A DNA stretch of 64,000 bases, taken from NCBI GenBank assembly GCA_934045075.1, contig OW203737.1:268001-332000 (forward strand), read 5' to 3'. Every line of letters begins with the position of its first letter. Position 1 is the stretch's first letter. The DNA comes from Yponomeuta sedellus. Lineage: Eukaryota > Arthropoda > Insecta > Lepidoptera > Yponomeutidae. Below the pieces are notes generated by a model. The model worked only from the letters and a program-made list of their open reading frames with translations, was not told the DNA's origin and did no database searches. A program made the position numbers and the translations under genes. Positions 1 through 64,000 of the stretch are shown here, piece after piece.

Positions 1-450
1 GACACAAGTCTCGCTATCGTGATCGTGACTTAGCTTAGTAAAACTTTTTTTAGAAAGTTAAGAAAAATTGCCACGAGCAGTGAAAAACAGATAATTTGAC
101 AAATGATTATAATAATTATTATACTTGAGCCATCATAAGTTTTTTTTTTGTGTGCAAAACATCGATATTCGGCAAAAACCAAAGTCGAAGATAGACGATA
201 GGCATACCTACGAATCATAAGCCTAAAACGGAGATGCTCGGAGCATTTGGATCGGTAGATGATGGCCGGTGGACTAAGGTACCCACAGAGCGGTAGGCTA
301 AAACGGTTGGTGTTCAGACCATCAACCTCCAACTATCACCAACATTAGATGAGAATAGCAAGAGATCGGAAGGCGTGAAAGAACAGATGCCTATGCCCAA
401 CAGTGGACTCTGTTTATGGGCTGATTACATAGACGTAATTTTTTTTCTTC
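1..450 (+). repeat. AT-rich DNA ending in a LINE 3'-tail fragment
   Basis: The first 330 bases show no gene. Around 380-430 the text AGATGCCTATGCCCAACAGT followed by GGACTC and GGCTGATTAC resembles the 3' end of RTE-like LINEs common in Lepidoptera (a 'cctatgcccagcagtgg...gctgat' tail). The family call is from memory. Nothing further is seen up to 600. Confidence 0.4.
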
Positions 451-599
451 TTCTTCGTCTTTGGTCCCTTTACTCCTCCGTGGAGTGTGAAGCTTTCCAC
501 TTTCCCTGTTCATGGCTAGGGAGGGTAGCTTTAGCCAAGGTACTCCCCTTTTTCTTTCGTTTAATAAGTTTTTTTAATAAAAATATACTTTTTTTTCTT

Positions 600-845
600 A
601 ATAAATAAATATTCATGGACATATTACACAGATCTTGTTAGCCCTAAACTAAGTACCTACAACTAAATGACTTGTGTTATAGGTGCTAACTCGACGATAG
701 ATTTAATACAATAAATATATAGATAACATCCAAGACCCGAGACAAATTAGAAAAGTTCGTTTCCTAGTTTGACCCGGCCGGGGATCGAACCCGAGACCTT
801 CGGTTTTACAGCGGCGTGCCAAACCGCTGCGCCACCGAGGCTGCT
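600..845 (-). mobile_element. SINE family S1, near full length
   Basis: On the minus strand a tRNA-like head (about 845-770) has an A-box-like GGCGCAGCGGTT and a B-box-like GGTTCGATCCC, which together form an internal Pol III promoter. It is followed by a body shared with copies at 31339-31570 and 33262-33520, containing TCGTCGAGTTAGCAC. It ends in an ATTTATTT-type tail at about 600. S1 is my own label. Confidence 0.75.
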
Positions 846-1568
846 CACAGTTGATATTTTATGCAAGTTACATGAAGCAACTGCCAAATTCTTACTGCTT
901 AATAGGTTTATCCAGCAAGCTTTTACAGGAAACGGTTAAATATTATTGTTCAACGTCTAATATTAATACAGGTGAAAAGCGTATTAATACAAAAAAAAAT
1001 TATGGTTTACATACGTTCCGCGTTACAATCTAAGTTTTTAGTCTGAAATTTAAAAAAGCCTAATTTTCACAGGATTACTTTTCGGTTACGTAAATTTTAT
1101 CGTATATTTGTGAAAATTTTTTTTTGTAAAACATCTATGTTTCAGGGGATAACTCCTCTCTTGATATGCAGGAGAGCACTTAAATAAAACCTAACATTAT
1201 AGCAAACCTGTCCTGCTGCGGCGCTCAGTTTGTGGGCAGCGATTAGGACTTAGACCTCACCAGACTCACCATCGGAACTGAAAGCCGTTTATTACTAAGC
1301 GGAGTTTAGTACTAACAAAAATAATATGATGATCAATACACAAACAACAAACGCTTAGAACAAACGATTAGAACAAACGTTTAGAACAAACGTTTAGAAC
1401 AATACCGAACGGACAGCTGTCAGCCAGTCTGTAGTGACGAACAGAAACATAACAGCTACTAACATCAATTCTTAATTCATATGCTTGGTAGACTTTGTAT
1501 ACCTACATCTAGAAGTTTTTGTAGACACGCGTTTTACATCGCAGTAGTCTTCTATCTTTTTTTAAAAT
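846..1568. other. No gene seen; contains a 13-bp tandem repeat
   Basis: Nothing recognised apart from four tandem copies of a 13-bp unit, CAAACGTTTAGAA, at 1348-1399. Confidence 0.5.
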
Positions 1569-1750
1569 ATTCATGGACATATTACACCTCTCTTTAGCCT
1601 CATACCACAGATTAGATAATAGTTACTACTTTGCCCATACTAAGTACAACGAAATGATTTTTGTCATAGGTGCTACCTCGACGATAGGTCTCTATAATCT
1701 CTATTAGATATTATAGATATAACTCTACATTAGTGTCTGGTCAATCGAAC
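1569..1750 (-). mobile_element. SINE family S1, 3' fragment
   Basis: This repeats the body and tail of S1 (ATTCATGGACATATTACAC, then TAGGTGCTACCTCGACGATAG) but lacks the tRNA-like head, so it is a 5'-truncated, diverged copy. From 1750 to 2470 no gene or recognised repeat is seen. Confidence 0.6.
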
Positions 1751-2469
1751 CTATTAACGCGAGGTCGTGTTTTGTAAGTTACATTTATTTATCAATTTGA
1801 AGTAACAACCACTCACTAACCTTGAGGAAAAACATATTGAGAAAACTCGCAGCCTAGTTGTCTTCACATTGTCATTCGTGTAAATTTAAGCCGAATATGT
1901 TCATAGGATGTTATATCTGAACGTCCTAGACAAGTTTGCTCCATCTTAAAATATATATCAGCTGCCTGACCTATAAAATTATGAACAAACTGTCATAATT
2001 TTACATCAATGTAATTGCTAATACTATAAATTATCAAACAGTGATGTAAAATCATTAATTAGTAAAAGAGGTGTACATTCTTACCGATTGACTAATCCAG
2101 ACCAGAGAGCTAGGTGTCACACATGATACTTCCTTCTTGAGTGCCTAAACCTAGCTTAGTCACAAACGGTGACGATTTTCGCTGGTGACACCGGGCCAGA
2201 GTATTTGCGGCAGCACTCCTGTTGAGCGGGATGACTTGTTGCCTGCGTCGAGATCTCGCTCGCTGCAATTGATTTCCAATCCAAACATAGTTGTGCAAAC
2301 AGTCTGTGAAAGGATCGATATTTCTGAAGGACCTATTGAGTTTAAATAAGTACTTTTAACAATAAAAAAAACTGACTACGCATAACAATGCAATGTTTAT
2401 AAGGTCCTGAAATATGTTGCGCTTAAGAACGTGTTTATATAGTTTTTATTTTATATAACTTAATGACTT

Positions 2470-2690
2470 AAGACGGAGAAGAAAAATATCGTGAGAAAAC
2501 CTGAGTGTCTTAGGTGTTCAAAAGCCTCAGTGCTTGGAATTGTGAATCCGCATTGGGCACGCGTGCTAATGAAATCCATTTTCTCTCTTTTTAAGAGAAG
2601 GCCCGTGCCCTGCAAGGGGCCTTCTATACTTAGCCAACACAAAAGAATAAAAAAAAAGTAAAAATAAGTTATCTTATTCCCACACAACTA
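2470..2690 (+). mobile_element. SINE family S2, 3' part
   Basis: The text ATCGTGAGAAAACCTGAGTG, a CCTCAGTGCTTGGAATTG segment, a GGGCAC...TAAT segment and AAGAGAAGGCCCGTGCCCTG form the tail of a SINE whose head is visible at 6870-7135 and 5290-5535. The head is absent here. Confidence 0.55.
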
Positions 2691-2704
2691 TTAGTAGATA
2701 TTAA

Positions 2705-3340
2705 TTATTGTAGATAGATAGATAGATATAGAGATACAGAACACTTAATTGTACATAAAAATGGAAATTACACAGATATTTCTTAACCTAAGAATACAGA
2801 CGGCGGCCTTATCACTAAAAGTGATCTCTTCCAGACAACCTTTGGATGGACTGGACTAATATATTGAAGAAGGAAGTAGATGTACAAATATAAAAGATTA
2901 TTACAAAGGTATAAATGAATACATGCCTAAACAAAAGTGTACATATAGTTATCAACAGATAAATACAAATAATTTACATAAATACACAAAATAAAAAAAA
3001 TATATATTATAATATAAATACATAAACACTTAAGACAATATGCATATTGAAAGGACATAATAAAAAACACAAACCACAACAGATCAATATTACGGATTAC
3101 TTCAGTGTTACAGTGTACTAAGCGTGATAGAACTCCTTTACCATAACCTTGAAAATGGGAAGGGATTTGGATTTCCGCACCTCCACTGGTAAGGCATTCC
3201 ATAGTCGGACTGCCTGCACAGTGAAGGAACAGCTATAGAAAGTGGTGGGAAGGGATTTTCAGGAGTAGGTTTTGGGAAGAGCGAAGAGAAAGGATATGAG
3301 AGGAGTGCAGAAACTCAAAGCGCTCTTTTAGATAGGAAGG
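2705..3340 (-). mobile_element. LINE 3' fragment with the C-terminus of an RT ORF
   Basis: On the minus strand, about 3235-3110 encodes a tail with WNALPVEVRKSKSLPIFKV, typical of the C-terminus of CR1/L2/Jockey-type LINE reverse transcriptases, ending in a stop at about 3117. The 3' UTR follows, containing TCTGGAAGAGATCAC (a form also seen near 20990), and the element ends near 2705 in a GATA-type microsatellite. An in-frame stop just upstream shows the copy is dead. Confidence 0.6.
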
Positions 3341-3399
3341 AGTAGCTGGATTAAACAGTACGCAATATAGAAGAGAAAGTATATGCGTATTGTAATGTG

Positions 3400-3838
3400 T
3401 GGAACGTTTAATTTAAGATTAATAAGTAAGTAAATACTTACTTAACAATTTTCCTGTCCACATTCAATTCAATTCAAATTCCCCACGTCCACAGTTAGAT
3501 ATAGAGTATGTCCGAAAATGTATTGAAAATGAGATAAAAGTGAAATACACGACTCTTGGACAGGGAAGTTGTTAAACTTAAATTAAAACATTCCCAACTT
3601 GTCGTATCATGCTTCGTTGCTGTAGGTAGTACAATTAAACAGTTATGACAGGAATAAAACTCGCCGCTGCTCGCACAAGAGGACAAATTGAATCAATTCG
3701 CCAGTTGTCAGGTCTTGCCAAAATACGGTGTAATCTCCGCCGCCCCGCGCCCCCGTCGTCGCCCCTCTCGCGCGGGTTCGTACAGAAAGTCAACTCAGCC
3801 CACTTCACAAGCGCAAGCCTTATCACAGAAAAAGAGAG
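3400..3838. other. No gene seen; short GC-rich patch
   Basis: Mostly AT-rich. A GC-rich patch at 3650-3790, with runs such as CGCCGCCCCGCGCCCCCGTC, is not obviously repetitive and could be regulatory. No coding evidence. Confidence 0.3.
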
Positions 3839-4040
3839 TTTGGGCTTAATTGCCACGCGCACTCACCTCGAATTGGCAATTTCAAGCGCTAAGGTTGTGC
3901 ACACCACAGACGGTCAGGTTTTCTCACGAACTGATTAAGTTCCACTATAGGGCACAGGCCCTTTTTCAAAGGGAAAACAGGGACCGAATACAATCACCAG
4001 GCGTACCCACCGCGAATTGACAATTTTAAGCGATCAAGTA
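3839..4040 (-). mobile_element. SINE family S2, 3' fragments
   Basis: GCCACGCGCACTCACCTCGA, TTTCAAGCGCTAAGGTTGTG and a later GCGTACCCACCGCGAATTGA repeat the reversed S2 tail (compare 22980-23040). Two partial tails appear to be joined. Confidence 0.45.
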
Positions 4041-4114
4041 TCCGAACAAAGTATCCTGTTTCATAGCAAGAAATACTGTTTTAATTCACGGTTTACTTCA
4101 TCAATTCAATGTAT

Positions 4115-4640
4115 AGATACTCGTAGATAGATAGAATATTCTTTATAGTGCAAATTAGATTAAACCACAAATTAGCAAGTAGATTCTGCTACGCAATGTA
4201 TCTCGAATGGCCTCAATAAACTAAGGGCCGATTTCTGAAAAACAACGTTCTATCACGCTCTTTGCTGAGAAACTCGATGAGATAGCACTACAGTGAAGTA
4301 TTTACTTAGCGAAATTCTCAATTCAGAAAGTGGCTCTAAGAATTGTATTAGTTCATGAAACTCGACCCAAGTATACCTACTGATACATTTGTGTTGCAGC
4401 AGACATCCTTAACGTAAAGTTAAGTCTCTTTTGCTTGATGAAACCAAAGTATGTAAAGCCACGCTTAAATATAAACTTAAAGAACTAATGATAAAATTAA
4501 ACTACACCTATGTAAGATAAGATAAGAATATTCTTTATTGTGCCAGGAAAACACATAGAAAACATAATAATGTACTTGAGACGAATCATTAATATGTATT
4601 ATGTTGTTTATGTATACAAATAATATACGTATTAAATAAG
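4115..4640 (-). mobile_element. LINE 3' tails (GAATATTCTTTATTG type)
   Basis: AGATAGAATATTCTTTATAG at 4130 and GATAAGAATATTCTTTATTG at about 4518 are the reversed 3' ends of a LINE family, also seen at 20885, 43845 and 49400. Only tails are present, and the DNA between them shows nothing recognisable. Confidence 0.5.
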
Positions 4641-5264
4641 TTAGCTATATACAGAGATAGAGCGCTTCGCCAACAAACTGCTTTGCAGTTTGGCGTAATT
4701 GTGTAATTGGCTAAGGTTTTTTTGTTTTTGTAAAAAAAAAAAAGTAACTGATTAGAGTGCACAAATGTTAATGTTTATGCGCTGTCGACTGTACTCTACC
4801 CAACTGATGACAATTTACAGTAGATTAACAGACTGTCAGCATACCATAAACCAGTTGGTTACTCTCGGGAGGTTCATAAATGTACGTAACTCAGATAACA
4901 AATTACTCGAGAGTATAGACTTAATTAATACACGTGCCCACCACGGATCCACTGGAACCCGCAGTACAATTTTACAAAGAGCCCTAAGTCAGGCTGTATT
5001 TCCATGATTGTGACACGCTTTGGCATTTAAAGTTATTAATGGCAATCATGGAATCTTATTATACGTACAGGTGCCAACTGATGTATTAGATTTAAGATAA
5101 CTTGAAAAAAGATGGTCAGAGTGGAGTTATTTTTCCCGTGGTCTCGAGTAGACTGAAGTGGCAAGTACAGTCAATTATTGTGTTTAGTACTTCAAGTCTT
5201 TCGCAGCTGGCCGACACACGAATCGCGTCGCGAATCATAAAAAATACTAATCGCAATTAGACCC
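4640..5264. other. No gene supported
   Basis: An 80-codon ATG-started frame at 4765-5007 has no recognisable motif and is probably chance. GATGGTCAGAGTGGAGT at about 5112 matches part of the repeat pair at 40.57 and 42.6 kb. Confidence 0.4.
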
Positions 5265-5289
5265 GTTAGTTAGTTAGTTAATTAGACCT

Positions 5290-5537
5290 GAGATTTCCGC
5301 ACTTAGCCTCATAGTTGGGCCATTGTACGTAGCAAGCGCTGAGGTATGCTAACACCTCAGACACTAGGGTTTCCTTACGATGTTTTCCTTCACCGTCAGC
5401 GAGTAGTATTGCTACTATAATTTCACAAATGTACATAACTTAGAAAACAAAGTCATTGGTACATGCCGGGTTTCGAACCCACGGTCTCCCGATTGAGAAA
5501 CCGGCGTTCTACACCGCTCCGCTACCACCGCTGAATT
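5290..5537 (-). mobile_element. SINE family S2, full head and body
   Basis: Minus strand: the head has GGTGGTAGCGGAGCGGTGTA (A-box-like) and GGGTTCGAAACCCGGCATG (B-box-like). A body with GACTTTGTTTTCTAAGTTAT and a GGAAAACATCGTAAGGAAAC tail follows. This is a good reference copy of the family. Confidence 0.75.
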
Positions 5538-5984
5538 CGACCCGTTAAAATAAGATAAGTATATTATTTTATTCTACAATTGCACCATAAACTATAAAAC
5601 AATAAATTTTAAATATTTCTTCGTTTATTGTTACAATGTAGGTATGACTATGTATTCGTACCAACCTGAAGTAACGAAGAATCTTTATATAGCTGTTTTC
5701 TAAAAGGTACTTCTGAGTGTCCCTGGCGCGTGGCCCGCCTGCCGCTACTCATTAGAGCATTGTGCTCGTTATAAGTTGCGGATTGACTCGATCGCTACGA
5801 GCAGGTACACTCCCGACTAATTCAAACCGAAAAACCGGCAGGGCTGCCCATTTCAGCTGTGTCGTTAAGTACCTACGTACTTTTCGGAGCTATCCTAGTA
5901 ACGAGGAAAGCACCAAATCACCTAGAGATGTTTTGGTGGAATCCTAGTAACTAGGATTTCAGAACTGCTAGCACCACATATGCA

Positions 5985-6200
5985 ATTCTAATGCTCTAGT
6001 CCGGAGCATATTACAATATGGGGAAGTTTTCTCGATTTCTCTTTATGCCATTCGCTTCACACGCATAGAAATGATCCAACGAGCTTTCATAAGATATCTT
6101 GCATTTGTGTCTCCGGGAATTAGACATAGATTCTCATACAGGATATAGAGCTCGAAATATGCGTCGCAATTTGGGCGTTTTGTTGCCCCTACTAGCGAGA
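5985..6200 (+). pseudogene. Decayed LINE RT C-terminal fragment
   Basis: Reading + from about 5990 gives LVRSILQYGG, then RIEMIQRAFIRYLAF, which matches the shape of the C-terminal 'LVRS.LEY...W.P......IE.VQ..F.RYL' region of Jockey/CR1-type reverse transcriptases. The frame then breaks at a stop. No endonuclease or catalytic RT motif is nearby. Confidence 0.6.
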
Positions 6201-6569
6201 TTAGTTATATTATTATTGTAATAAGTAATAGGTCTATTATTTTGTCATATATTAAACGAATCTAATGACGATTATTTATCGGGTAAAACGTAACGTCGGG
6301 AAATAAGGTAATCACGTTTGCCTAATATATAACCGCGATTATACCCGTTTGATATATAACTATGTAGGTATGATTATCGCGAATCATTAAGGTTGTTAAT
6401 AGATAGATAGAGAACAGTAATATAAATTAATATTTATATGCACTGTTTAGAATACAAAAACTGTTTTAAAGAGAACTTGTAAGAATACCTATATAGGTAA
6501 AAGGAAAAAGTTCTGTCTGAAACGTTTTATGATCGTTCGATCGTGATCGGCTTCAAATAATTTTATACT

Positions 6570-6760
6570 ATTCTGAGATTGAGTAACCAACCACCGTATT
6601 AATACATTGTCCATTTATACAGAGGCTGTGGGTTCGAGTCCCCGTAGTTGCCGGCGACTTGATAAACAAATATTTTATGTACAAATAGTACATAAAATAG
6701 GCTATTCGAAATCTCGGTGTCTCGGAATCTCGGAAAATCGGAATTGCTCCCAGACCTCTG
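6570..6760 (+). mobile_element. tRNA-headed SINE fragment (unclassified)
   Basis: GGCTGTGGGTTCGAGTCCCC at about 6622 is a clear B box. An AT-rich body with ATTTTATGTACAAATAGTAC, itself a near-palindrome, follows. The A box is not clear, so the head is decayed. Confidence 0.4.
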
Positions 6761-6869
6761 TCTGGGAGTATTACCATGTTTGTAAGGTTACCATAACAGT
6801 GGGTATTCTAGGGTTAAATGTTGTGTTGTAATTTATAGGATTGATATATTCTATACTCGTATCAATACT

Positions 6870-7135
6870 CAATAGACGCGGAAGTGGCAGACCAAGGTTT
6901 AATTCCCGGTGCGGGCGTGTACCAACGACTTTGTTTTCTAAGTTATGTACGTTTGTGTTATAGTAGCAATACCTACTACTCGCTAAGTCTGAAGGAAAAC
7001 ATTGCGAGGAAACCTAAGGGTCTCAGGTGTTCAAATACCTCAGCGCTTGAAAGTGTCAATCCGCAGTGGGCACCCGTGGTAATTAAGCACTCTTTGAACT
7101 CTCTCTCTACCCTGCAGTGAGTCGTTAATAGGCGA
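6870..7135 (+). mobile_element. SINE family S2, near full length
   Basis: The body GACTTTGTTTTCTAAGTTAT and the tail AACATTGCGAGGAAACCTAA and CCTCAGCGCTTGAAAGTGTC match the 5290-5537 copy in the opposite orientation. The head is partial (GTTTAATTCCCGGTGCGGGC). Confidence 0.7.
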
Positions 7136-7295
7136 GATAAAAGAAATCAATCCTAATAAGTCTCCAAGTGAACCCCTCGTGGCCTAGTCGAACCAAGTGA
7201 TTGGAATCAATCACTTGAGTTAAGCAATAACAGGCGCGGTCACGTGCAGGATGGGTGACCGACCCGCTACTACCGCTAGTGACATTTTTCCAGGT

Positions 7296-7490
7296 GATGG
7301 TAGTCGTTAAGCCATGTCAGAGGCCTTATGGGCGGCTTGATAACTTTTGACAGTAAGGCCCGCCACCGTCTAACAATCCTGTACCAACCCGGACTTGGCC
7401 CCTGTGGTGGAGTACGGCCTTCTTGTGACGCAGGAAGAGATCCGTGCGCCAGCAGTGGGGACACACAAGGGTTGATATCGAAATCGAAAA
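7296..7490 (-). repeat. Interspersed repeat family R2
   Basis: Reverse copy of the module seen + at 31829-32003 and 58805-58985: CCAACCCGGACTTGGCCCC, a CAGCAGTGGGGACA end and a CATGTCAGAGGCC end. It is probably the 3' part of a retroelement. Any ORFs here are shadows. Confidence 0.65.
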
Positions 7491-7569
7491 GTCTCCATTC
7501 CGACGCAGCTGTACTGTTGTGCCGCTGGGTATTGGGACTGTTGATTTAAGTATGAGTGGTGGCAGCCCT

Positions 7570-7690
7570 CGTCTGCTCGGCATAGCCGCGGGGCGCGCGT
7601 GACATTGCGCCGCGCCGCGCCGCGCTAATGGCGCGAATTAGCGCGCTGTGTGTAGCGGCGCCGGCCACAGGGTGCTCTGGAGATCTATTT
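7570..7690. promoter_or_regulatory. GC-rich patch with a TAAT/ATTA palindrome
   Basis: A GC-rich block centred on CGCGCTAATGGCGCGAATTA followed by GCGCG. This is an inverted repeat that places two homeodomain-type cores face to face. It is unlike the repetitive DNA around it; the regulatory role is inferred only. Confidence 0.3.
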
Positions 7691-8227
7691 TTGAATCACT
7701 CGTATGAAATTGTTTCTCTCTCTCAAATTGTATCGTCGAATGCGACGTAAGTCACACTCGTCTTCTAAGTCGCATAATCTCGTTTTTCCGTATTTTTAAT
7801 CCAAATATCCACTAAGGATTAAATATTCTTCATGATTCATTTTCTACACCGAAGATCACAATACTTCCAATCTACAACAGTTATCAGGAGCAAATTCACA
7901 TTTTTCACTAGGTAGGTAAGTATCTGTGAGCAGCACAATACAAATTAACACAAATTTGACTATCGATCGACATACGAGACGAGTGGTAAGGACCATTCGT
8001 TGCAGTCAAGTGATTCAAAAAATCAGTAGAAATCGAGCGCTCGACGCGAGACGAGTGATTAAAAAATAGAGCTCCTGGTTGGCGACTGTTGTGAACCTCG
8101 CAATCTTATACTTCATTACAACGAGATTATGATGAGCGGCTTGAGATGAGGCAGTCGAGGTCTTCTCGATGATGATGATGATGATGTCCTCCACAACGAT
8201 TCCGTTGACGGCGACACCTTGACAATT

Positions 8228-10651
8228 TTAGACCCGAGCATGCGCACGGACGTGAGATGCAAATCCGAATTTGTTTTTAAATGTACGGTCGCAGCTGATG
8301 CAATAAAGTTGACCGGCTGAGTTAAATGTATAATTGTAGGAGGGCTTAGGACGAGTTTTCCGAGTCTGGCGTTTGGCATCGAGGTCTGCATGACGCGCTT
8401 GTTCAAAAGCAGCGGTGCCTTCGGTAATAGCTTTTCGCCAATCTGGTCTTAGCTCGGCAAGCTTCTCCCACGTCTTGACTGATATATTGCTCGAGACTAG
8501 GTGGCGCTTCAAGACATCTTTATACCGAAGGTATTGACCACCTACTGTGCGTTTTCCGCAACTAAGCTGAGAGTAAAAAACAGCCTTCGGCAGTCTCGAA
8601 GAGTCCATCCGCACCACGTGTCCGCACCACCTCAGTTGTCCCTTCATTATGAGACACTCCATGCCTGTCATTTTAGTTCGACGTAAAATCTCCGTATTAG
8701 GAACACGATCCTCCCAGCTCACACGTAAGATAGCCCGAAGGCATCTCATGTGAAAGGTGTCAAGGCGCCGAATGTCACCTCTGTAAAGGCACCATGTCTC
8801 CGACGCATAAAGCAAAATAGGTAGTATAATTGCTTTGTAAACGAGCATTTTGGTCTGAAGTTTCAAATCGTGTTCCTTCCAAACTCTTTGTTGGAGCTTG
8901 CCAAAGGCCGCCGCAGCTCTAGCTATTCGTGTAGACATTTCGGAGTCCAGACGGTTGTCACTACATAATAAGCTCCCGAGGTACCGGAAAGATTGCACCT
9001 CTTCAAGCTTCTTGCCGTTGAGTGTGAGTGCAACATCACTTGCAGGTCCACCTCTAGCCGGTTGCTTAAGAACTTGGGTTTTAGAAACACTTATCACTAA
9101 ACCAAAATTGCGACAAGACTCGTCTAGATTGTCCAGATATTGCTGCAGATGTTCCATGCTGTCAGCCATAAGACAAACATCATCGGCATACAGTACCTCC
9201 AAAATGGACAGTTGTGTGACTTTATTTTTGGCTCTGAAACGCGACAAATCAAAGATACTTTTATCGGACCTAACGCTGAGCATAATTTGTCCATTACAGC
9301 GCTTTAGAGCCTCCTTCATAACGGCAGCAAAATAGATGGCAAAAAGCGTCGGAGCCATAACGCAACCCTGCTTAACGCCGCTCGTAACTGGGAAACGGTC
9401 CGTGAAGTTGCTCTCGTGTTGCACAGTAGCCATCATGCCATCATGAAATTCGCGCACTATCTTCACAAACTTCTCGGGACACCCTATTTTCTTTAAAATG
9501 ATCCAGAGAGCAGCTCTTGGAACTCGGTCAAAGGCTTTCTCTAGATCGACAAAACACATGTAGAGGTCACGGTGTTGTTCCAAGCATTTTTCTTGGAGCT
9601 GTTTGACCACAAAAATTCCATCAACTGTGCCTCTATTTGGACGAAAGCCGTACTGGGTTTCTGGAAGAATTGTCTCTGCCAGTTTGTTCAGCCTCATATT
9701 CACAATATGTGAAAGGACTTTGCCTGCTACGCAGATCAAAGATATGCCGCGATATGAGCCACAATCTGACATGTCTCCCTTTCCTTTGTATAGCTTACAT
9801 ATCGAGGCATCTTTCCAGTCTTGTGGTACAGCTTCTAAATCCCATGTTTTCAAGACCAATTCAAACAACCTGTTATGTATGTGTGGTCCCCCGTATTTAT
9901 ATATCTCGGAAGGCAGGCTGTCGGAACCGGGAGCTTTGCCATTCTTTAGTCGCCTTATTGCCTGCATGAACTCGTCAAAAGAAGGTGGATCTTGAAGTTC
10001 ACTTGACAAGGGCAAGTTTTCAAGTGACTCTAGGTAGGCAAGATTGGCACCGTGGCTATTGGGGTTGAGCACTTCTTCGAAGTGTTCCGCCCATCGTGAG
10101 AGAACTTCTTGAGGGTCAGTAAGTCGCTTGGTCTTATCACGCGAGAAAACTGGAGCTGTCTGTTTACGTCGACGGCCAAAGACAGTTTTCAACCCTTCAA
10201 AGAATTTACCAGTTTGGTTGGAGTCTGCAAATCTCTGAAGTTCCTCAGCTTTTAGCTGCCACCAACGATTTTTTAGGGCCCGCACTTTACACTTGAGACC
10301 TCGCTGAATTTGTCTACGTTGCTGAGTAGGGACTGTCCTATTAGTTATAGCCTGTCTGTGTTCATCAATGAGTTTCCGCAGTTCCGCATCAGAGTCATCA
10401 AACCAGTCGTGATTTTTCTTTTGCGGTTTGCCAATAATCTGCTGAGAACAGTCACGTAGCCTGCTTGAAAATTTGTGCCAATCTTCATCTACTGAAGAGT
10501 CTAAAACAGCGCCCCATTCAGATTTGCCAAACTCAATATCAAGGTCTTGCTGTAATTTCTTCGCGTGGATTAGCTTCCCGACAGCTAGTCTCGCAGGGAT
10601 TTTGTGTTCTGCTCTGCGTGGCGGCTTGTAGCATAACCTCATTTTCCTCAT
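8228..10651 (-). CDS. LINE-A reverse transcriptase with C-terminal C2H2 finger
   Basis: This 807-codon open frame copies LINE RNA into DNA at a nicked target. RT motifs visible: FVDLEKAFDR at residues 367-376, GVKQG at 425-429, and the catalytic YADD at 488-491. A 'WCGHVVRMD' region follows in the thumb/C-terminal part. The last 25 residues form a C2H2 finger (C784, C787, H800, H804) that probably binds nucleic acid. The frame has no breaks, so the copy is young. The first ATG is not the true start: the ORF originally continued upstream into the endonuclease at 13765-14657, and residues 1-3 come from the inserted DNA. About 771 bp of this RT region is duplicated, inverted, at 10662-11432. Confidence 0.9.
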   Translation of the reverse strand: MRKMRLCYKPPRRAEHKIPARLAVGKLIHAKKLQQDLDIEFGKSEWGAVLDSSVDEDWHKFSSRLRDCSQQIIGKPQKKNHDWFDDSDAELRKLIDEHRQAITNRTVPTQQRRQIQRGLKCKVRALKNRWWQLKAEELQRFADSNQTGKFFEGLKTVFGRRRKQTAPVFSRDKTKRLTDPQEVLSRWAEHFEEVLNPNSHGANLAYLESLENLPLSSELQDPPSFDEFMQAIRRLKNGKAPGSDSLPSEIYKYGGPHIHNRLFELVLKTWDLEAVPQDWKDASICKLYKGKGDMSDCGSYRGISLICVAGKVLSHIVNMRLNKLAETILPETQYGFRPNRGTVDGIFVVKQLQEKCLEQHRDLYMCFVDLEKAFDRVPRAALWIILKKIGCPEKFVKIVREFHDGMMATVQHESNFTDRFPVTSGVKQGCVMAPTLFAIYFAAVMKEALKRCNGQIMLSVRSDKSIFDLSRFRAKNKVTQLSILEVLYADDVCLMADSMEHLQQYLDNLDESCRNFGLVISVSKTQVLKQPARGGPASDVALTLNGKKLEEVQSFRYLGSLLCSDNRLDSEMSTRIARAAAAFGKLQQRVWKEHDLKLQTKMLVYKAIILPILLYASETWCLYRGDIRRLDTFHMRCLRAILRVSWEDRVPNTEILRRTKMTGMECLIMKGQLRWCGHVVRMDSSRLPKAVFYSQLSCGKRTVGGQYLRYKDVLKRHLVSSNISVKTWEKLAELRPDWRKAITEGTAAFEQARHADLDAKRQTRKTRPKPSYNYTFNSAGQLYCISCDRTFKNKFGFASHVRAHARV
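9115..9885. repeat. Left arm of the 771-bp inverted repeat
   Basis: Pairs base by base with 10662-11432 (position sums are 20547). The boundaries are sharp: outside 9885/10662 and 9115/11432 the bases differ. The encoded RT peptides of the two arms are the same throughout the stretch compared. The spacer is 776 bp. Confidence 0.9.
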
Positions 10652-10661
10652 AACCTCACCT

Positions 10662-11432
10662 CACACATACATAACAGGTTGTTTGAATTGGTCTTGAAAA
10701 CATGGGATTTAGAAGCTGTACCACAAGACTGGAAAGATGCCTCGATATGTAAGCTATACAAAGGAAAGGGAGACATGTCAGATTGTGGCTCATATCGCGG
10801 CATATCTTTGATCTGCGTAGCAGGCAAAGTCCTTTCACATATTGTGAATATGAGGCTGAACAAACTGGCAGAGACAATTCTTCCAGAAACCCAGTACGGC
10901 TTTCGTCCAAATAGAGGCACAGTTGATGGAATTTTTGTGGTCAAACAGCTCCAAGAAAAATGCTTGGAACAACACCGTGACCTCTACATGTGTTTTGTCG
11001 ATCTAGAGAAAGCCTTTGACCGAGTTCCAAGAGCTGCTCTCTGGATCATTTTAAAGAAAATAGGGTGTCCCGAGAAGTTTGTGAAGATAGTGCGCGAATT
11101 TCATGATGGCATGATGGCTACTGTGCAACACGAGAGCAACTTCACGGACCGTTTCCCAGTTACGAGCGGCGTTAAGCAGGGTTGCGTTATGGCTCCGACG
11201 CTTTTTGCCATCTATTTTGCTGCCGTTATGAAGGAGGCTCTAAAGCGCTGTAATGGACAAATTATGCTCAGCGTTAGGTCCGATAAAAGTATCTTTGATT
11301 TGTCGCGTTTCAGAGCCAAAAATAAAGTCACACAACTGTCCATTTTGGAGGTACTGTATGCCGATGATGTTTGTCTTATGGCTGACAGCATGGAACATCT
11401 GCAGCAATATCTGGACAATCTAGACGAGTCTT
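10662..11432 (+). repeat. Right arm of the inverted repeat (LINE-A RT piece)
   Basis: Sense-oriented copy of LINE-A RT codons, from the FELVLKTWDLEAVPQDWKD region to just after the YADD block, matching the minus-strand element at 9885-9115. It begins and ends abruptly inside the coding region. Confidence 0.9.
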
Positions 11433-13183
11433 CGTATAGTTCACGTATAGTTCTTCCCGCGAATAAAGATGACGAGCTGCCAACATTTTTTGACAATCCT
11501 GATAAAATAAACGAGAACTTCCTCAATGTCCCAGGAAATGCTGATGTGACAATTTCAGACTTGACATTTTACGAGTTTGGGCGTTGCGGCGACAAGATCT
11601 TTAGCCTCCAACCAGTTACGGTTGAGAAAGTTGCGAAGGCGCTGACGGGCATACGCACTAGTGCAAAGGGAGTGGACCAAGTGACTATTGACATGATATT
11701 GCTGACTTTGCCGACGACTCTTGACATTCTGACAACTATTGTTAATATTAGCATTACGACCATGACCTTTCCGTCAATTTGGAAAATCGCACAAGTGACG
11801 CCGCTTCCTAAAAAAACCATTCCTATACATTTCACAGACCTACGTCCTATCAGCATCCTTCCCTGTGCATCCAAGATACTCGAGAGAGTGGTATGTGATC
11901 AGCTGTCGAAATACTTAGAGGACAATAGTATTCTGCCAGAACTGCAGTCGGGTTTTCGCAAGGGTCGATCGACCGTCACCGCACTACTCGATGTAGTTGA
12001 CGACATTCTTCATGCAAGAGATGTTGGCCGTAGCACTCTACTGGTTTTACTAGATTTTTCTGGGGCTTTCGACAGCATAAGCATCCCTCTCCTGTTATCG
12101 AAGATGTCGTATTACGGATTTGATACAGCTACGGTGAAATGGTTTGACAGTTACCTCACCGACCGGGAGCAATCAGTCGGAATAAAGAAAATGGCTGGTG
12201 GGACGCTGTGGTCGTCCCTACGTCTCCTGACACGGGGAGTGCCACAGGGTTCCATTTTAGGACCGTTGCTTTTTATACTGTATAGTGCCGATATTACTGA
12301 TAGTATAAAGAGTAGTGACCATTACCACTTGTACGCTGACGACGTTCAGTTATACACGTCAAGTGCCCCATTGGACACAGCTGTTGCAGTACGTAATATA
12401 AATTTGGATCTCGATCGTATTGCTGCCTGGTCGAGAAGGAACTGTCTTGTCCTGAATCCTGGTAAGTCCAAGTACATAGTACTTGGAACTAAAAATCAAA
12501 TTCGTAATACGCTGGAAGTCCTTGCGACAAATTATGTAGCTATTGAGGGTCAACCCATAGCACGGGTGGAGGAGGCATGTAATCTCGGCCTACTTATTGA
12601 TCCTGAGTTGCGCTTTGAGAAGCACATAGTGCGGGTTGTGAGTAACTGCTTCTACCGTCTTAAGTTACTATACAGTATACGTGATTACCTAAGTGTGGAT
12701 TTGCGTGTCCACCTTTGTGAATCGCTTGTATTGTCTAGGCTGAACTACTGTGATGTTGTCATCCATGGTTGCATACTTGGTCGAACAAAAAGGCTTATAC
12801 AGCGTGTGCAAAACGCATGTGCACGCTATTGCTTCCAGATCCCACCCCGCTCCCACATCACTCCGTACCTATGTGGTGCAAATCTGCTAAACATGCAGGC
12901 GCGCAGACATCTGCACCTTGCCACGTTGCTGTTCGGTGTTGTACGTTATGAGACCCCTTTTTATTTATTTAAAAAGCTCACTTGGTCTAGTCAGGCCAGG
13001 TATTACAAAGTAAGGGCCATTCTACCACAGCATCGAACGGCAGCGTTCCGAGGCAGTTTCAGATTTGCCGCATCTAAGTGCTGGAATGATATTCCTCCTC
13101 CAATCCATGCTGCGACTGGTAGGCACGCTTTCAGACGAAAGTTTGGAGCTTATTTGCTGGAAATGCAGAAGTCCTATCCTTAA
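10679..13183 (+). CDS. Chimeric ORF: LINE-A RT piece fused to LINE-B RT
   Basis: An 834-codon open frame created by the junction at 11432/11433. Residues 1 to about 251 are the LINE-A RT fingers and palm, including its YADD block. The rest is LINE-B: a linker region, then LRPISILP, LLDFSGAFDS (about 457-466), GVPQGS (about 520) and YADDVQLY (Tyr about 552), with a C-terminus reading WNDIPPPIHAATGRHAFRR. The LINE-B style fits the CR1/Jockey group. LINE-B lacks its endonuclease, so the insertion is 5'-truncated and probably dead, although the RT frame is unbroken. The in-frame fusion is most likely accidental, and no promoter is evident. Confidence 0.75.
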   Translation: MFELVLKTWDLEAVPQDWKDASICKLYKGKGDMSDCGSYRGISLICVAGKVLSHIVNMRLNKLAETILPETQYGFRPNRGTVDGIFVVKQLQEKCLEQHRDLYMCFVDLEKAFDRVPRAALWIILKKIGCPEKFVKIVREFHDGMMATVQHESNFTDRFPVTSGVKQGCVMAPTLFAIYFAAVMKEALKRCNGQIMLSVRSDKSIFDLSRFRAKNKVTQLSILEVLYADDVCLMADSMEHLQQYLDNLDESSYSSRIVLPANKDDELPTFFDNPDKINENFLNVPGNADVTISDLTFYEFGRCGDKIFSLQPVTVEKVAKALTGIRTSAKGVDQVTIDMILLTLPTTLDILTTIVNISITTMTFPSIWKIAQVTPLPKKTIPIHFTDLRPISILPCASKILERVVCDQLSKYLEDNSILPELQSGFRKGRSTVTALLDVVDDILHARDVGRSTLLVLLDFSGAFDSISIPLLLSKMSYYGFDTATVKWFDSYLTDREQSVGIKKMAGGTLWSSLRLLTRGVPQGSILGPLLFILYSADITDSIKSSDHYHLYADDVQLYTSSAPLDTAVAVRNINLDLDRIAAWSRRNCLVLNPGKSKYIVLGTKNQIRNTLEVLATNYVAIEGQPIARVEEACNLGLLIDPELRFEKHIVRVVSNCFYRLKLLYSIRDYLSVDLRVHLCESLVLSRLNYCDVVIHGCILGRTKRLIQRVQNACARYCFQIPPRSHITPYLCGANLLNMQARRHLHLATLLFGVVRYETPFYLFKKLTWSSQARYYKVRAILPQHRTAAFRGSFRFAASKCWNDIPPPIHAATGRHAFRRKFGAYLLEMQKSYP

Positions 13184-13724
13184 TCCAGCACTTCCCTTAT
13201 TTTATTGGTATATATATATATATATAAGTATCGTTGTCAGGTTTATGTATTGTGGGATTTATATATCTGCTAGTTATGTTTATTTAATTTATTTGTATGT
13301 ACGAGTATTTTTACTATATTTATAATGTGCAATTATTATTGTATTGTCCATAATATGTATTGTATTATTATTATTGTAAATTGTACCGGGTAGCGGGGAA
13401 CAAAAAAAAAACCGGTCCCAACTGAAAATCAGTTTTGCTGGTGATGTGTTATTCGCAGCACACACCAGCAATGCATGCTGAGTTGGTGACATTTTTTTCT
13501 TGCCACGGAGGCACAATAGCTTGTTAAAAGATTTTACTGTTTTTTGTACTTCCAAATTGATTATACTATTTTTATTTTTAATGCACTAACCCGTGCTAAG
13601 GAACAAATTTTAAAAAAAATTTTTAGCCTCTAAATAGGTTTTTAAATTCCTAATTGATGTTCATCTTCCCCATTACTGTGTATTTTTTATGTTTGTGCAT
13701 TCGTGGCAATTTAAATAAATGTTT

Positions 13725-13764
<40 letters not shown>
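13184..13764 (+). other. LINE-B 3' UTR and (TTTC)n tail
   Basis: Follows the RT stop. Contains a (TA)n run at 13209-13227, a hairpin-like GTTTTGCTGGTGATG/CACACCAGCAATGCATGC segment, the small foldback copy at 13562-13646, AATAAATG near 13717, and the terminal (TTTC)n microsatellite. Confidence 0.7.
13562..13646. mobile_element. tRNA-foldback family, minimal copy (85 bp)
   Basis: Left end ATACTATTTTTATTTTTAAT then GCACTAACCCGTGCTAAGG; right end TTTTTAGCCTCTAAATAGGT then TTTTAAA. These are the same termini as the 5.2-kb array, but with no tRNA-like cassette between them. It is flanked by TTCCAAATTGAT (13550-13561) and TTCCTAATTGAT (13647-13658), 11 of 12 bases the same, consistent with a 12-bp target-site duplication. 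It lies inside the LINE-B 3' UTR, so it inserted after, or travelled with, LINE-B. Confidence 0.75.
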
Positions 13765-13767
<3 letters not shown>

Positions 13768-14657
13768 ATTTTGGACCTAATAAGACGATGATCAGTCCAA
13801 CCCTCCGCTCCTCGCATTGCTCTGGTAATTAGTACATCCTTTAGGTCACGTCTGCGTACTATAACATAGTCCAGCAGATGCCAGTGTTTGGAGCGGGGGT
13901 GCATCCAGGAGGTCTTATACTTCTCAGGCAACCGAAAGAATGTATTGGTGATACTGAGATCAAATTCCGCACAGAAAGATAGAAGGTCGGTGCCATTTGT
14001 GTTGCATTTCCCAATACCATGTCGTCCCAGTACATCCGTCCAGGCATTAAAATCGGTACCAACGCGTGCGTTGAAGTCTCCGAGCAGAGCCACTTTATCG
14101 CAATATGGAATTTTGTGCAAAGCTTCCCGCAGATCCTCATAAAACTTCGCCTTATCGCCGTCAGACGCTTGAAGTGTAGGTGCGTATACACTCACCAGAT
14201 GGAGATACTTTCTCGGGGCGATATGTAAGCGCAGAGTCATGAGCCTGTCGTTGATACCTTTAGGAGGCTCGACTAAAGATTTTGCTAGCTGGTTTTTAAT
14301 AGCAAAACCAACACCACTTGCTGCTTTTTCTGAAGAAGGTTTACCACACCAGTAATAAGTGTACCCACCCAAATCTTCGCAAAGCTCACCACCATCCGCC
14401 AGATGAGTTTCGCTAATTGCTGCAATATCTATATTGTATCGTGACAATTCTCGAGCTATAAGGGCAGTCTTTCTCTCAGGGCATAGATTTCTGTCACTGT
14501 CTAATAATGTTCTTACATTCCATGTTGCGAAACTAAGAGTTGTAGGTTTATTAATTTTGTTTTTATTCCATTTACGACCACGATTATTTGGTGCCCAGGT
14601 GACCGCGGTTTGCCACCTAGGTAGGGGTTGGGACGAACTATTTTTAGGCCACCTTTT
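13765..14657 (-). pseudogene. LINE-A endonuclease (EEP) part, cut off from its RT
   Basis: An open frame on minus runs from 14657 (just after an in-frame stop at 14658-14660) to the insertion junction. Motifs of the exonuclease/endonuclease/phosphatase fold appear in order: ATWNVRTLLD (about 14525), AAISETHLADGG, LLGDFNARVGTD, and WTDHRLI at the end. This domain nicks the target DNA to prime reverse transcription. The frame has no internal stop, but the inserted (TTTC)n tail follows immediately and the protein cannot continue into RT. The first ATG in the frame is at 14447, inside the domain, so the true start is further upstream and is not resolved. Confidence 0.85.
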
Positions 14658-15360
14658 CTAGGCCCCTCCCCGGTTTGGGGAAAGCAGAGCGATCCTGAAT
14701 AGGGCTGCTTTGTCGTCAGAAGAGCTGCCGAAACCCGGACTCCCGTCCCCATCGAGTCCAGGAGCGACCATCACCAACCGACCGCCGTACGTGCAGAGAG
14801 CTAACTAGGAGCCGGGCTCACCAGCCGGAACTCCTTCCGCCACCTCCCCATCGCCGTAGGACTTGCGCTTATAGTCGTAGTCCAGTTAATTGCCAGGGGT
14901 CATCTGCGCGTGAATTATATTAAAGTGGACAAACGGTTGCGCAGTCGCAAGCCCACTCTCTCGCCCTCCACTGCATGCTACTGATGGATTGGGGGCCCAA
15001 TACGACCAGTAAAGAGTTGAGGGTGCAGGTATCTACGGAAGTACCCTGCCGGGTTTTTGGTCGAAGTTTTCCTTCTTCTAGACAGATTCTTGTGAGCAAG
15101 GGCTATGGGTCTGTCACTCCAGGAAAAGTAAGGATAGGTTGGGATGTTTGGAAGAGGAAGGAAAAGGGTTTTGAGGATACTACTGCCAACAGGAAGGATG
15201 TTGGGAGCCAACAGCAGTAGCTCGAGGAGGCCGGGGTCGCGTACCCGTATACTTAGCAAGTAATCTTGCAAGTATCCTCTGACCGAAGGTCTTCTCGATA
15301 ACGCGATAACGTAATCAAGGTATCGATGACGCTATCGGTATCGGTGCCCCAACAAGGGTC
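14658..15360 (-). other. LINE-A 5' leader and unclassified flank
   Basis: GC-rich on the LINE-A side (14660-14980), consistent with a LINE 5' UTR/promoter. No conserved ORF. The outer element boundary cannot be placed. Confidence 0.4.
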
Positions 15361-15361
15361 C

Positions 15362-15475
15362 CTTGTAGGTCTCCACTGCTGGGCCACGGGTCTCTTCCTG
15401 CATAGTAGGAAGGATAGTTTATGACCTACCCTTCCTACTATGCGGAAGAGAGGGGGGTATGCCCCCTACACTTAC
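15362..15475. repeat. Repeat family R2 fragment with a hairpin
   Basis: CTCCACTGCTGGGCCACGGG then TCTCTTCCTGCA matches R2. It continues into an inverted repeat: CTTCCTGCATAGTAGGAAGG pairs with CCTTCCTACTATGCGGAAG across an 18-base loop. Confidence 0.5.
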
Positions 15476-16432
15476 TTTTAGTCTTGCTTTTAGGCAAACA
15501 GCTAATAAAATTCTCAACAGAGTTTGAAATGATCACCCTGTAGAACCGATTGCCGGTATCTCGCCATCCAACTCGATAATGATTGATGAGCGCGGCTCCA
15601 CGCTTGTTACTTACTTTTGTTCCGATTGCAAGTAGCGTGTCTATCTGTCTATACTATACTAACTGCCTCGACAACGTTATTTTGCCATAGTTATTTAGCA
15701 TACGATCTATTCTGCGCTCCGAATATGTTCACACACGCACCGTTTAGCTGAGCATATCCTTATTATCACATAGCTTACCTATTCATTAATTACCTAAGCA
15801 GTTAACTTATTCTATTTTAAGGTGATTATGTATTTTTTTGCGATAATTCAATCATTTTTAAATTTTCATATTATATTCATTTATTAGCGATCATAATGGT
15901 ATAATACAATGATGTTACACATGTCTTAAGTCTCACATTATGGGCCCTGGTCAAGGCATTGCTAAGATATTATTTATACAGCTTCAGATAACATAAAATT
16001 TTATTCTGACAAACATAATGTAGGAAAAGTACTAAACATTACTTACCTATATATTTAACAATTTAACACTTACGTTACTGTTCTTTGGAACTTTTGTAGG
16101 AACTAGACAGTAGGTATTGCTTATATATTATACATATATGAAATTATTTAATTAATTTCATTACAATATTCTCAGACTTATATTCTCAGACTTATAATTA
16201 TATACACGAAAACATTTAAAAATCGCTGAAGCAACACACGGTCAATACGCGAGGCAGTAGAGATCCGCCGGCATCCAAATTTTAATAGAAATCGTGGTTG
16301 GAACATACCGGTAGCATGGGAACCGTGCTTAAGTGCATGAGACCCCCTTGCTAGAAGTGTGAATGTAGAGTTAATTTTTTTTAATTTCAATATTAATCAG
16401 TATTTTTAAGTTCATGTAAAATAATTAGTTTA
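15476..16432. other. No gene seen
   Basis: AT-rich DNA. A 70-codon minus frame at 16178-16390 has no recognisable motif. Nothing supported. Confidence 0.5.
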
Positions 16433-17230
16433 TAAAGGACATTGTCCATTTTGGGCCAAACGTAGACAGAATGTAAGAGAAAAATCGAAATAACCCCTGA
16501 TTAGAATTAATTTCAAAACGAATATTTTTGCTTATCTCGTTGTATCAATCGACATTTTAAACAGTTACAAACTAATAAGAATTTTATCTCAAATCCAGTC
16601 TTTATTTTGTCAACCAGCCTTGATTTTTATTTCAGTATTGCAATTTAAGGAATACAAATTGCACAGAAAAAAATTTGAAGTTTCTAATGCATCGCGTTTT
16701 AGTATTATTTGGGTAAAAAATAATGCACACGATGACACTAATGCAACGGCATTAGAATACTTGCTAGATATGTCCTATTCAATTATTGGTGTGATAAAAT
16801 GATTAAAAGAAATAATCTCGATTTGAGGGTAAACTATTTATTTATGGCAACACTAGACAAAAAAAAGTTGTTTGAATTGTCATTGTCACCGGCTAAAAAA
16901 CAAAACGATTCATTCATTCAATGTTTTTGTTGTTTCTTTGCTTCTCGTGAATATTGTTTGTTTTATTACTACTTTGGCTTGTTAAAAATGGATCCCGATT
17001 GTTCGTTTATTGATGACCCCGGCTCAACTACGGATTTACTTCGTGGTAGGCAAATAAAGCAAGCAAATCATAGGACACCTTGCAGCAAAAAATGCAGGTA
17101 TATTGATGCAAATTAATTACTGTAATAGGGTTCTTACTAACTCATACTACAAAACCTACTACTTAGTTTTAATTCAATTGACTGTTCACGTTTGGCCAAA
17201 TTGCCCATACAAAGTGGACAATGTCCTTTA
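16433..17230 (+). mobile_element. Non-autonomous DNA transposon, relative of the 55.4-kb element
   Basis: Terminal inverted repeats: left TAAAGGACATTGTCCATTTT with GGCCAAACGT close behind; right, read on the other strand, TAAAGGACATTGTCCACTTT with GGCCAAACGT. The element is 798 bp. It retains a candidate transposase first exon (16989-17095) but no transposase core. The ends repeat the GGACATTGTCC palindrome. No clear target-site duplication could be read. Confidence 0.7.
16989..17095 (+). pseudogene. Orphan transposase-like first exon
   Basis: ATG at 16989 opens a frame reading MDPDCSFIDDPGSTTDLLRG and later HRTPCSKKC, ending at a consensus-like splice donor TGCAG/GTATAT at 17095/17096. The intact gene at 55825-57764 has the same layout: short first exon, basic stretch, a Cys codon, then the donor TGCAG/GTAATA in the same phase. 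No acceptor or core exon follows before the terminal repeat at 17185, so the core has been deleted. The homology is inferred from structure, not from a sequence search. Confidence 0.5.
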
Positions 17231-17334
17231 ATTTTAACTTCAATTACTAATAATCGATATTGTTGACTATATAAAAAATAATTGGTTTGCCTATTTTGGA
17301 ACGTAACTTCATAATAAATTAACTTTTGTAATTT

Positions 17335-17500
17335 TAGCCGAGGGTAGTAAACTAACCGTTAATGCTTTCTAAAAGACGCCTATGACCTCAGTCATCCGGG
17401 ACCATGGAACCTGAACAAGTGCCAAAACGTCGGAAAATTGTAAAAATGTAATAAACAAGCATAAATCCGTATAAAAACAATTTTAATTATCGCTAAAGCG
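17335..17500 (+). repeat. Half of a foldback repeat (39.5-kb family)
   Basis: CTCAGTCATCCGGGACCATG, AGTGCCAAAACGTCGGAAAA and ATCCGTATAAAAACA match the right half of the element at 39540-39827. The left half is missing or decayed. Confidence 0.55.
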
Positions 17501-17554
17501 GTTTTGAAGGAGTTCGACTGTGACACGACATTTTATATATAAGAATATTTTTCG

Positions 17555-17670
17555 CTGGTGTCTCAGGTGATTAAAACCTCAGCGCTAGAAATTCGCCGAC
17601 CGCTGTGGGCACGCAAGGTAATCACGTCCATAATTACTCTTCATCATAAAAGGCCGACGTAAATAGGCTA
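17555..17670 (+). mobile_element. SINE family S2, 3' fragment
   Basis: GTCTCAGGTGATTAAAACCT, CAGCGCTAGAAATTC and GTGGGCACGCAAGGTAAT match the S2 tail. From 17670 to 18000 nothing is recognised. Confidence 0.45.
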
Positions 17671-18004
17671 TATAAAAATCGCTATAAAAAACGAGATTGG
17701 CTCTTACGTCTACATAAGAAATCATGGAAATATGTGTGTTGGATGTGATTATCACCGCCTGCAATGGTCAGTCTCTGGGGACACGAGTGGTTATAGCCTA
17801 CCAATACTAACCACCCATTAAAGGGATAGAGATCATTTTTATTGTGAAACCAATTCCAAAAATAGGTCTTTAAAAAGACTAACTGTGGAGTGTTTGTTGT
17901 CAATTTTTTCTCTAATATGATCTAGATTTTGAAATGGACACCTAGTTTGATGTTCATTAAGCCCCAGTTTCTGTGCTTCTTTGAATAAAGTCTTTTAATT
18001 TTAT

Positions 18005-18335
18005 TTCATTTCTCGGACGCCTACCAGCTGAAGCAGATTGCTGGCAGCCGAGGCCGTTGCTGTGTGGTGCCGGCCTAGGCAATAGCACCAACCCAATCCT
18101 TCCCGTGGGTGTCGTAAAAGGCGACCAAGGGACACAAATCAGGGGACTGGGCAACAGCGCCCCCTGCAGTACAATTCCACCGAACTGCGATCCCCAACCC
18201 GCATGCCCAGCGTGGGGATTATGGGCATTACCCCCTATGATAGCAAAACGTGGCTCTTTAGAGGAGGGCTATGTCCAGCAGTGGACTAGCATAGCCTGAC
18301 GACGAGGCTGGATGGTGAGAGCCGATGAGAAAAAG
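18005..18335 (+). repeat. Interspersed repeat family R1
   Basis: TGTGTGGTGCCGGCC, AATAGCACCAACCC, CCGTGGGTGTCGTAAAAGGC, AACCCGCATGCCCAGCGTGG and CAGCAGTGGACTA form a module repeated at 23357-23622, 35672-35842 and, reversed, 31050-31185 and 46611-46697. It is probably retroelement-derived. No ORF is conserved between copies. Confidence 0.65.
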
Positions 18336-18935
18336 ACACGTCAAGCAGTAGAAGAGTACGTTCATTGATTGATTAACCCCGTTAACATTCACGGGACCCT
18401 TCCCTAATATACAGAATATACCACGCAATACATATTATTATAGAGATATTTCTGAAGCGTCTGCTCTTAAGTCACTCATCGCTTCCTCGCCGCTCCATCG
18501 TGACGCCGCCGGGTGATCCAATTTGGATCAAAGCTGTGCTCGAGAGTTGAGACGCTACTCGCGGCTCATCTCCGCCGGATCTGCTTTGTGCACCTTTCAT
18601 CTCGCATTGGCAAACAGGCGGGTACGCGGGTACTTAGTTCGATGAGTTATTTGCAATTTATAGGTGGAAAGGTTGGTGGAGGACTTAGGAGGGTGATGCG
18701 CGGTGCTTAATCGGCACGGTAAAACGTAAAATACCTATAGGTAAACATACCGACGTTAAAAAAATAATGATTTTTATTTATGATAAAAAATACGGCCTTA
18801 TTCATAAAAACACGATTTCTTTAAACCCTCGATAAACGCCGTTTAAAATAGTCTGTGGTGGAGGTTTTACAAGGAACAGGCAATGACGGCTTTAAGTTAA
18901 TCGTGTTTTTATAAATAAGTAACTAAACTTACTTT
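18336..18935. other. No gene seen
   Basis: Contains a CCGCTCCATCGTGACGCCGC patch (18490-18510), resembling a string at 48470-48490, and otherwise AT-rich DNA. Confidence 0.4.
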
Positions 18936-18939
18936 GACT

Positions 18940-19142
18940 TCCACACAACACAATCAGTGTCCTGGTCCCAAACTAGGACACCCTGCGCTATGGTAACCAG
19001 GCAAGGACATCACCAACATGGAAATACACCCAGACCGTGGTCGATCGGACTAACAGCGGCGGCGGCCTCCAGTGGGTATCAAACCAACGACCAACGGCAT
19101 GGTAATCAGACGTGATACCGCTAGGCCATCGGAGCGGTCATT
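18940..19142 (-). mobile_element. SINE family S3
   Basis: Minus strand: GATGGCCTAGCGGTATCACG (A box), a degenerate B box (GGTTTGATACCCACTGG) and a body CCTAGTTTGGGACCAGGACA, shared with the + copy at 46924-47130. Confidence 0.65.
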
Positions 19143-19199
19143 AACACCGAAAAAAAAAATTAAAATTAGGCTCAAATGTATTTTTAAACATTTACGTAA

Positions 19200-19680
19200 A
19201 TTCACACCTGTATCCAGAGAGGGGTAGGCAGATAATATGGTTTGCCTTAATATGGTTTGCCACTAGCAACTTTTTTATTTATAATTATTTAGGTAGGTAT
19301 TCTTAATTGTAAGCTCGATGAAACATAGTATTGATTGTTTTATTGTGATCCAGCGTGTCATGTGTACCTAAATGACAACCAAACTAGGTACCTATATATA
19401 TTACGAACAGTAGGTAGATGCATGGGGGCACCTAAGGAATACATTGGGAGAAAATGAATAGCATTTCTTAATGTGGATGCATTGATTTTCGATATTCATT
19501 TAAAAGCAAAATTCAATTTAATTTATCGTCGCCGCCGTGGGACCGTGAATTTTTACCCAAATCACAATCGGAGCCATTAGCCATTACAGTTTCATTGAAT
19601 CAGCCGCGGCAAGGGCACTCTGTTCGAATGGCACTAATTGTGCGCTTTTGACAATGCTCAATCAATGTAATTAGGGTTTC
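19200..19680. other. Mostly unique DNA; one short R3 repeat piece
   Basis: 19200-19250 carries CACCTGTATCCAGAGAGGGG (R3 family, minus). From 19440 the DNA looks non-repetitive, with balanced composition and TAATT-type homeodomain cores. It could be a conserved regulatory region but nothing proves it. Confidence 0.35.
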
Positions 19681-19975
19681 CCGCGCTTAATTTAGGGGTC
19701 GATGGCCAATGGCCGGGGTGGTGTGATCGCGGCGCGCTGATTGGCCGCCGCCGGCCGCCATCGGCCGCTCATTGGCTGGTGGCGCCCGCTGCGGCACGGC
19801 GCGGGCTACTGACTGGCTGTTTATTGCTAGCATGGCCGCCGCGGACGCATTGTTCTAGTAATTAACGATTGCCAGTCTCGTGATGGCGCCAAAGTGGTGA
19901 AACAAAATTGATTGTTCTGCGCTTTTGTTGCAGCGGTGCAGTGCTGCTGAAGCTCGCCGCTGCGGTGGTTCGGTA
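19680..19975 (+). promoter_or_regulatory. CpG-rich patch with CCAAT boxes and a possible leader exon
   Basis: GC- and CpG-rich in AT-rich surroundings, with CCAAT/ATTGG boxes at about 19702, 19740 and 19770. A short candidate exon ends at GTGGTTCG/GTAAGT (donor at about 19973) and is preceded by a TTTTGTTGCAG-type acceptor, so it could be a small internal non-coding exon or the end of a first exon. No downstream coding exon is recognised and the strand is inferred from the donor. The call rests on composition only. Confidence 0.4.
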
Positions 19976-20073
19976 AGTTTTCCCACTTTTAAACTATTCG
20001 CCTACCAAGTTTAGGTCTGTCAAATTAGCAGCATGTTTTAAGTTACCCGACCGTTAAAAGGAAATTGAAAGCG

Positions 20074-20335
20074 ATGGTAGCGTCTCGCTCAATCCTGCGC
20101 TTACCTGTATTACATGTCAGAAGTCATGAGTTCGAATCCCAGTATGTAGGTATATACTAGAATTTTCTTTTTCCTCTAACTCCCTATTGATGAAGGTTCT
20201 CTGTCAGCTCCCCACATTCATTTCTTGTTTAGAGAAAAGGTCTTCAACGCTGCTTGTAAACTTGTAACTATGTGGGTACTAGCACAGCTACCTACATGCT
20301 AACGGAGAAAGAAAATAGTTGTGAGGAGACCCGCG
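20074..20335 (+). mobile_element. SINE family S2, diverged copy
   Basis: AGCGATGGTAGCGTCTCGC (A box region) and CATGAGTTCGAATCCCAGTA (B box) mark the head. The body is poorly kept and the tail includes GAGGAGACCCG. Confidence 0.5.
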
Positions 20336-20884
20336 TCTTATTTGCCTTTATTAATATCTATTTTATGGGTTAAACTGACATACTGTTCTCTAATCACATC
20401 ATACTAATATTATTAAGGCGAACCTGCTAATCTTGTCTCCAAAACTTAGGTTAGCTGGTAGATAATGCTTAGTAGCATTAAGCTCGCCTAGTTGCAAAAT
20501 GTTTATGCAATAAAGAATTTTAATAATAATAATAAAAGTTGGTTAGTGTGTATGTTTGATATTTCGTCCCGTCTAACTGGAGCGATTTTAATAAAATTTA
20601 ATTGGGAGTTACCTGACACCTTGGATTAACACATAGGCTACATTTTAAGACAAGATATTGTTTGTATCTTTTTAAGTATCAAGAGATTGTCTTCATGAAT
20701 TTTATATACCTATTCTACTCCTATCGCATACTAAGCTCTTATCTAGCGAGGAATTATAATAGCGAGCTGGTGAGGAATGGTTAGGAATTAACAAAATTTA
20801 ATAAGCTAAGTAGGTAGTTTACTGTATTTTAGTGCTTGTTGTTAATTCTGTTTTTCCTCCTTTATAAAATAAAAATAAATAAAA
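20336..20884. other. No gene seen
   Basis: AT-rich; includes LINE-tail-like AATAAAGAATTTTAATAATA (20508). Nothing coding. Confidence 0.4.
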
Positions 20885-21110
20885 AGATAAGATAAGAATA
20901 TTCTTAATTGTACACCAGGAAAAAACAAACAAAACATAATTACAAAGATACAGTACAATTGGCGGCCTTATTGCTTAGAGCAATTTCTTCCAGGCAACCC
21001 ACGATGGAGAGTTGCTGAAGGAAAAGTGAGACGGGTAGTTGGTGCAAATATGAATATTGATATACATACTTATACTTAAAAATAATATACTTACATAAAC
21101 CATAACATAT
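20885..21110 (-). mobile_element. LINE 3' fragment
   Basis: GATAAGATAAGAATATTCTT then AATTGTACACCAGG, followed by GGCGGCCTTATTGCTTAGAG and TTTCTTCCAGGCAACC, is the reversed 3' UTR of the same LINE family as 2705-3340. Confidence 0.6.
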
Positions 21111-21510
21111 AAATAATACATAAATCAATTTATTATAAACATACACAAACTTACATTATTTACAATAAAGTTCCGCAAGAGGATAAAAAAAAAGACATAC
21201 CTACATTAAGAAAAACAATAACAAAATCAAATAAAAGTAAATAATTAGAGTGATAGATACAAATCATAAACCTTATTTTTAAAGATAGCGGGGAAGCAGA
21301 GCGCCTTATTGAAACCTTAATGCAGAAAAATATCTTATTCCCATGGGGAAATCGATAAACCACGAGTAACACCGCGGGCCATAGCTAGTAGTATATATAG
21401 TATCGTGTTGAACCAACCTACTCCAACTGAAAATATGCTCGAGGCTCTTAAGCGTCTGAGCGACCATTTCAACTATCTTGTGTAGGCAAAAGTTGACATT
21501 AAGCGTGGTA

Positions 21511-21570
21511 ATATTTTTTTTAATGCCCTAACTCGTGCTAAGGACAATTTTAAAAACATATTTAGAGGCT
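21511..21570 (-). mobile_element. tRNA-foldback family, single-arm stub (60 bp)
   Basis: TTTTTAATGCCCTAACTCGT, GCTAAGGACAATTTTAAAAA and TTTAGAGGCT are the outer part of one arm of the family, without a tRNA-like cassette. It is flanked by AAGCGTGGTA (21501-21510) and AAGCGTGATA (21571-21580), a probable target-site duplication with one mismatch. Confidence 0.7.
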
Positions 21571-21580
21571 AAGCGTGATA

Positions 21581-22340
21581 CAAATCATCTTAAATAGAAG
21601 TAAAATTACTTTAACGGGAAAAAACGTCGATTTGCTTTTCAGAGATATTAGTCTTGTCAAACTTCGAAGGCCCTTTTTTGTCTCAAAGGCAAACGTTGTT
21701 GAAACGTTTTTGAAGTTAATCATTCTATTTACTGACTGAGTTAGCAACTATCGCTAGATACTACCGGCTGTGATGGCATATCGAAGGATCGATCGCCAGC
21801 TACGTGTTGATGACGCTGGCTGGCAGCGGCAGCTGCTCAGAAAATGACAACAGCCCCGGTCTGAGTGGATTAAAGTGAAACGTTACAAATGACTCACACA
21901 TAACATAACCTCACGCCTGTATCCCAGAGGGGTAGGCAGAGACCAGGGACTACCACTTGCTACGATCCTGACAAACCAGCACCTACGCTTCAAATGTTTC
22001 TTATAAATTGTATTCGAAATTTTTCATGATCTCAATTCCCTATTTTTGGAAAATAGGGACTACCTAATGCTTGGTGCAATTTTTAACGTGTGATACCTAG
22101 ATGGATAGGTACTAGCCGTTTCTTAGCAAGCAGTCAAATGCCCAAATGCGTACAAAATATCAACTTGTTATAAACTTTAAGTTATAGTAACTATCTAATT
22201 TAGATCGCATCTTTGTACACATATTAATGTTTCCACTAACACGAAACACGTTTTTAGTGAATCGACGAAATTTTATATAGATTTGTTATAAAGATCCTAA
22301 TAGAATTCAATAAAGCCTGCGTGCTAACAGTGCATGCAGT
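21581..22340. repeat. No gene; R3 repeat piece at 21896-21990
   Basis: CTCACGCCTGTATCCCAGAG then GGGTAGGCAGAGACCAGGGA is family R3 in minus orientation (also 61000-61110). The rest shows nothing recognisable. Confidence 0.5.
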
Positions 22341-22344
22341 ACCT

Positions 22345-22505
22345 ACATCGGTATCGACCCTCGTATGTCCCTACTGGCGGGGCACGGGACTTTTACTGCA
22401 TCCCAGGAAGTTTAGGCCATACTCCACCACGGGGGCCAAGTCCGGGTTGGTGGAGGATTATAAGGCAGTGGCAGGTCTTACTTTCAGAAGTTATCAAGCC
22501 AATAA
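22345..22505 (+). repeat. Interspersed repeat family R2
   Basis: GTATCGACCCTCGTATGTCC through CCACCACGGGGGCCAAGTCC to CTTTCAGAAGTTATCAAGCC, matching 31829-32003. Overlapping small frames are not genes. From 22506 to 22920 nothing is recognised. Confidence 0.65.
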
Positions 22506-22924
22506 TTAAAATTATGCAATTTAAGCCCTGATTCGATTCAATTCAATAGAAAAAAGTGATTGATCGCCAAAATTTTTAAAAAAATTATCGGGAAACGAAG
22601 CTCACAAATACCCTTAGAAGCGTCCAATCGAAAACAATCTATAGACATGTTTTTTTTTTCATGGTGAAAATGGTCGTAAGTCAAAAACGGCTTGCTCGTC
22701 CTGTTTTACCTTCTTAAAGTATCACGTAAGATTGAAATTAAAAGATTTTAAGAAGTAATTCTAAGTTCAAAATAATATGAATTTCCAACAGAATGTTTTA
22801 GAAAAAGTTTCGTACCCTAGGAGAGAACATAGGTAGGTACATCCAGCATAATTATCTCTCTCAAAAAGGGAAGACAAACTTAATCACCACGCTTGCCAAC
22901 CAATCAGCTTTTGATTAAGATGCT

Positions 22925-23180
22925 GGTGGCACTTTTGGTGACCTAGCTGCCAAAGTTGTACCGTGAGCTGAAATTTCAAGCGTTGCGGTAGGTGTGTGAA
23001 CACTTCAGGTACTCAGGTTTCCTCACAACGTTGTCTTTCACTGTTTATCGAGTAATAAATATTCCTCCAAACCTTAGATTACAAAGTTGTTAGTATAGGT
23101 AGGTAAGTACATGCCGGAATTCGAACTCATGACCTCTTGAGTCTTAAGCATGCGTTCTAGCAATCGTGCTACCAACGATT
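22925..23180 (-). mobile_element. SINE family S2
   Basis: Minus strand: the head has a TAAGACTCAAGAGGTCATGA and GAGTTCGAATTCCGGCATGT (B box) arrangement. The body and tail are as in other S2 copies (AACGTTGTGAGGAAACCTGA). Confidence 0.65.
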
Positions 23181-23356
23181 GAGTGTTAATTCAAACGCGT
23201 AGGTAAATTAATTATGACGTGTTTTAGGTATATGATAAAGTATTTACTATGTGCGATGCTGAAAAGAGATCTATAAAACTTGAAGCTGTTAACAAAAGTT
23301 ACTCTATAAAAACTAGACACCTATTAACAACAAAGAGTTTTTTACGTACAAGTATA

Positions 23357-23622
23357 GTCTGGTGTGTGGTGTCGGCCTTTAGAATAGCACCAACCCAAAT
23401 TCTTCCCGCGGGTGTCGTAAAAGGCGACTAAGGGAAAGGACAAACCAGGAGGTGGGCAGCAGCGCCCCCTGCAGTACAATTCCACCAAACTGCGAACCCC
23501 AACCCGCATGCCCAGCGTGGGGATTATGGGCATTACCCCCCTATGATGGTACAACCTTGCGCTATGGCGCTCATTAGGGGAGGGCTATGTCCAGCAGTGG
23601 ACTAATATAGCCTGAAGAAGAA
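23357..23622 (+). repeat. Interspersed repeat family R1
   Basis: GTCTGGTGTGTGGTGTCGGC, CGCGGGTGTCGTAAAAGGCG, CGCATGCCCAGCGTGGGGAT and CAGCAGTGGACTAATATAGC match 18005-18335. Confidence 0.65.
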
Positions 23623-24400
23623 GTTAGTCTGGTCGGACTTTTCCGATATAACAACACCCGTAAGTAAATCCGGACTAAAAGTCTACAATGTGTTGTGCTT
23701 ACGAAAGTTTTAGTTCAAAGAAAGTTAGTCAAAAGCTAACAAGCTTTTAGAATATATCTCGGATAGAATCGGATATATTCGTGTAATAGAAATATCGGAA
23801 CTAATATGACGCTTAATTAAAATTAACTTTTCAAAATAGAGAAAGAAAAGTTTTATACAGAGCAGGAAGTAGTATTACACTCGTGTGTTTTCAGCGAAAA
23901 CCGAAGCCTACTCTAGAGCCCGAGGTACCTATATTCTAAAAGCTAACAGACTGTAGATAGTATCTACACTTCTACTAATGATTTATAAAATGAAAAAAAC
24001 ATCCAGTAAATACAAAAACATTCGCAATTTTCCATCCTAAAACATCAATTATGTAGAGTTGTTATTAAATCCAGTTATATAATTTCCTTTTCTATGTGCA
24101 ATAGAATTAATTATTTCAATCAAAGAACCTCAAACAGTTGTCCTGTTGTAGAACTTTTGTAAATAATATTTGCACCGTTACACAGTGACATACTCATAGT
24201 CTTCACACTCCTAATTTGATTGTATTATAAACCGATCTGTGCTACTGGTATAAAACATATAATATCTACATATCTATCATAACACAAATAGTTAGTTCGG
24301 AACAACATTTTATTCCTCTTGTAGGCATCAGCCTCATGCATAAAAAAGTTCCTTACATCTACATAACCGCACCAGTAACTATAAACTACAGAAACAAAAT
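23623..24400. other. No gene seen
   Basis: AT-rich. GTCGGACTTTTCCGATATAA then CAACACCCGTAAGTA at 23630-23665 recurs at 61250-61282, so part is repetitive. Confidence 0.4.
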
Positions 24401-24404
24401 TATA

Positions 24405-24690
24405 ATCCAATGTTGTCGCGGTAGCCCTAGCCCCCTCCACGGGGGTGGGGGCAGGGGGGCAGGCCGCCACGCCCCGCTACTTAGTTTTTTTAATCAACCG
24501 CCCTCTATCATTAGTATGCGGCATAATGCAGCGGCGTGTGGGACTGCGCCCCCGTGCGAGGGCGCCCCCCGTAGCGCGCGAAGGCCTAGAAGGATCTGAC
24601 TTCCGAGTTCACTCTCTCCACGAGCTCTTCATGGTTGGAGTCAGCCATCTTAGTTGCTGCTCGCCCTCTGTTTACTTTAAGATAGAGTTG
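24405..24690. promoter_or_regulatory. GC-rich patch
   Basis: A block of GC-rich, apparently non-repetitive DNA (CCCCCTCCACGGGGGTGGGG; GAGGGCGCCCCCCGTAGCGC). No ORF with recognisable motifs. Possibly regulatory, by composition only. Confidence 0.3.
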
Positions 24691-24949
24691 AGAACACTTC
24701 ATTGTACAAAAAAGTTGTATTTCACAGAGTACCATGAAGAAAAGATATGATCTGCTTTTTCTTTACTAATTTTTAGGTAGGTTACCTGCATATTAGGTAT
24801 AAGTAGTTTAGGAATGGAGTCTTGCAGGTTTTTCCCGACTTCAAAAACAATTTTTTTACGATTTATCGACAAATGGTTCTTAGATTTTTACCTGTATTTG
24901 TAGTGTAAGTTGAAACAACTCGCTAAATTTGATAGTTCTAGGTTAATGG

Positions 24950-25220
24950 GAAGTTCGATTCCCTTGTGTCGACATAATAATATAGGTGTTTTTTGCGACT
25001 TTTAGTTCGCAAAAAAACCGTACCGTAAAAAAACCAGCCCAAACATTTTTTGCCTTAACTTAGAAGTATGACTTTTTTATAACTTCAGTGGACTATAGAT
25101 TTGAGTATACGATTTTAATTTCAACTCGATACCTCCACGCATTTCTAAGATAAATGGTCTTGACAGACATGGACGGACGGACAACAAAGTAATTCTCTAA
25201 GGGTTCCGTTTTTCTTTTAG
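24950..25220 (+). repeat. Interspersed repeat into which the tRNA array inserted
   Basis: CTTGACAGACATGGACGGAC, GGACAACAAAGTAATTC and AAGGGTTCCGTTTTTCTTTT form a well-known insect repeat end; a related string (CCTACGGAACCCTATAATG) is at 62830. The tRNA array's left target-site duplication starts at 25221, right after it. Confidence 0.5.
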
Positions 25221-25234
25221 AAGATTCATAATAT
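25221..25234. repeat. Left target-site duplication of the array
   Basis: AAGATTCATAATAT, identical to 30445-30458. Confidence 0.85.
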
Positions 25235-27897
25235 TACACTATTTTTATTTTTAATGCACTAACCCGTGCTAAGGAACAAATTTAAAAACCTATTTAGAGG
25301 CTAAAAATTTCACCCATGCCGGGATTCGAACCCGCAACCTCTGGCTATCCGTACCAGCGCTCTACCAATTGAGCCAATGGGCGACTCACGGCATCAGTGA
25401 AATTTCGAACCTCTTTACAATATTCTCTGTATTACGTACAGGCAGCGACATCTGACTTAAGCAAATTGCATTACTTACAGCCCCGACTACCTACTTTGCA
25501 GTTAGGTTTAACATCGGAACGATATCACTGTACCCACATGATTACACTATTTTTATTTTTAATGCACTAACCCGTGCTAAGGAACAAATTTAAAAACCTA
25601 TTTAGAGGCTAAAAATTTCACCCATGCCGGGATTCGAACCCGCAACCTCTGGCTATCCGTACCAGCGCTCTACCAATTGAGCCAATGGGCGACTCACGGC
25701 ATCAGTGAAATTTCGAACCTCTTTACAATATTCTCTGTATTACGTACAGGCAGCGACATCTGACTTAAGCAAATTGCATTACTTACAGCCCCGACTACCT
25801 ACTTTGCAGTTAGGTTTAACATCGGAACGATATCACTGTACCCACATGATTACACTATTTTTATTTTTAATGCACTAACCCGTGCTAAGGAACAAATTTA
25901 AAAACCTATTTAGAGGCTAAAAATTTCACCCATGCCGGGATTCGAACCCGCAACCTCTGGCTATCCGTACCAGCGCTCTACCAATTGAGCCAATGGGCGA
26001 CTCACGGCATCAGTGAAATTTCGAACCTCTTTACAATATTCTCTGTATTACGTACAGGCAGCGACATCTGACTTAAGCAAATTGCATTACTTACAGCCCC
26101 GACTACCTACTTTGCAGTTAGGTTTAACATCGGAACGATATCACTGTACCCACATGATTACACTATTTTTATTTTTAATGCACTAACCCGTGCTAAGGAA
26201 CAAATTTAAAAACCTATTTAGAGGCTAAAAATTTCACCCATGCCGGGATTCGAACCCGCAACCTCTGGCTATCCGTACCAGCGCTCTACCAATTGAGCCA
26301 ATGGGCGACTCACGGCATCAGTGAAATTTCGAACCTCTTTACAATATTCTCTGTATTACGTACAGGCAGCGACATCTGACTTAAGCAAATTGCATTACTT
26401 ACAGCCCCGACTACCTACTTTGCAGTTAGGTTTAACATCGGAACGATATCACTGTACCCACATGATTACACTATTTTTATTTTTAATGCACTAACCCGTG
26501 CTAAGGAACAAATTTAAAAACCTATTTAGAGGCTAAAAATTTCACCCATGCCGGGATTCGAACCCGCAACCTCTGGCTATCCGTACCAGCGCTCTACCAA
26601 TTGAGCCAATGGGCGACTCACGGCATCAGTGAAATTTCGAACCTCTACAATATTCTCTGTATTACGTACAGGCAGCGACATCTGACTTAAGCAAATTGCA
26701 TTACTTACAGCCCCGACTACCTACTTTGCAGTTAGGTTTAACATCGGAACGATATCACTGTACCCACATGATTACACTATTTTTATTTTTAATGCACTAA
26801 CCCGTGCTAAGGAACAAATTTAAAAACCTATTTAGAGGCTAAAAATTTCACCCATGCCGGGATTCGAACCCGCAACCTCTGGCTATCCGTACCAGCGCTC
26901 TACCAATTGAGCCAATGGGCGACTCACGGCATCAGTGAAATTTCGAACCTCTTTACAATATTCTCTGTATTACGTACAGGCAGCGACATCTGACTTAAGC
27001 AAATTGCATTACTTACAGCCCCGACTACCTACTTTGCAGTTAGGTTTAACATCGGAACGATATCACTGTACCCACATGATTACACTATTTTTATTTTTAA
27101 TGCACTAACCCGTGCTAAGGAACAAATTTAAAAACCTATTTAGAGGCTAAAAATTTCACCCATGCCGGGATTCGAACCCGCAACCTCTGGCTATCCGTAC
27201 CAGCGCTCTACCAATTGAGCCAATGGGCGACTCACGGCATCAGTGAAATTTCGAACCTCTTTACAATATTCTCTGTATTACGTACAGGCAGCGACATCTG
27301 ACTTAAGCAAATTGCATTACTTACAGCCCCGACTACCTACTTTGCAGTTAGGTTTAACATCGGAACGATATCACTGTACCCACATGATTACACTATTTTT
27401 ATTTTTAATGCACTAACCCGTGCTAAGGAACAAATTTAAAAACCTATTTAGAGGCTAAAAATTTCACCCATGCCGGGATTCGAACCCGCAACCTCTGGCT
27501 ATCCGTACCAGCGCTCTACCAATTGAGCCAATGGGCGACTCACGGCATCAGTGAAATTTCGAACCTCTTTACAATATTCTCTGTATTACGTACAGGCAGC
27601 GACATCTGACTTAAGCAAATTGCATTACTTACAGCCCCGACTACCTACTTTGCAGTTAGGTTTAACATCGGAACGATATCACTGTACCCACATGATTACA
27701 CTATTTTTATTTTTAATGCACTAACCCGTGCTAAGGAACAAATTTAAAAACCTATTTAGAGGCTAAAAATTTCACCCATGCCGGGATTCGAAACCGCAAC
27801 CTCTGGCTATCCGTACCAGCGCTCTACCAATTGAGCCAATGGGCGACTCACGGCATCAGTGAAATTTCGAACCTCTTTACAATATTCTCTGTATTAT
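25235..27897 (-). repeat. Left arm of the tRNA-like array (308-bp units)
   Basis: Head-to-tail units start at 25233, 25541, 25849, 26157, 26465, 26771, 27079, 27387 and 27695: period 308, except 306 for the fifth, which lost two T's. Each unit carries a tRNA-like cassette on the minus strand at 25312-25382, 25620-25690, 25928-25998, 26236-26306, 26544-26614, 26850-26920, 27158-27228, 27466-27536 and 27774-27844. Units look almost identical. The last cassette has a B-box change (CGAAACC for CGAACCC on +) and its unit stops at the palindrome centre. Confidence 0.95.
25312..25382 (-). tRNA. tRNA-like cassette (representative of the left arm)
   Basis: This 71-base cassette has an acceptor-like GCCCATT pairing with ATGGGT, a D arm GCTC...GAGC with A box GGCTCAATTGG, and an anticodon-arm stem CTGGT/GCCAG. 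The loop is ACGGATA. The T arm contains GGTTCGAATCC, a perfect B box. Read as a tRNA, the anticodon would be GGA, but base 33 is C instead of T, there is one linker base instead of two before the D arm, and the T stem has a G-G mismatch. It is therefore more likely a Pol III promoter derived from a tRNA than a translating tRNA. Confidence 0.55.
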
Positions 27898-27905
27898 TGT
27901 AGAGC
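27890..27905. other. Centre of the 5.2-kb palindrome
   Basis: The left arm runs CTCTGTATTA and then switches at about 27897 to TGTAGAGCGCTGG, which lies inside a plus-strand tRNA-like cassette. The two arms therefore meet at non-equivalent points of the unit, with no symmetrical loop sequence. Confidence 0.85.
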
Positions 27906-30444
27906 GCTGGTACGGATAGCCAGAGGTTGCGGGTTCGAATCCCGGCATGGGTGAAATTTTTAGCCTCTAAATAGGTTTTTAAATTTGTTCCTTAGCACGG
28001 GTTAGTGCATTAAAAATAAAAATAGTGTAATCATGTGGGTACAGTGATATCGTTCCGATGTTAAACCTAACTGCAAAGTAGGTAGTCGGGGCTGTAAGTA
28101 ATGCAATTTGCTTAAGTCAGATGTCGCTGCCTGTACGTAATACAGAGAATATTGTAAAGAGGTTCGAAATTTCACTGATGCCGTGAGTCGCCCATTGGCT
28201 CAATTGGTAGAGCGCTGGTACGGATAGCCAGAGGTTGCGGGTTCGAATCCCGGCATGGGTGAAATTTTTAGCCTCTAAATAGGTTTTTAAATTTGTTCCT
28301 TAGCACGGGTTAGTGCATTAAAAATAAAAATAGTGTAATCATGTGGGTACAGTGATATCGTTCCGATGTTAAACCTAACTGCAAAGTAGGTAGTCGGGGC
28401 TGTAAGTAATGCAATTTGCTTAAGTCAGATGTCGCTGCCTGTACGTAATACAGAGAATATTGTAAAGAGGTTCGAAATTTCACTGATGCCGTGAGTCGCC
28501 CATTGGCTCAATTGGTAGAGCGCTGGTACGGATAGCCAGAGGTTGCGGGTTCGAATCCCGGCATGGGTGAAATTTTTAGCCTCTAAATAGGTTTTTAAAT
28601 TTGTTCCTTAGCACGGGTTAGTGCATTAAAAATAAAAATAGTGTAATCATGTGGGTACAGTGATATCGTTCCGATGTTAAACCTAACTGCAAAGTAGGTA
28701 GTCGGGGCTGTAAGTAATGCAATTTGCTTAAGTCAGATGTCGCTGCCTGTACGTAATACAGAGAATATTGTAAAGAGGTTCGAAATTTCACTGATGCCGT
28801 GAGTCGCCCATTGGCTCAATTGGTAGAGCGCTGGTACGGATAGCCAGAGGTTGCGGGTTCGAATCCCGGCATGGGTGAAATTTTTAGCCTCTAAATAGGT
28901 TTTTAAATTTGTTCCTTAGCACGGGTTAGTGCATTAAAAATAAAAATAGTGTAATCATGTGGGTACAGTGATATCGTTCCGATGTTAAACCTAACTGCAA
29001 AGTAGGTAGTCGGGGCTGTAAGTAATGCAATTTGCTTAAGTCAGATGTCGCTGCCTGTACGTAATACAGAGAATATTGTAAAGAGGTTCGAAATTTCACT
29101 GATGCCGTGAGTCGCCCATTGGCTCAATTGGTAGAGCGCTGGTACGGATAGCCAGAGGTTGCGGGTTCGAATCCCGGCATGGGTGAAATTTTTAGCCTCT
29201 AAATAGGTTTTTAAATTTGTTCCTTAGCACGGGTTAGTGCATTAAAAATAAAAATAGTGTAATCATGTGGGTACAGTGATATCGTTCCGATGTTAAACCT
29301 AACTGCAAAGTAGGTAGTCGGGGCTGTAAGTAATGCAATTTGCTTAAGTCAGATGTCGCTGCCTGTACGTAATACAGAGAATATTGTAAAGAGGTTCGAA
29401 ATTTCACTGATGCCGTGAGTCGCCCATTGGCTCAATTGGTAGAGCGCTGGTACGGATAGCCAGAGGTTGCGGGTTCGAATCCCGGCATGGGTGAAATTTT
29501 TAGCCTCTAAATAGGTTTTTAAATTTGTTCCTTAGCACGGGTTAGTGCATTAAAAATAAAAATAGTGTAATCATGTGGGTACAGTGATATCGTTCCGATG
29601 TTAAACCTAACTGCAAAGTAGGTAGTCGGGGCTGTAAGTAATGCAATTTGCTTAAGTCAGATGTCGCTGCCTGTACGTAATACAGAGAATATTGTAAAGA
29701 GGTTCGAAATTTCACTGATGCCGTGAGTCGCCCATTGGCTCAATTGGTAGAGCGCTGGTACGGATAGCCAGAGGTTGCGGGTTCGAATCCCGGCATGGGT
29801 GAAATTTTTAGCCTCTAAATAGGTTTTTAAATTTGTTCCTTAGCACGGGTTAGTGCATTAAAAATAAAAATAGTGTAATCATGTGGGTACAGTGATATCG
29901 TTCCGATGTTAAACCTAACTGCAAAGTAGGTAGTCGGGGCTGTAAGTAATGCAATTTGCTTAAGTCAGATGTCGCTGCCTGTACGTAATACAGAGAATAT
30001 TGTAAAGAGGTTCGAAATTTCACTGATGCCGTGAGTCGCCCATTGGCTCAATTGGTAGAGCGCTGGTACGGATAGCCAGAGGTTGCGGGTTCGAATCCCG
30101 GCATGGGTGAAATTTTTAGCCTCTAAATAGGTTTTTAAATTTGTTCCTTAGCACGGGTTAGTGCATTAAAAATAAAAATAGTGTAATCATGTGGGTACAG
30201 TGATATCGTTCCGATGTTAAACCTAACTGCAAAGTAGGTAGTCGGGGCTGTAAGTAATGCAATTTGCTTAAGTCAGATGTCGCTGCCTGTACGTAATACA
30301 GAGAATATTGTAAAGAGGTTCGAAATTTCACTGATGCCGTGAGTCGCCCATTGGCTCAATTGGTAGAGCGCTGGTACGGATAGCCAGAGGTTGCGGGTTC
30401 GAATCCCGGCATGGGTGAAATTTTTAGCCTCTAAATAGGTTTTT
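27898..30444 (+). repeat. Right arm of the tRNA-like array
   Basis: The same 308-bp unit in the opposite orientation. It holds a partial cassette (27898-27952) and then complete cassettes on + at 28190-28260, 28498-28568, 28806-28876, 29114-29184, 29422-29492, 29730-29800, 30038-30108 and 30346-30416. The spacing is exactly 308. The arm ends at CTCTAAATAGGTTTTT, 28 bases after the last cassette, and is followed directly by the right target-site duplication. The 2-bp deletion of the fifth left unit is not mirrored here, so the right arm is not a simple reflected copy of the left. Confidence 0.95.
28190..28260 (+). tRNA. tRNA-like cassette (representative of the right arm)
   Basis: Same 71-base cassette as at 25312-25382 but on the plus strand, with intact A and B boxes. 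Downstream sequence has an ATTTTTAGCC T-run and later AGGTTTTTAAA, either of which could terminate Pol III transcription. Transcripts could therefore be short unless termination is leaky. Confidence 0.55.
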
Positions 30445-30458
30445 AAGATTCATAATAT
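30445..30458. repeat. Right target-site duplication of the array
   Basis: AAGATTCATAATAT, identical to 25221-25234, so the 5210-bp array sits between direct repeats as one inserted unit. Confidence 0.85.
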
Positions 30459-31049
30459 GTTCGTGAACGTATTTAAAAATTACCTATTTTATGAAGGCCC
30501 TCTCATTATTTAGGCAGACGTTCTAACTTATTAAGATGTAGGTATGCGTGCAGCTGGGAAAAAAAATTAAGCTATCTACTGGAACTATGCTTTCTGACAT
30601 TGACTTTGAGTCGAGGAAGATGGCCGAGGATACAAAATGTTATGTTTTCTGAAAGAATCTTATCTTCCAGTGGGTATGAAGGACCTTAAACCAAATTATG
30701 TAGGATTGTAATAATAATAATAATAATAATATTGGCCTATTTGCATCTACTTAATGAGATGATTTATACAGCGTCCAGTGGTATCTTCACTCACACTAGA
30801 TGGGATTGTAATATCAAACAGGAAATTGTGTAAAATAATTGGATAATATCTAAGATTCCTCAGATTTCATCAAATAATTTCATTACTGCTTGACACTGAA
30901 GTGAGCACAATTAAATAGTAAGAGAACATAGTTTGCCACAATGCAGACAAACCTGAATACACTCACCCTAAAGCAATTTGCGATAAAATAAATAAAACCA
31001 AACAAAATAAGTGACCTGTTAAATGTTTGTACAATAACGTGTCATCGTC
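30459..31049. other. No gene; (TAA)n-linked repeat
   Basis: A (TAA)n run at 30709-30730 is followed by TATTTGCATCTACTTAATGA and GATTTATACAGCGTCCAGTG, which recur at 34445-34500. Otherwise nothing. Confidence 0.45.
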
Positions 31050-31185
31050 ATCGTCAGGTTTTACTAGTCCACTGCTGGACATAGCCCTCCCCTAAAGAGC
31101 GCCACGTTGTGCTATCACAGGGGGTAATGCCCATAATCCCCACGCTGGGCATGCGGGTTGGGGATCGCAGTTCGGTGGAATTGTA
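31050..31185 (-). repeat. Interspersed repeat family R1 (partial)
   Basis: TAGTCCACTGCTGGACATAG, CCCATAATCCCCACGCTGGG and CATGCGGGTTGGGGATCGCA are the reverse of the R1 3' part. Confidence 0.6.
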
Positions 31186-31338
31186 ATAACGTGTACTAAT
31201 AATAATTTACTTGGGTACTAACTCTACTACTACGATACTTTTTAATATTATTAGCAGCATTTTTTTCTGCTGCCATAAAGAATATTAATGTCTTTGATCT
31301 AAAACTTAAATTATTAATATTTAAATCTTTGATTTGTC

Positions 31339-31572
31339 GACCTCAGTGGCGCAGCGGTTTAGCACGCTGACTATGAAACGGAAGGTCTCGGGTTCGATCC
31401 CCGGCCGGGTCAAACTAGGAAACGAACTTTTCTAGTTTGTCTCGGGTCTTAGATGTTATCTATGTATATATTGTGTTAAATATATCGTCGAGTTAGCACA
31501 AGTCATTTAGTTGAACTTAGTATAGGGCTACGAGATCTGTGTAATATGCCCGTGAATATTTATTTATTTAAA
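31339..31572 (+). mobile_element. SINE family S1, full length
   Basis: The head CGACCTCAGTGGCGCAGCGG (A box) and TCTCGGGTTCGATCCCCGGC (B box) is followed by the body AAACTAGGAAACGAACTTTT and the ATATCGTCGAGTTAGCAC region, with an ATTTATTTA tail. This is the best-kept S1 copy with 33262-33520. Confidence 0.8.
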
Positions 31573-31654
31573 ACGAAAATTCAAGGTCTGTTTATGAAGT
31601 CAATAATATTAAAATCAAATAAAAAAACTTAAGAACTAAACAACTGTTGATGAT

Positions 31655-31750
31655 GATGAAGCGAAACAAGTTTGTCTAACTGTAGTGGCAATTGACAAAG
31701 CCTGCCGTTTGCTTGCCCCATGGGATATAGGCGTGAGGTAATGCAATGTA
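31655..31750 (+). repeat. R3 repeat fragment
   Basis: GATGAAGCGA...GGATATAGGCGTGAGGTAAT is a diverged R3 copy in + orientation. Confidence 0.4.
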
Positions 31751-31828
31751 AACACAACGAGACCAACCCGACTCAAAGGTACCTAAGATGCTGCTAAGTA
31801 GCACTGGTGGACTTACCGTTGTTGTTGT

Positions 31829-32003
31829 TGTTATCAACCCTTGGATGTCCCCACTGCTGGGGCACGGGTCTCTTCCTGCATCGCAGGAAGGTTAGGCCAT
31901 ACTCCACCACGGGGGCCAAGTCCGGGTTGGTGGAGGATTGTGAGACAGTGGCGGGCCTTACTGTCAGAAGTTATCAAGCCGCCTGTAAGGCCTCTGACAT
32001 GGA
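31829..32003 (+). repeat. Interspersed repeat family R2 (reference copy)
   Basis: TGTTATCAACCCTTGGATGT, CACTGCTGGGGCACGGGTCT, CATCGCAGGAAGGTTAGGCC, CAAGTCCGGGTTGGTGGAGG and CTGTCAGAAGTTATCAAGCC. Seven copies are in the window, in both orientations. Confidence 0.7.
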
Positions 32004-32099
32004 CTTACCGTGCTGCAGAACAAATATCACCATAGCAATAATCGAAGTCGACTTCTTAGTATAAATAAATGAACACAGCCTATACCAATACCTCCCACT

Positions 32100-32520
32100 T
32101 TAGTGCAAACAGCGGATAGGCGATTACAAGCGCAGAGGTGAATCTGAGGTGAGCCTCAGATTCTTAGGTTTCCTCACGATTTTCTTTAGAGTTAGCGACT
32201 GGCAATGCTACAATAACTTCATCATTTTTTTAAAAACCTATTTAGAGGCTAAAAGTCCACCCATGCCGGGATTCGAACCCGCGACCTTTGGCTATCCGTG
32301 CCAGCACTCTTTCCAACTGAGCTAATGGGCGACTCATCGGCATCAGTGAAATTTCGAACCTCTTTACAATATTCGTACAGCCAGCTACGGAATTATTAGC
32401 CTCTAAATAGGTTTTTAAAAAATTGTCCTTAGCACGGGTTAGTGCATAAAAAATAATATAAATTCACAAATGTTCGTAACTCAGGAAACAATGTCTTTGC
32501 TACGAGTACATACAGCTTCT
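32100..32520 (-). mobile_element. SINE family S2 split by a tRNA-foldback copy
   Basis: The S2 tail at 32100-32220 (TTTCCTCACGATTTTCTTTA) and its body at 32461-32510 (AATTCACAAATGTTCGTAAC) are one SINE interrupted by the foldback copy at 32222-32460. This dates that copy as younger than the SINE. Confidence 0.65.
32222..32460 (-). mobile_element. tRNA-foldback family copy with one tRNA-like cassette
   Basis: Left: TAAAAACCTATTTAGAGGCT then a minus-strand cassette (B box GGGATTCGAACCCGCGACCT on +; A box AACTGAGCTAATGGG) and CATCAGTGAAATTTCGAACC. Right: TTAGCCTCTAAATAGGTTTT then TTAGCACGGGTTAGTGCATA. Compared with other copies, the whole element is reversed: the long tail is on the right. Target-site duplications are not clear (CAATAACTTCA versus AATATAAATTCA). 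Confidence 0.7.
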
Positions 32521-33261
32521 TAGACGATAGATTAATTCCTAAATGCATCAAATCGTTCATCTGTCACTGTAGAGCGTATCTTCTGTCCCTTTCATCGTAG
32601 GATCCTGTCTATAGTGTGATAACAGTCACACTTAAGATGCTGATGGCACTTTTGGTGCTGCCAAGGTTGTACCGCGGGCTGAAAGGTTCCATGCATCGTT
32701 GATGAGTACCGCAGTATCGCATTACGCTGATGACTACGACACACTGTGACGTTAATGAATATTTATTACTCTCCAGTCTTTGTGCGGCAGCCACTCATGT
32801 GCCATTATGGTAATGCGGCACGTCTCCCACACCGACTTGTGCTCGAAACATAATGCAGTCATGTCATACAATACGTAATACGAAAGCTCTCTTCTTTATC
32901 CTGGCTGTTACGTATCTGTTAAAATATGTTGTTAATTAATAACAGTAGGAGAACCAACGATCCCTAAGACACAGCTTAGGGATCGTTGTTTCTACCTTAC
33001 TAGAAACAACGATCTACCTAGTTTAGGGGTCAGAAGTTCGAATTTTACAATGACACTGTGTACGAACAACCTCTGTATTTAGCTTAAGATAAAAAATTGT
33101 AGACTACAAATAAAATATTTTATTATTATTATTAATACTCGTAGTAGCTGAGATATCTGAACAGTTCAATGCATGAGTTAGAAGTTTTAGAATTAAGTTT
33201 CCTACATGCTACCCAATGCAGAGCATAGGCATTCTCTACATGCGACTCAATGCAGAGCATT
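32521..33261. other. No gene; compact double hairpin at 32956-33014
   Basis: AACGATCCCTAAG (32956) pairs with CTTAGGGATCGTT (32975), and GTTGTTTCTA (32985) pairs with TAGAAACAAC (33001). Otherwise AT-rich with no coding evidence. Confidence 0.45.
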
Positions 33262-33525
33262 GACGGCCTCGGTGGTGCAGCGGTTTGGAACGCTGACTGT
33301 AAAACCGAAGGTCTCGGTTCGATCCCCGGCCGGGTCAAACTAGGAAATGAACTTTTCTAGTTTGTCTCGGGTCTTGGATGTTATCTATGTATTTATTGTA
33401 TTAAATCTATCGTCGAGTTAGCACCTATAACACAAGTCATTCAGTTGTACTTAGTATAGGGCTAACGATATCTGTGTAATACCTATGTCCATGAATATTT
33501 ATTATATTTATTATTATTTATTATT
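33262..33525 (+). mobile_element. SINE family S1
   Basis: CGGCCTCGGTGGTGCAGCGG (A box), GTCTCGGTTCGATCCCCGG (B box), the S1 body, and an ATTTATTATATTTATTATT tail. Confidence 0.75.
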
Positions 33526-33529
33526 CTCT

Positions 33530-33765
33530 CAGAAAGAGAGAGTATGGGCTTTATTACACGCGTGTCTAAGCGACGCTTCTTGAACAAAGCTGTAAGACTG
33601 TAGAGCTGCAATAGCTCTAGGACTCTCTCGTTTCTGACCATAACCTCTTGGGTAATGCCTAATACGAGTATGTTGTGAATACAGCGTATGTTAAAAGTAT
33701 TCAGCCGACGAATTAAAGTAATATGTAGATGCTGATAGTTTAAGACCAAGCCTGAAAATACGTTG
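33530..33765 (-). pseudogene. Decayed LINE RT C-terminal fragment
   Basis: The minus-strand frame contains LIRRLNTFNIRCIHNILVLG and SLTALFKKRRLDTR. This parallels the LINE-A region reading RRLDTFHMRCLRAIL and further on, so it is an old piece of an RTE-like RT C-terminus. No catalytic motif is present. Confidence 0.6.
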
Positions 33766-34435
33766 AAGTTTTTGTGTAAGTTTTCTCTTAAATTATATAC
33801 ATTGTGAAATGGACACCTCGTTTAACTTATAATTCAGTCAGTCATAGTTTCTATGTTATTTAAAAAAAAAACATAAACGATTTTAGTTACTAGAAATTAT
33901 TTAAATATTTTTATGCCACACCTGGCAATAAAGTGGCCTTTCTTGTGGCTTTCTGGCCAAGTGTAGACATAAAAAGATGTACACAACACGGGAGGTAATA
34001 AAGAAAGCTCTCGATCGCATATTTACGTCCCTCGCTTGCAGCTCGGGCCGCAATATTTTGCGATCTCGGCCTTTCTTTGTATTACTACCCTAGTTGTGTA
34101 ATGTACTATTATTTTCTTAATCCTCAAGCCAAATATAATCTAAGTAGGTACAGATAGTAAGTAGTCTTTGTGGCAACACTGTAGCCTAAACTAGATGTTA
34201 TCTATATTCTAGGTTAAAATGTTTGATAAGTATTTGCAATAGAAATAAGTTTTGAACCGCAAGCCACTGACAGCATCAATGAAAGAAAAAGAAACTAAAA
34301 GGAATTAAAATAATCTTTTATGATTTGTTGAACTCTATTTAAAACTAGAGATGAACTATATTACAACTACACACGAAACTATAGAAAAAACCTTTTTTTG
34401 ATACATTCTCATCACATTTACTGACTTATGGCCTC
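33766..34435. other. No gene seen
   Basis: AT-rich DNA without recognised repeats or motifs. Confidence 0.45.
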
Positions 34436-34640
34436 AGAGTATAATAATATTGGCCTTTTTGCATCTACTTAATGAGATGATTTATACAGCGTCCAGTGGC
34501 ATCTTCACACACACTAGATGGGTGAAGGGACCACTCCGACGCTGTAGTGCCTGGGACATGGTTTTTATAGATGGTGTAGGCTTGCCCAGCACCTATACCA
34601 TCCTGACAGCTTAATCAGCCTAACCCACAGGAAAGACTAG
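34436..34640 (+). repeat. Repeat shared with 30717-30800
   Basis: ATAATAATATTGGCC, GCATCTACTTAATGAGATGA and CAGCGTCCAGTGGCATCTTC recur. This copy extends further right, to about 34625. Confidence 0.5.
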
Positions 34641-34659
34641 TCAATACGTGCGGAGCCAA

Positions 34660-34852
34660 CCAAGCAGCGGGTTTCCTCACGATGTTTCCCTTCACAGTTA
34701 GCGTGTGGTATTGCTACTACAAATTCACAAATGTACGTAACTTTGAAATTAAACAAAGTCATTGGTACATGCCCGCACTGGGGATCGAACCTGGGGCTCT
34801 CGCTTGCGAGTCCATGGTTCGACCCACTGAGCTACCACCGCTTCCACCACCA
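34660..34852 (-). mobile_element. SINE family S2
   Basis: Minus strand: a GGTAGCTCAGTGGGTCGAAC head (A box), GAGCCCCAGGTTCGATCCCC (B box), and the S2 body ending in AACATCGTGAGGAAACC. Confidence 0.7.
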
Positions 34853-35284
34853 CCGCTACCACCGCTCAGAGTATGACCTGAGCTAAAGCGCAATCAAAAT
34901 TGTTATTTGAGATAATTGCAAATTTAATAGAGAGAAAGGTACAGTGTGATAACTCTTACATGTTGGGTTTTTAGGACACATTGTTTATTATATTTATTTC
35001 AAAGATTTATTTTGAAGAAAAATATATTTGTTTACGCAATTAACAGCGTGCTGTGTAGGTTGTTATACTTATAATCCCACCACACACTAAATGTAGTAGG
35101 TACATGCATGATGGATAAAGTTAAGATTAAAATGTTTGCCTGCAAGCTATTCTGTGGTATCTAAAGACAAAAATATTTACTGAGCAGAACAAAACTTAAC
35201 AATATGTAAAGTAACTGTGAACCCCAAACTAAATTAATCGTAGTTAGCAGTTAGCAAGAAATAAATCCCCTTCGCTTTAAGATC

Positions 35285-35535
35285 ACAACATTCGTTGTTT
35301 CACTCACCCGGCGGCGCCTCGAAAATGCTTATAAAAGACGTTGAAAGGTTAAAGAGTTTAAAATCTCCACAAAATACGTTTGCAAATTGAGTTGGATACG
35401 TAGAAAGACGAAAATGCCTATAACTGAGTTTTCCGGCGAGCAGGATGCACGGAGGCTGCGTAATTATGCACCCCTGCCCCCCACCGCCCCCTACACACCC
35501 CGCCCCACCCTCGGCCGAGACACTCAATAAAAAGT
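35285..35535. promoter_or_regulatory. GC-rich, apparently unique patch
   Basis: ACCCGGCGGCGCCTCGAAAA, a TATAAAAG string, and C-rich CCCCTGCCCCCCACCGCCCC. A 75-codon minus frame here has no motif. Possible regulatory element, by composition only; 34853-35284 shows nothing. Confidence 0.3.
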
Positions 35536-35671
35536 AGTTTGCGTGAATTTGCGGTAACCCTGGCTGTGACGTAGGGTTGTCGTAAACATGGATTACTCTG
35601 TTGTAACTTACTTATGTAACACTTGTATTAACTAGTATATTTAAGTAATTTGTATGGATTTGGACTCAAAC

Positions 35672-35842
35672 CGGAGGGTGGGCAGCAGCGCCCCCTGCAG
35701 TACAATTCTACCAAACTGCGATCCCCAACCCGCATGCCCTGCGTGGGGATTATGGGCATTTCCCCCTAATGATGGTACAACCTTGTGCTCATTAGGGGAG
35801 GGCTATGTCCAGCAGCGGACTAATATAGCCTGAAGAAGAAGT
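35672..35842 (+). repeat. Interspersed repeat family R1 (partial)
   Basis: GGGCAGCAGCGCCCCCTGCA, CCCAACCCGCATGCCCTGCG and TATGTCCAGCAGCGGACTAA. Confidence 0.65.
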
Positions 35843-36281
35843 ATAAGATATCATGCTGGATTTCGTATAGCTACATAAATAAGTAATAAGCATATTTTAT
35901 GGTTATCTATGTAACTATCTATCTAATCAGCTCATAAACAGAGCTCACTAAAAAGGCCTCTTTTTTATTTTATTGTCATCGCAATCTTTTTCAAGCCAAA
36001 CTCTAAGATATATTATATTTATTGCATTAGCTGGTGACCAGAATCGAATAAACGGATTGTGTTACGGTACATACAGATAGTAACGTTATAATTCATAGTT
36101 GATTACGACCATTCTATGTACCTACCTAAATTGTATAGCTGTAAGCACAATCCGCTATTTGACTCTCTTTTTAACTAAGTCTTAAATATTTTTTAAGGAC
36201 CTAAAAACAACAAAAAATATATTCTATGACTTTGGTTTGCTAAACAGCCAAAAACGCGGTCAGCCATTTTTGTCTATGGTT

Positions 36282-36310
36282 TGAAGACCTGAAGAAGTCT
36301 TCAGGTCTTC
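36282..36310. repeat. Short perfect inverted repeat
   Basis: GAAGACCTGAAGA and TCTTCAGGTCTTC separated by two bases, just upstream of the THAP-like exon. Confidence 0.7.
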
Positions 36311-36379
36311 AAAGTGAACAAAGTTTGACATTGTGAACAAAGTGATCTGTGAGCATAGTGAAATAACAACAACGCAACC

Positions 36380-36668
36380 ATGATTTCATCGAGTTTACAT
36401 GCAAAATATAGTAATTATGATTATTGCATTGTTCGAGAATGCAAAAACATAGTATTTTCTAAGGTTAACACGAGCAGTAGACATAATTAAAACTGTTTTT
36501 ATACGGATTTAATTATGCAAAGACATGTCAATAAACACCCCTGGAAAGTTGTGGATTCGTGTACCTAGTGAAATAAACATACGAAAAAATTGGCTCAAAC
36601 TTGTCAAAAGAGACCGCGATACTTTATCGACTGAAACTCGGGTGTATTTATGTGAAGATCACTTTGAT
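36380..36668 (+). pseudogene. Disrupted THAP-domain exon
   Basis: From ATG 36380 the frame gives YCIVRECKN, the C-x4-C start of a THAP zinc finger, then a stop at 36488. In another frame from 36525 the rest of the domain appears: WIRVPSE, NWLKLVKRD and TRVYLCEDHFD, with the C-x2-H ending, followed by a strong donor GAT/GTAAGT at 36669. A roughly 45-bp insertion (about 36478-36520) flanked by AGACAT lies between; it carries AAACTGTTTTTATACGG, the end of the 39.5-kb foldback family. THAP domains bind DNA in host factors and in P-element-like transposases. Which of these this came from cannot be told. Confidence 0.6.
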
Positions 36669-36839
36669 GTAAGTCCTATAATAATCAATGTCCACTGGCT
36701 CTGGCTGACAGATGTTTGTTTTCAAACCAAAGATGCCCTCAATAGGGCGGATAGCGTTTTCACCGAATTAAAAGCGGAAAATATTTTTTTATTTGCAAAT
36801 TTTGCAGCCATCCTACATACTTAGCACAGTTTATTATTT

Positions 36840-37592
36840 CAGTTTCTTACGTTAAATACAACAGGAAATATTCCTTTATCGCGTTAAATTTGATACGAGT
36901 CAAGTAGCGGATTCCTTTTCTATCTCATGATTCGTGTGTTATTTGGCTATCCAATGTACGTACATCATCGAATTGTCATAATAAATAGAACCATACCTAG
37001 GGAAACGGAAAGTAGAAGTTACATTAGTTTACAATTTTGTCTTTTTAAATGTTAATTGTAACAAAAAAACGTTAGTTTAAATAACTGCCTCTTTGATCTA
37101 GGGTCCTATAACTGACTCTTTAAAATCATCGTTTCACGACTGATCTGGTTTCGTGTGTGTGTTGTGTTTGTGTGAGCGAGGAGTGTTTGTGCTATGTATG
37201 TATGTATGGATATGAAAAATAAATAGAAAGAAAGAGAAGAGAAAGATGGAGTAGGATAGCTTTATTTGTGGGAACAAACAAACCTTTAGAAGGCGGTTTG
37301 ATGCCCCCATTTGATCTCGTCTTGCAATCCCGTTTCGCACCCAAACACGTTTTCTCTGCGATAATCTGTTAACTATCCTGTTTTTCAGCCATTCAGCCAA
37401 TAACTGTGATATTATTTCAACAGCTTGCAAAATTATTGAAGATTCCATATTTATTACTTGCAATGCGAGTGCTTTCTTCGCATTTTCTATCTTTTGTGAT
37501 GAAAAAAGAATAGCAAATGTAAATCGGCTTTTTTTTTTAGCTCGCTTTTATTTAGCATGATTAAAAATCAATGCTCAAATAGCACGGAAAAG
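36840..37592. other. No gene seen
   Basis: AT-rich. Minus-strand frames here are low-complexity and lack motifs. Confidence 0.45.
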
Positions 37593-37598
37593 CAAATG

Positions 37599-38407
37599 AA
37601 TGCCTAAATACTAAAAGGGCACTTGTCCCATTTTTCATCCAAAAATGTTTTTTTTCTTTATTGTGTTGCCAGTACTGTTTTAAACCGTCTGTGTAAAACA
37701 GGCACTTGTCACTGCTTATTTCGTGGTTCAAAAGTCGATCTTTTTTCTAGCATAATTACTAAAACGGCACTTGTCCATGGACAAGTGCCGTTTTTACAAA
37801 AAAGTCTGAACGAATCCATAGAACTGTCAGCGGTCAATAGTGGAGGGAATGTGATTTATTTTGGTGCTGTGATGGATTGATTAAGGCGGCGGTTGATATT
37901 AAATTGGATAAAAATTATCATTATGAGTGAAGAGTCAAGTCTTAAAAGAAAGAAAGGTGTGCGGCACGAAGAAAACTATCGTCGATACAGTCAATACATA
38001 CCACAAGAATTTATAGACTTTTGGATAAATATATATAATTGGAGTGTGGAAAATTAATTAATGTTAACATGTACCTTAGTTTAGTTTTAATTCATTAAAG
38101 TTTGACATATAAATACTTTGATCGTGGTTTTTTTATTTGCAGCAAAATGGTTAGAAGGGCACTTGTCCACCCGTAGTTAGTAATAGGGCACTTGTCCAAT
38201 TATTTTTGTATTTATTTCTGGGAAATCTGCTATAAGGAAAAATCATATTTTCTTACAAACTGATAGGTATTTATATATTTTAAAATATATAAAATAACCA
38301 CGTAGTAAAACCTTATCATTAAATAAATATTTAGTTTTTATCCTCTCCTGTAAATTTCATAACAGCAAATTCATGTGTGACAAGTGCCCTTTTAGTATTT
38401 AGGCATT
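37599..38407. mobile_element. Non-autonomous DNA transposon with GGGCACTTGTCC repeats
   Basis: Terminal inverted repeats AATGCCTAAATACTAAAAGG then GCACTTGTC, and the exact complement at 38379-38407. A 6-bp direct repeat CAAATG lies on both sides (37593-37598 and 38408-38413). The GGCACTTGTCC motif occurs at both ends, twice in a central 34-bp perfect palindrome (37761-37794), and at about 38157 and 38195. This layout suggests repeated transposase-binding sites. Length 809 bp. Confidence 0.85.
37923..38057 (+). pseudogene. Short basic ORF in the 809-bp transposon
   Basis: A 44-codon frame beginning MSEESSLKRKKGVRHEENYR. It is basic and small, and could be what remains of the first exon of a transposase of the 55.4-kb type, which also starts with an acidic then basic segment. 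No splice donor is evident and the similarity is only in character. May be non-coding. Confidence 0.25.
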
Positions 38408-38413
38408 CAAATG

Positions 38414-39180
38414 TAAACCAGCCTTTAAGCAATTCAGCTCTATTGCTCCCATATGTACAATTAAACTGGTTATTGATTTAGAAAAAGGATTTTTTAGTCA
38501 ATTATTGCATATTTTTGTAAAGTTCAATGTTAACTTTAGCGTAATGTATAAACAAATAAAAATTTATTGTATCTGGTACAGTAAAAGACAAGAACGAAAG
38601 TATAACTTTCTAGCTTATTTATTTATTTGAGTCTTTTAATATTTCCTCACTGAAAATTGGGGAGCAATATACTTTAAAAACAACTTATAGTTTTAAATAG
38701 CGATGGTAGCCAAGTGAGTAGAGCTGGGTAGGTACAGTCTGTTAGCTTTTAGAATATACCTCGGGCTTTAGATTAAGCTTCGGTTACTATAAAAGTAACT
38801 AGATAAGACCTAGACTTTTTATTATTATTATTGTTTATTTACAACCATAATTTACTTTAGTATTATGTAACATTTAAAAAGTAACAGTTCCGAGTGTCAA
38901 AATGTGTATGTAATCGACACCTGGAGTGCTAAAACAATGACGCTATAAATCCTAAGGAATATACGTGTTATTTCACAGAAGAGACGCTACTAAAAATTGA
39001 TCATAAGAAAATTAAGCTGTGTCAGACATACTTTTACCAATTTTTATATTTATATACCTACTTTTCTTTACCGAATGCCCCCTGGGTAGTGTAACTGGTG
39101 TACCTAAAGAGGTTTGCACCGTTACAAGTACTAAAGGTGTAGATGCCAAGATAATCTATAGTCTATAGTAACATTGAGCA
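38414..39180. other. No gene seen
   Basis: AT-rich. GATGGTAGCCAAGTGAGTAG at 38703 may be an S2 SINE head remnant. Confidence 0.4.
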
Positions 39181-39182
39181 TG

Positions 39183-39470
39183 CAGTGGTAGCGGAGCGTT
39201 AGAACGTCGGCTTCTCATTTGGGAGTTCGTTGGTTCGAATCCCTGTATACGAATGACTTTGTTCTCTAAGTTACGAACCTACATTTGTGAATTTATTAGC
39301 AATACCCCTCGCTAACGTCGTGAAGGTAAACATCGTGAGGAAATCTGAGTGTCCAAGATGTTCACATGCGCTTTAGAATGCCAAAGCGCGATAAGCAACC
39401 GCGGTGGTTAAGCCCATACACTCTTTGAGAGAAGGCGTGTGTACTACAGGCTGCATTATAATGACATATA
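39183..39470 (+). mobile_element. SINE family S2, near full length
   Basis: GTGGTAGCGGAGCGTTAGAA (A box), GTTGGTTCGAATCCCTGTAT (B box), the body GACTTTGTTCTCTAAGTTAC and the tail CATCGTGAGGAAATCTGAGT. Confidence 0.7.
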
Positions 39471-39539
39471 ATAGCTGACACCAATCGAAGATTGTGAAAA
39501 ATACTATTAAAATGTAGTTTTTCGGGTTGAAAACACGCT

Positions 39540-39827
39540 CACTAGACATAATAAAAACTGTTTTTATACGGTTATATATTTATATATACTAATATATACT
39601 ATATAGGTCAGAAAAAAAAATATATATATACTAATTTTATATTTTACTCAATTATTTACATTTTTACAATTTTCTGACATTTCGGCACTTTCAAGTGCCG
39701 TGGTCTCGCATGCCATCCTTCAGTCAGTCATCCGAGACCACGGCACCTGAAAAAGTGCCGAAACGACGGAAAATTGTAAAAAATGTAAATAAACGAGTAA
39801 AATCCGTATAAAAACAGTTTTTTTTTA
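39540..39827. mobile_element. Foldback element with 12-bp target-site duplications
   Basis: An imperfect palindrome of 288 bp. The left AAAACTGTTTTTATACGG matches the right CCGTATAAAAACAGTTTT, and the inner CATTTCGGCACTTTC / GTGGTCTCG are mirrored by CGAGACCACGGCACC / AAGTGCCGAAACG. TGAAAACACGCT is repeated exactly on both sides (39528-39539 and 39828-39839). Fragments of the family are at 17335-17500 and 36478-36520. Confidence 0.8.
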
Positions 39828-39839
39828 TGAAAACACGCT

Positions 39840-40560
39840 GTTAATTTTAGTCTAATCATATCATGATTTATGTAACAAAAACTGTTACGATTAATACAAT
39901 TTCATATGCTGATAAAATATAAAACTGTGAAATGTCCATTTCAACACTTTATGTAGGTACATGGTCTTAACAGTATTTCACTCTGCGCTCTTCGACTAGT
40001 ATAAACCATTTTCTTACGGTTTCTGAATTCTTATTTATATAATTATATATACCTACCTGGCCAATTGTTTGACATTTTTAAGAACTTCCAATTTTTACAA
40101 CTGCCATAAGAAGATGTTACTTTATATAAGTACGTTTTTTGTAGATATGAATTAAGAAAAGAAAATTGAAAATGATTATAATCGAAATGTTCAACGTGAC
40201 TTTATCTGTGTTTATTTTATTTCGTCAAATTCATTTCAATATTAAGATTTTCAACAACCGTGATGATGGTCAAGTGTTAACCTGACTAATTAAAAAAAAC
40301 TTACCAGTTTTGTTTGTTTTACATGTAGAAATATTCTTTTTTATCGACTATAGCTTAATTAATAGATACGGATGTAATCTAGGCCTTCTATATTTATCTT
40401 GAAATCTGTCTCAGGTGGGTACTGCAGCGTCTTAGTGGTTACATGGCCTATCTCGTGAAGGAGTTTCCATAGCTTTACACAAAGTAACTACATACTTCTA
40501 AAATACGCGGTTCCTACTTTCGTCATATTAATCAATCAATCAAATCAATTAATTTCAATG
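39840..40560. other. No gene seen
   Basis: AT-rich DNA, nothing recognised. Confidence 0.45.
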
Positions 40561-40564
40561 TAAA

Positions 40565-40700
40565 GAATTTACATTCTGTTTGCTGAATGTCAATGTACAA
40601 TGTAAAATGTAAGCCGCTGCTTTCGGGCCGTATTGTAGTGGAGAAAAAGGCAGCGGAAAAAAATAACTCCACTCTGACCATCTTTTCTCACTTTTTCTCA
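40565..40700 (+). repeat. Repeat R4, plus copy
   Basis: TGCTGAATGTCAATGTACAA, AAAATGTAAGCCGCTGC, GTAGTGGAGAAAAAGGCAGC and a CACTCTGACCAT segment recur inverted at 42540-42690; a shorter relative is at 49545-49600. Confidence 0.6.
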
Positions 40701-40957
40701 TATGAGTTTTTTCTCAAGATTCCATTTTATTTCCATTTTAGCTTATGTAACTATATTATTTTATTAAAAAGGTACGCTTTAGGTACTACCTCTACCATTC
40801 ACTCTTGCCTTTCACAAAAATAACAGCTATTCTATTTTACACAGGATTTTTAGCATTTTCTATCAAAGAGCGTCCATATGTAGGACAAAATCAGTAAAAT
40901 CATATTTTTTTAATTAGCCTTTTTTGTGTCCCACTGCTGGGCAAAGCCATAAAACCA

Positions 40958-41225
40958 TGATATCAACCCTTGTATGTCCCCACTGCTGGGGCACGGGGGG
41001 TCTCTTCCTGCAACGCAAGAAGGTTAGCACCAACATGCAAGAGGTACCGGGTTCGAATCCCGGCTGGAAACAAAAAAAAGTCCAGGTCTTGGATGTTTAC
41101 ATGTTTCTGATGTCGTTGTTTCGGGTTTCCACGACACAGGGTATCCTAGTGTGGGGCCAGAAGCAATGTATGTGCCAGTATGTAAAAAAAAAACCACCAA
41201 GTCCGGGTTGGTCCAACCATAATGT
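40958..41225 (+). repeat. R2 repeat interrupted by an S3-like SINE
   Basis: R2 starts at 40958 (TATCAACCCTTGTATGTCCC) and resumes at about 41199 (AAGTCCGGGTTGGT). Between lies a SINE with AGAGGTACCGGGTTCGAATC (B box) and TATCCTAGTGTGGGGCCAGA (S3 body), ending in an A-run. Confidence 0.55.
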
Positions 41226-42430
41226 TTGATTTTTTTTAAATATTTACTTAAAACTTTCAGTCATAGAATAAAAGTTTAAAATATCCCTAACCGACGTTTC
41301 ATATTTCGTATTTTAGAGGCAATCCTGAAAATTATTTAGAATATTTACCTAACATAAACGATTTCTTTTATTAAGTCTCCAGAAAGTGACTAACCAATGT
41401 CTTCTCCGGGATCATTTATCAGCGTTAGAGTTAGGCTCTATTGAAGGCCTCTCGCTTATCAAGCAAGCTGTCAAAACATCGCTCGTGAATTGACGAGTGT
41501 TTGTTTGTTTGCTTGTTCCCACGTGTCGCGTCCGCGGGTCGGGTTTCCTCACGGGATAAAGCGTGTGTTGTGATCGGCGGACGTGCAAACAATCGCCACC
41601 TCTTTGGTTTCAGACACCGACCGCCTTCTCTCGCTGCCTTAATGGTTGAATCACAAGGTCTATAATCCCTTGGCTGGTTATTTTGGCAGGCTTTTGTGTG
41701 AAATTGACAGTTTTTAAGAGATGGAGGCTTAGTTTCAATAAGTGTGTTCCGCGACAGCCTCATTGTCACGTCTTGATGACGGTTCAATGAGATCGCAGGC
41801 TTTGTGCTATTTATCTCGACGTGTTCACTGATATTTCAATGCCCATAATATGTACCTACACGATAAAATAAATGGTAATGCAGATAAACGTAAAATTTGT
41901 CGAGAAATAAACAACTGAAAATTGAATTAAGATTAACTTCCTACAGTACTAAGAGCCGATTGCACAGTTCCCTTAAATCTAGGTTCAGTACAATTTTGAT
42001 TGTTTTTTGTAGGTACTGAGAATCCGGCTTAAATGGTTTCAAATCATGATTTACGAGTTTATGCAGGTGGCTCCAAATGAGTCAAATGTCAGTCACACGA
42101 CACGATTGAGCAGATTTCATTCGTGGTTACTTCGATGTTGGTATTTATGAGAACAGTCATCAGCACATAGATCTTAATATGTACATATATGTACATATAT
42201 GTACATACATGTATATCTAAATACAGACATAATATGTAAAGATGTAGGTAGTTACTTACTGCACGTAGGTAGGTAATTGAAGTGTAATATTTTTAGTGAT
42301 ATTACGGGTGACTTTGCTACAAAAATATTAACTTTGACTGTTGGCGTCTGTAAAAAGTGGTTCTAAGGTAGGATAACACATTGGCTTGATTAGCAGTAAA
42401 TATACATTTTTGAAATCTCTCATCAAACTA
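41226..42430. other. No gene; unique-looking patch at 41450-41780
   Basis: 41450-41780 has balanced composition (CACGTGTCGCGTCCGCGGGT; CAAACAATCGCCACCTC) and no repeat family I recognise. The 118-codon minus frame lacks motifs. Possibly conserved non-coding DNA. Confidence 0.3.
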
Positions 42431-42434
42431 TAAT

Positions 42435-42700
42435 TTCAATCAATAGAATCGGTAAACTCGTAATTTCTAGGTGTCAGAAAGGGGATTTCTGAAGAACATT
42501 TATTTTGTTTTGTTCTGAAGAACATTATAAGAACATAGATAGCACTTGATGCTGTATTAGAGAAAATATGGTCAAAGTGGAGGTTTTTTCTGCTGCCTTT
42601 TTCTCCACTACAATTCGGCCCGAAGACAGCGGCTTGTATTTTACATTGTACATTGTCATTCAGCAAATAGAAAGTAATTATTTACGTTGAAAAAAAAATT
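42435..42700 (-). repeat. Repeat R4, minus copy
   Basis: AATATGGTCAAAGTGGAGG, TGCTGCCTTTTTCTCCACTA, AGCGGCTTGTATTTTACATT and TGTCATTCAGCAAATAG are the reverse of 40565-40700. The overlapping 76-codon minus frame reads the repeat and is not a gene. Confidence 0.6.
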
Positions 42701-42951
42701 TTGATTTAGGAGAAGGCAAGTCAGCGAGAGAAAACACTCAGCTATTTTGTTCTAAGATGATTTAATTAATAAAATCAATCTCCACCATGACGTCTCATAA
42801 TTCATAGAAACGTAGGTAGGTAAGTTTGTAAAAAACCTTTTTACAATTTTTACGTCACGACCATAGAGAATTAGCTTTTTTATGTTGAAATGTCAGATTA
42901 TCAAATGTGAAATAGGTATTAACCAAGAATTAGAAAAATAATACTTTCCTA

Positions 42952-43101
42952 TTATATTATTTTTAATGCAGTAACCCGTGCTAAGGACAATTTTAAATAC
43001 CTATTCAGAGGCTAAAAATTCCACCCATGCCGGGATTCGAACCCGCGACCTCTGGCTATCCGTGCATGGGTGGAATTTTTAGCCTCTAAATAGGTTTTTA
43101 G
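42952..43101. mobile_element. tRNA-foldback family copy with truncated cassette
   Basis: Left end ATTTTTAATGCAGTAACCCG then TGCTAAGGACAATTTTAAAT; half of a minus-strand cassette to GGCTATCCGTG. It then switches to the opposite strand at CATGGGTGGAATTTTTAGCC and ends TCTAAATAGGTTTTTA. Flanks AATACTTTCCTA (42940-42951) and AATACTTTTCTA (43102-43113) form a 12-bp target-site duplication with one difference. Confidence 0.8.
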
Positions 43102-43113
43102 AATACTTTTCTA

Positions 43114-44500
43114 CAGACATTTTCACAAAAAGACTGTAATAACATAATATTTGATGCACTTACCTATGTAGGTAAATCAATAGGCGTGTTGTTTTTATAT
43201 CTCGATTTTTTTTTAAATTGTAGTGTCAGTACTTATTTTGATATCAACTAGGTAGGTACTTACAAAAGAACGAAGATATATTCAAGACAAATGGTAATAT
43301 CTACTAAGGGCATGTGGGTAAATAGTTTACAATGTCCGTTTACGGACACGTCTCATTACTACGTCCGTTCCGTTAAAAACCCTAATTTAATTTTTTCTTG
43401 ATTCTATGCTAAAAGAGGTAGGTAAGTTACCTATAGCTGAAGTGTTGATTTCATCCACTATTTTTATGGAGTTTTAAAGACTTTTCACTTTGAATCAGGC
43501 AGAAAGCCTATGTCCTGCTGTAATTCGTACTTAGGTTTCTATGGGGTGTTAATATTACCTACCTAGGTATTAACCTATCCTGTTTTCAAGAGAAATCAAC
43601 CGCTTCTGAGATTGTTGGTAGGTACCTAGTTCAAAGTCGCACTATCATCTATTATCGTAACTAAATAGTATTTTTCAAGAATTTATATACTGTTATTATT
43701 ATAAATTCTTTATTGCACAATATACAATGTTTCTACAAAAGGTGGAATTACCTACCTACCTAATGCTAATGAGTTACTTATTTTTTTTGCATAACTTTCA
43801 ACGGTTCTACTGTTGACGCTCGTAAGATCCTTGAAAAGTGGTAGATAGATAGATAGAATATTCTTTATTCTAGGTCCACAGAAATTACCTAATATATAAA
43901 AATATAGCTAGCACAGTTCATTACATATTTTTAGAGAAAGAACGTAATACGTATTCCAGCGCACAAGTTGTAATACAACATCGAGATATAGTTAAGGTAC
44001 CTACCTATATTAAACGGGTCAAATCGCGATTATTAACATGGAAATATCAAACAAGCAATGCATGGCGTTACGCGTCCATTGCGAGCTAATATATTTGATG
44101 TTACTAATAATATAAATTAAAAAAATTATGAATGCCCAGATTATTGTAATGTACAGACCTACCTATGTTAATGCATAAAGATGTTTGTTTAGGCTCTCAC
44201 ATTTCATAACTTTCGTGGCTGATGTGAGTTTTTAACTTTTGGTACCTATCTACCTACTCAATATCTGTTTCTGTGATGGCAATATATATGAATACTTCAT
44301 ATCTAATTTCGATACGTACATCTGCGAATGAAAATGAAATTTGAAATAGGAAAAAAGAGACCTAACCTAGCAGTCATGTATTTTTTTATGTCGACTAATT
44401 CGTATGTAGGTAGGTACTTAGATAATTATATGAGAGGCTCTTTAGCTTGATATAAGCAGGCGTGTAAGGAGGACGTGTCTTTATGGTATTCAAGGTTCAA
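43114..44500. other. No gene; LINE tails
   Basis: AGATAGAATATTCTTTATTC at 43848 and ATAAATTCTTTATTGCACAA at 43700 are reversed LINE tails. Otherwise AT-rich. Confidence 0.4.
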
Positions 44501-44529
44501 TAAAAAGTGCGTAAACCAATACCGCCATT

Positions 44530-45354
44530 GACGGACTCAGAGCGAGCGTGTAACCGGCGGCGGTCACCTGCTCAAGACGAGCCAAATAAAATAATACGCT
44601 CTGTCCGAGCCCAGCGGCCCCCGCCTCCGCCCCCACGCGCCCCCGCCGCCCCCTCGGACCGCGGCTCTATTCATTTCTCACAATTAATCAAAATTAAATC
44701 AACCGCCTCCCGGCCGGCCGAATCTCGCATCTAACCCGTAAATACAAAGTTCAGTTCAGGATGGCACCGCGTTAAGTAGGCGTGTCTCCCGCGAAGAAAT
44801 CTGGCCAATAGAGTGCGGTAACAAAATATCCGTATTGGCTATTAGCAGGCCCCGCCCGGCGGGGTGGGGGGCGGCGCGCGCGGCGGAAGGTCGCAGGCCC
44901 CGCGCCGCTCTGCGCTAGAACCGTAAGGTCCCCCGGCGGGCCCCCGCGCCGGCGGTTACGCCCTGTGGCCCCGGCGCCGGGCCTGGCGCGGGGGTGTCGC
45001 TCGGCGCGCGCCCGCCGCGGACAGACGCGCTCTGGACGCCGCAGCGAGCGTTAGCGTTCTCATTTCCGCGTCGAAAACCGACTACCACGCGCGAGTTTTC
45101 GCAAATTTTTCCACTCTCTGGAAAATCGTCTGCGAAGCGCGGCCTCATATTCCTCCGGCCTATTTTTTTTTTCTCTTGTCGGCTTTAAATTTACACGTTA
45201 AATAAAATAAGTGATACTGACTCTTAAAGTGCATTAAAAACAGTCAAATAAATAAAGCATGCACCTCGGACATGCGAACTTGACTTAGGAAGAAGCGCTC
45301 CAAAATGTCCCGCGCCGCGTAGTATAAAGCTTAGTGCAGATTGTCGGGTGCGCG
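44530..45354 (+). promoter_or_regulatory. CpG-rich promoter/leader region of the Vsx-like gene
   Basis: Strongly GC/CpG-rich compared with its surroundings. A CCAAT box at about 44802 and an inverted one (ATTGG) at about 44833 lie upstream of GC runs. The leader holds upstream ATGs with their own stops: 45259-45288 (9 codons) and 45305-45322 (5 codons), both ending before the main start. They would be expected to lower translation. The transcription start is not resolved. Confidence 0.55.
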
Positions 45355-45652
45355 ATGCAAGCGATGAGCGCAAGCTCAGCGCCGCGCGCGCCGCAGCGCT
45401 CGCCCTTCGCCATCCAGGAGCTGCTGGGGCTGTCGGACGCGCGCGACAGCCGCGACCGCTACTTCGAGGCGCGCGACGGCGAGCGCGACCGCGTGCTCAA
45501 CTTATCTGACCGCGACCGCGGCCAGTATGCGCCGCAGTTCCAGCTGCCCGTGTCCGTGGCCAGCCGCGTGGCCTACGCCGCCGCGTTCAACGCACAGGCC
45601 GCCGTCGCCAACGCCTTCCTGCACGCGCCGCCACTGCTGCACCCGCCGCCCG
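45355..45652 (+). CDS. Vsx: Vsx/Chx10-type homeobox gene, first coding exon
   Basis: The gene encodes a paired-like homeodomain transcription factor that acts in the nucleus in retina and visual-system/brain patterning in animals. Evidence: residues about 14-24 (SPFAIQELLGL) match the conserved N-terminal octapeptide-like motif of Vsx1/Vsx2 (FGIQEILGL in vertebrate Chx10). The rest is Ala/Pro/Arg-rich, as usual for this region. An in-frame stop at 45325 and the first ATG at 45355 set the start; ATG 45364 is an alternative. The exon ends in phase 1 at 45652 before the donor GTCAGT (45653). The homeobox, CVC domain and stop lie in later exons that I cannot find in the window. Vsx1 versus Vsx2 cannot be decided. 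Confidence 0.75.
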
Positions 45653-46600
45653 GTCAGTGCTTACCTTTACTTTAAGTTACCGTGTTAAGTTCTCAGATCA
45701 CAAAAAAGTCTTCATCTACTCTATTTTTTAGAACGTTCGGTGCTATAATAAAAGGTAATCTTCTGAGATATCGTCTGTTTGCACCTAATAGGTTTTTCTG
45801 CAACTATTCGTGCGTTTAATAATTCTAATCACGTCAGGCGTTTAACATACAACTTTTAGATGTCACAGCTCCTCTTTAAACCCATAGGTTTAGTGTGAAA
45901 CTGCGTTTCGTTGTAAAAACATCATCAACAACCTCCTGATTAAATCATCGACAAGTCGAGAGCGGTTAACTTGAGTCAAGACGTCACTCCGTACGGAGCA
46001 GCCAGTGTCGGGTTACTCGCGGGCCGAAGACAAAGGCCGCGCGTGAGACAAAGCCGCCCCCATTATCTCTACCGTGCGAGACGCTAATTATAAGAGCTGA
46101 TCGCGCCTGCCGCCGTCTCGCACCGGCTCGAACCGGTTTGGGCCACTGAATCACTCAAATATTCTAAAACCATAATTCTACAAATAATGAAGGTGAAAGG
46201 CATAACATTTAGCAAGCTGAATATAGGTAAGTGGTGGTGGGCTGGTAATATGCCCGAAAACCTCAACTGATGGAGGAAATATTTTTAAAATAGAGGCTAC
46301 GAAGTGACAAATACAGTGTGTAACGCACACCAGCTCGTTGTATCGACTATTTGAGGCAGAGGTAGCTGCTCCGCGAGAATGATGATTGCAGAAATAAGTG
46401 GCGTGCCGTAAGTTAGATAGCAAGGCATAACAAGAGCTATGCCTAGCGGTGGATAAATAAAGGCTTATGAATTACATTGGACATCATAAAGTCACGAAAA
46501 TAAACCTACATATTTGAAGCCAAAAATTATGTGAAACTAGTAATCCACTGTCAACAAGATGCTGGTCAATGTTATGAAATAGCTGCCAAGTGGTGTAAAT
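45653..46600 (+). other. Start of Vsx-like intron 1, with candidate regulatory patch
   Basis: From the donor at 45653. At 45960-46140 a GC-rich, non-repetitive patch includes GAGACAAAGCCGCCCCC and GAGACGCTAATTATAAGAG. Sox-like (ACAAAG) and homeodomain-like (TAATTA) cores recur together at 49250-49310. Inferred enhancer only. Confidence 0.35.
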
Positions 46601-46610
46601 ATTTCTTCTT

Positions 46611-46697
46611 TTTCTTCTTTTTCTTCTACAGGCTATATTATGTAGTCCACTGCTGGATATAGGTAGCCCTCCCCTAATGGGCGCCATAGCGCCCTGT
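46611..46697 (-). repeat. R1 repeat 3' end fragment
   Basis: TAGTCCACTGCTGGATATAG and AGCCCTCCCCTAATGGGCGC. Confidence 0.5.
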
Positions 46698-46794
46698 CTT
46701 GTGTAAATATTTAGTATATTAATTATATAGGTGCTATTCTGGAAATGTTGTCTAGACAGGTTTCTTTAATTTGTTAAAGTGTAGAATAGCCTAG

Positions 46795-46862
46795 ACAGAC
46801 CGAATTGTGCGCCGCGCGGTTGCCGACGGCAACATTTGCCGAGCGCACAATTGTGTTCCTAT
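46795..46862. promoter_or_regulatory. Palindromic GC-rich site
   Basis: AATTGTGCGC and GCGCACAATT enclose a second palindrome GTTGCCGACGGCAAC. Two GCGCACAAT strings are also at 52525-52595. Could be a binding site or a decayed repeat. Confidence 0.3.
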
Positions 46863-46920
46863 TGATCCCATTCCAACGGCCTAATATACTTAAGATTTGT
46901 TAAGCGTTTTTTAGATACAG

Positions 46921-47135
46921 TATGCCTCGTTGGTCTAGCGGTACCATTTACCATGCTAAAGGTTGTGGGTTCGATTCCCACTGGTACAGCCCCATAGTAC
47001 AGCGAGTCCTAGTTTGGGACCAGGACTCTGATTGCCTTATCTTGAATTTATTAATCTGAAATTCAACTTTAGGGCCAGAATTAAATGTTAATATGCGATT
47101 GTTAGTGAAAAGAACTCTAATAAAGAGATAAAAAA
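46921..47135 (+). mobile_element. SINE family S3
   Basis: CCTCGTTGGTCTAGCGGTAC (A box), TTGTGGGTTCGATTCCCACT (B box), and the body CCTAGTTTGGGACCAGGACT. Confidence 0.7.
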
Positions 47136-48440
47136 TACATGGTGGCTGATGAGTGCTCACGACTCTTATATTAGGTATATATCATATAAGTGTCATGCTT
47201 AACTGCTTTATATAAATTTTATTTTAACTTTGTCTCTGTTCTGTGTAAAATAAAATTGAAGTCCTACATGGTGTTCGCATACCTCAGTGCTTGAAATTGT
47301 CAATCTGCTGTGGTGGCACGTGATCATTATTAGGTACTTGTATAAGCAATCCTTGGCTTAAAGTTAAAGTACACCAGAATGTAGGTAGGCTTCATTTATG
47401 GGCTTGAGTAGATGGGATTTATATGTAGGTATATTATGTTGAGTTTTCGGTTTGAATCTGTTATCCTGCGGGTATGTTCTTAGTGGTCATAATATTAGTG
47501 ATTATTGTGCCTTACTATGTTTGAATACAAGTAAATATTTTCTATTTCTATTTCTGACTAAGCCTAGGTATACTCTCTGTATGATAGAAGGCCTATGCCC
47601 TACTTAGGACGTTGGGACGAGTATATAGGCTATATTATTGTTGTGTTTCGAATATCATTTCGAGGCTAGTTTGACTACATTGGGCACTACTTTAGGCACT
47701 AACCTAAACAGAGGATGCGTTTAGATGCTATAAAATATTATTTATTCTTGTAAGTCAAGTTGTACCGCCGTGATACTAAATACGTAAATATAACAAGGGC
47801 ATCGCAATTCAACATTTCTTCAATATAATGTTGATTGATGAAGCGAAGGTCGGGATCGTGGCAGATGGCAGTCTCTGCCTACCCCTCTGGAACACAGACG
47901 TAAGTTTTTGTTATGTTTTGCACTAACCTTATACCTACCTTAGAATTCGGTATATTATTATAATTTATTGAAGATTTATTTAGTTAATAGATTTACTCAA
48001 CAACTGAGTAGGTATAGGTGTCTGTTGTAGTTACTTCGTCAATCGAAGATCCAAAAAAGGATAAATTTAATCAAATTAAAGGGCCATTCTATATTTGCTA
48101 GTTCCAGTTGGGTCACACTTGTCATACATTAGGCCTTAAAAATATATTGTAACCTTAATGTTTGGTGCTTTAAATTATTAATTTGCGCCAGTGACTGGCT
48201 GCGGGACGCATACTTATAGGTACGCTGCTTAGGTATGTATTTGTTGGTTTGTTAGTAGGAGAACGTACCTATCCGAACCAAAAAATCAAAATTCATATTC
48301 CGCATTCCAAATTCACCAATGGTGGAGCGGGATGGCGAGCAAAATTTTATAGCATTTCATACATAAATTCGGCTAGTTTGACGCATTTAGCTCGACAACG
48401 TGTGTGTTCACCTTTAGGAGACGCAGACGCGGCCGTTTTC
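47136..48440. other. No gene; S2 and R3 fragments
   Basis: 47270-47340 carries an S2 tail (CCTCAGTGCTTGAAATTGTC) and 47835-47915 an R3 piece (GATCGTGGCAGATGGCAGTC). Otherwise AT-rich. A 64-codon + frame at 48249 has no motif. Confidence 0.4.
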
Positions 48441-48990
48441 TAGCGTTGCGTCAGCGGTGCGTTGACCAAGCGGTGCCGCTCCATCGTCCTACGTATAAAT
48501 CAGAATGACATGCCACACGATGCGTTGAAAGACAGACTTCACTGTCTATATAATATCTTAATGACTGTCTCAGTATTTCCACATCTGTGGGACCACTAAG
48601 GCCGTGAAATGTGAAATGTGTACATATCATTGCTAAGATAGCTATAAAACCATTTTTACTAACATTTTGAGCCACAGATGCTTTGAATAAATGTTTTATT
48701 TTATTACACGATGGAGAACCGATTACCATTTCAGCCTAAATCAACGCTGTGACGCCTGTGATATGATAACTGCGTTGCCGCCGCGCCCGCCCGTGTGACA
48801 TTTACAGCAGTGAAATAACTAACTACTTTCAGTAAACCTTTTGTGAAGTTATTTCGTGGCTCATACACCTAATACTTAGTGCCACTTGTAGCAATAACTA
48901 TATTAACTGTAACATTAATGAAACCACATAATTCAATCAGGTAGTTTGAGATATTGTATGGAATCAGGCGTTACTTTGCGGAAATCCATA
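48441..48990. other. No gene; possible MITE edge
   Basis: GTTGCGTCAGCGGTGCGTTG and GCGGTGCCGCTCCATCG resemble lepidopteran MITE ends, but no partner end was found. Confidence 0.3.
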
Positions 48991-48991
48991 A

Positions 48992-49173
48992 TAGCATTGA
49001 AGTGTGAAAATTACTTTGCTAAATTTCGCCAAAAATCCAAAAATCTGTGGTGGTGGGTTTGTGTCTTGCTTCTGCTTGTAAAAGTGGGAGGGAGGGTGGT
49101 GCATTAACTAACCGCATGGTGCTTGTGGGGTTTTTGGGGGAATTTAGCAAAGTAATTTTCACATTTTAATGCT
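48992..49173. mobile_element. Short MITE with TA-flanked inverted ends
   Basis: Left GCATTGAAGTGTGAAAATTA then CTTTGCTAAATT; right AATTTAGCAAAGTAATTTTC then ACATTTTAATGC. TA sits on both outer sides, consistent with a Tc1/mariner-type duplication. A partial reversed relative is at 61685-61795. Confidence 0.65.
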
Positions 49174-49199
49174 AGTTTGAAATATCTGTGAATATGAAT

Positions 49200-49370
49200 T
49201 TGATGCAAAAGCGGAGCACATATCTGGTGCAGCAGAGGCCGCAGCTGGCGCGGCGGGGACAAAGCCGCGCGCACAAAGCCGCGCCGGAGCGGCCTACGCT
49301 AATTAATACATTATTGTGAGTGACGAGCGCTCAGTGGGGCAGGGCCGGATTGGTGGGGCCCACACCGACA
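49200..49370. promoter_or_regulatory. GC-rich intronic patch with repeated ACAAAGCCGCG and TAATTA
   Basis: Two copies of ACAAAGCCGCG and a CTAATTAATACATTATTG segment, with no repeat-family match. Together with 45960-46140 it is a candidate enhancer of the Vsx-like gene. Inference. Confidence 0.35.
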
Positions 49371-49379
49371 GCGAAAACT

Positions 49380-51100
49380 GAAAAAAACAAAAGATTACAA
49401 CTCTTTATTGTACACACCAGAAAGTAAAAACATTAAAAAGCTTATATAATTATCTATCTAAGGTATCATCTATCCATATTATCCAGATAAACGTAATGAA
49501 TTCACTTTCTGTTACCCGCTGCCCTGGGGTTGAGGTGTAATGGAGGGAAAAGCGGCTGAAAAATACTCCGCGTTGATCATATTTTCTCAAATTATATTAA
49601 GTTTCATACATCAGTTGGTACGAGTAATACCACACCAGCAATAACCTGAAATGCCAAAATACGTCAATATTCTAAAAAAAATAAGAAAGCTAATGTTGCG
49701 GTTAAACATATAGACGACACCCATTCACACGCATAACGCAAGGGCCACCAGATACAATATTGGATTTTAAGTTTGTATAATGTATAATTACAAAAGATGC
49801 AGTTAGAAAAATCGTAAAGCAACATGATATGAAAATTGAAAGCATTTTGATTTTGCTATTTCCAGGACAGTAAACAAAATAGGTATTATTTTTAATTCAT
49901 TTAATATTTAAAACATATTCTAGTGTCCTAAGATTTTAAAAGTATTAAAAATGGCAATTATTCCGACAAGTGTTGCTTATTTATTTATTATATTTAATTT
50001 TCAATGCGAGTCCCATGTCACATTTTTTTTATTTTACGTGAAATTTGTTTATTTTAATTGTTGTTTGAAACAAAATTTGACAAATGTTTTCTAATATACT
50101 TCACAATATTAGTAAATCTTCTTCTTGTGGTGTCTCTCCAACTGGCAAAAGGGTAGTCAGGTCTACATATTTATCTCTGTCTCTCGCAGGGCGGCAGAGC
50201 TCGGCAGCACTTGCGTTTATTGGTAATAAAAAGGTCTAAACAAAGACGTTGTTAAGTGACCCCTGTGGTTGGGTCCGCCCCGCGCCTACCGCCGGCCCTG
50301 GTCAACCGAGAGAGAACCAGCCAGAGCTGCGAGGAAGCCCCGCTGCAGGATCTTGCTAATTGCTCTGATTGTTTTACATGCCATTCTTATAGGCTTGCCG
50401 TTTTTAATCGAGCTAACGTGGAGGCTTATACGTGATAAATTATTAATGTATCTTATAAAGTGTTCTTACTTTTTGTGATTTATAACATGACTCCCATATT
50501 AAGCTCGACAAACCAAACTTATATCAAGTCGGTAGACTGTTGCCATTATAAAAAGTGTGGGCTAAAACAATATGTACCTACTAGGTAACTAGAATCCTAT
50601 AATTGAGAAAGGAGTATGGCGTTGATTTTGATATAATATTATATTCATCTTCTGAAGAAAGATTGATAGAAGAGGCGTCATATTACGTGAATGTGGGTGG
50701 AAGGGCGCGCAAAGGCAATCCCAGGCGGGCATACTTTGACAAAATAAGGCACGTAGGTACTAGCGAAAGGTAAGATAATAAATACCTAACCAAAACTGGC
50801 TTGAGTGTGGAACGCACTTGGCCGTTTTAGAGCATGACCATATAGGTACCGCAAATAATTCCCAAACCACCGATTCCGTTAGTTAGCATCGGAGTACCTA
50901 CTTCTTTTCATACATGTTTTCACTGAGGACCAACAAAAGCTCACGACAATGACGTCCGTGTTTTCGGTAGCGTACAATCTGATATTTTTGGCAGAAAACG
51001 AAAACAAACATCTCGAGCGCGGCCCCTCCCCGACCACACCACCACCAAGCAGATTACTATGGACACAAAAATGCTGCGGTGAACTGGTGATGAATAACCT
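49380..51100. other. No gene; LINE tail, R4 piece and a GC-rich patch
   Basis: 49395-49460 is a LINE tail (CTCTTTATTGTACACACCAG), 49545-49600 an R4 piece, and 50265-50440 a GC-richer, unique-looking stretch whose 69-codon frame has no motif. Confidence 0.35.
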
Positions 51101-51102
51101 AA

Positions 51103-51490
51103 GAGCGATGGTAGCGCGGTTGATAGAACTCTTACCTCACATTCTAGAGGTCAGGGTCGAATCCTGAAGCATGTACCCAATGACTTTATTTGATTTCTAA
51201 GTCACGTACACATGTGAAATTGTCGTTTTAAAGTTAGGTATTTTGATTTATAGTTACTTTGACTTCTAGGTTACGTACCTATGTGAATTTTTAGCAGTAC
51301 CAGCAAGCTGTAGTAGCAACTGTGAAGGAAAATATCTCGAGAAAACCTGAGTGAATGAAGTGTTCTCGTACTTCAGCGCTTGAGGATGCCATGCGTGGTG
51401 ATTAAGTTCATGCCTTCTTTCTTTCTCTGGGAAAAGGCATGTGCTCTCCAGTGAGACGTATCTATATAAGACTGCATTATTAAATAAAGT
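51103..51490 (+). mobile_element. SINE family S2 with internal duplication
   Basis: GCGATGGTAGCGCGGTTGAT (A box), GAGGTCAGGGTCGAATCCTG (B box); the body element GACTTTxxTTTCTAAGTCAC appears twice (51180 and 51250). The tail is ATATCTCGAGAAAACCTGAG. Confidence 0.6.
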
Positions 51491-51894
51491 AATCTGTCAG
51501 TTAAAGCGCCATTTTATTTAGCTTGCGCATTCTTTTGAATTTAATCGTGAATATTTATAGTAGGACTATATTACAGATTGTTTTTATGTCTTGATCAAGA
51601 TATCAAAAATTTAAAATTGAGTTTGAGATACCTACTTGATGCGAAGATCTAGCATCATCAAGATTGGACTATTCTATAAAAAATACCTGCCAATATCAAC
51701 TTTAAATACAGTATATAAATACCTCCCTAAAGTTTTTATTTCATTGTTTTCAGTCAAAAATTGTCCTATGAAAAAATACCTATGATAGTCTAAATTGCAT
51801 TGAAATACTTGATTGCCTTATAAATAAAAAATAAATTATATATTATCTCCAAATACCTACGTATTATATGATAAAAACTTTTTGTTTTATATTT

Positions 51895-52352
51895 TATTAT
51901 ATTATTTTTAGTGCACTAACCCGTGCTAAGGACAACTTTAAGAAACCTATTTAGATGCTAAAAATTCCACCCATGCCGGGATTCGAACCCGTGACCTCTG
52001 GCTATCCGTGCCAGCCCTCTTTCCAACTGAGCTAATGGGCGACTTACCGGCATCAGTGAAATTTCGAACCTCTTTACAATATTCTCTGTATTACGTACTG
52101 TACGTACAGAGAATACCTATTGTAAAGAGAATATACGTAATACAGAGAATATTGTAAAGAGAATATTCTCTGTATTACGTTCTGTACGTAGTACGTAATA
52201 CAGAGAATATTGTAAAGAGGTTCGAAATTTCATTGATGCCGGTGAGTCGCCCATTAGCTCAGTTGGAAAGAGCGCTGGCACGGATAGCCAGAGGTCGCGG
52301 GTTCGAATCCTGGCATGGGTGGAATTTTTAGCCTCTAAATAGGTTTTTTATT
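51895..52352. mobile_element. tRNA-foldback family copy with two opposed cassettes
   Basis: Left half: ATTTTTAGTGCACTAACCCG, then a minus-strand tRNA-like cassette (about 51968-52042) and GAAATTTCGAACCTCTTTAC. Centre (52080-52210): nested inverted copies of ACGTAATACAGAGAATATTG. Right half: the same arm on +, with a cassette at about 52248-52319 (AGCTCAGTTGGAAAGAGCGC; GGGTTCGAATCCTGG), ending GCCTCTAAATAGGTTTTTT. The two halves could fold into one long hairpin. Target-site duplications are not readable in the AT-rich flanks. Confidence 0.8.
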
Positions 52353-52379
52353 TTTTTATTTCAATAAAATTGTTAATAA

Positions 52380-52660
52380 GGTGAGGCCCAGGCCGATTTC
52401 GAAACTCGATATCACTAAACATAATCACCTGAAGTCCGCACTAACCCTCCAGCCTGGAGACAACATCCACTCGTCTCCGTTGTCTTTTTTCCTCCACTTC
52501 TTTGGAGTCGCCAGAGCGCGTGGTCCGCGCACAATGCGGGCCAGTCGACACCTCGCTCAATGGGCCTCGGCTTTGTGCGCACGGCAGCGCGCACAATCCG
52601 CGTCCGTTCACACGCGGAGATTTGCGCGCTGATAGACTGCTTAGGCGTAAGGAGTAAAGA
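52380..52660. promoter_or_regulatory. GC-rich patch
   Basis: Contains CCGCGCACAATGCGGG and GCGCGCACAATCCGCG. The overlapping frames have no motif. Possible regulatory DNA. Confidence 0.3.
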
Positions 52661-52784
52661 TTGAGGTGTTGACGAAGTGCTTAGAGAGTTCAGGACAAAA
52701 GTGAATTGGTCGATGGTGTGTGGAGCTGTCATCTTACTAAATAATGTTTTGTGCGACGAGCGCGTACCACTAATGAATGTTGAT

Positions 52785-52870
52785 GAAGCGCAAACGGTCT
52801 GTGAGGATCTTGGAAAGTGGCAAACTCTCGTCTCTGCCTACCCTTCCGGGATACAAGCGTGAGTGTATGT
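52785..52870 (+). repeat. R3 repeat fragment
   Basis: TGATGAAGCGCAAACGGTCT, TCGTCTCTGCCTACCCTTCC and GATACAAGCGTGAGTG. The 61-codon frame across it is not a gene. Confidence 0.5.
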
Positions 52871-53043
52871 ATTTGCGCTGGAGTAGTTTATCTCTCCAGC
52901 ATATGCTGAGTCAGAGCCCCTTTGCATCTGCCACACCTGCGATCTGCTCTCTTATATTATGTGATTATTTGTGTTGTCATGATTATCTGTTACTCTTTTT
53001 CCTGTATAATTCTGCTTTGTATTCCTTTTGTAAGTTCTCATCT

Positions 53044-53449
53044 CAATTTGCTCAATTGGTAGAGCGCTGGTACGGATAGCCAGAGGTTGCGGGTTCGAAT
53101 CCCGGCATGGGTGAAAATTTTTAGCCTCTAAATAGGTTTTTAAATTTGTTCCTTAGCACGGGTTAGTGCATTAAAAATAGAAATAGTGTAATCATGTGGG
53201 TACAGTGATATCGTTCCGATGTTAAACCTGACTGCAAAGTAGGTGGTCGGGGCTGTAAGTAATGCAATTTGCTTAAGTCAGATGTCGCTGCCTGTACGTA
53301 ATACAGAGAATATTGTAAAGAGGTTCGAAATTTCACTGATGCCGTGAGTCGCCCATTGGCTCAATTGGTAGAGCGCTGGTACGGATAGCCAGAGGTTGCG
53401 GGTTCGAATCCCGGCATGGGTGAACATTTTTAGCCTCTAAATAGGTTTT
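53044..53449 (+). mobile_element. Retroposed 1.3-unit copy of the tRNA array
   Basis: Starts inside a tRNA-like cassette (CTCAATTGGTAGAGCGC), runs through one full 308-bp type unit including the array-specific segment (CATGTGGGTACAGTGATATC; GTCAGATGTCGCTGCCTGTA) and a second complete cassette (about 53352-53422), and ends CTCTAAATAGGTTTT. TAAGTTCTCATCT is repeated at 53031-53043 and 53450-53462. Several base differences from the 25-30 kb array show it is an independent copy. Confidence 0.85.
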
Positions 53450-53469
53450 TAAGTTCTCATCTGTTATAT

Positions 53470-54750
53470 ATTGTTGTGTGTGTGTAGATGCAAATAAATG
53501 TTTTTATCTATCTATCTATTTATGTTTTGTGTTAATATGTTTTTTTACAGGGTAATATTGTTCAGCGACTTATCAATAAATCAATAAACATAGTAGAATA
53601 GTAATGATGTTCTCAGGATGCACGACATGTATGTTTTTTTTATTAGTTTTAATTTGAAAGAGCGCTTTGATTTGACCTTATTATGTCAGAGTATGTTATT
53701 CTACAGTGCCTACAGTGACAGTTTTGATAATATTTCCGGCATCTTTAAATATTGCCCGAATAAGTAGCATCAGTCTCTAAATATAATTTCCTGGGGATAT
53801 AACTTAGCTTAGCTGTTCACTAATTACCATAACAAATTACCACCGCTAGGAAACACTACTTAAAACTCTGACGACATATTTGGGTTGATTGGAAACACTC
53901 ATATTAAGTGTCAAGTTTAATTACCGGAATTAATCGAGAATTGTTTTATTTTTGAATTTTTATATTTAAAATAAATTAATTGTACGAGTAAATTTGTCCA
54001 AACACAGAATTTGTTCAGCTTACAAAATAAGAATCGAAATCTGAGCGAGTCGAATCGTCTATCTGTCAAATTCCACACTTAACCAGTTAGACGATTGGAA
54101 CTCTTATGATATATTAGGGGCTGATGATAAAAACGTTCGTACCTACCTACATGACTACGACGTTGATCGAGCTTGGTTAGGAAAGGAGCAAGGAACAGCT
54201 GGACTGTTGTGTTATCAAGTACCAAGCTGGTTTGGGTCAGTGACATTCCCGGGCCGGCTCATATCGATCGTCCTGCGAGGCGCGAATTAGACAAGCACAT
54301 TAGCGCAGCGGACCAGCTCCACCCCTGCACGATTATTACAATAAACTTCAATGTGACATTCTGCCAAATACCCGAATGTTTGACTGATACTAAGAGGATA
54401 ATAAGACGATACTAAAACATCATTTCAGAACATATCAGTCCTATGTAACTTAGCCAAACTTTGTATTCTTTGGTCAATAAAAATATTCTTATACTTATTT
54501 TATTTGAAATTAAATGAAATGAAAACAACTTTATCGTTAAACAGGGTTACAATGTTGGTTATTGACTTCCATCATTGCTCCAGCATCACGTAATAAGGAT
54601 TCCCTCTGCTATGGGTAGCTAGGCTACTCCAAATTAGTTTTACAATAAAGATAATAAATCGATTAATCGACCAAATTCGATTGTAAGGCAACATTACTTA
54701 CTTTTAACAACTTTTATCTTAAGACTAACAAATCTTATGAACGTTAGTTT
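53470..54750. other. No gene supported
   Basis: A (TATC)n run at 53505. An 80-codon + frame at 54173-54415 sits in balanced-composition DNA (GACATTCCCGGGCCGGCTCA) but has no motif. Confidence 0.35.
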
Positions 54751-54754
54751 TATG

Positions 54755-54850
54755 AATGGTGATCTGTCAGGATTGTGGCAGGTGGCAGTCCGTGGTCTCT
54801 GCCTACCCCTCTGCGATATAGGCGTGAGGTTATGTATATATGTATGTAGG
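54755..54850 (+). repeat. R3 repeat fragment
   Basis: CTGTCAGGATTGTGGCAGGT, CTCTGCCTACCCCTCTGCGA and ATAGGCGTGAGG. Confidence 0.55.
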
Positions 54851-55079
54851 TACTAACAAATCTCAGTCAAAGTCAGGTAGATTGTGTATGTAGATAATAC
54901 AAGAACACAATGCTGCTAGCAAAGGTCATTACGAATGTGTATGGATCTCAGTCTGAAATAAAAACGTTTCATTTCATTATGGGTCATTATGGGTTGCATT
55001 AAGGTTAAAGGTCATTAATGCATAAGGTAGCTTCCTAAGAGACGTCAGTTACTATATTTTCGTTGCTGGGGCATTTTTA

Positions 55080-55290
55080 GGGCACAAACCCAATTGTCTT
55101 GTTTATATTGTTGTCAGTTAGCTCGGTGCCTGCAAGGTCGCGCTCGCCGCCTGCTCGTTGTCTGTGTGCATGCGCAGGCTGCGCGTGTGGGTTTGTGTGA
55201 GTTTAACCCTCTCGCGAGCGTCGGTGCTGGTGTGTGGCGCAAGTGTGAAGAGACCTGGAACGCACTTCCAAATAATTCGTATACGACTCT
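55080..55290. promoter_or_regulatory. GC-richer patch with NRF-1-like site
   Basis: TGCATGCGCAGGCTGCGCGT resembles an NRF-1 promoter site (GCGCATGCGC type). No gene is visible next to it. Weak. Confidence 0.25.
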
Positions 55291-55742
55291 AAGGTGTATA
55301 ACTTGAATCCTATATAAAAAGTCGAAAGACAGCCAATTATGACTATGATTACGACATTATGACACCTCAAAGCGAGCGAAATATATTTGCAATTTTGCGC
55401 ACACGACTCTGTGAGAATACTTACCTGAAACTGATTTTTATGCGAAGCGTTTTTTACAAAAACAGCCACTGTCCAAAATTAGTTTTTTTTCAGGAACAAG
55501 AAAAAAGATAATAAAAAAAAATTTGATGACCATATAGTTTAGCAATCAATTATACTGGTTAAATAGTTATATTACCTTTAAGAATAAACATAATAAACAA
55601 AGTCATGTCTTAGAAATTATACCTTCAAATTAAGCTGAAAACCTAGGGTACCTGGACATTGGTGGTTTTTGTAAGAAAAATGAACTTGATTGTAGGTATA
55701 CAAAATAGTGAAACACTGCTTACATCCTTAAAAAAGTTAACT

Positions 55743-55748
55743 TTTATT
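55743..55748 (-). terminator. Polyadenylation signal of the transposase gene
   Basis: AATAAA on the minus strand, about 77 bases after the stop codon at 55825-55827. Confidence 0.55.
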
Positions 55749-55824
55749 GCACTGAAACGAAAATTAAACTTAACTTAGTACCTAATTTATACTTAACATA
55801 AAAAATATTATAGTATCACTGGTA

Positions 55825-57764
55825 TCACTCTTCACCACTACTGTTGTCATCTCCTGAAATATCCACATCTTCATCTTCTTTAATATTTTGCTGCAGTAGG
55901 GAGTTGTAGTATTGTGTGTTCACTGGATTTGAAAGAAACTTTGCCAAGTTTATTATATCTTTTAGTTTTCCTTCCTTTAAAGGTAATGGACCCTGGTACA
56001 GAGGTTCAAATGATATATTTTCAGCTGACATCTTTTTTTTATTTCTTATACATATTGGAAGCCAAGGGCCGCAGTAAGAATCTCTAACAAACACATTTTT
56101 ATCTTCATTCTGTTTAATTTTTAGCATCCTGATGCCTTTTATTTTCATTGCCGGTCTACTTTGTTTCAAAAAGTATGGTTCTAACCCTTTGTTAATGTTC
56201 AGGAAATCATCTTGACTAACATCAAATGGTGAGGGCTTTTCTCTAGCTTCTTTAATAAGATGGTCCCAATCACTTTGAACTTCTGCTATGTTCACTTTTT
56301 TTTTAGCTGACACCAGACTGAAGTCCTGATCATTGGGCAAATAGCTGTGACCGCGAATGGGAAAAATATACAAAACTTTTTTAAAAAGCTTGAGACATAC
56401 TACTAGGTAGAAAAGAAATCGAACCATAGTATAATTTTTATTTTGCCCTGCGCAACCATCACTGAAAATAACACAAGTTTCATTGTGGGCACCAACATCA
56501 TTAAAATATTTTAGAAGCATAGATGTCACATTATTCTGTCCTTTACCACCAACCATCTCATCATAAACGTTCATGTAAGCTCTATCATTGCCTAAATCAT
56601 GAATTCCAAATAGGAAATACCACAGCTGGCGAGCATAAAATACATCTGAAGTTTTGATGTGTGGAAGGGGGAGGTTTTGCATGTAGTCAAATGAAATGCA
56701 ACTTAATTGTCCCATCTTAGCTTTACCTCGGTAAAATTTCTTTAAATTTGTAAAAGTGTCAGCCTTTGTTTTATGTAATTTATGTTCAAATTCCAAACTT
56801 TTCTTCTCATTTTCATCACTGCAGGCAGCAATTTTATTAATCATAGAATCACAATATGCGCATGTATCACTCCTTGGTAATCCAAATTTTATATTAAACT
56901 GATTTGTGAACATTTCCCAGTAAACTGGGTAACTAACATTAATGCGGTATAAGTTTAAAAACATCTTCCACATTTTTTTGACGCTTAAATTTTCAGGCAA
57001 ATAAAAGCGGTTTGGGTTCTTTCTGATAGAGTAGTGTGATTGCCTTACTTTAAATGATTTTATGTGAGCTCTCACTAAGTAAGTAACTTCAACAGGAGTT
57101 TTCTTGTACCTGTTGGTTGTATGTTTACCCCTCTGGTCAGTGGGTGCTTTACCAAATTCAATGAGATATGCTTGAATTCGCCTCAGTCTTGCTCTTTTAA
57201 TACCATAAAGGCTAAGAAATGCCTTTTGACAAACAGCAATATCTTGGTTGTTAGCCCGGACCTTATAGGTATAGTAAGCGTTATGGCTTTGCAAGGTCTC
57301 TTCATGAAAATCTTGATCATCATTATTATTTCCGTCATCAAGTTTACGAGACCTGCGTCGTTGAATAGCGTGAACAGTGATAAGGCCTGCTAAATGAGAA
57401 TCTTGAGCATTTTTATCTTGTAGGTTATTAAAGATATCCAAGAGCTTTTGTTGTAGGTCTTCACAATGATCAAAACATGAATTTCGGCAGCTGGAAAAGA
57501 TAAAACAAAATATAAGGTAAGGTCCACATAGAATCAAAGCAATAATCTAGACTAAAACCATTAATTAAAACTTTATTATTACTATTATTACCTGCAACGC
57601 ATCCCAGATTGTCGTTTCGGTACTGTTTTACCAACATGATTTACATGTTCTAGGCCTTGAACTTTCAGGTTTTTAATAATAGCTTCCTTTTTTTCTTTTC
57701 TCCTCCGTTTAGCCGGCCAATTAGTTTCATTTTCAGCATCACTTTCGACAAAATTTAAGTCCAT
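55825..57764 (-). CDS. Putative transposase, DUF7869-like, two exons
   Basis: Exon 1 57764-57592 (ATG 57764), intron with donor TGCAG/GTAATA and acceptor TTTTCCAG/C, exon 2 57490-55825. Joined, the frame is 612 codons without a break. Exon 1 is acidic then basic (KRRRKEKKEA, a likely nuclear signal). A Cys cluster spans the junction (C57, C59, C63, C67). Further on are CAYC (C268, C271), SFDYMQN (D326), IFSDGCAGQNKN (D402), GHSYLPNDQDFS (D445/D447) and an acidic C-terminus. D326, D402 and D445/447 fit an RNase H-like DDD/E catalytic triad, by inference. The SDGCxGQN motif is what I recall for DUF7869 proteins of insects and cnidarians. The terminal repeats around it argue that it moves this element. 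The longer ATG-open frame to 57537 reads through the intron and is not the start. Confidence 0.8.
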
Positions 57765-58139
57765 TTTCTAAGCAAAAAGACAAAAAAGCCCTCTCAAAAT
57801 AGTTTGTTGACGTCCAGAGTACCAGTGAATAAATGACAGTTTTTTTTTAAAACCGCCAATGTCCAGGACATAGGCTGTTTTTGCCAAATTCCAATAAGTA
57901 GCATGCAAACTGGTTGTTTTTGTCAAATCACCATATTTTTCACCTCCATTATACGTGTATCTGGGCTGTTTTTGTAAAATCGAATAGAACAGATCGTAGA
58001 TTACGGAACAGATCGATAGAGGGTCATTGAAAGTGTTACCAGACATCAAAATATAATTTTCAAAAAAAGTGGACAAAGGTTGTTTTTGTAAAAAACGCTT
58101 GTCTAATCCTTCGAATAGTTGGCGTCTACGCTTTCAATT

Positions 58140-58335
58140 GTATGGGCGAGAATCGGCTCCCAGATGGTTTTAAGCCAAGTCAGAGGCCATAGGGCGGCTT
58201 GAAAATTTCTGACAGTACGTACCTAAGACCAACCACTAGCCTTGCAAGCCTCCATCAATCCGGACTTGGCCCCCGTGGTGGAGTATAGCCTACACCTTCC
58301 TCAGGGAAGCGACCCGTGCCCCTCTTCCAGACACC
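58140..58335 (-). repeat. Interspersed repeat family R2
   Basis: AAGTCAGAGGCCATAGGGCG, TCAATCCGGACTTGGCCCCC and GTGGTGGAGTATAGCC are the reverse of 31829-32003. Confidence 0.6.
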
Positions 58336-58800
58336 CTTAATGATTTATTTTGCCAGAAACATATATGCTGATACTATTGCAGTATGTGACAAAGATACTA
58401 TATCAGCTATGATTGTCAAATAGCCCACCACACCAAATGAAAAATAACGTGTCATGCAGGCAGGGCTTCACATAAAAAGAGGCTTAAAACTACACAACCA
58501 AGAACAAGAAGCATTACCGTCTTCACCAGACGTTTGTGGAGAAGGACTTGCCTTCTCTCGTGCGTTAGGCCGCGCAGCCCCCGCGCGGTGGAGTGAAGAC
58601 TTGCGGCCGCCGAGATGTGAGCCCCCCGCGCCTCGCCCCGCCGCCCCCGGCACTTCCTTGTTTAGCTTAAAACCTCCTGCTATTTGCGTTACGTAGACTA
58701 CATAGCTAAACTCCGCGCCGAGTAGCGGCATAATTGGGTTATGTCTGTTTTTCGCGCATTATTTGTGAGCTCTTTCAGTTTTGAGTTTTTTTTTATTTCG
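58336..58800. other. No gene; GC-rich patch at 58540-58740
   Basis: CGCGCAGCCCCCGCGCGGTG, CTTGCGGCCGCCGAGATGTG. Frames on both strands are low-complexity. Possible regulatory DNA, by composition only. Confidence 0.3.
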
Positions 58801-58804
58801 TATT

Positions 58805-58990
58805 AACCTTTTATGTATCCGCACTGCTAGGGTAAGGGTCTCTTAGGCTATACTCCACCACGGGGGCCAAGTCCGGGTTGGTGTAGGATAGTAAGACAGT
58901 GGCGAGCCTTACTGTCAGAAGTTATCAGGCCGCCAACGCCAATAAGGCCTCTTACATGGCTTAACGACTGCCATTACATGACAGCCGGCA
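58805..58990 (+). repeat. Interspersed repeat family R2
   Basis: CCACCACGGGGGCCAAGTCC, GGGTTGGTGTAGGATAG, CTGTCAGAAGTTATCAGGCC. Confidence 0.6.
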
Positions 58991-59284
58991 CCAACGGCTT
59001 AACGTACCTTGCAAGTTCGGTATTTACGGCAGATTCTTTGTCTCGGACAGAATGCTAAGCCAATAAGAGAAAACGATTAGCTGTGGGATTATTGACAGTG
59101 TCTTGCTTGTGAACTGGGTTGACCAGGCTGAGATGGTGTCGTAGGTACTGGACGAACATACCTACTCAATTTCTCAAAAAGCTTTCCCACACAATAACGT
59201 CCAAATGTGATATTATTAGAGGTTATTTAATGTACTTTAAATAAATTATCAACACAGTTTAGATTATCTAAATATTCAAGTAAT

Positions 59285-59445
59285 AATAATATACCTACGT
59301 CCCACGGTAAGGCAGAAGCCTTCTCTCTGAAATAGATAGTTTGACGAAGTCACCACGCGTGCCCGCGCACTTTTAAGCGCTGTGAAATTCAAGGTGCCTC
59401 AAGAATTCCACAGATGTACTGTGATATTCTTGAGGCACCGTTATC
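59285..59445 (-). repeat. S2-like fragment and a 50-bp hairpin
   Basis: CACGCGTGCCCGCGCACTTT then TAAGCGCTGTGAAATTC is S2-like. At about 59390-59438, GGTGCCTCAAGAAT...CACAG pairs with CTGTG...ATTCTTGAGGCACC around a 5-base loop. From 58991 to 59284 nothing is recognised. Confidence 0.5.
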
Positions 59446-59451
59446 ATCTTA

Positions 59452-59883
59452 GGGTGGTATTACACTTATCAAATATCTTTGTCCAATGCACGATTTGATC
59501 AAAGAAATTGGAAGAAATTGGACGACTTTATCAAATATCTTGGAAACACCTATATTAGATCAAATAATAATGACACTTAAATCAAAATGTCTGCAAACAA
59601 GATATCGTGGACGATTCCAATGACAATTTTATTTTAATAAATACTTTTTTTTTGTTTTGACTTTTGTTTTTTCATTAATAACATAACGATAATAATAATA
59701 GCACCACTTAAAGACGCAATAGTAGTACATGAAGACGCTCCACGTTCCCCCATTTTCTTAAGACTATGCAAAAAATATTGGACAAAGTTATTGGACAAGT
59801 GTATTGGGCTAACCTCAAAGAAATTTTATAAAATATTTGACAGCAAAATTGGACAAAGATATTTGATAAGTGTAATATCACCC
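59452..59883. mobile_element. Harbinger-like MITE (432 bp)
   Basis: Ends GGGTGGTATTACACTTATCA then AATATCTTTGTCCAAT on the left, and the reverse of GGGTGATATTACACTTATCA then AATATCTTTGTCCAAT on the right. TTA directly repeated at 59449-59451 and 59884-59886. GGG-starting ends and a 3-bp TTA/TAA duplication are typical of PIF/Harbinger elements. Non-coding. Confidence 0.75.
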
Positions 59884-59886
59884 TTA

Positions 59887-60289
59887 AGAGTGTGTGGCAT
59901 CATATTAAATCATCCATACTAAAGTAGGCATACATTCCTATGTAACATAAATCTAAGCGTAAAAGTGACGTTGCATATCGCAGTATGACAATGTCACTTC
60001 GCAATCAGTTACCATATGAAAAAAAATACGTATCGGATCTAACATACGGAATCTTTGATACTCTTATAAGGAGGTACAATCAGTCCTCGTGCCGAGTGTC
60101 AAGTCTACGCGATACTTAGTCCGCAGGGCTCCGGCAGCTATTAGTTTAGTCGTTAGGGCTCCGCTGGAGTAGGGCTGCTGTTCGGCCCGACACCTCCGCA
60201 CAAAGACTGCGCCCTCCGCGCTGCTGCGGAGCTGGTCTCGGCCACAAGACGCAGCGGTTTCTATCAATGTAAAAGTCGCTTCTCTACCA
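59887..60289. other. No gene supported
   Basis: 60100-60260 is GC-richer; the 67-codon minus frame (60064-60267) has no motif. Confidence 0.35.
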
Positions 60290-60349
60290 CCAGACGGTGG
60301 TAGAGAAGCGGTAAAACTTCTCTATCAGGAGGCCGTGGGTTCCAATCCC
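60290..60349 (+). mobile_element. S2-type tRNA-like head fragment
   Basis: ACGGTGGTAGAGAAGCGGTA (A box) and CCGTGGGTTCCAATCCCGGC, a B box with one change (TTCCAAT for TTCGAAT). The minisatellite starts right behind it. Confidence 0.5.
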
Positions 60350-60662
60350 GGCATTCAAATATGGGTTAGAGTCTTGATAGTGGACATTCAACTAAGGGTT
60401 TGATTCTTTGGTAGCGGATATTTAAATAAAAGTTAGACTCTTTGTCAGCCAACATTCAAATAAAGTTTAACTCTTTGGTAGCGGACTATCAAATATGGGT
60501 TTGAGTCTTTGGTAGCGGACAATTGAATAAAAAATAGACTCTTAGGTGGCGGATATTCTAATAAGGGTTATACTTTTTGAAAGCGGACATACAAATAAGA
60601 GTTAGGCTCGTTGGTAGCGGACATTCGAATAAAGGTTAGATTTTTTGTTAGAGGACATCCAA
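60350..60662 (+). repeat. 34-bp minisatellite, about nine diverged units
   Basis: Consensus by eye: GACATTCAAATAAGGGTTAG then ACTCTTTGGTAGCG. Units are 33-34 bp and diverged by several bases each, so the array is old. Confidence 0.75.
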
Positions 60663-60999
60663 ATTAGTATAGCCAATTGCAAATAGAGAAAATATTTACA
60701 CATTCTCTGTAAAAACGCTACTTCGTTATAGAAGCGCATATTTTACGAAAATTCGCGCGAACTCTACGTTTAGCCCGGTTCCGTCGCTGATTAGCCTGAA
60801 AGCGAAACTATTCGCGAGGCACTCGACTCTATTCGCGGAGGCACACGGTTCTATTTCGCCTGGCACGGCGGCCGTAATAATAGAATCACTCGACCTCTTG
60901 GAGAGCGAGTGTTTCCCGCGAACGCGAACCTACACGTGGCGAAACTGTGAATTTTTCGTAGTCTTACCCCCCATTTGGTGAACTATCTATAGTAACCCC
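60663..60999. other. No gene; GC-balanced patch
   Basis: 60715-60960 contains repeated TTCGCG/CGCGAA strings (ATTCGCGCGAAC; ATTCGCGAGGCACTCG; ATTCGCGGAGGCACACGG; CCCGCGAACGCGAACC). Could be a decayed repeat or regulatory DNA. Confidence 0.3.
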
Positions 61000-61110
61000 A
61001 TAACATAAACTCACGCCTATATCCCAGAGGGGTAGGCAGAGACCAGGGACTGCCACCAGCCACGATCCTAACAAATCACCTTCGCTTGATCAACGTTCAT
61101 TCACCGATTT
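61000..61110 (-). repeat. R3 repeat
   Basis: CATAAACTCACGCCTATATC, CCAGAGGGGTAGGCAGAGAC, GACTGCCACCAGCCACGATC. Confidence 0.6.
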
Positions 61111-61684
61111 CGGCTACTTTTTATCTTGCCCTTTGCAAATGCATCCTCTATTTGGTCGAAGTAACATAATAATAATTAATATTTCCATGGATACACCATA
61201 AATAAAATTAGGGCTTAGTCAAAGTCGGAGAATCGGAGAGAAACCTAGTCGGACTTTTCCGATATAACAACACCCGTAAGTAGATCCGGACTATAAGTCT
61301 ACAATATAGTGATATTTTTTTTTAGTTAGCCTGTTTTGTGTCCCACTGCTGGGTAAAGGCCTCCCCCTCTTTCTCCATAGTTATATATTAGGTTTTGCTT
61401 AATAAATATTGCGATGAGACCAGTTAAATATATATATTAAACTGGTGTCATCGCAATGTTTAGCTATAGCTACATAGATTTATAATATAATCTGCTGCCT
61501 ACGACTTCGTTCGCAAATACTTTTTAAGGGAATTTATTGGGAAAAAAGTAACCTAGCTACTATTTCAGACCATAATCTATCTCTGTGGTGAATCTTATCC
61601 CAAGTTCTCAAGTTCGTTTCGCCTTTCTGGCGAGACTGAGTGTCAAACATCCATATAAATGTTCACATTACAATATTGGTGTAG
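61111..61684. other. No gene; LINE tail piece
   Basis: GTGTCCCACTGCTGGGTAAA then GGCCTCCCCCTC (61337) is a reversed RTE-like tail. Otherwise nothing. Confidence 0.4.
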
Positions 61685-61795
61685 CATTAAAAAGTTAAAA
61701 TTACTTTGCTGAATTCCGCCAAAAATCCCACAAGCACCATGCGGTTAGCTAATGCACCGCCCTCCCTCCCACTTTTTCAAGCAGAAGCAAGACAT
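61685..61795. repeat. Partial relative of the 48992-49173 MITE
   Basis: GCATTAAAAAGTTAAAATTA then CTTTGCTGAATTCCGCCAAA and CACCATGCGGTTAGCTAATG, CACCGCCCTCCCTCCCACTT, in reversed order relative to the other copy. Confidence 0.55.
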
Positions 61796-62595
61796 ATTAT
61801 AAACAAGAATATTGGTGTAGTAAGATTAACATAGTTTGTCATGTACGAGTACCTTACTTAATTATTGCCATCCCATATTTCGATCAAATCTTGAAGAAGA
61901 AGCATCCAGTTCCCAAGCAGGCAGCTTCTACGATATAATAGAATTCGCAATAAAAACATATTTTTGGCAACGAGACTGTGACTTGATGAATAACCTGGTT
62001 TCAGCGCCAAATAGCTGCCTCCGCCGTCCCTCTCGCACTCATGCGGAGCGGTTTATTGCCCTCCTTCTCTGACGAAATGCAAATTACCGATTACAGTTCG
62101 ACCAATTTCCTCTTTCACCCTGGAACAACTTAGAATAGACCTTCGTCCCTTGTGTTAAGAGCTAATGGAACGACCGATAGCAGCTCGGGTGGATTGGCGC
62201 TGCTATATGATAATGCTTTTCCCGGCTGAATATAAATTGGACCCTTATTTACAATGAGTTATTTAATGCGCGCGTTATATTATCTTATTATGGAAATTTT
62301 ATTGACGGCTGAAAGCGATTACTAAAATAATGGCTGGATTTTTGGCATTCTGCTCGATATTTTTGGGACGCTTTCTTTTCAAATATTTGCTTTATGCGCT
62401 GTATATATATTTTAGAGTGATCTTTTCATCATCAGAATTTATAGTTCAGCCATTTTATCAACAGATATGGAAATCTGGCAGATACTAAATTCAAGACTAG
62501 GTAGGTTAAGATAAAGATTCCATTAAATTCCTTAAACAAAAGATCTTTCTTTCGTTTTTTATTTAGTACTTGTGTGTATTTTAATTATAGGTCTA
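61796..62595. other. No gene; unique-looking patch at 61990-62300
   Basis: Balanced composition, with ATGCAAATTACCGATTACAG (octamer-like ATGCAAAT and homeodomain-like cores). Candidate conserved non-coding DNA. The 78-codon frame before it has no motif. Confidence 0.3.
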
Positions 62596-62597
62596 AT

Positions 62598-62739
62598 TAT
62601 AGGAAATTAAATGTACGTACAAATTAATCACGCCAGCATAACTGTTGAATAAAAAAAAAATATGGTAATACGATATTTTTTTTTTATTCCACAGTTTTGT
62701 TGGCGTGATTAATTTGTACGTAAATTTAATTTCCTTCCT
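62598..62739. repeat. Foldback palindrome, arms about 62 bp
   Basis: Left GAAATTAAATGTACGTACAA then ATTAATCACGCC; right GGCGTGATTAATTTGTACGT then AAATTTAATTTCC. Mirrored AATAAAAAAAAAATA / TATTTTTTTTTTATT strings lie near the centre. Confidence 0.8.
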
Positions 62740-64000
62740 AAAACATATTTTTTTTCTCGTCTGGGATAGTGTAAGGTATCGTGGAATTAAAGGAACAATT
62801 TGCATAAAACCAAACAGGCCTCGCTTCCTACGGAACCCTATAATGTGCGTGGCATGACACGCACTTGGCCGGTTCTTATTAAAGTCGACTTTTATAGAGA
62901 GTGTATGAAAAATATAATTTAATAATTTCGAATGCTTCACACTGTAAGAAAATTGGGCCTTTAGTTGTCATTAAACGAATTGAATTGTTACTATTTACTT
63001 ATTTATTGATTATTTCTCAATAGTAATGAAACGGCTTACAGGTTTTTGCATTGAGTCAATAACACGTTGTCTTTTGAAGATCTGTCCTAATAAGTGCAAA
63101 CAGGGTCCAAACTTACAACAAACCACAAATACAGAAGCACCAACAATTGCTTTCTGCAAAGGCGATGGGCTTCGGACCCAAAGAAGGCTCGTTTAAAATG
63201 TTATAATAAGACCTCTTTCAGCAATCGTGCCCCAGTCCCAGTCCGCCCCATTGTGTCTCTGAAATACGTACCTACACAGCTGTACCTACGCTACACACAG
63301 TACAGTAGCGATAGCAAAGACATTCTAATATCGGACTTAAATTTTCCATTTCCAATAAAAACACTATATTGTTTTTCAACTAAACCGAACTTTTTTATTT
63401 TTTTTATTTAGTTTTTTATGTATTTTTATTTTTTATGTAGCGTATAAACATCCCACTACAGGACACATTTTATTTCATTTTTAATGATCTTCATTTAACA
63501 AGATTACAATGTTCAAAGCCTAGTGTAAATTCAACCTGGGCAAAAACAACCTCAATTAGGAAGGTTTATTAGGCCAAGGAGTAAACCTATTATAAACATT
63601 AACACATGAAAATTACATTGCTTATAGGTACATTGTTATGCTAATATCACAATTTTGTGAACAGTACATGAAAAGCTATGCGCACTTTGTATTAATGCAC
63701 TTTTATGACATACACAATTAGGTAAATATACTTTTAAAATCAGTTATCCAGAGGACTGCATCGCATACTTATGATAACATCCAACAATGAAATATTTATA
63801 TCAAACTGACTTTCTTTCTATGTTTACACTTTAATACACACGTAAAATAAATAAAAAACACACAAATTTACTAGAATAAATAGGTACTTAAAATTATATA
63901 GGTAAGTTCATAGTGTGTTTGTAAAATTAAAACCTTATGGAATTTCATAGGTAGTTATCGGTTTCAATGCTAATTTCCAACCTTAGGTACAATATTATTT
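62740..64000. other. No gene; repeat remnants
   Basis: 62790-62880 carries CTACGGAACCCTATAATG and ACACGCACTTGGCCGGTT, the end of the repeat family also at 24950-25220. The rest is AT-rich; the 105-codon frame at 63094-63411 has no recognisable motif. Confidence 0.4.

Follow-up and report, generated by a model that had tools for sequence, protein, structure and literature searches.

In the window (the whole 64-kb stretch of DNA analyzed here), tRNA-like units of 308 bp form a palindrome of 5,210 bp, which is enclosed by perfect 14-bp direct repeats. On the plus strand, the repeat AAGATTCATAATAT starts at 25221 and at 30445 and nowhere else in the 64-kb window, and its two copies are the exact edges of the block. 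Thus, the palindrome inside a 14-bp target-site duplication (TSD) that a sequence-only reading had described was borne out. The array itself, between the two copies, spans 25235-30444. Its parts are as follows.

25221..25234, unstranded: left copy of the TSD, AAGATTCATAATAT, 14 bp
25235..27896, minus strand: sense arm, ~8.6 units; outer end in the A-rich tail, at unit position 128; the inner end lies ~72 nt before the ninth anchor
27897..27898, unstranded: palindrome centre, the bases between the inner ends of the arms
27899..30444, plus strand: inverted arm, ~8.3 units; outer end at unit position 79 (T5 run, then the AA of the duplication)
30445..30458, unstranded: right copy of the TSD, AAGATTCATAATAT, 14 bp
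25309..25384, minus strand: first of nine tRNA-like cassettes; others start at 25617, 25925, 26233, 26541, 26847, 27155 and 27463, and the ninth is the Rfam match at 27775-27843
28188..28263, plus strand: first of eight complete tRNA-like cassettes; others start at 28496, 28804, 29112, 29420, 29728, 30036 and 30344

The arms measure 2,662 bp (minus) and 2,548 bp (plus), and each contains nine copies of the unit anchor GAGCGCTGG, spaced by 308 bp with a single exception of 306. All eight whole units of the right arm are identical, the left arm varies by one substitution and one 2-bp deletion, and the units are joined exactly, without added bases. Since the inner ends of the arms lie ~70 unit positions apart, a hairpin loop of about that size is expected. 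The TSD score of the array is 13.4; a score of at least 10 was reached by none of 513 null flank pairs taken from unrelated loci. In a cruder control, the array score was matched at 2 of 300 random window positions, some of which possibly lie inside the array or other repeats.

Promoter heads of the units

ARAGORN (bacterial code) called eight tRNA-like cassettes on each strand of the block, and the ninth minus cassette was found as an Rfam tRNA match with a lower score. Eight plus and eight minus cassettes combine an exact A box with an exact B box. In the ninth minus cassette the B box carries a substitution, and the A box is missing from the first plus cassette (at 27899), so that the totals are nine B and eight A boxes on the plus strand and eight B and nine A boxes on the minus strand. 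The earlier claim of intact boxes in every unit and 17 promoters thus holds for 16 complete and exact ones and fails for the two defective cassettes. Each unit has two T5 runs 3′ of the tRNA-like part (unit positions 56-60 and 75-79); such runs should end most Pol III transcripts after ~100 nt.

The ARAGORN call was Ser-GGA (bacterial code). By eye, the anticodon loop lacks U33 and the long variable arm is absent; this noncanonical loop and the missing long arm of tRNA-Ser rule out a functional tRNA gene. The cassettes are, as judged from their sequence, the promoter head of a SINE and not tRNA genes. The leader and trailer flanking the tRNA-like part are imperfect inverted copies of each other (21 of 26 bases; none of 2000 shuffles was as good). 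No compensatory pair was found in this helix among five sequences. Compared with its shuffles, the unit has the better fold (z -4.7).

A very abundant SINE family

The array represents a single insertion by a tRNA-derived SINE that is very abundant: in the 657.5-Mb genome, probably that of a lepidopteran, the exact tail motif was counted 62,703 times and the exact spacer motif of the young subfamily 18,045 times. The family has the tRNA-like region with A and B boxes, the short, dispersed copies in very high number and the TSDs of variable length that define such elements; TSDs are 10-16 bp long with a mode of 12, mostly 12-14 (37 pairs). No partner LINE sharing the 3′ tail of the SINE was found in the 64-kb window, where the tail is confined to copies of the family. 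These copies are listed below.

13558..13648, unstranded: inverted pair 130/82 of the young subfamily; TSD TTCCWAATTGAT, one mismatch
21511..21572, minus strand: single copy with the 130 end, 5′-truncated; TSD TAAGCGTGRTA, one mismatch
32229..32456, unstranded: inverted pair 82/130 of the old subfamily; TSD weak
42949..43104, unstranded: inverted pair 130/82 of the old subfamily; TSD AATACTTTYCTA, one mismatch
51895..52357, unstranded: monomer pair 130/82 of the old subfamily with a rearranged centre, joined by eye where the script split it; TSD unclear
53046..53455, plus strand: partial dimer of the young subfamily, ~1.3 tandem units, 82 end only; TSD TAAGTTCTCATCT, 13 bp, perfect

Five of the seven copies in the window are inverted, which is only mildly unusual against the L1 rate (p 0.03, or 0.08 without the array). 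Outside the host, the unit patterns were not found in viral contigs, where one 15-mer matched 69 times with no match unit-like by BLAST. The pattern search of genome contigs returned nine bacterial contigs, among which only L002 matched the unit, weakly and over 32 bases, and the phage search gave only tRNA-Trp of Caulobacter phage CcrSC (two records).

Inverted pairs with two different ends

Is the inverted form a peculiarity of the array? I analyzed the window and 48 further loci, in which a script called 112 insertions. Head-in inverted pairs account for 59 of the 112, and tail-in neighbours were found only twice. A typical pair has two kinds of end, one arm stopping near unit position 82, at TTTTTAA, and its partner in the A-rich tail near position 130. 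The 59 pairs comprise 48 of type 82/130, one 82/82, no 130/130 and 10 with an unclassified end, the two end classes having been defined on the same single set of loci that was then counted. Two old tails lying head-in at C2:1326133/1326240 may be a 130/130 exception. Both the family-wide frequency of the inverted form and the difference between the two outer ends of the array (unit ~82 and ~130) go beyond the sequence-only reading.

A TSD surrounds both arms in 39 of the 48 82/130 pairs, against 25 of the 513 flanks paired between unrelated loci, and a score of at least 10 was obtained for 29 of the 48 against none of the 513. The single retroposition-like insertion proposed earlier for the array is therefore supported and extends to the family; the same count led to the rejection of a segmental inversion and of mere tandem growth that involves no retroposition. 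Among the TSD-bearing insertions lacking the search motif, which are unselected, 18 of 28 are 82/130 inverted pairs. The 59 insertions with a TSD include ten single copies with the 82 end, nine with the 130 end and one other single copy. Since single-ended copies with a TSD exist for either end, the 82 end is able to act alone.

It was directly observed that the outer ends recur between pairs while the inner ends scatter. The inner ends of the two arms are only loosely related (Spearman 0.25, p 0.13, 39 pairs), and the arm lengths are mostly very unequal, so the equal arms of the array could be luck. Several simple origins can be set aside. A snap-back of one cDNA does not account for the pairs: of 39 pairs, 27 have an inverted arm that reaches beyond the sense arm on the 5′ side and 12 do not, so no one-way snap-back explains all. 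Two unrelated RNAs choosing their 3′ ends independently would often give homotypic pairs, and only one of the 49 fully classified pairs is homotypic. A foldback or MITE DNA transposon, which would have equal inverted ends and TSDs of fixed length, is rejected because the outer ends here lie at two different unit positions, ~82 and ~130, and the TSD length varies.

Junctions, nicks and variants shared between arms

Microhomology was seen directly at both outer junctions. On the 82 side, it averages 2.48 nt against 0.88 in the null (23 clean junctions of 37), and on the 130 side 2.5 against 0.73 (12 clean junctions of 37); none of 1000 permutations reached either value. It was considered whether the 82 end is the plain end of a Pol III transcript. 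This was rejected for the pairs, since only 1 of 118 outer ends (unit position 66, L128; 59 pairs) lies near the first T5 run and the microhomology beyond the second T5 run speaks for priming at an internal site. The insertions with a single 82 end are still compatible with such a transcript end.

The nick preference is a mirror image, AAC/W on the left and W/GTT on the right (37 pairs; the slash is the nick). C is found at -1 in 16 of 37 (p 8e-5) and G at +1 in 14 of 37 (p 6e-4). The full motifs are less frequent: of the 37 left nicks, 10 have AAC, GTT is present at 5 of the 37 right nicks, and only 2 pairs have both.

The two arms of a locus share variants at a ratio of 0.312 against 0.079 for permuted arms (32 pairs with enough overlap; none of 2000 permutations reached this). 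Many of these variants resemble subfamily markers, being present at several loci, and the clearest private sharing is at L109 (four variants). Such sequence variants point to a common source of both arms, partly by subfamily, rather than prove one RNA molecule. By eye, the arms of each of five pairs in the window belong to the same subfamily. Odd unit spacings are also found in both arms of a locus: 118 bp at C1:1925945-1926831 and 303 bp at C1:1962234-1963096, the latter not being unique to this locus (also C1:1161157/1161460). The arms of the array are almost variant-free and share no variants. On its inner side, the sense arm of the array ends at ~-72, and the old 52-kb monomer pair has its inner ends nearby, at -76.

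Proposed priming from both sides of the break

The best reading is that this SINE usually inserts by double-ended (twin) priming, in which one source RNA serves both primers. Both sides of a staggered break would be used as primers in target-primed reverse transcription of an RNA template, with a LINE as the presumed partner. Of the two 3′ overhangs, one would pair with the SINE RNA close to its A-rich tail (unit ~130), and the second would anneal to a fixed site inside the RNA, UUUUUAAAUUU (unit ~79-85). The two cDNAs would extend toward the 5′ end of the RNA and join there, leaving a head-in inverted pair inside one TSD. The array is probably a large case of this mode. It is likely that it arose as a single SINE insertion by twin-primed reverse transcription with 130 and 82 priming, in which one RNA of nine tandem units (~2.66 kb) would have been copied nearly full length twice, with no growth after insertion. 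A broader proposal seems about as likely to be right as wrong: the SINE RNA would carry two priming sites, the A-rich tail at its 3′ end and, ~50 nt upstream at a predicted hairpin, a U5A3 site, and double-ended priming would be its normal insertion, helped by an endonuclease cutting both strands at like W/GTT sites. The host genome would thereby have been filled with palindromes, some many units long.

A less likely alternative for the array is that a short double-primed insertion, with one to two units per arm, grew later in place by unequal exchange or replication slippage. Partial dimers (53046-53455, ~1.3 units) supply the direct overlap that this needs, arms of two to four units are present in the sample, and the nearly identical units of the array are as expected after recent growth. 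However, both arms would have had to reach nine anchors independently while keeping the usual outer ends of the family, and the inner end of the sense arm close to those of the old monomer pair also speaks against growth.

An origin of the tandem repetition in the insertion step itself is unlikely, whether the reverse transcriptase went round a circular RNA (rolling circle) or jumped from the end of one template to the next. Arrays of constant unit length do exist, but the joins of the array have no extra bases, the outer ends are not arbitrary, and no ribozyme family matched 28150-28850 (Rfam, E up to 5). This Rfam search returned tRNA and three weak matches of two other, non-ribozyme families; a retrozyme was rejected since no self-cleaving ribozyme was found in the unit.

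Even less probable is a palindromic master copied whole by ordinary priming, whose inner junctions were varied by central deletions. It would explain the recurrent outer ends. Arms within a locus, however, share variants above permuted arms (in part subfamily markers), the five window pairs each have both arms from one subfamily, TSD-bearing singles with only the 82 end exist, and the 82-side microhomology points to priming at that end.

I also doubt strongly that the array is kept as a source of dsRNA through its opposed Pol III promoters. The 16 exact A and B box cassettes in opposed orientation and the folding of the unit would suit such a role, but the two T5 runs per unit should halt Pol III soon after the tRNA-like part. 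Since the inverted design is found across the family, the array needs no local function. Palindromes and tandem arrays are error-prone in assembly and sequencing, but a fold-back read or mis-joined tandem is highly improbable here, because a fold-back would not give the same 14-bp repeat at both ends, nor two different outer ends, and 39 other or older pairs, some ~10% diverged, share the design with TSDs.

The excerpt of PMC12016303 calls it unclear why L1 is often inverted whereas Alu almost never is. The inverted-pair form, very rare for such short elements in people, could help explain the origin of retroelement inversions. With copies in the tens of thousands, a share of inverted pairs that is large or even a majority in the sample, and a recurrent second priming site, the family offers a large natural data set. 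Such data bear on the base-pairing rules of second priming, the symmetry of the two nicks and the joining of opposed cDNAs. The family is also a source of long inverted repeats, which could form hairpin RNA or unstable palindromes, and it warns that what an assembly presents as a palindromic array may have inserted in one event.

Comparison with known systems

Retrozymes have tandem units of a few hundred bases between duplications. They carry a self-cleaving ribozyme, whereas the unit here has no ribozyme family match. The Twin SINE of Culex pipiens reportedly derives from a dimeric tRNA precursor (Feschotte, 2001), and in this it can be compared with the element at 53046-53455, itself a partial dimer. 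The Culex element is said to be a direct dimer and is not known to insert in inverted form. A Helenus-type TRIM is a tRNA-bearing LTR element with 4-5 bp TSDs, two LTRs, a primer-binding site and a polypurine tract (PMC10886601), and was rejected because the TSDs here are 10-16 bp. The tRNA-derived SINEs of Lepidoptera compared here are the PxSE, HaSE and Metulj families, as excerpted descriptions present them (PMC8010984, PMC3272025, PMC4016481). They likewise have a tRNA-like head with A and B boxes, a short length and a high copy number. These excerpts, compared by description and not by sequence, mention no inverted-pair insertions; set against them, the present SINE has a leader and trailer that are imperfect inverted copies around the tRNA-like part. 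Among the titles listed in a limited literature search, none concerned inverted-pair SINE insertions in insects.

Twin priming of L1 is said to have been proposed by Ostertag and Kazazian in 2001. Twin priming itself is known from L1, and what is described here would be a variant that is frequent, has a recurrent second site and occurs in a short SINE. According to excerpts, 5′-inverted copies make up 31% (639/2068) of L1 insertions in PMC2912911 and 18-22% in PMC12016303, with a median overlap of 12 bp where the cDNAs overlap (PMC2912911/PMC12016303). For Alu, the same excerpts give 1 in 5,554 (PMC2912911) and 0.02% (PMC12016303). L1 twin priming and this SINE have in common the opposed cDNAs in one TSD, the internal second priming and the junction microhomology. 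The SINE differs from L1 and Alu in that 18 of 28 unselected TSD insertions are inverted, one second site recurs and the overlaps reach ~2.5 kb.

Organization of the array and its relatives

Perfect AAGATTCATAATAT copies lie on both sides of the insert at 25235-30444, a 5.2-kb palindrome of 308-bp tRNA-derived SINE units (the array). With unit numbering starting at window position 28210, the order of the unit in my own division is leader, tRNA-like part with A and B boxes, trailer, hairpin, A-rich tail, and spacer.

Features of the unit and of the two arms of the array
Unit 56-60 and 75-79: two T5 runs in the trailer
Between trailer and A-rich tail: small hairpin, GCACGGGTTAGTGC
To about unit 130: A-rich tail
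About 100 bp: spacer
Minus strand, outer end at unit 128, running back 2,662 bp: minus arm, nine unit anchors
Plus strand, outer end at unit 79 (81 with the AA of the duplication included), running back about 2,546 bp: plus arm, nine unit anchors

The two arms end inward at different unit positions. Leader and trailer are imperfect inverted copies of each other (21/26 bases; 0/2000 shuffles scored as high), and the predicted folding of the unit is better than that of shuffles (z -4.7). Since the 5.2 kb of the array hold only two private changes and the duplication is intact, the sequence suggests a recent insertion.

Six other copies of the family were found in the 64 kb. Four are inverted pairs with outer ends near unit 80-88 (the 82 end, a T5 run then AA) and 118-132 (the 130 end, the A-rich tail).

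Other family copies in the window
13558-13648: inverted pair, young subfamily; duplication 11 or 12 bp, one mismatch
21511-21572: single copy, 130 end only; duplication 11 or 12 bp, one mismatch
32229-32456: inverted pair, old subfamily; duplication weak or unclear
42949-43104: inverted pair, old subfamily; duplication 11 or 12 bp, one mismatch
51895-52357: inverted pair read by eye, old subfamily; duplication weak or unclear
53046-53455: single copy, 82 end only, about 1.3 tandem units; duplication 13 bp, perfect

In an alignment read by eye, both arms of each locus fall in the same subfamily, young at 13.6 kb and in the array, and old at 32, 43, and 52 kb. A LINE endonuclease fragment ending in a (TTTC) tract (13650-14657) adjoins the 13.6-kb pair.

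Inverted pairs in the genome

In the 657.5-Mb assembly (57 contigs), where the window is C18:268001-332000, matches number 18,045 for a 28-base spacer motif (0 for the reversed control), 62,703 for an 18-base tail motif (control, 0), and 2,316 for an old-subfamily tail (control, 0). In the first 100 spacer places listed, which are all on one contig (C1), many neighbours stand about 308 bp apart, in runs of up to four; opposed neighbours within 1.5 kb number six, each with the minus copy before the plus copy (head-in).

Fifty loci were read, two overlaps were removed, and the window was added; insertions were called by a script that may split one insertion in two, as at 51895-52357 and at two sampled loci (L115 and L121). 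Of the 112 calls, 59 are head-in pairs and the other 53 singles; the sample also has two tail-in neighbours. By outer ends, in classes set after inspecting the same loci, the head-in pairs divide into 48 of type 82/130, one of type 82/82 and none of type 130/130, with ten more that have an end fitting neither class. The 82/130 pairs thus make up 48/112 of all calls; as the sampling covered the opening 2.3 Mb of a single contig plus the window, the pair rates here and below are estimates. A duplication score of at least 6.5 was found for 39/48 of these pairs versus 25/513 flanks paired between loci, and a score of at least 10 for 29/48 versus 0/513. The 59 insertions scoring at least 6.5 are 39 82/130 pairs, 10 single-82, 9 single-130, and one other; pairs account for 21/31 of those containing the search motif and for 18/28 of those lacking it (the rest being 5 single-82 and 5 single-130). 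As places only, two old-subfamily tails lie head-in 107 bp apart at C2:1326133-1326272, a possible 130/130 exception, and two lie tail-in 188 bp apart at C1:16820828-16821048.

Source of the two arms and priming

Relative to the unit, 39 variants are shared between the arms of a locus and 86 are unshared (ratio 0.312, 32 pairs), versus a mean of 0.079 and a maximum of 0.174 for permuted arms. Subfamily membership explains part of this sharing, as several loci have some of the shared variants in common. The arms of one locus (L109) share four variants listed for no other locus, and odd unit spacings of 118 and 303 bp are each present in both arms of their own locus, the latter also once elsewhere among the tail-motif matches listed. 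These shared variants and recurring spacings make a common source sequence for both arms probable. At L121 (3254-4571), a family copy has unit 241 joined to unit 120, and this odd join is identical in both arms.

Since the outer ends recur among pairs and the inner ends scatter, inverted pairs seem to arise anew with each insertion. The nick preferences of the left and right sides are mirror images: on the left, position -1 is C in 16/37 and position -2 is A in 22/37; on the right, position +1 is G in 14/37 and position +2 is T in 22/37. The full triplets are rarer than the single bases (AAC at the left nick 10/37 versus 14/296 elsewhere in the flanks; GTT at the right nick 5/37 versus 6/222; both together 2/37). 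I infer that one enzyme may make both nicks, which would leave two similar 3′ overhangs. Microhomology between duplication and unit averages 2.48 at the 82 junction versus 0.88 when permuted (23 clean junctions of 37), and 2.5 at the 130 junction versus 0.73 (12 of 37), with 0/1000 permutations as high in either case. A hairpin is predicted at the second priming site, with a paired probability of 0.40 for the T5 and 0.66 for the next seven bases. As the sense arm ends near this site (unit 30-110) in 16/39 pairs and passes it in 23/39, double priming, in which both sides of the break prime cDNA, would need both collision and displacement, or alternatively two RNAs from one source.

Because both arms of the array have nine anchors and its sense-arm inner end (about -72) is near -76, where the old 52-kb monomer pair has its inner ends, the array can, in my judgement, be explained by a long template with no other special process. 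A nine-unit RNA copied twice is judged more likely than growth of the arms in place. The nine-unit RNA is itself less certain than double priming, since the inner ends of the other pairs correlate poorly between arms (Spearman 0.25).

LINEs and other features of the window

A LINE reverse-transcriptase frame with lepidopteran relatives lies at 8228-11432; the best-scoring named ones among the 120 relatives listed for a LINE reverse transcriptase of the window are Tuta, Dendrolimus, Choristoneura, Cydia, Plutella, and Helicoverpa proteins, which makes a moth or butterfly the probable host. Its segment 10662-11432 is a 771-bp, 100% identical inverted copy of the interior 9115-9885. This arrangement looks similar to the SINE inverted pairs; no convincing target-site duplication was found around it (best, 6 bp). 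Because a different reverse-transcriptase frame (11433-13183) continues the open frame of the inverted piece, 8228-13183 is, as the frames read, two LINEs joined end to end. Other features are an open frame of 573 residues with DUF7869 (55825-57546), a diverged tandem array with periods of 34 and 101 bp (60352-60664), and short palindromes at 15391-15451, 39641-39803, 61403-61462, and 62601-62735, perhaps MITEs.

Comparison with known retroelement insertions

No report of an inverted-pair mode in an insect SINE was found among the literature matches listed, which are mostly open-access and without Repbase. Lepidopteran tRNA-derived SINE families have been described (PMC8010984, PMC3272025, PMC4016481); the available text of these papers describes no inverted-pair insertions, the comparison being one of descriptions. 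A tRNA-bearing TRIM (PMC10886601) is a further element for comparison. Kojima counted 5′-inverted insertions in 639/2,068 L1 and 1/5,554 Alu (PMC2912911), and elsewhere the L1 rate is given as 18.4-21.9% and that of germline Alu as 0.02%, the cause of the difference between element types being called unclear in the text available (PMC12016303). For five inverted copies of seven in the window, p is 0.03 at the published L1 rate, rising to 0.08 if the array is left out, and 4e-18 at the published Alu rate. Twin-priming insertions that have deletions and duplications at the inversion are reported in people (PMC12350158), L1 cDNAs that overlap do so by a median of 12 bp (PMC12016303), and the insertion signatures of L1 and RTE-clade LINEs differ (PMC13295347). 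LINE reverse transcriptases are capable of template jumping and strand displacement, and twin priming is described as an aberrant form of second-strand synthesis that is possibly related (PMC6895275). The microhomology at the outer junctions here has its likeness in 5′-inverted L1, which also carry microhomologies (PMC2912911).
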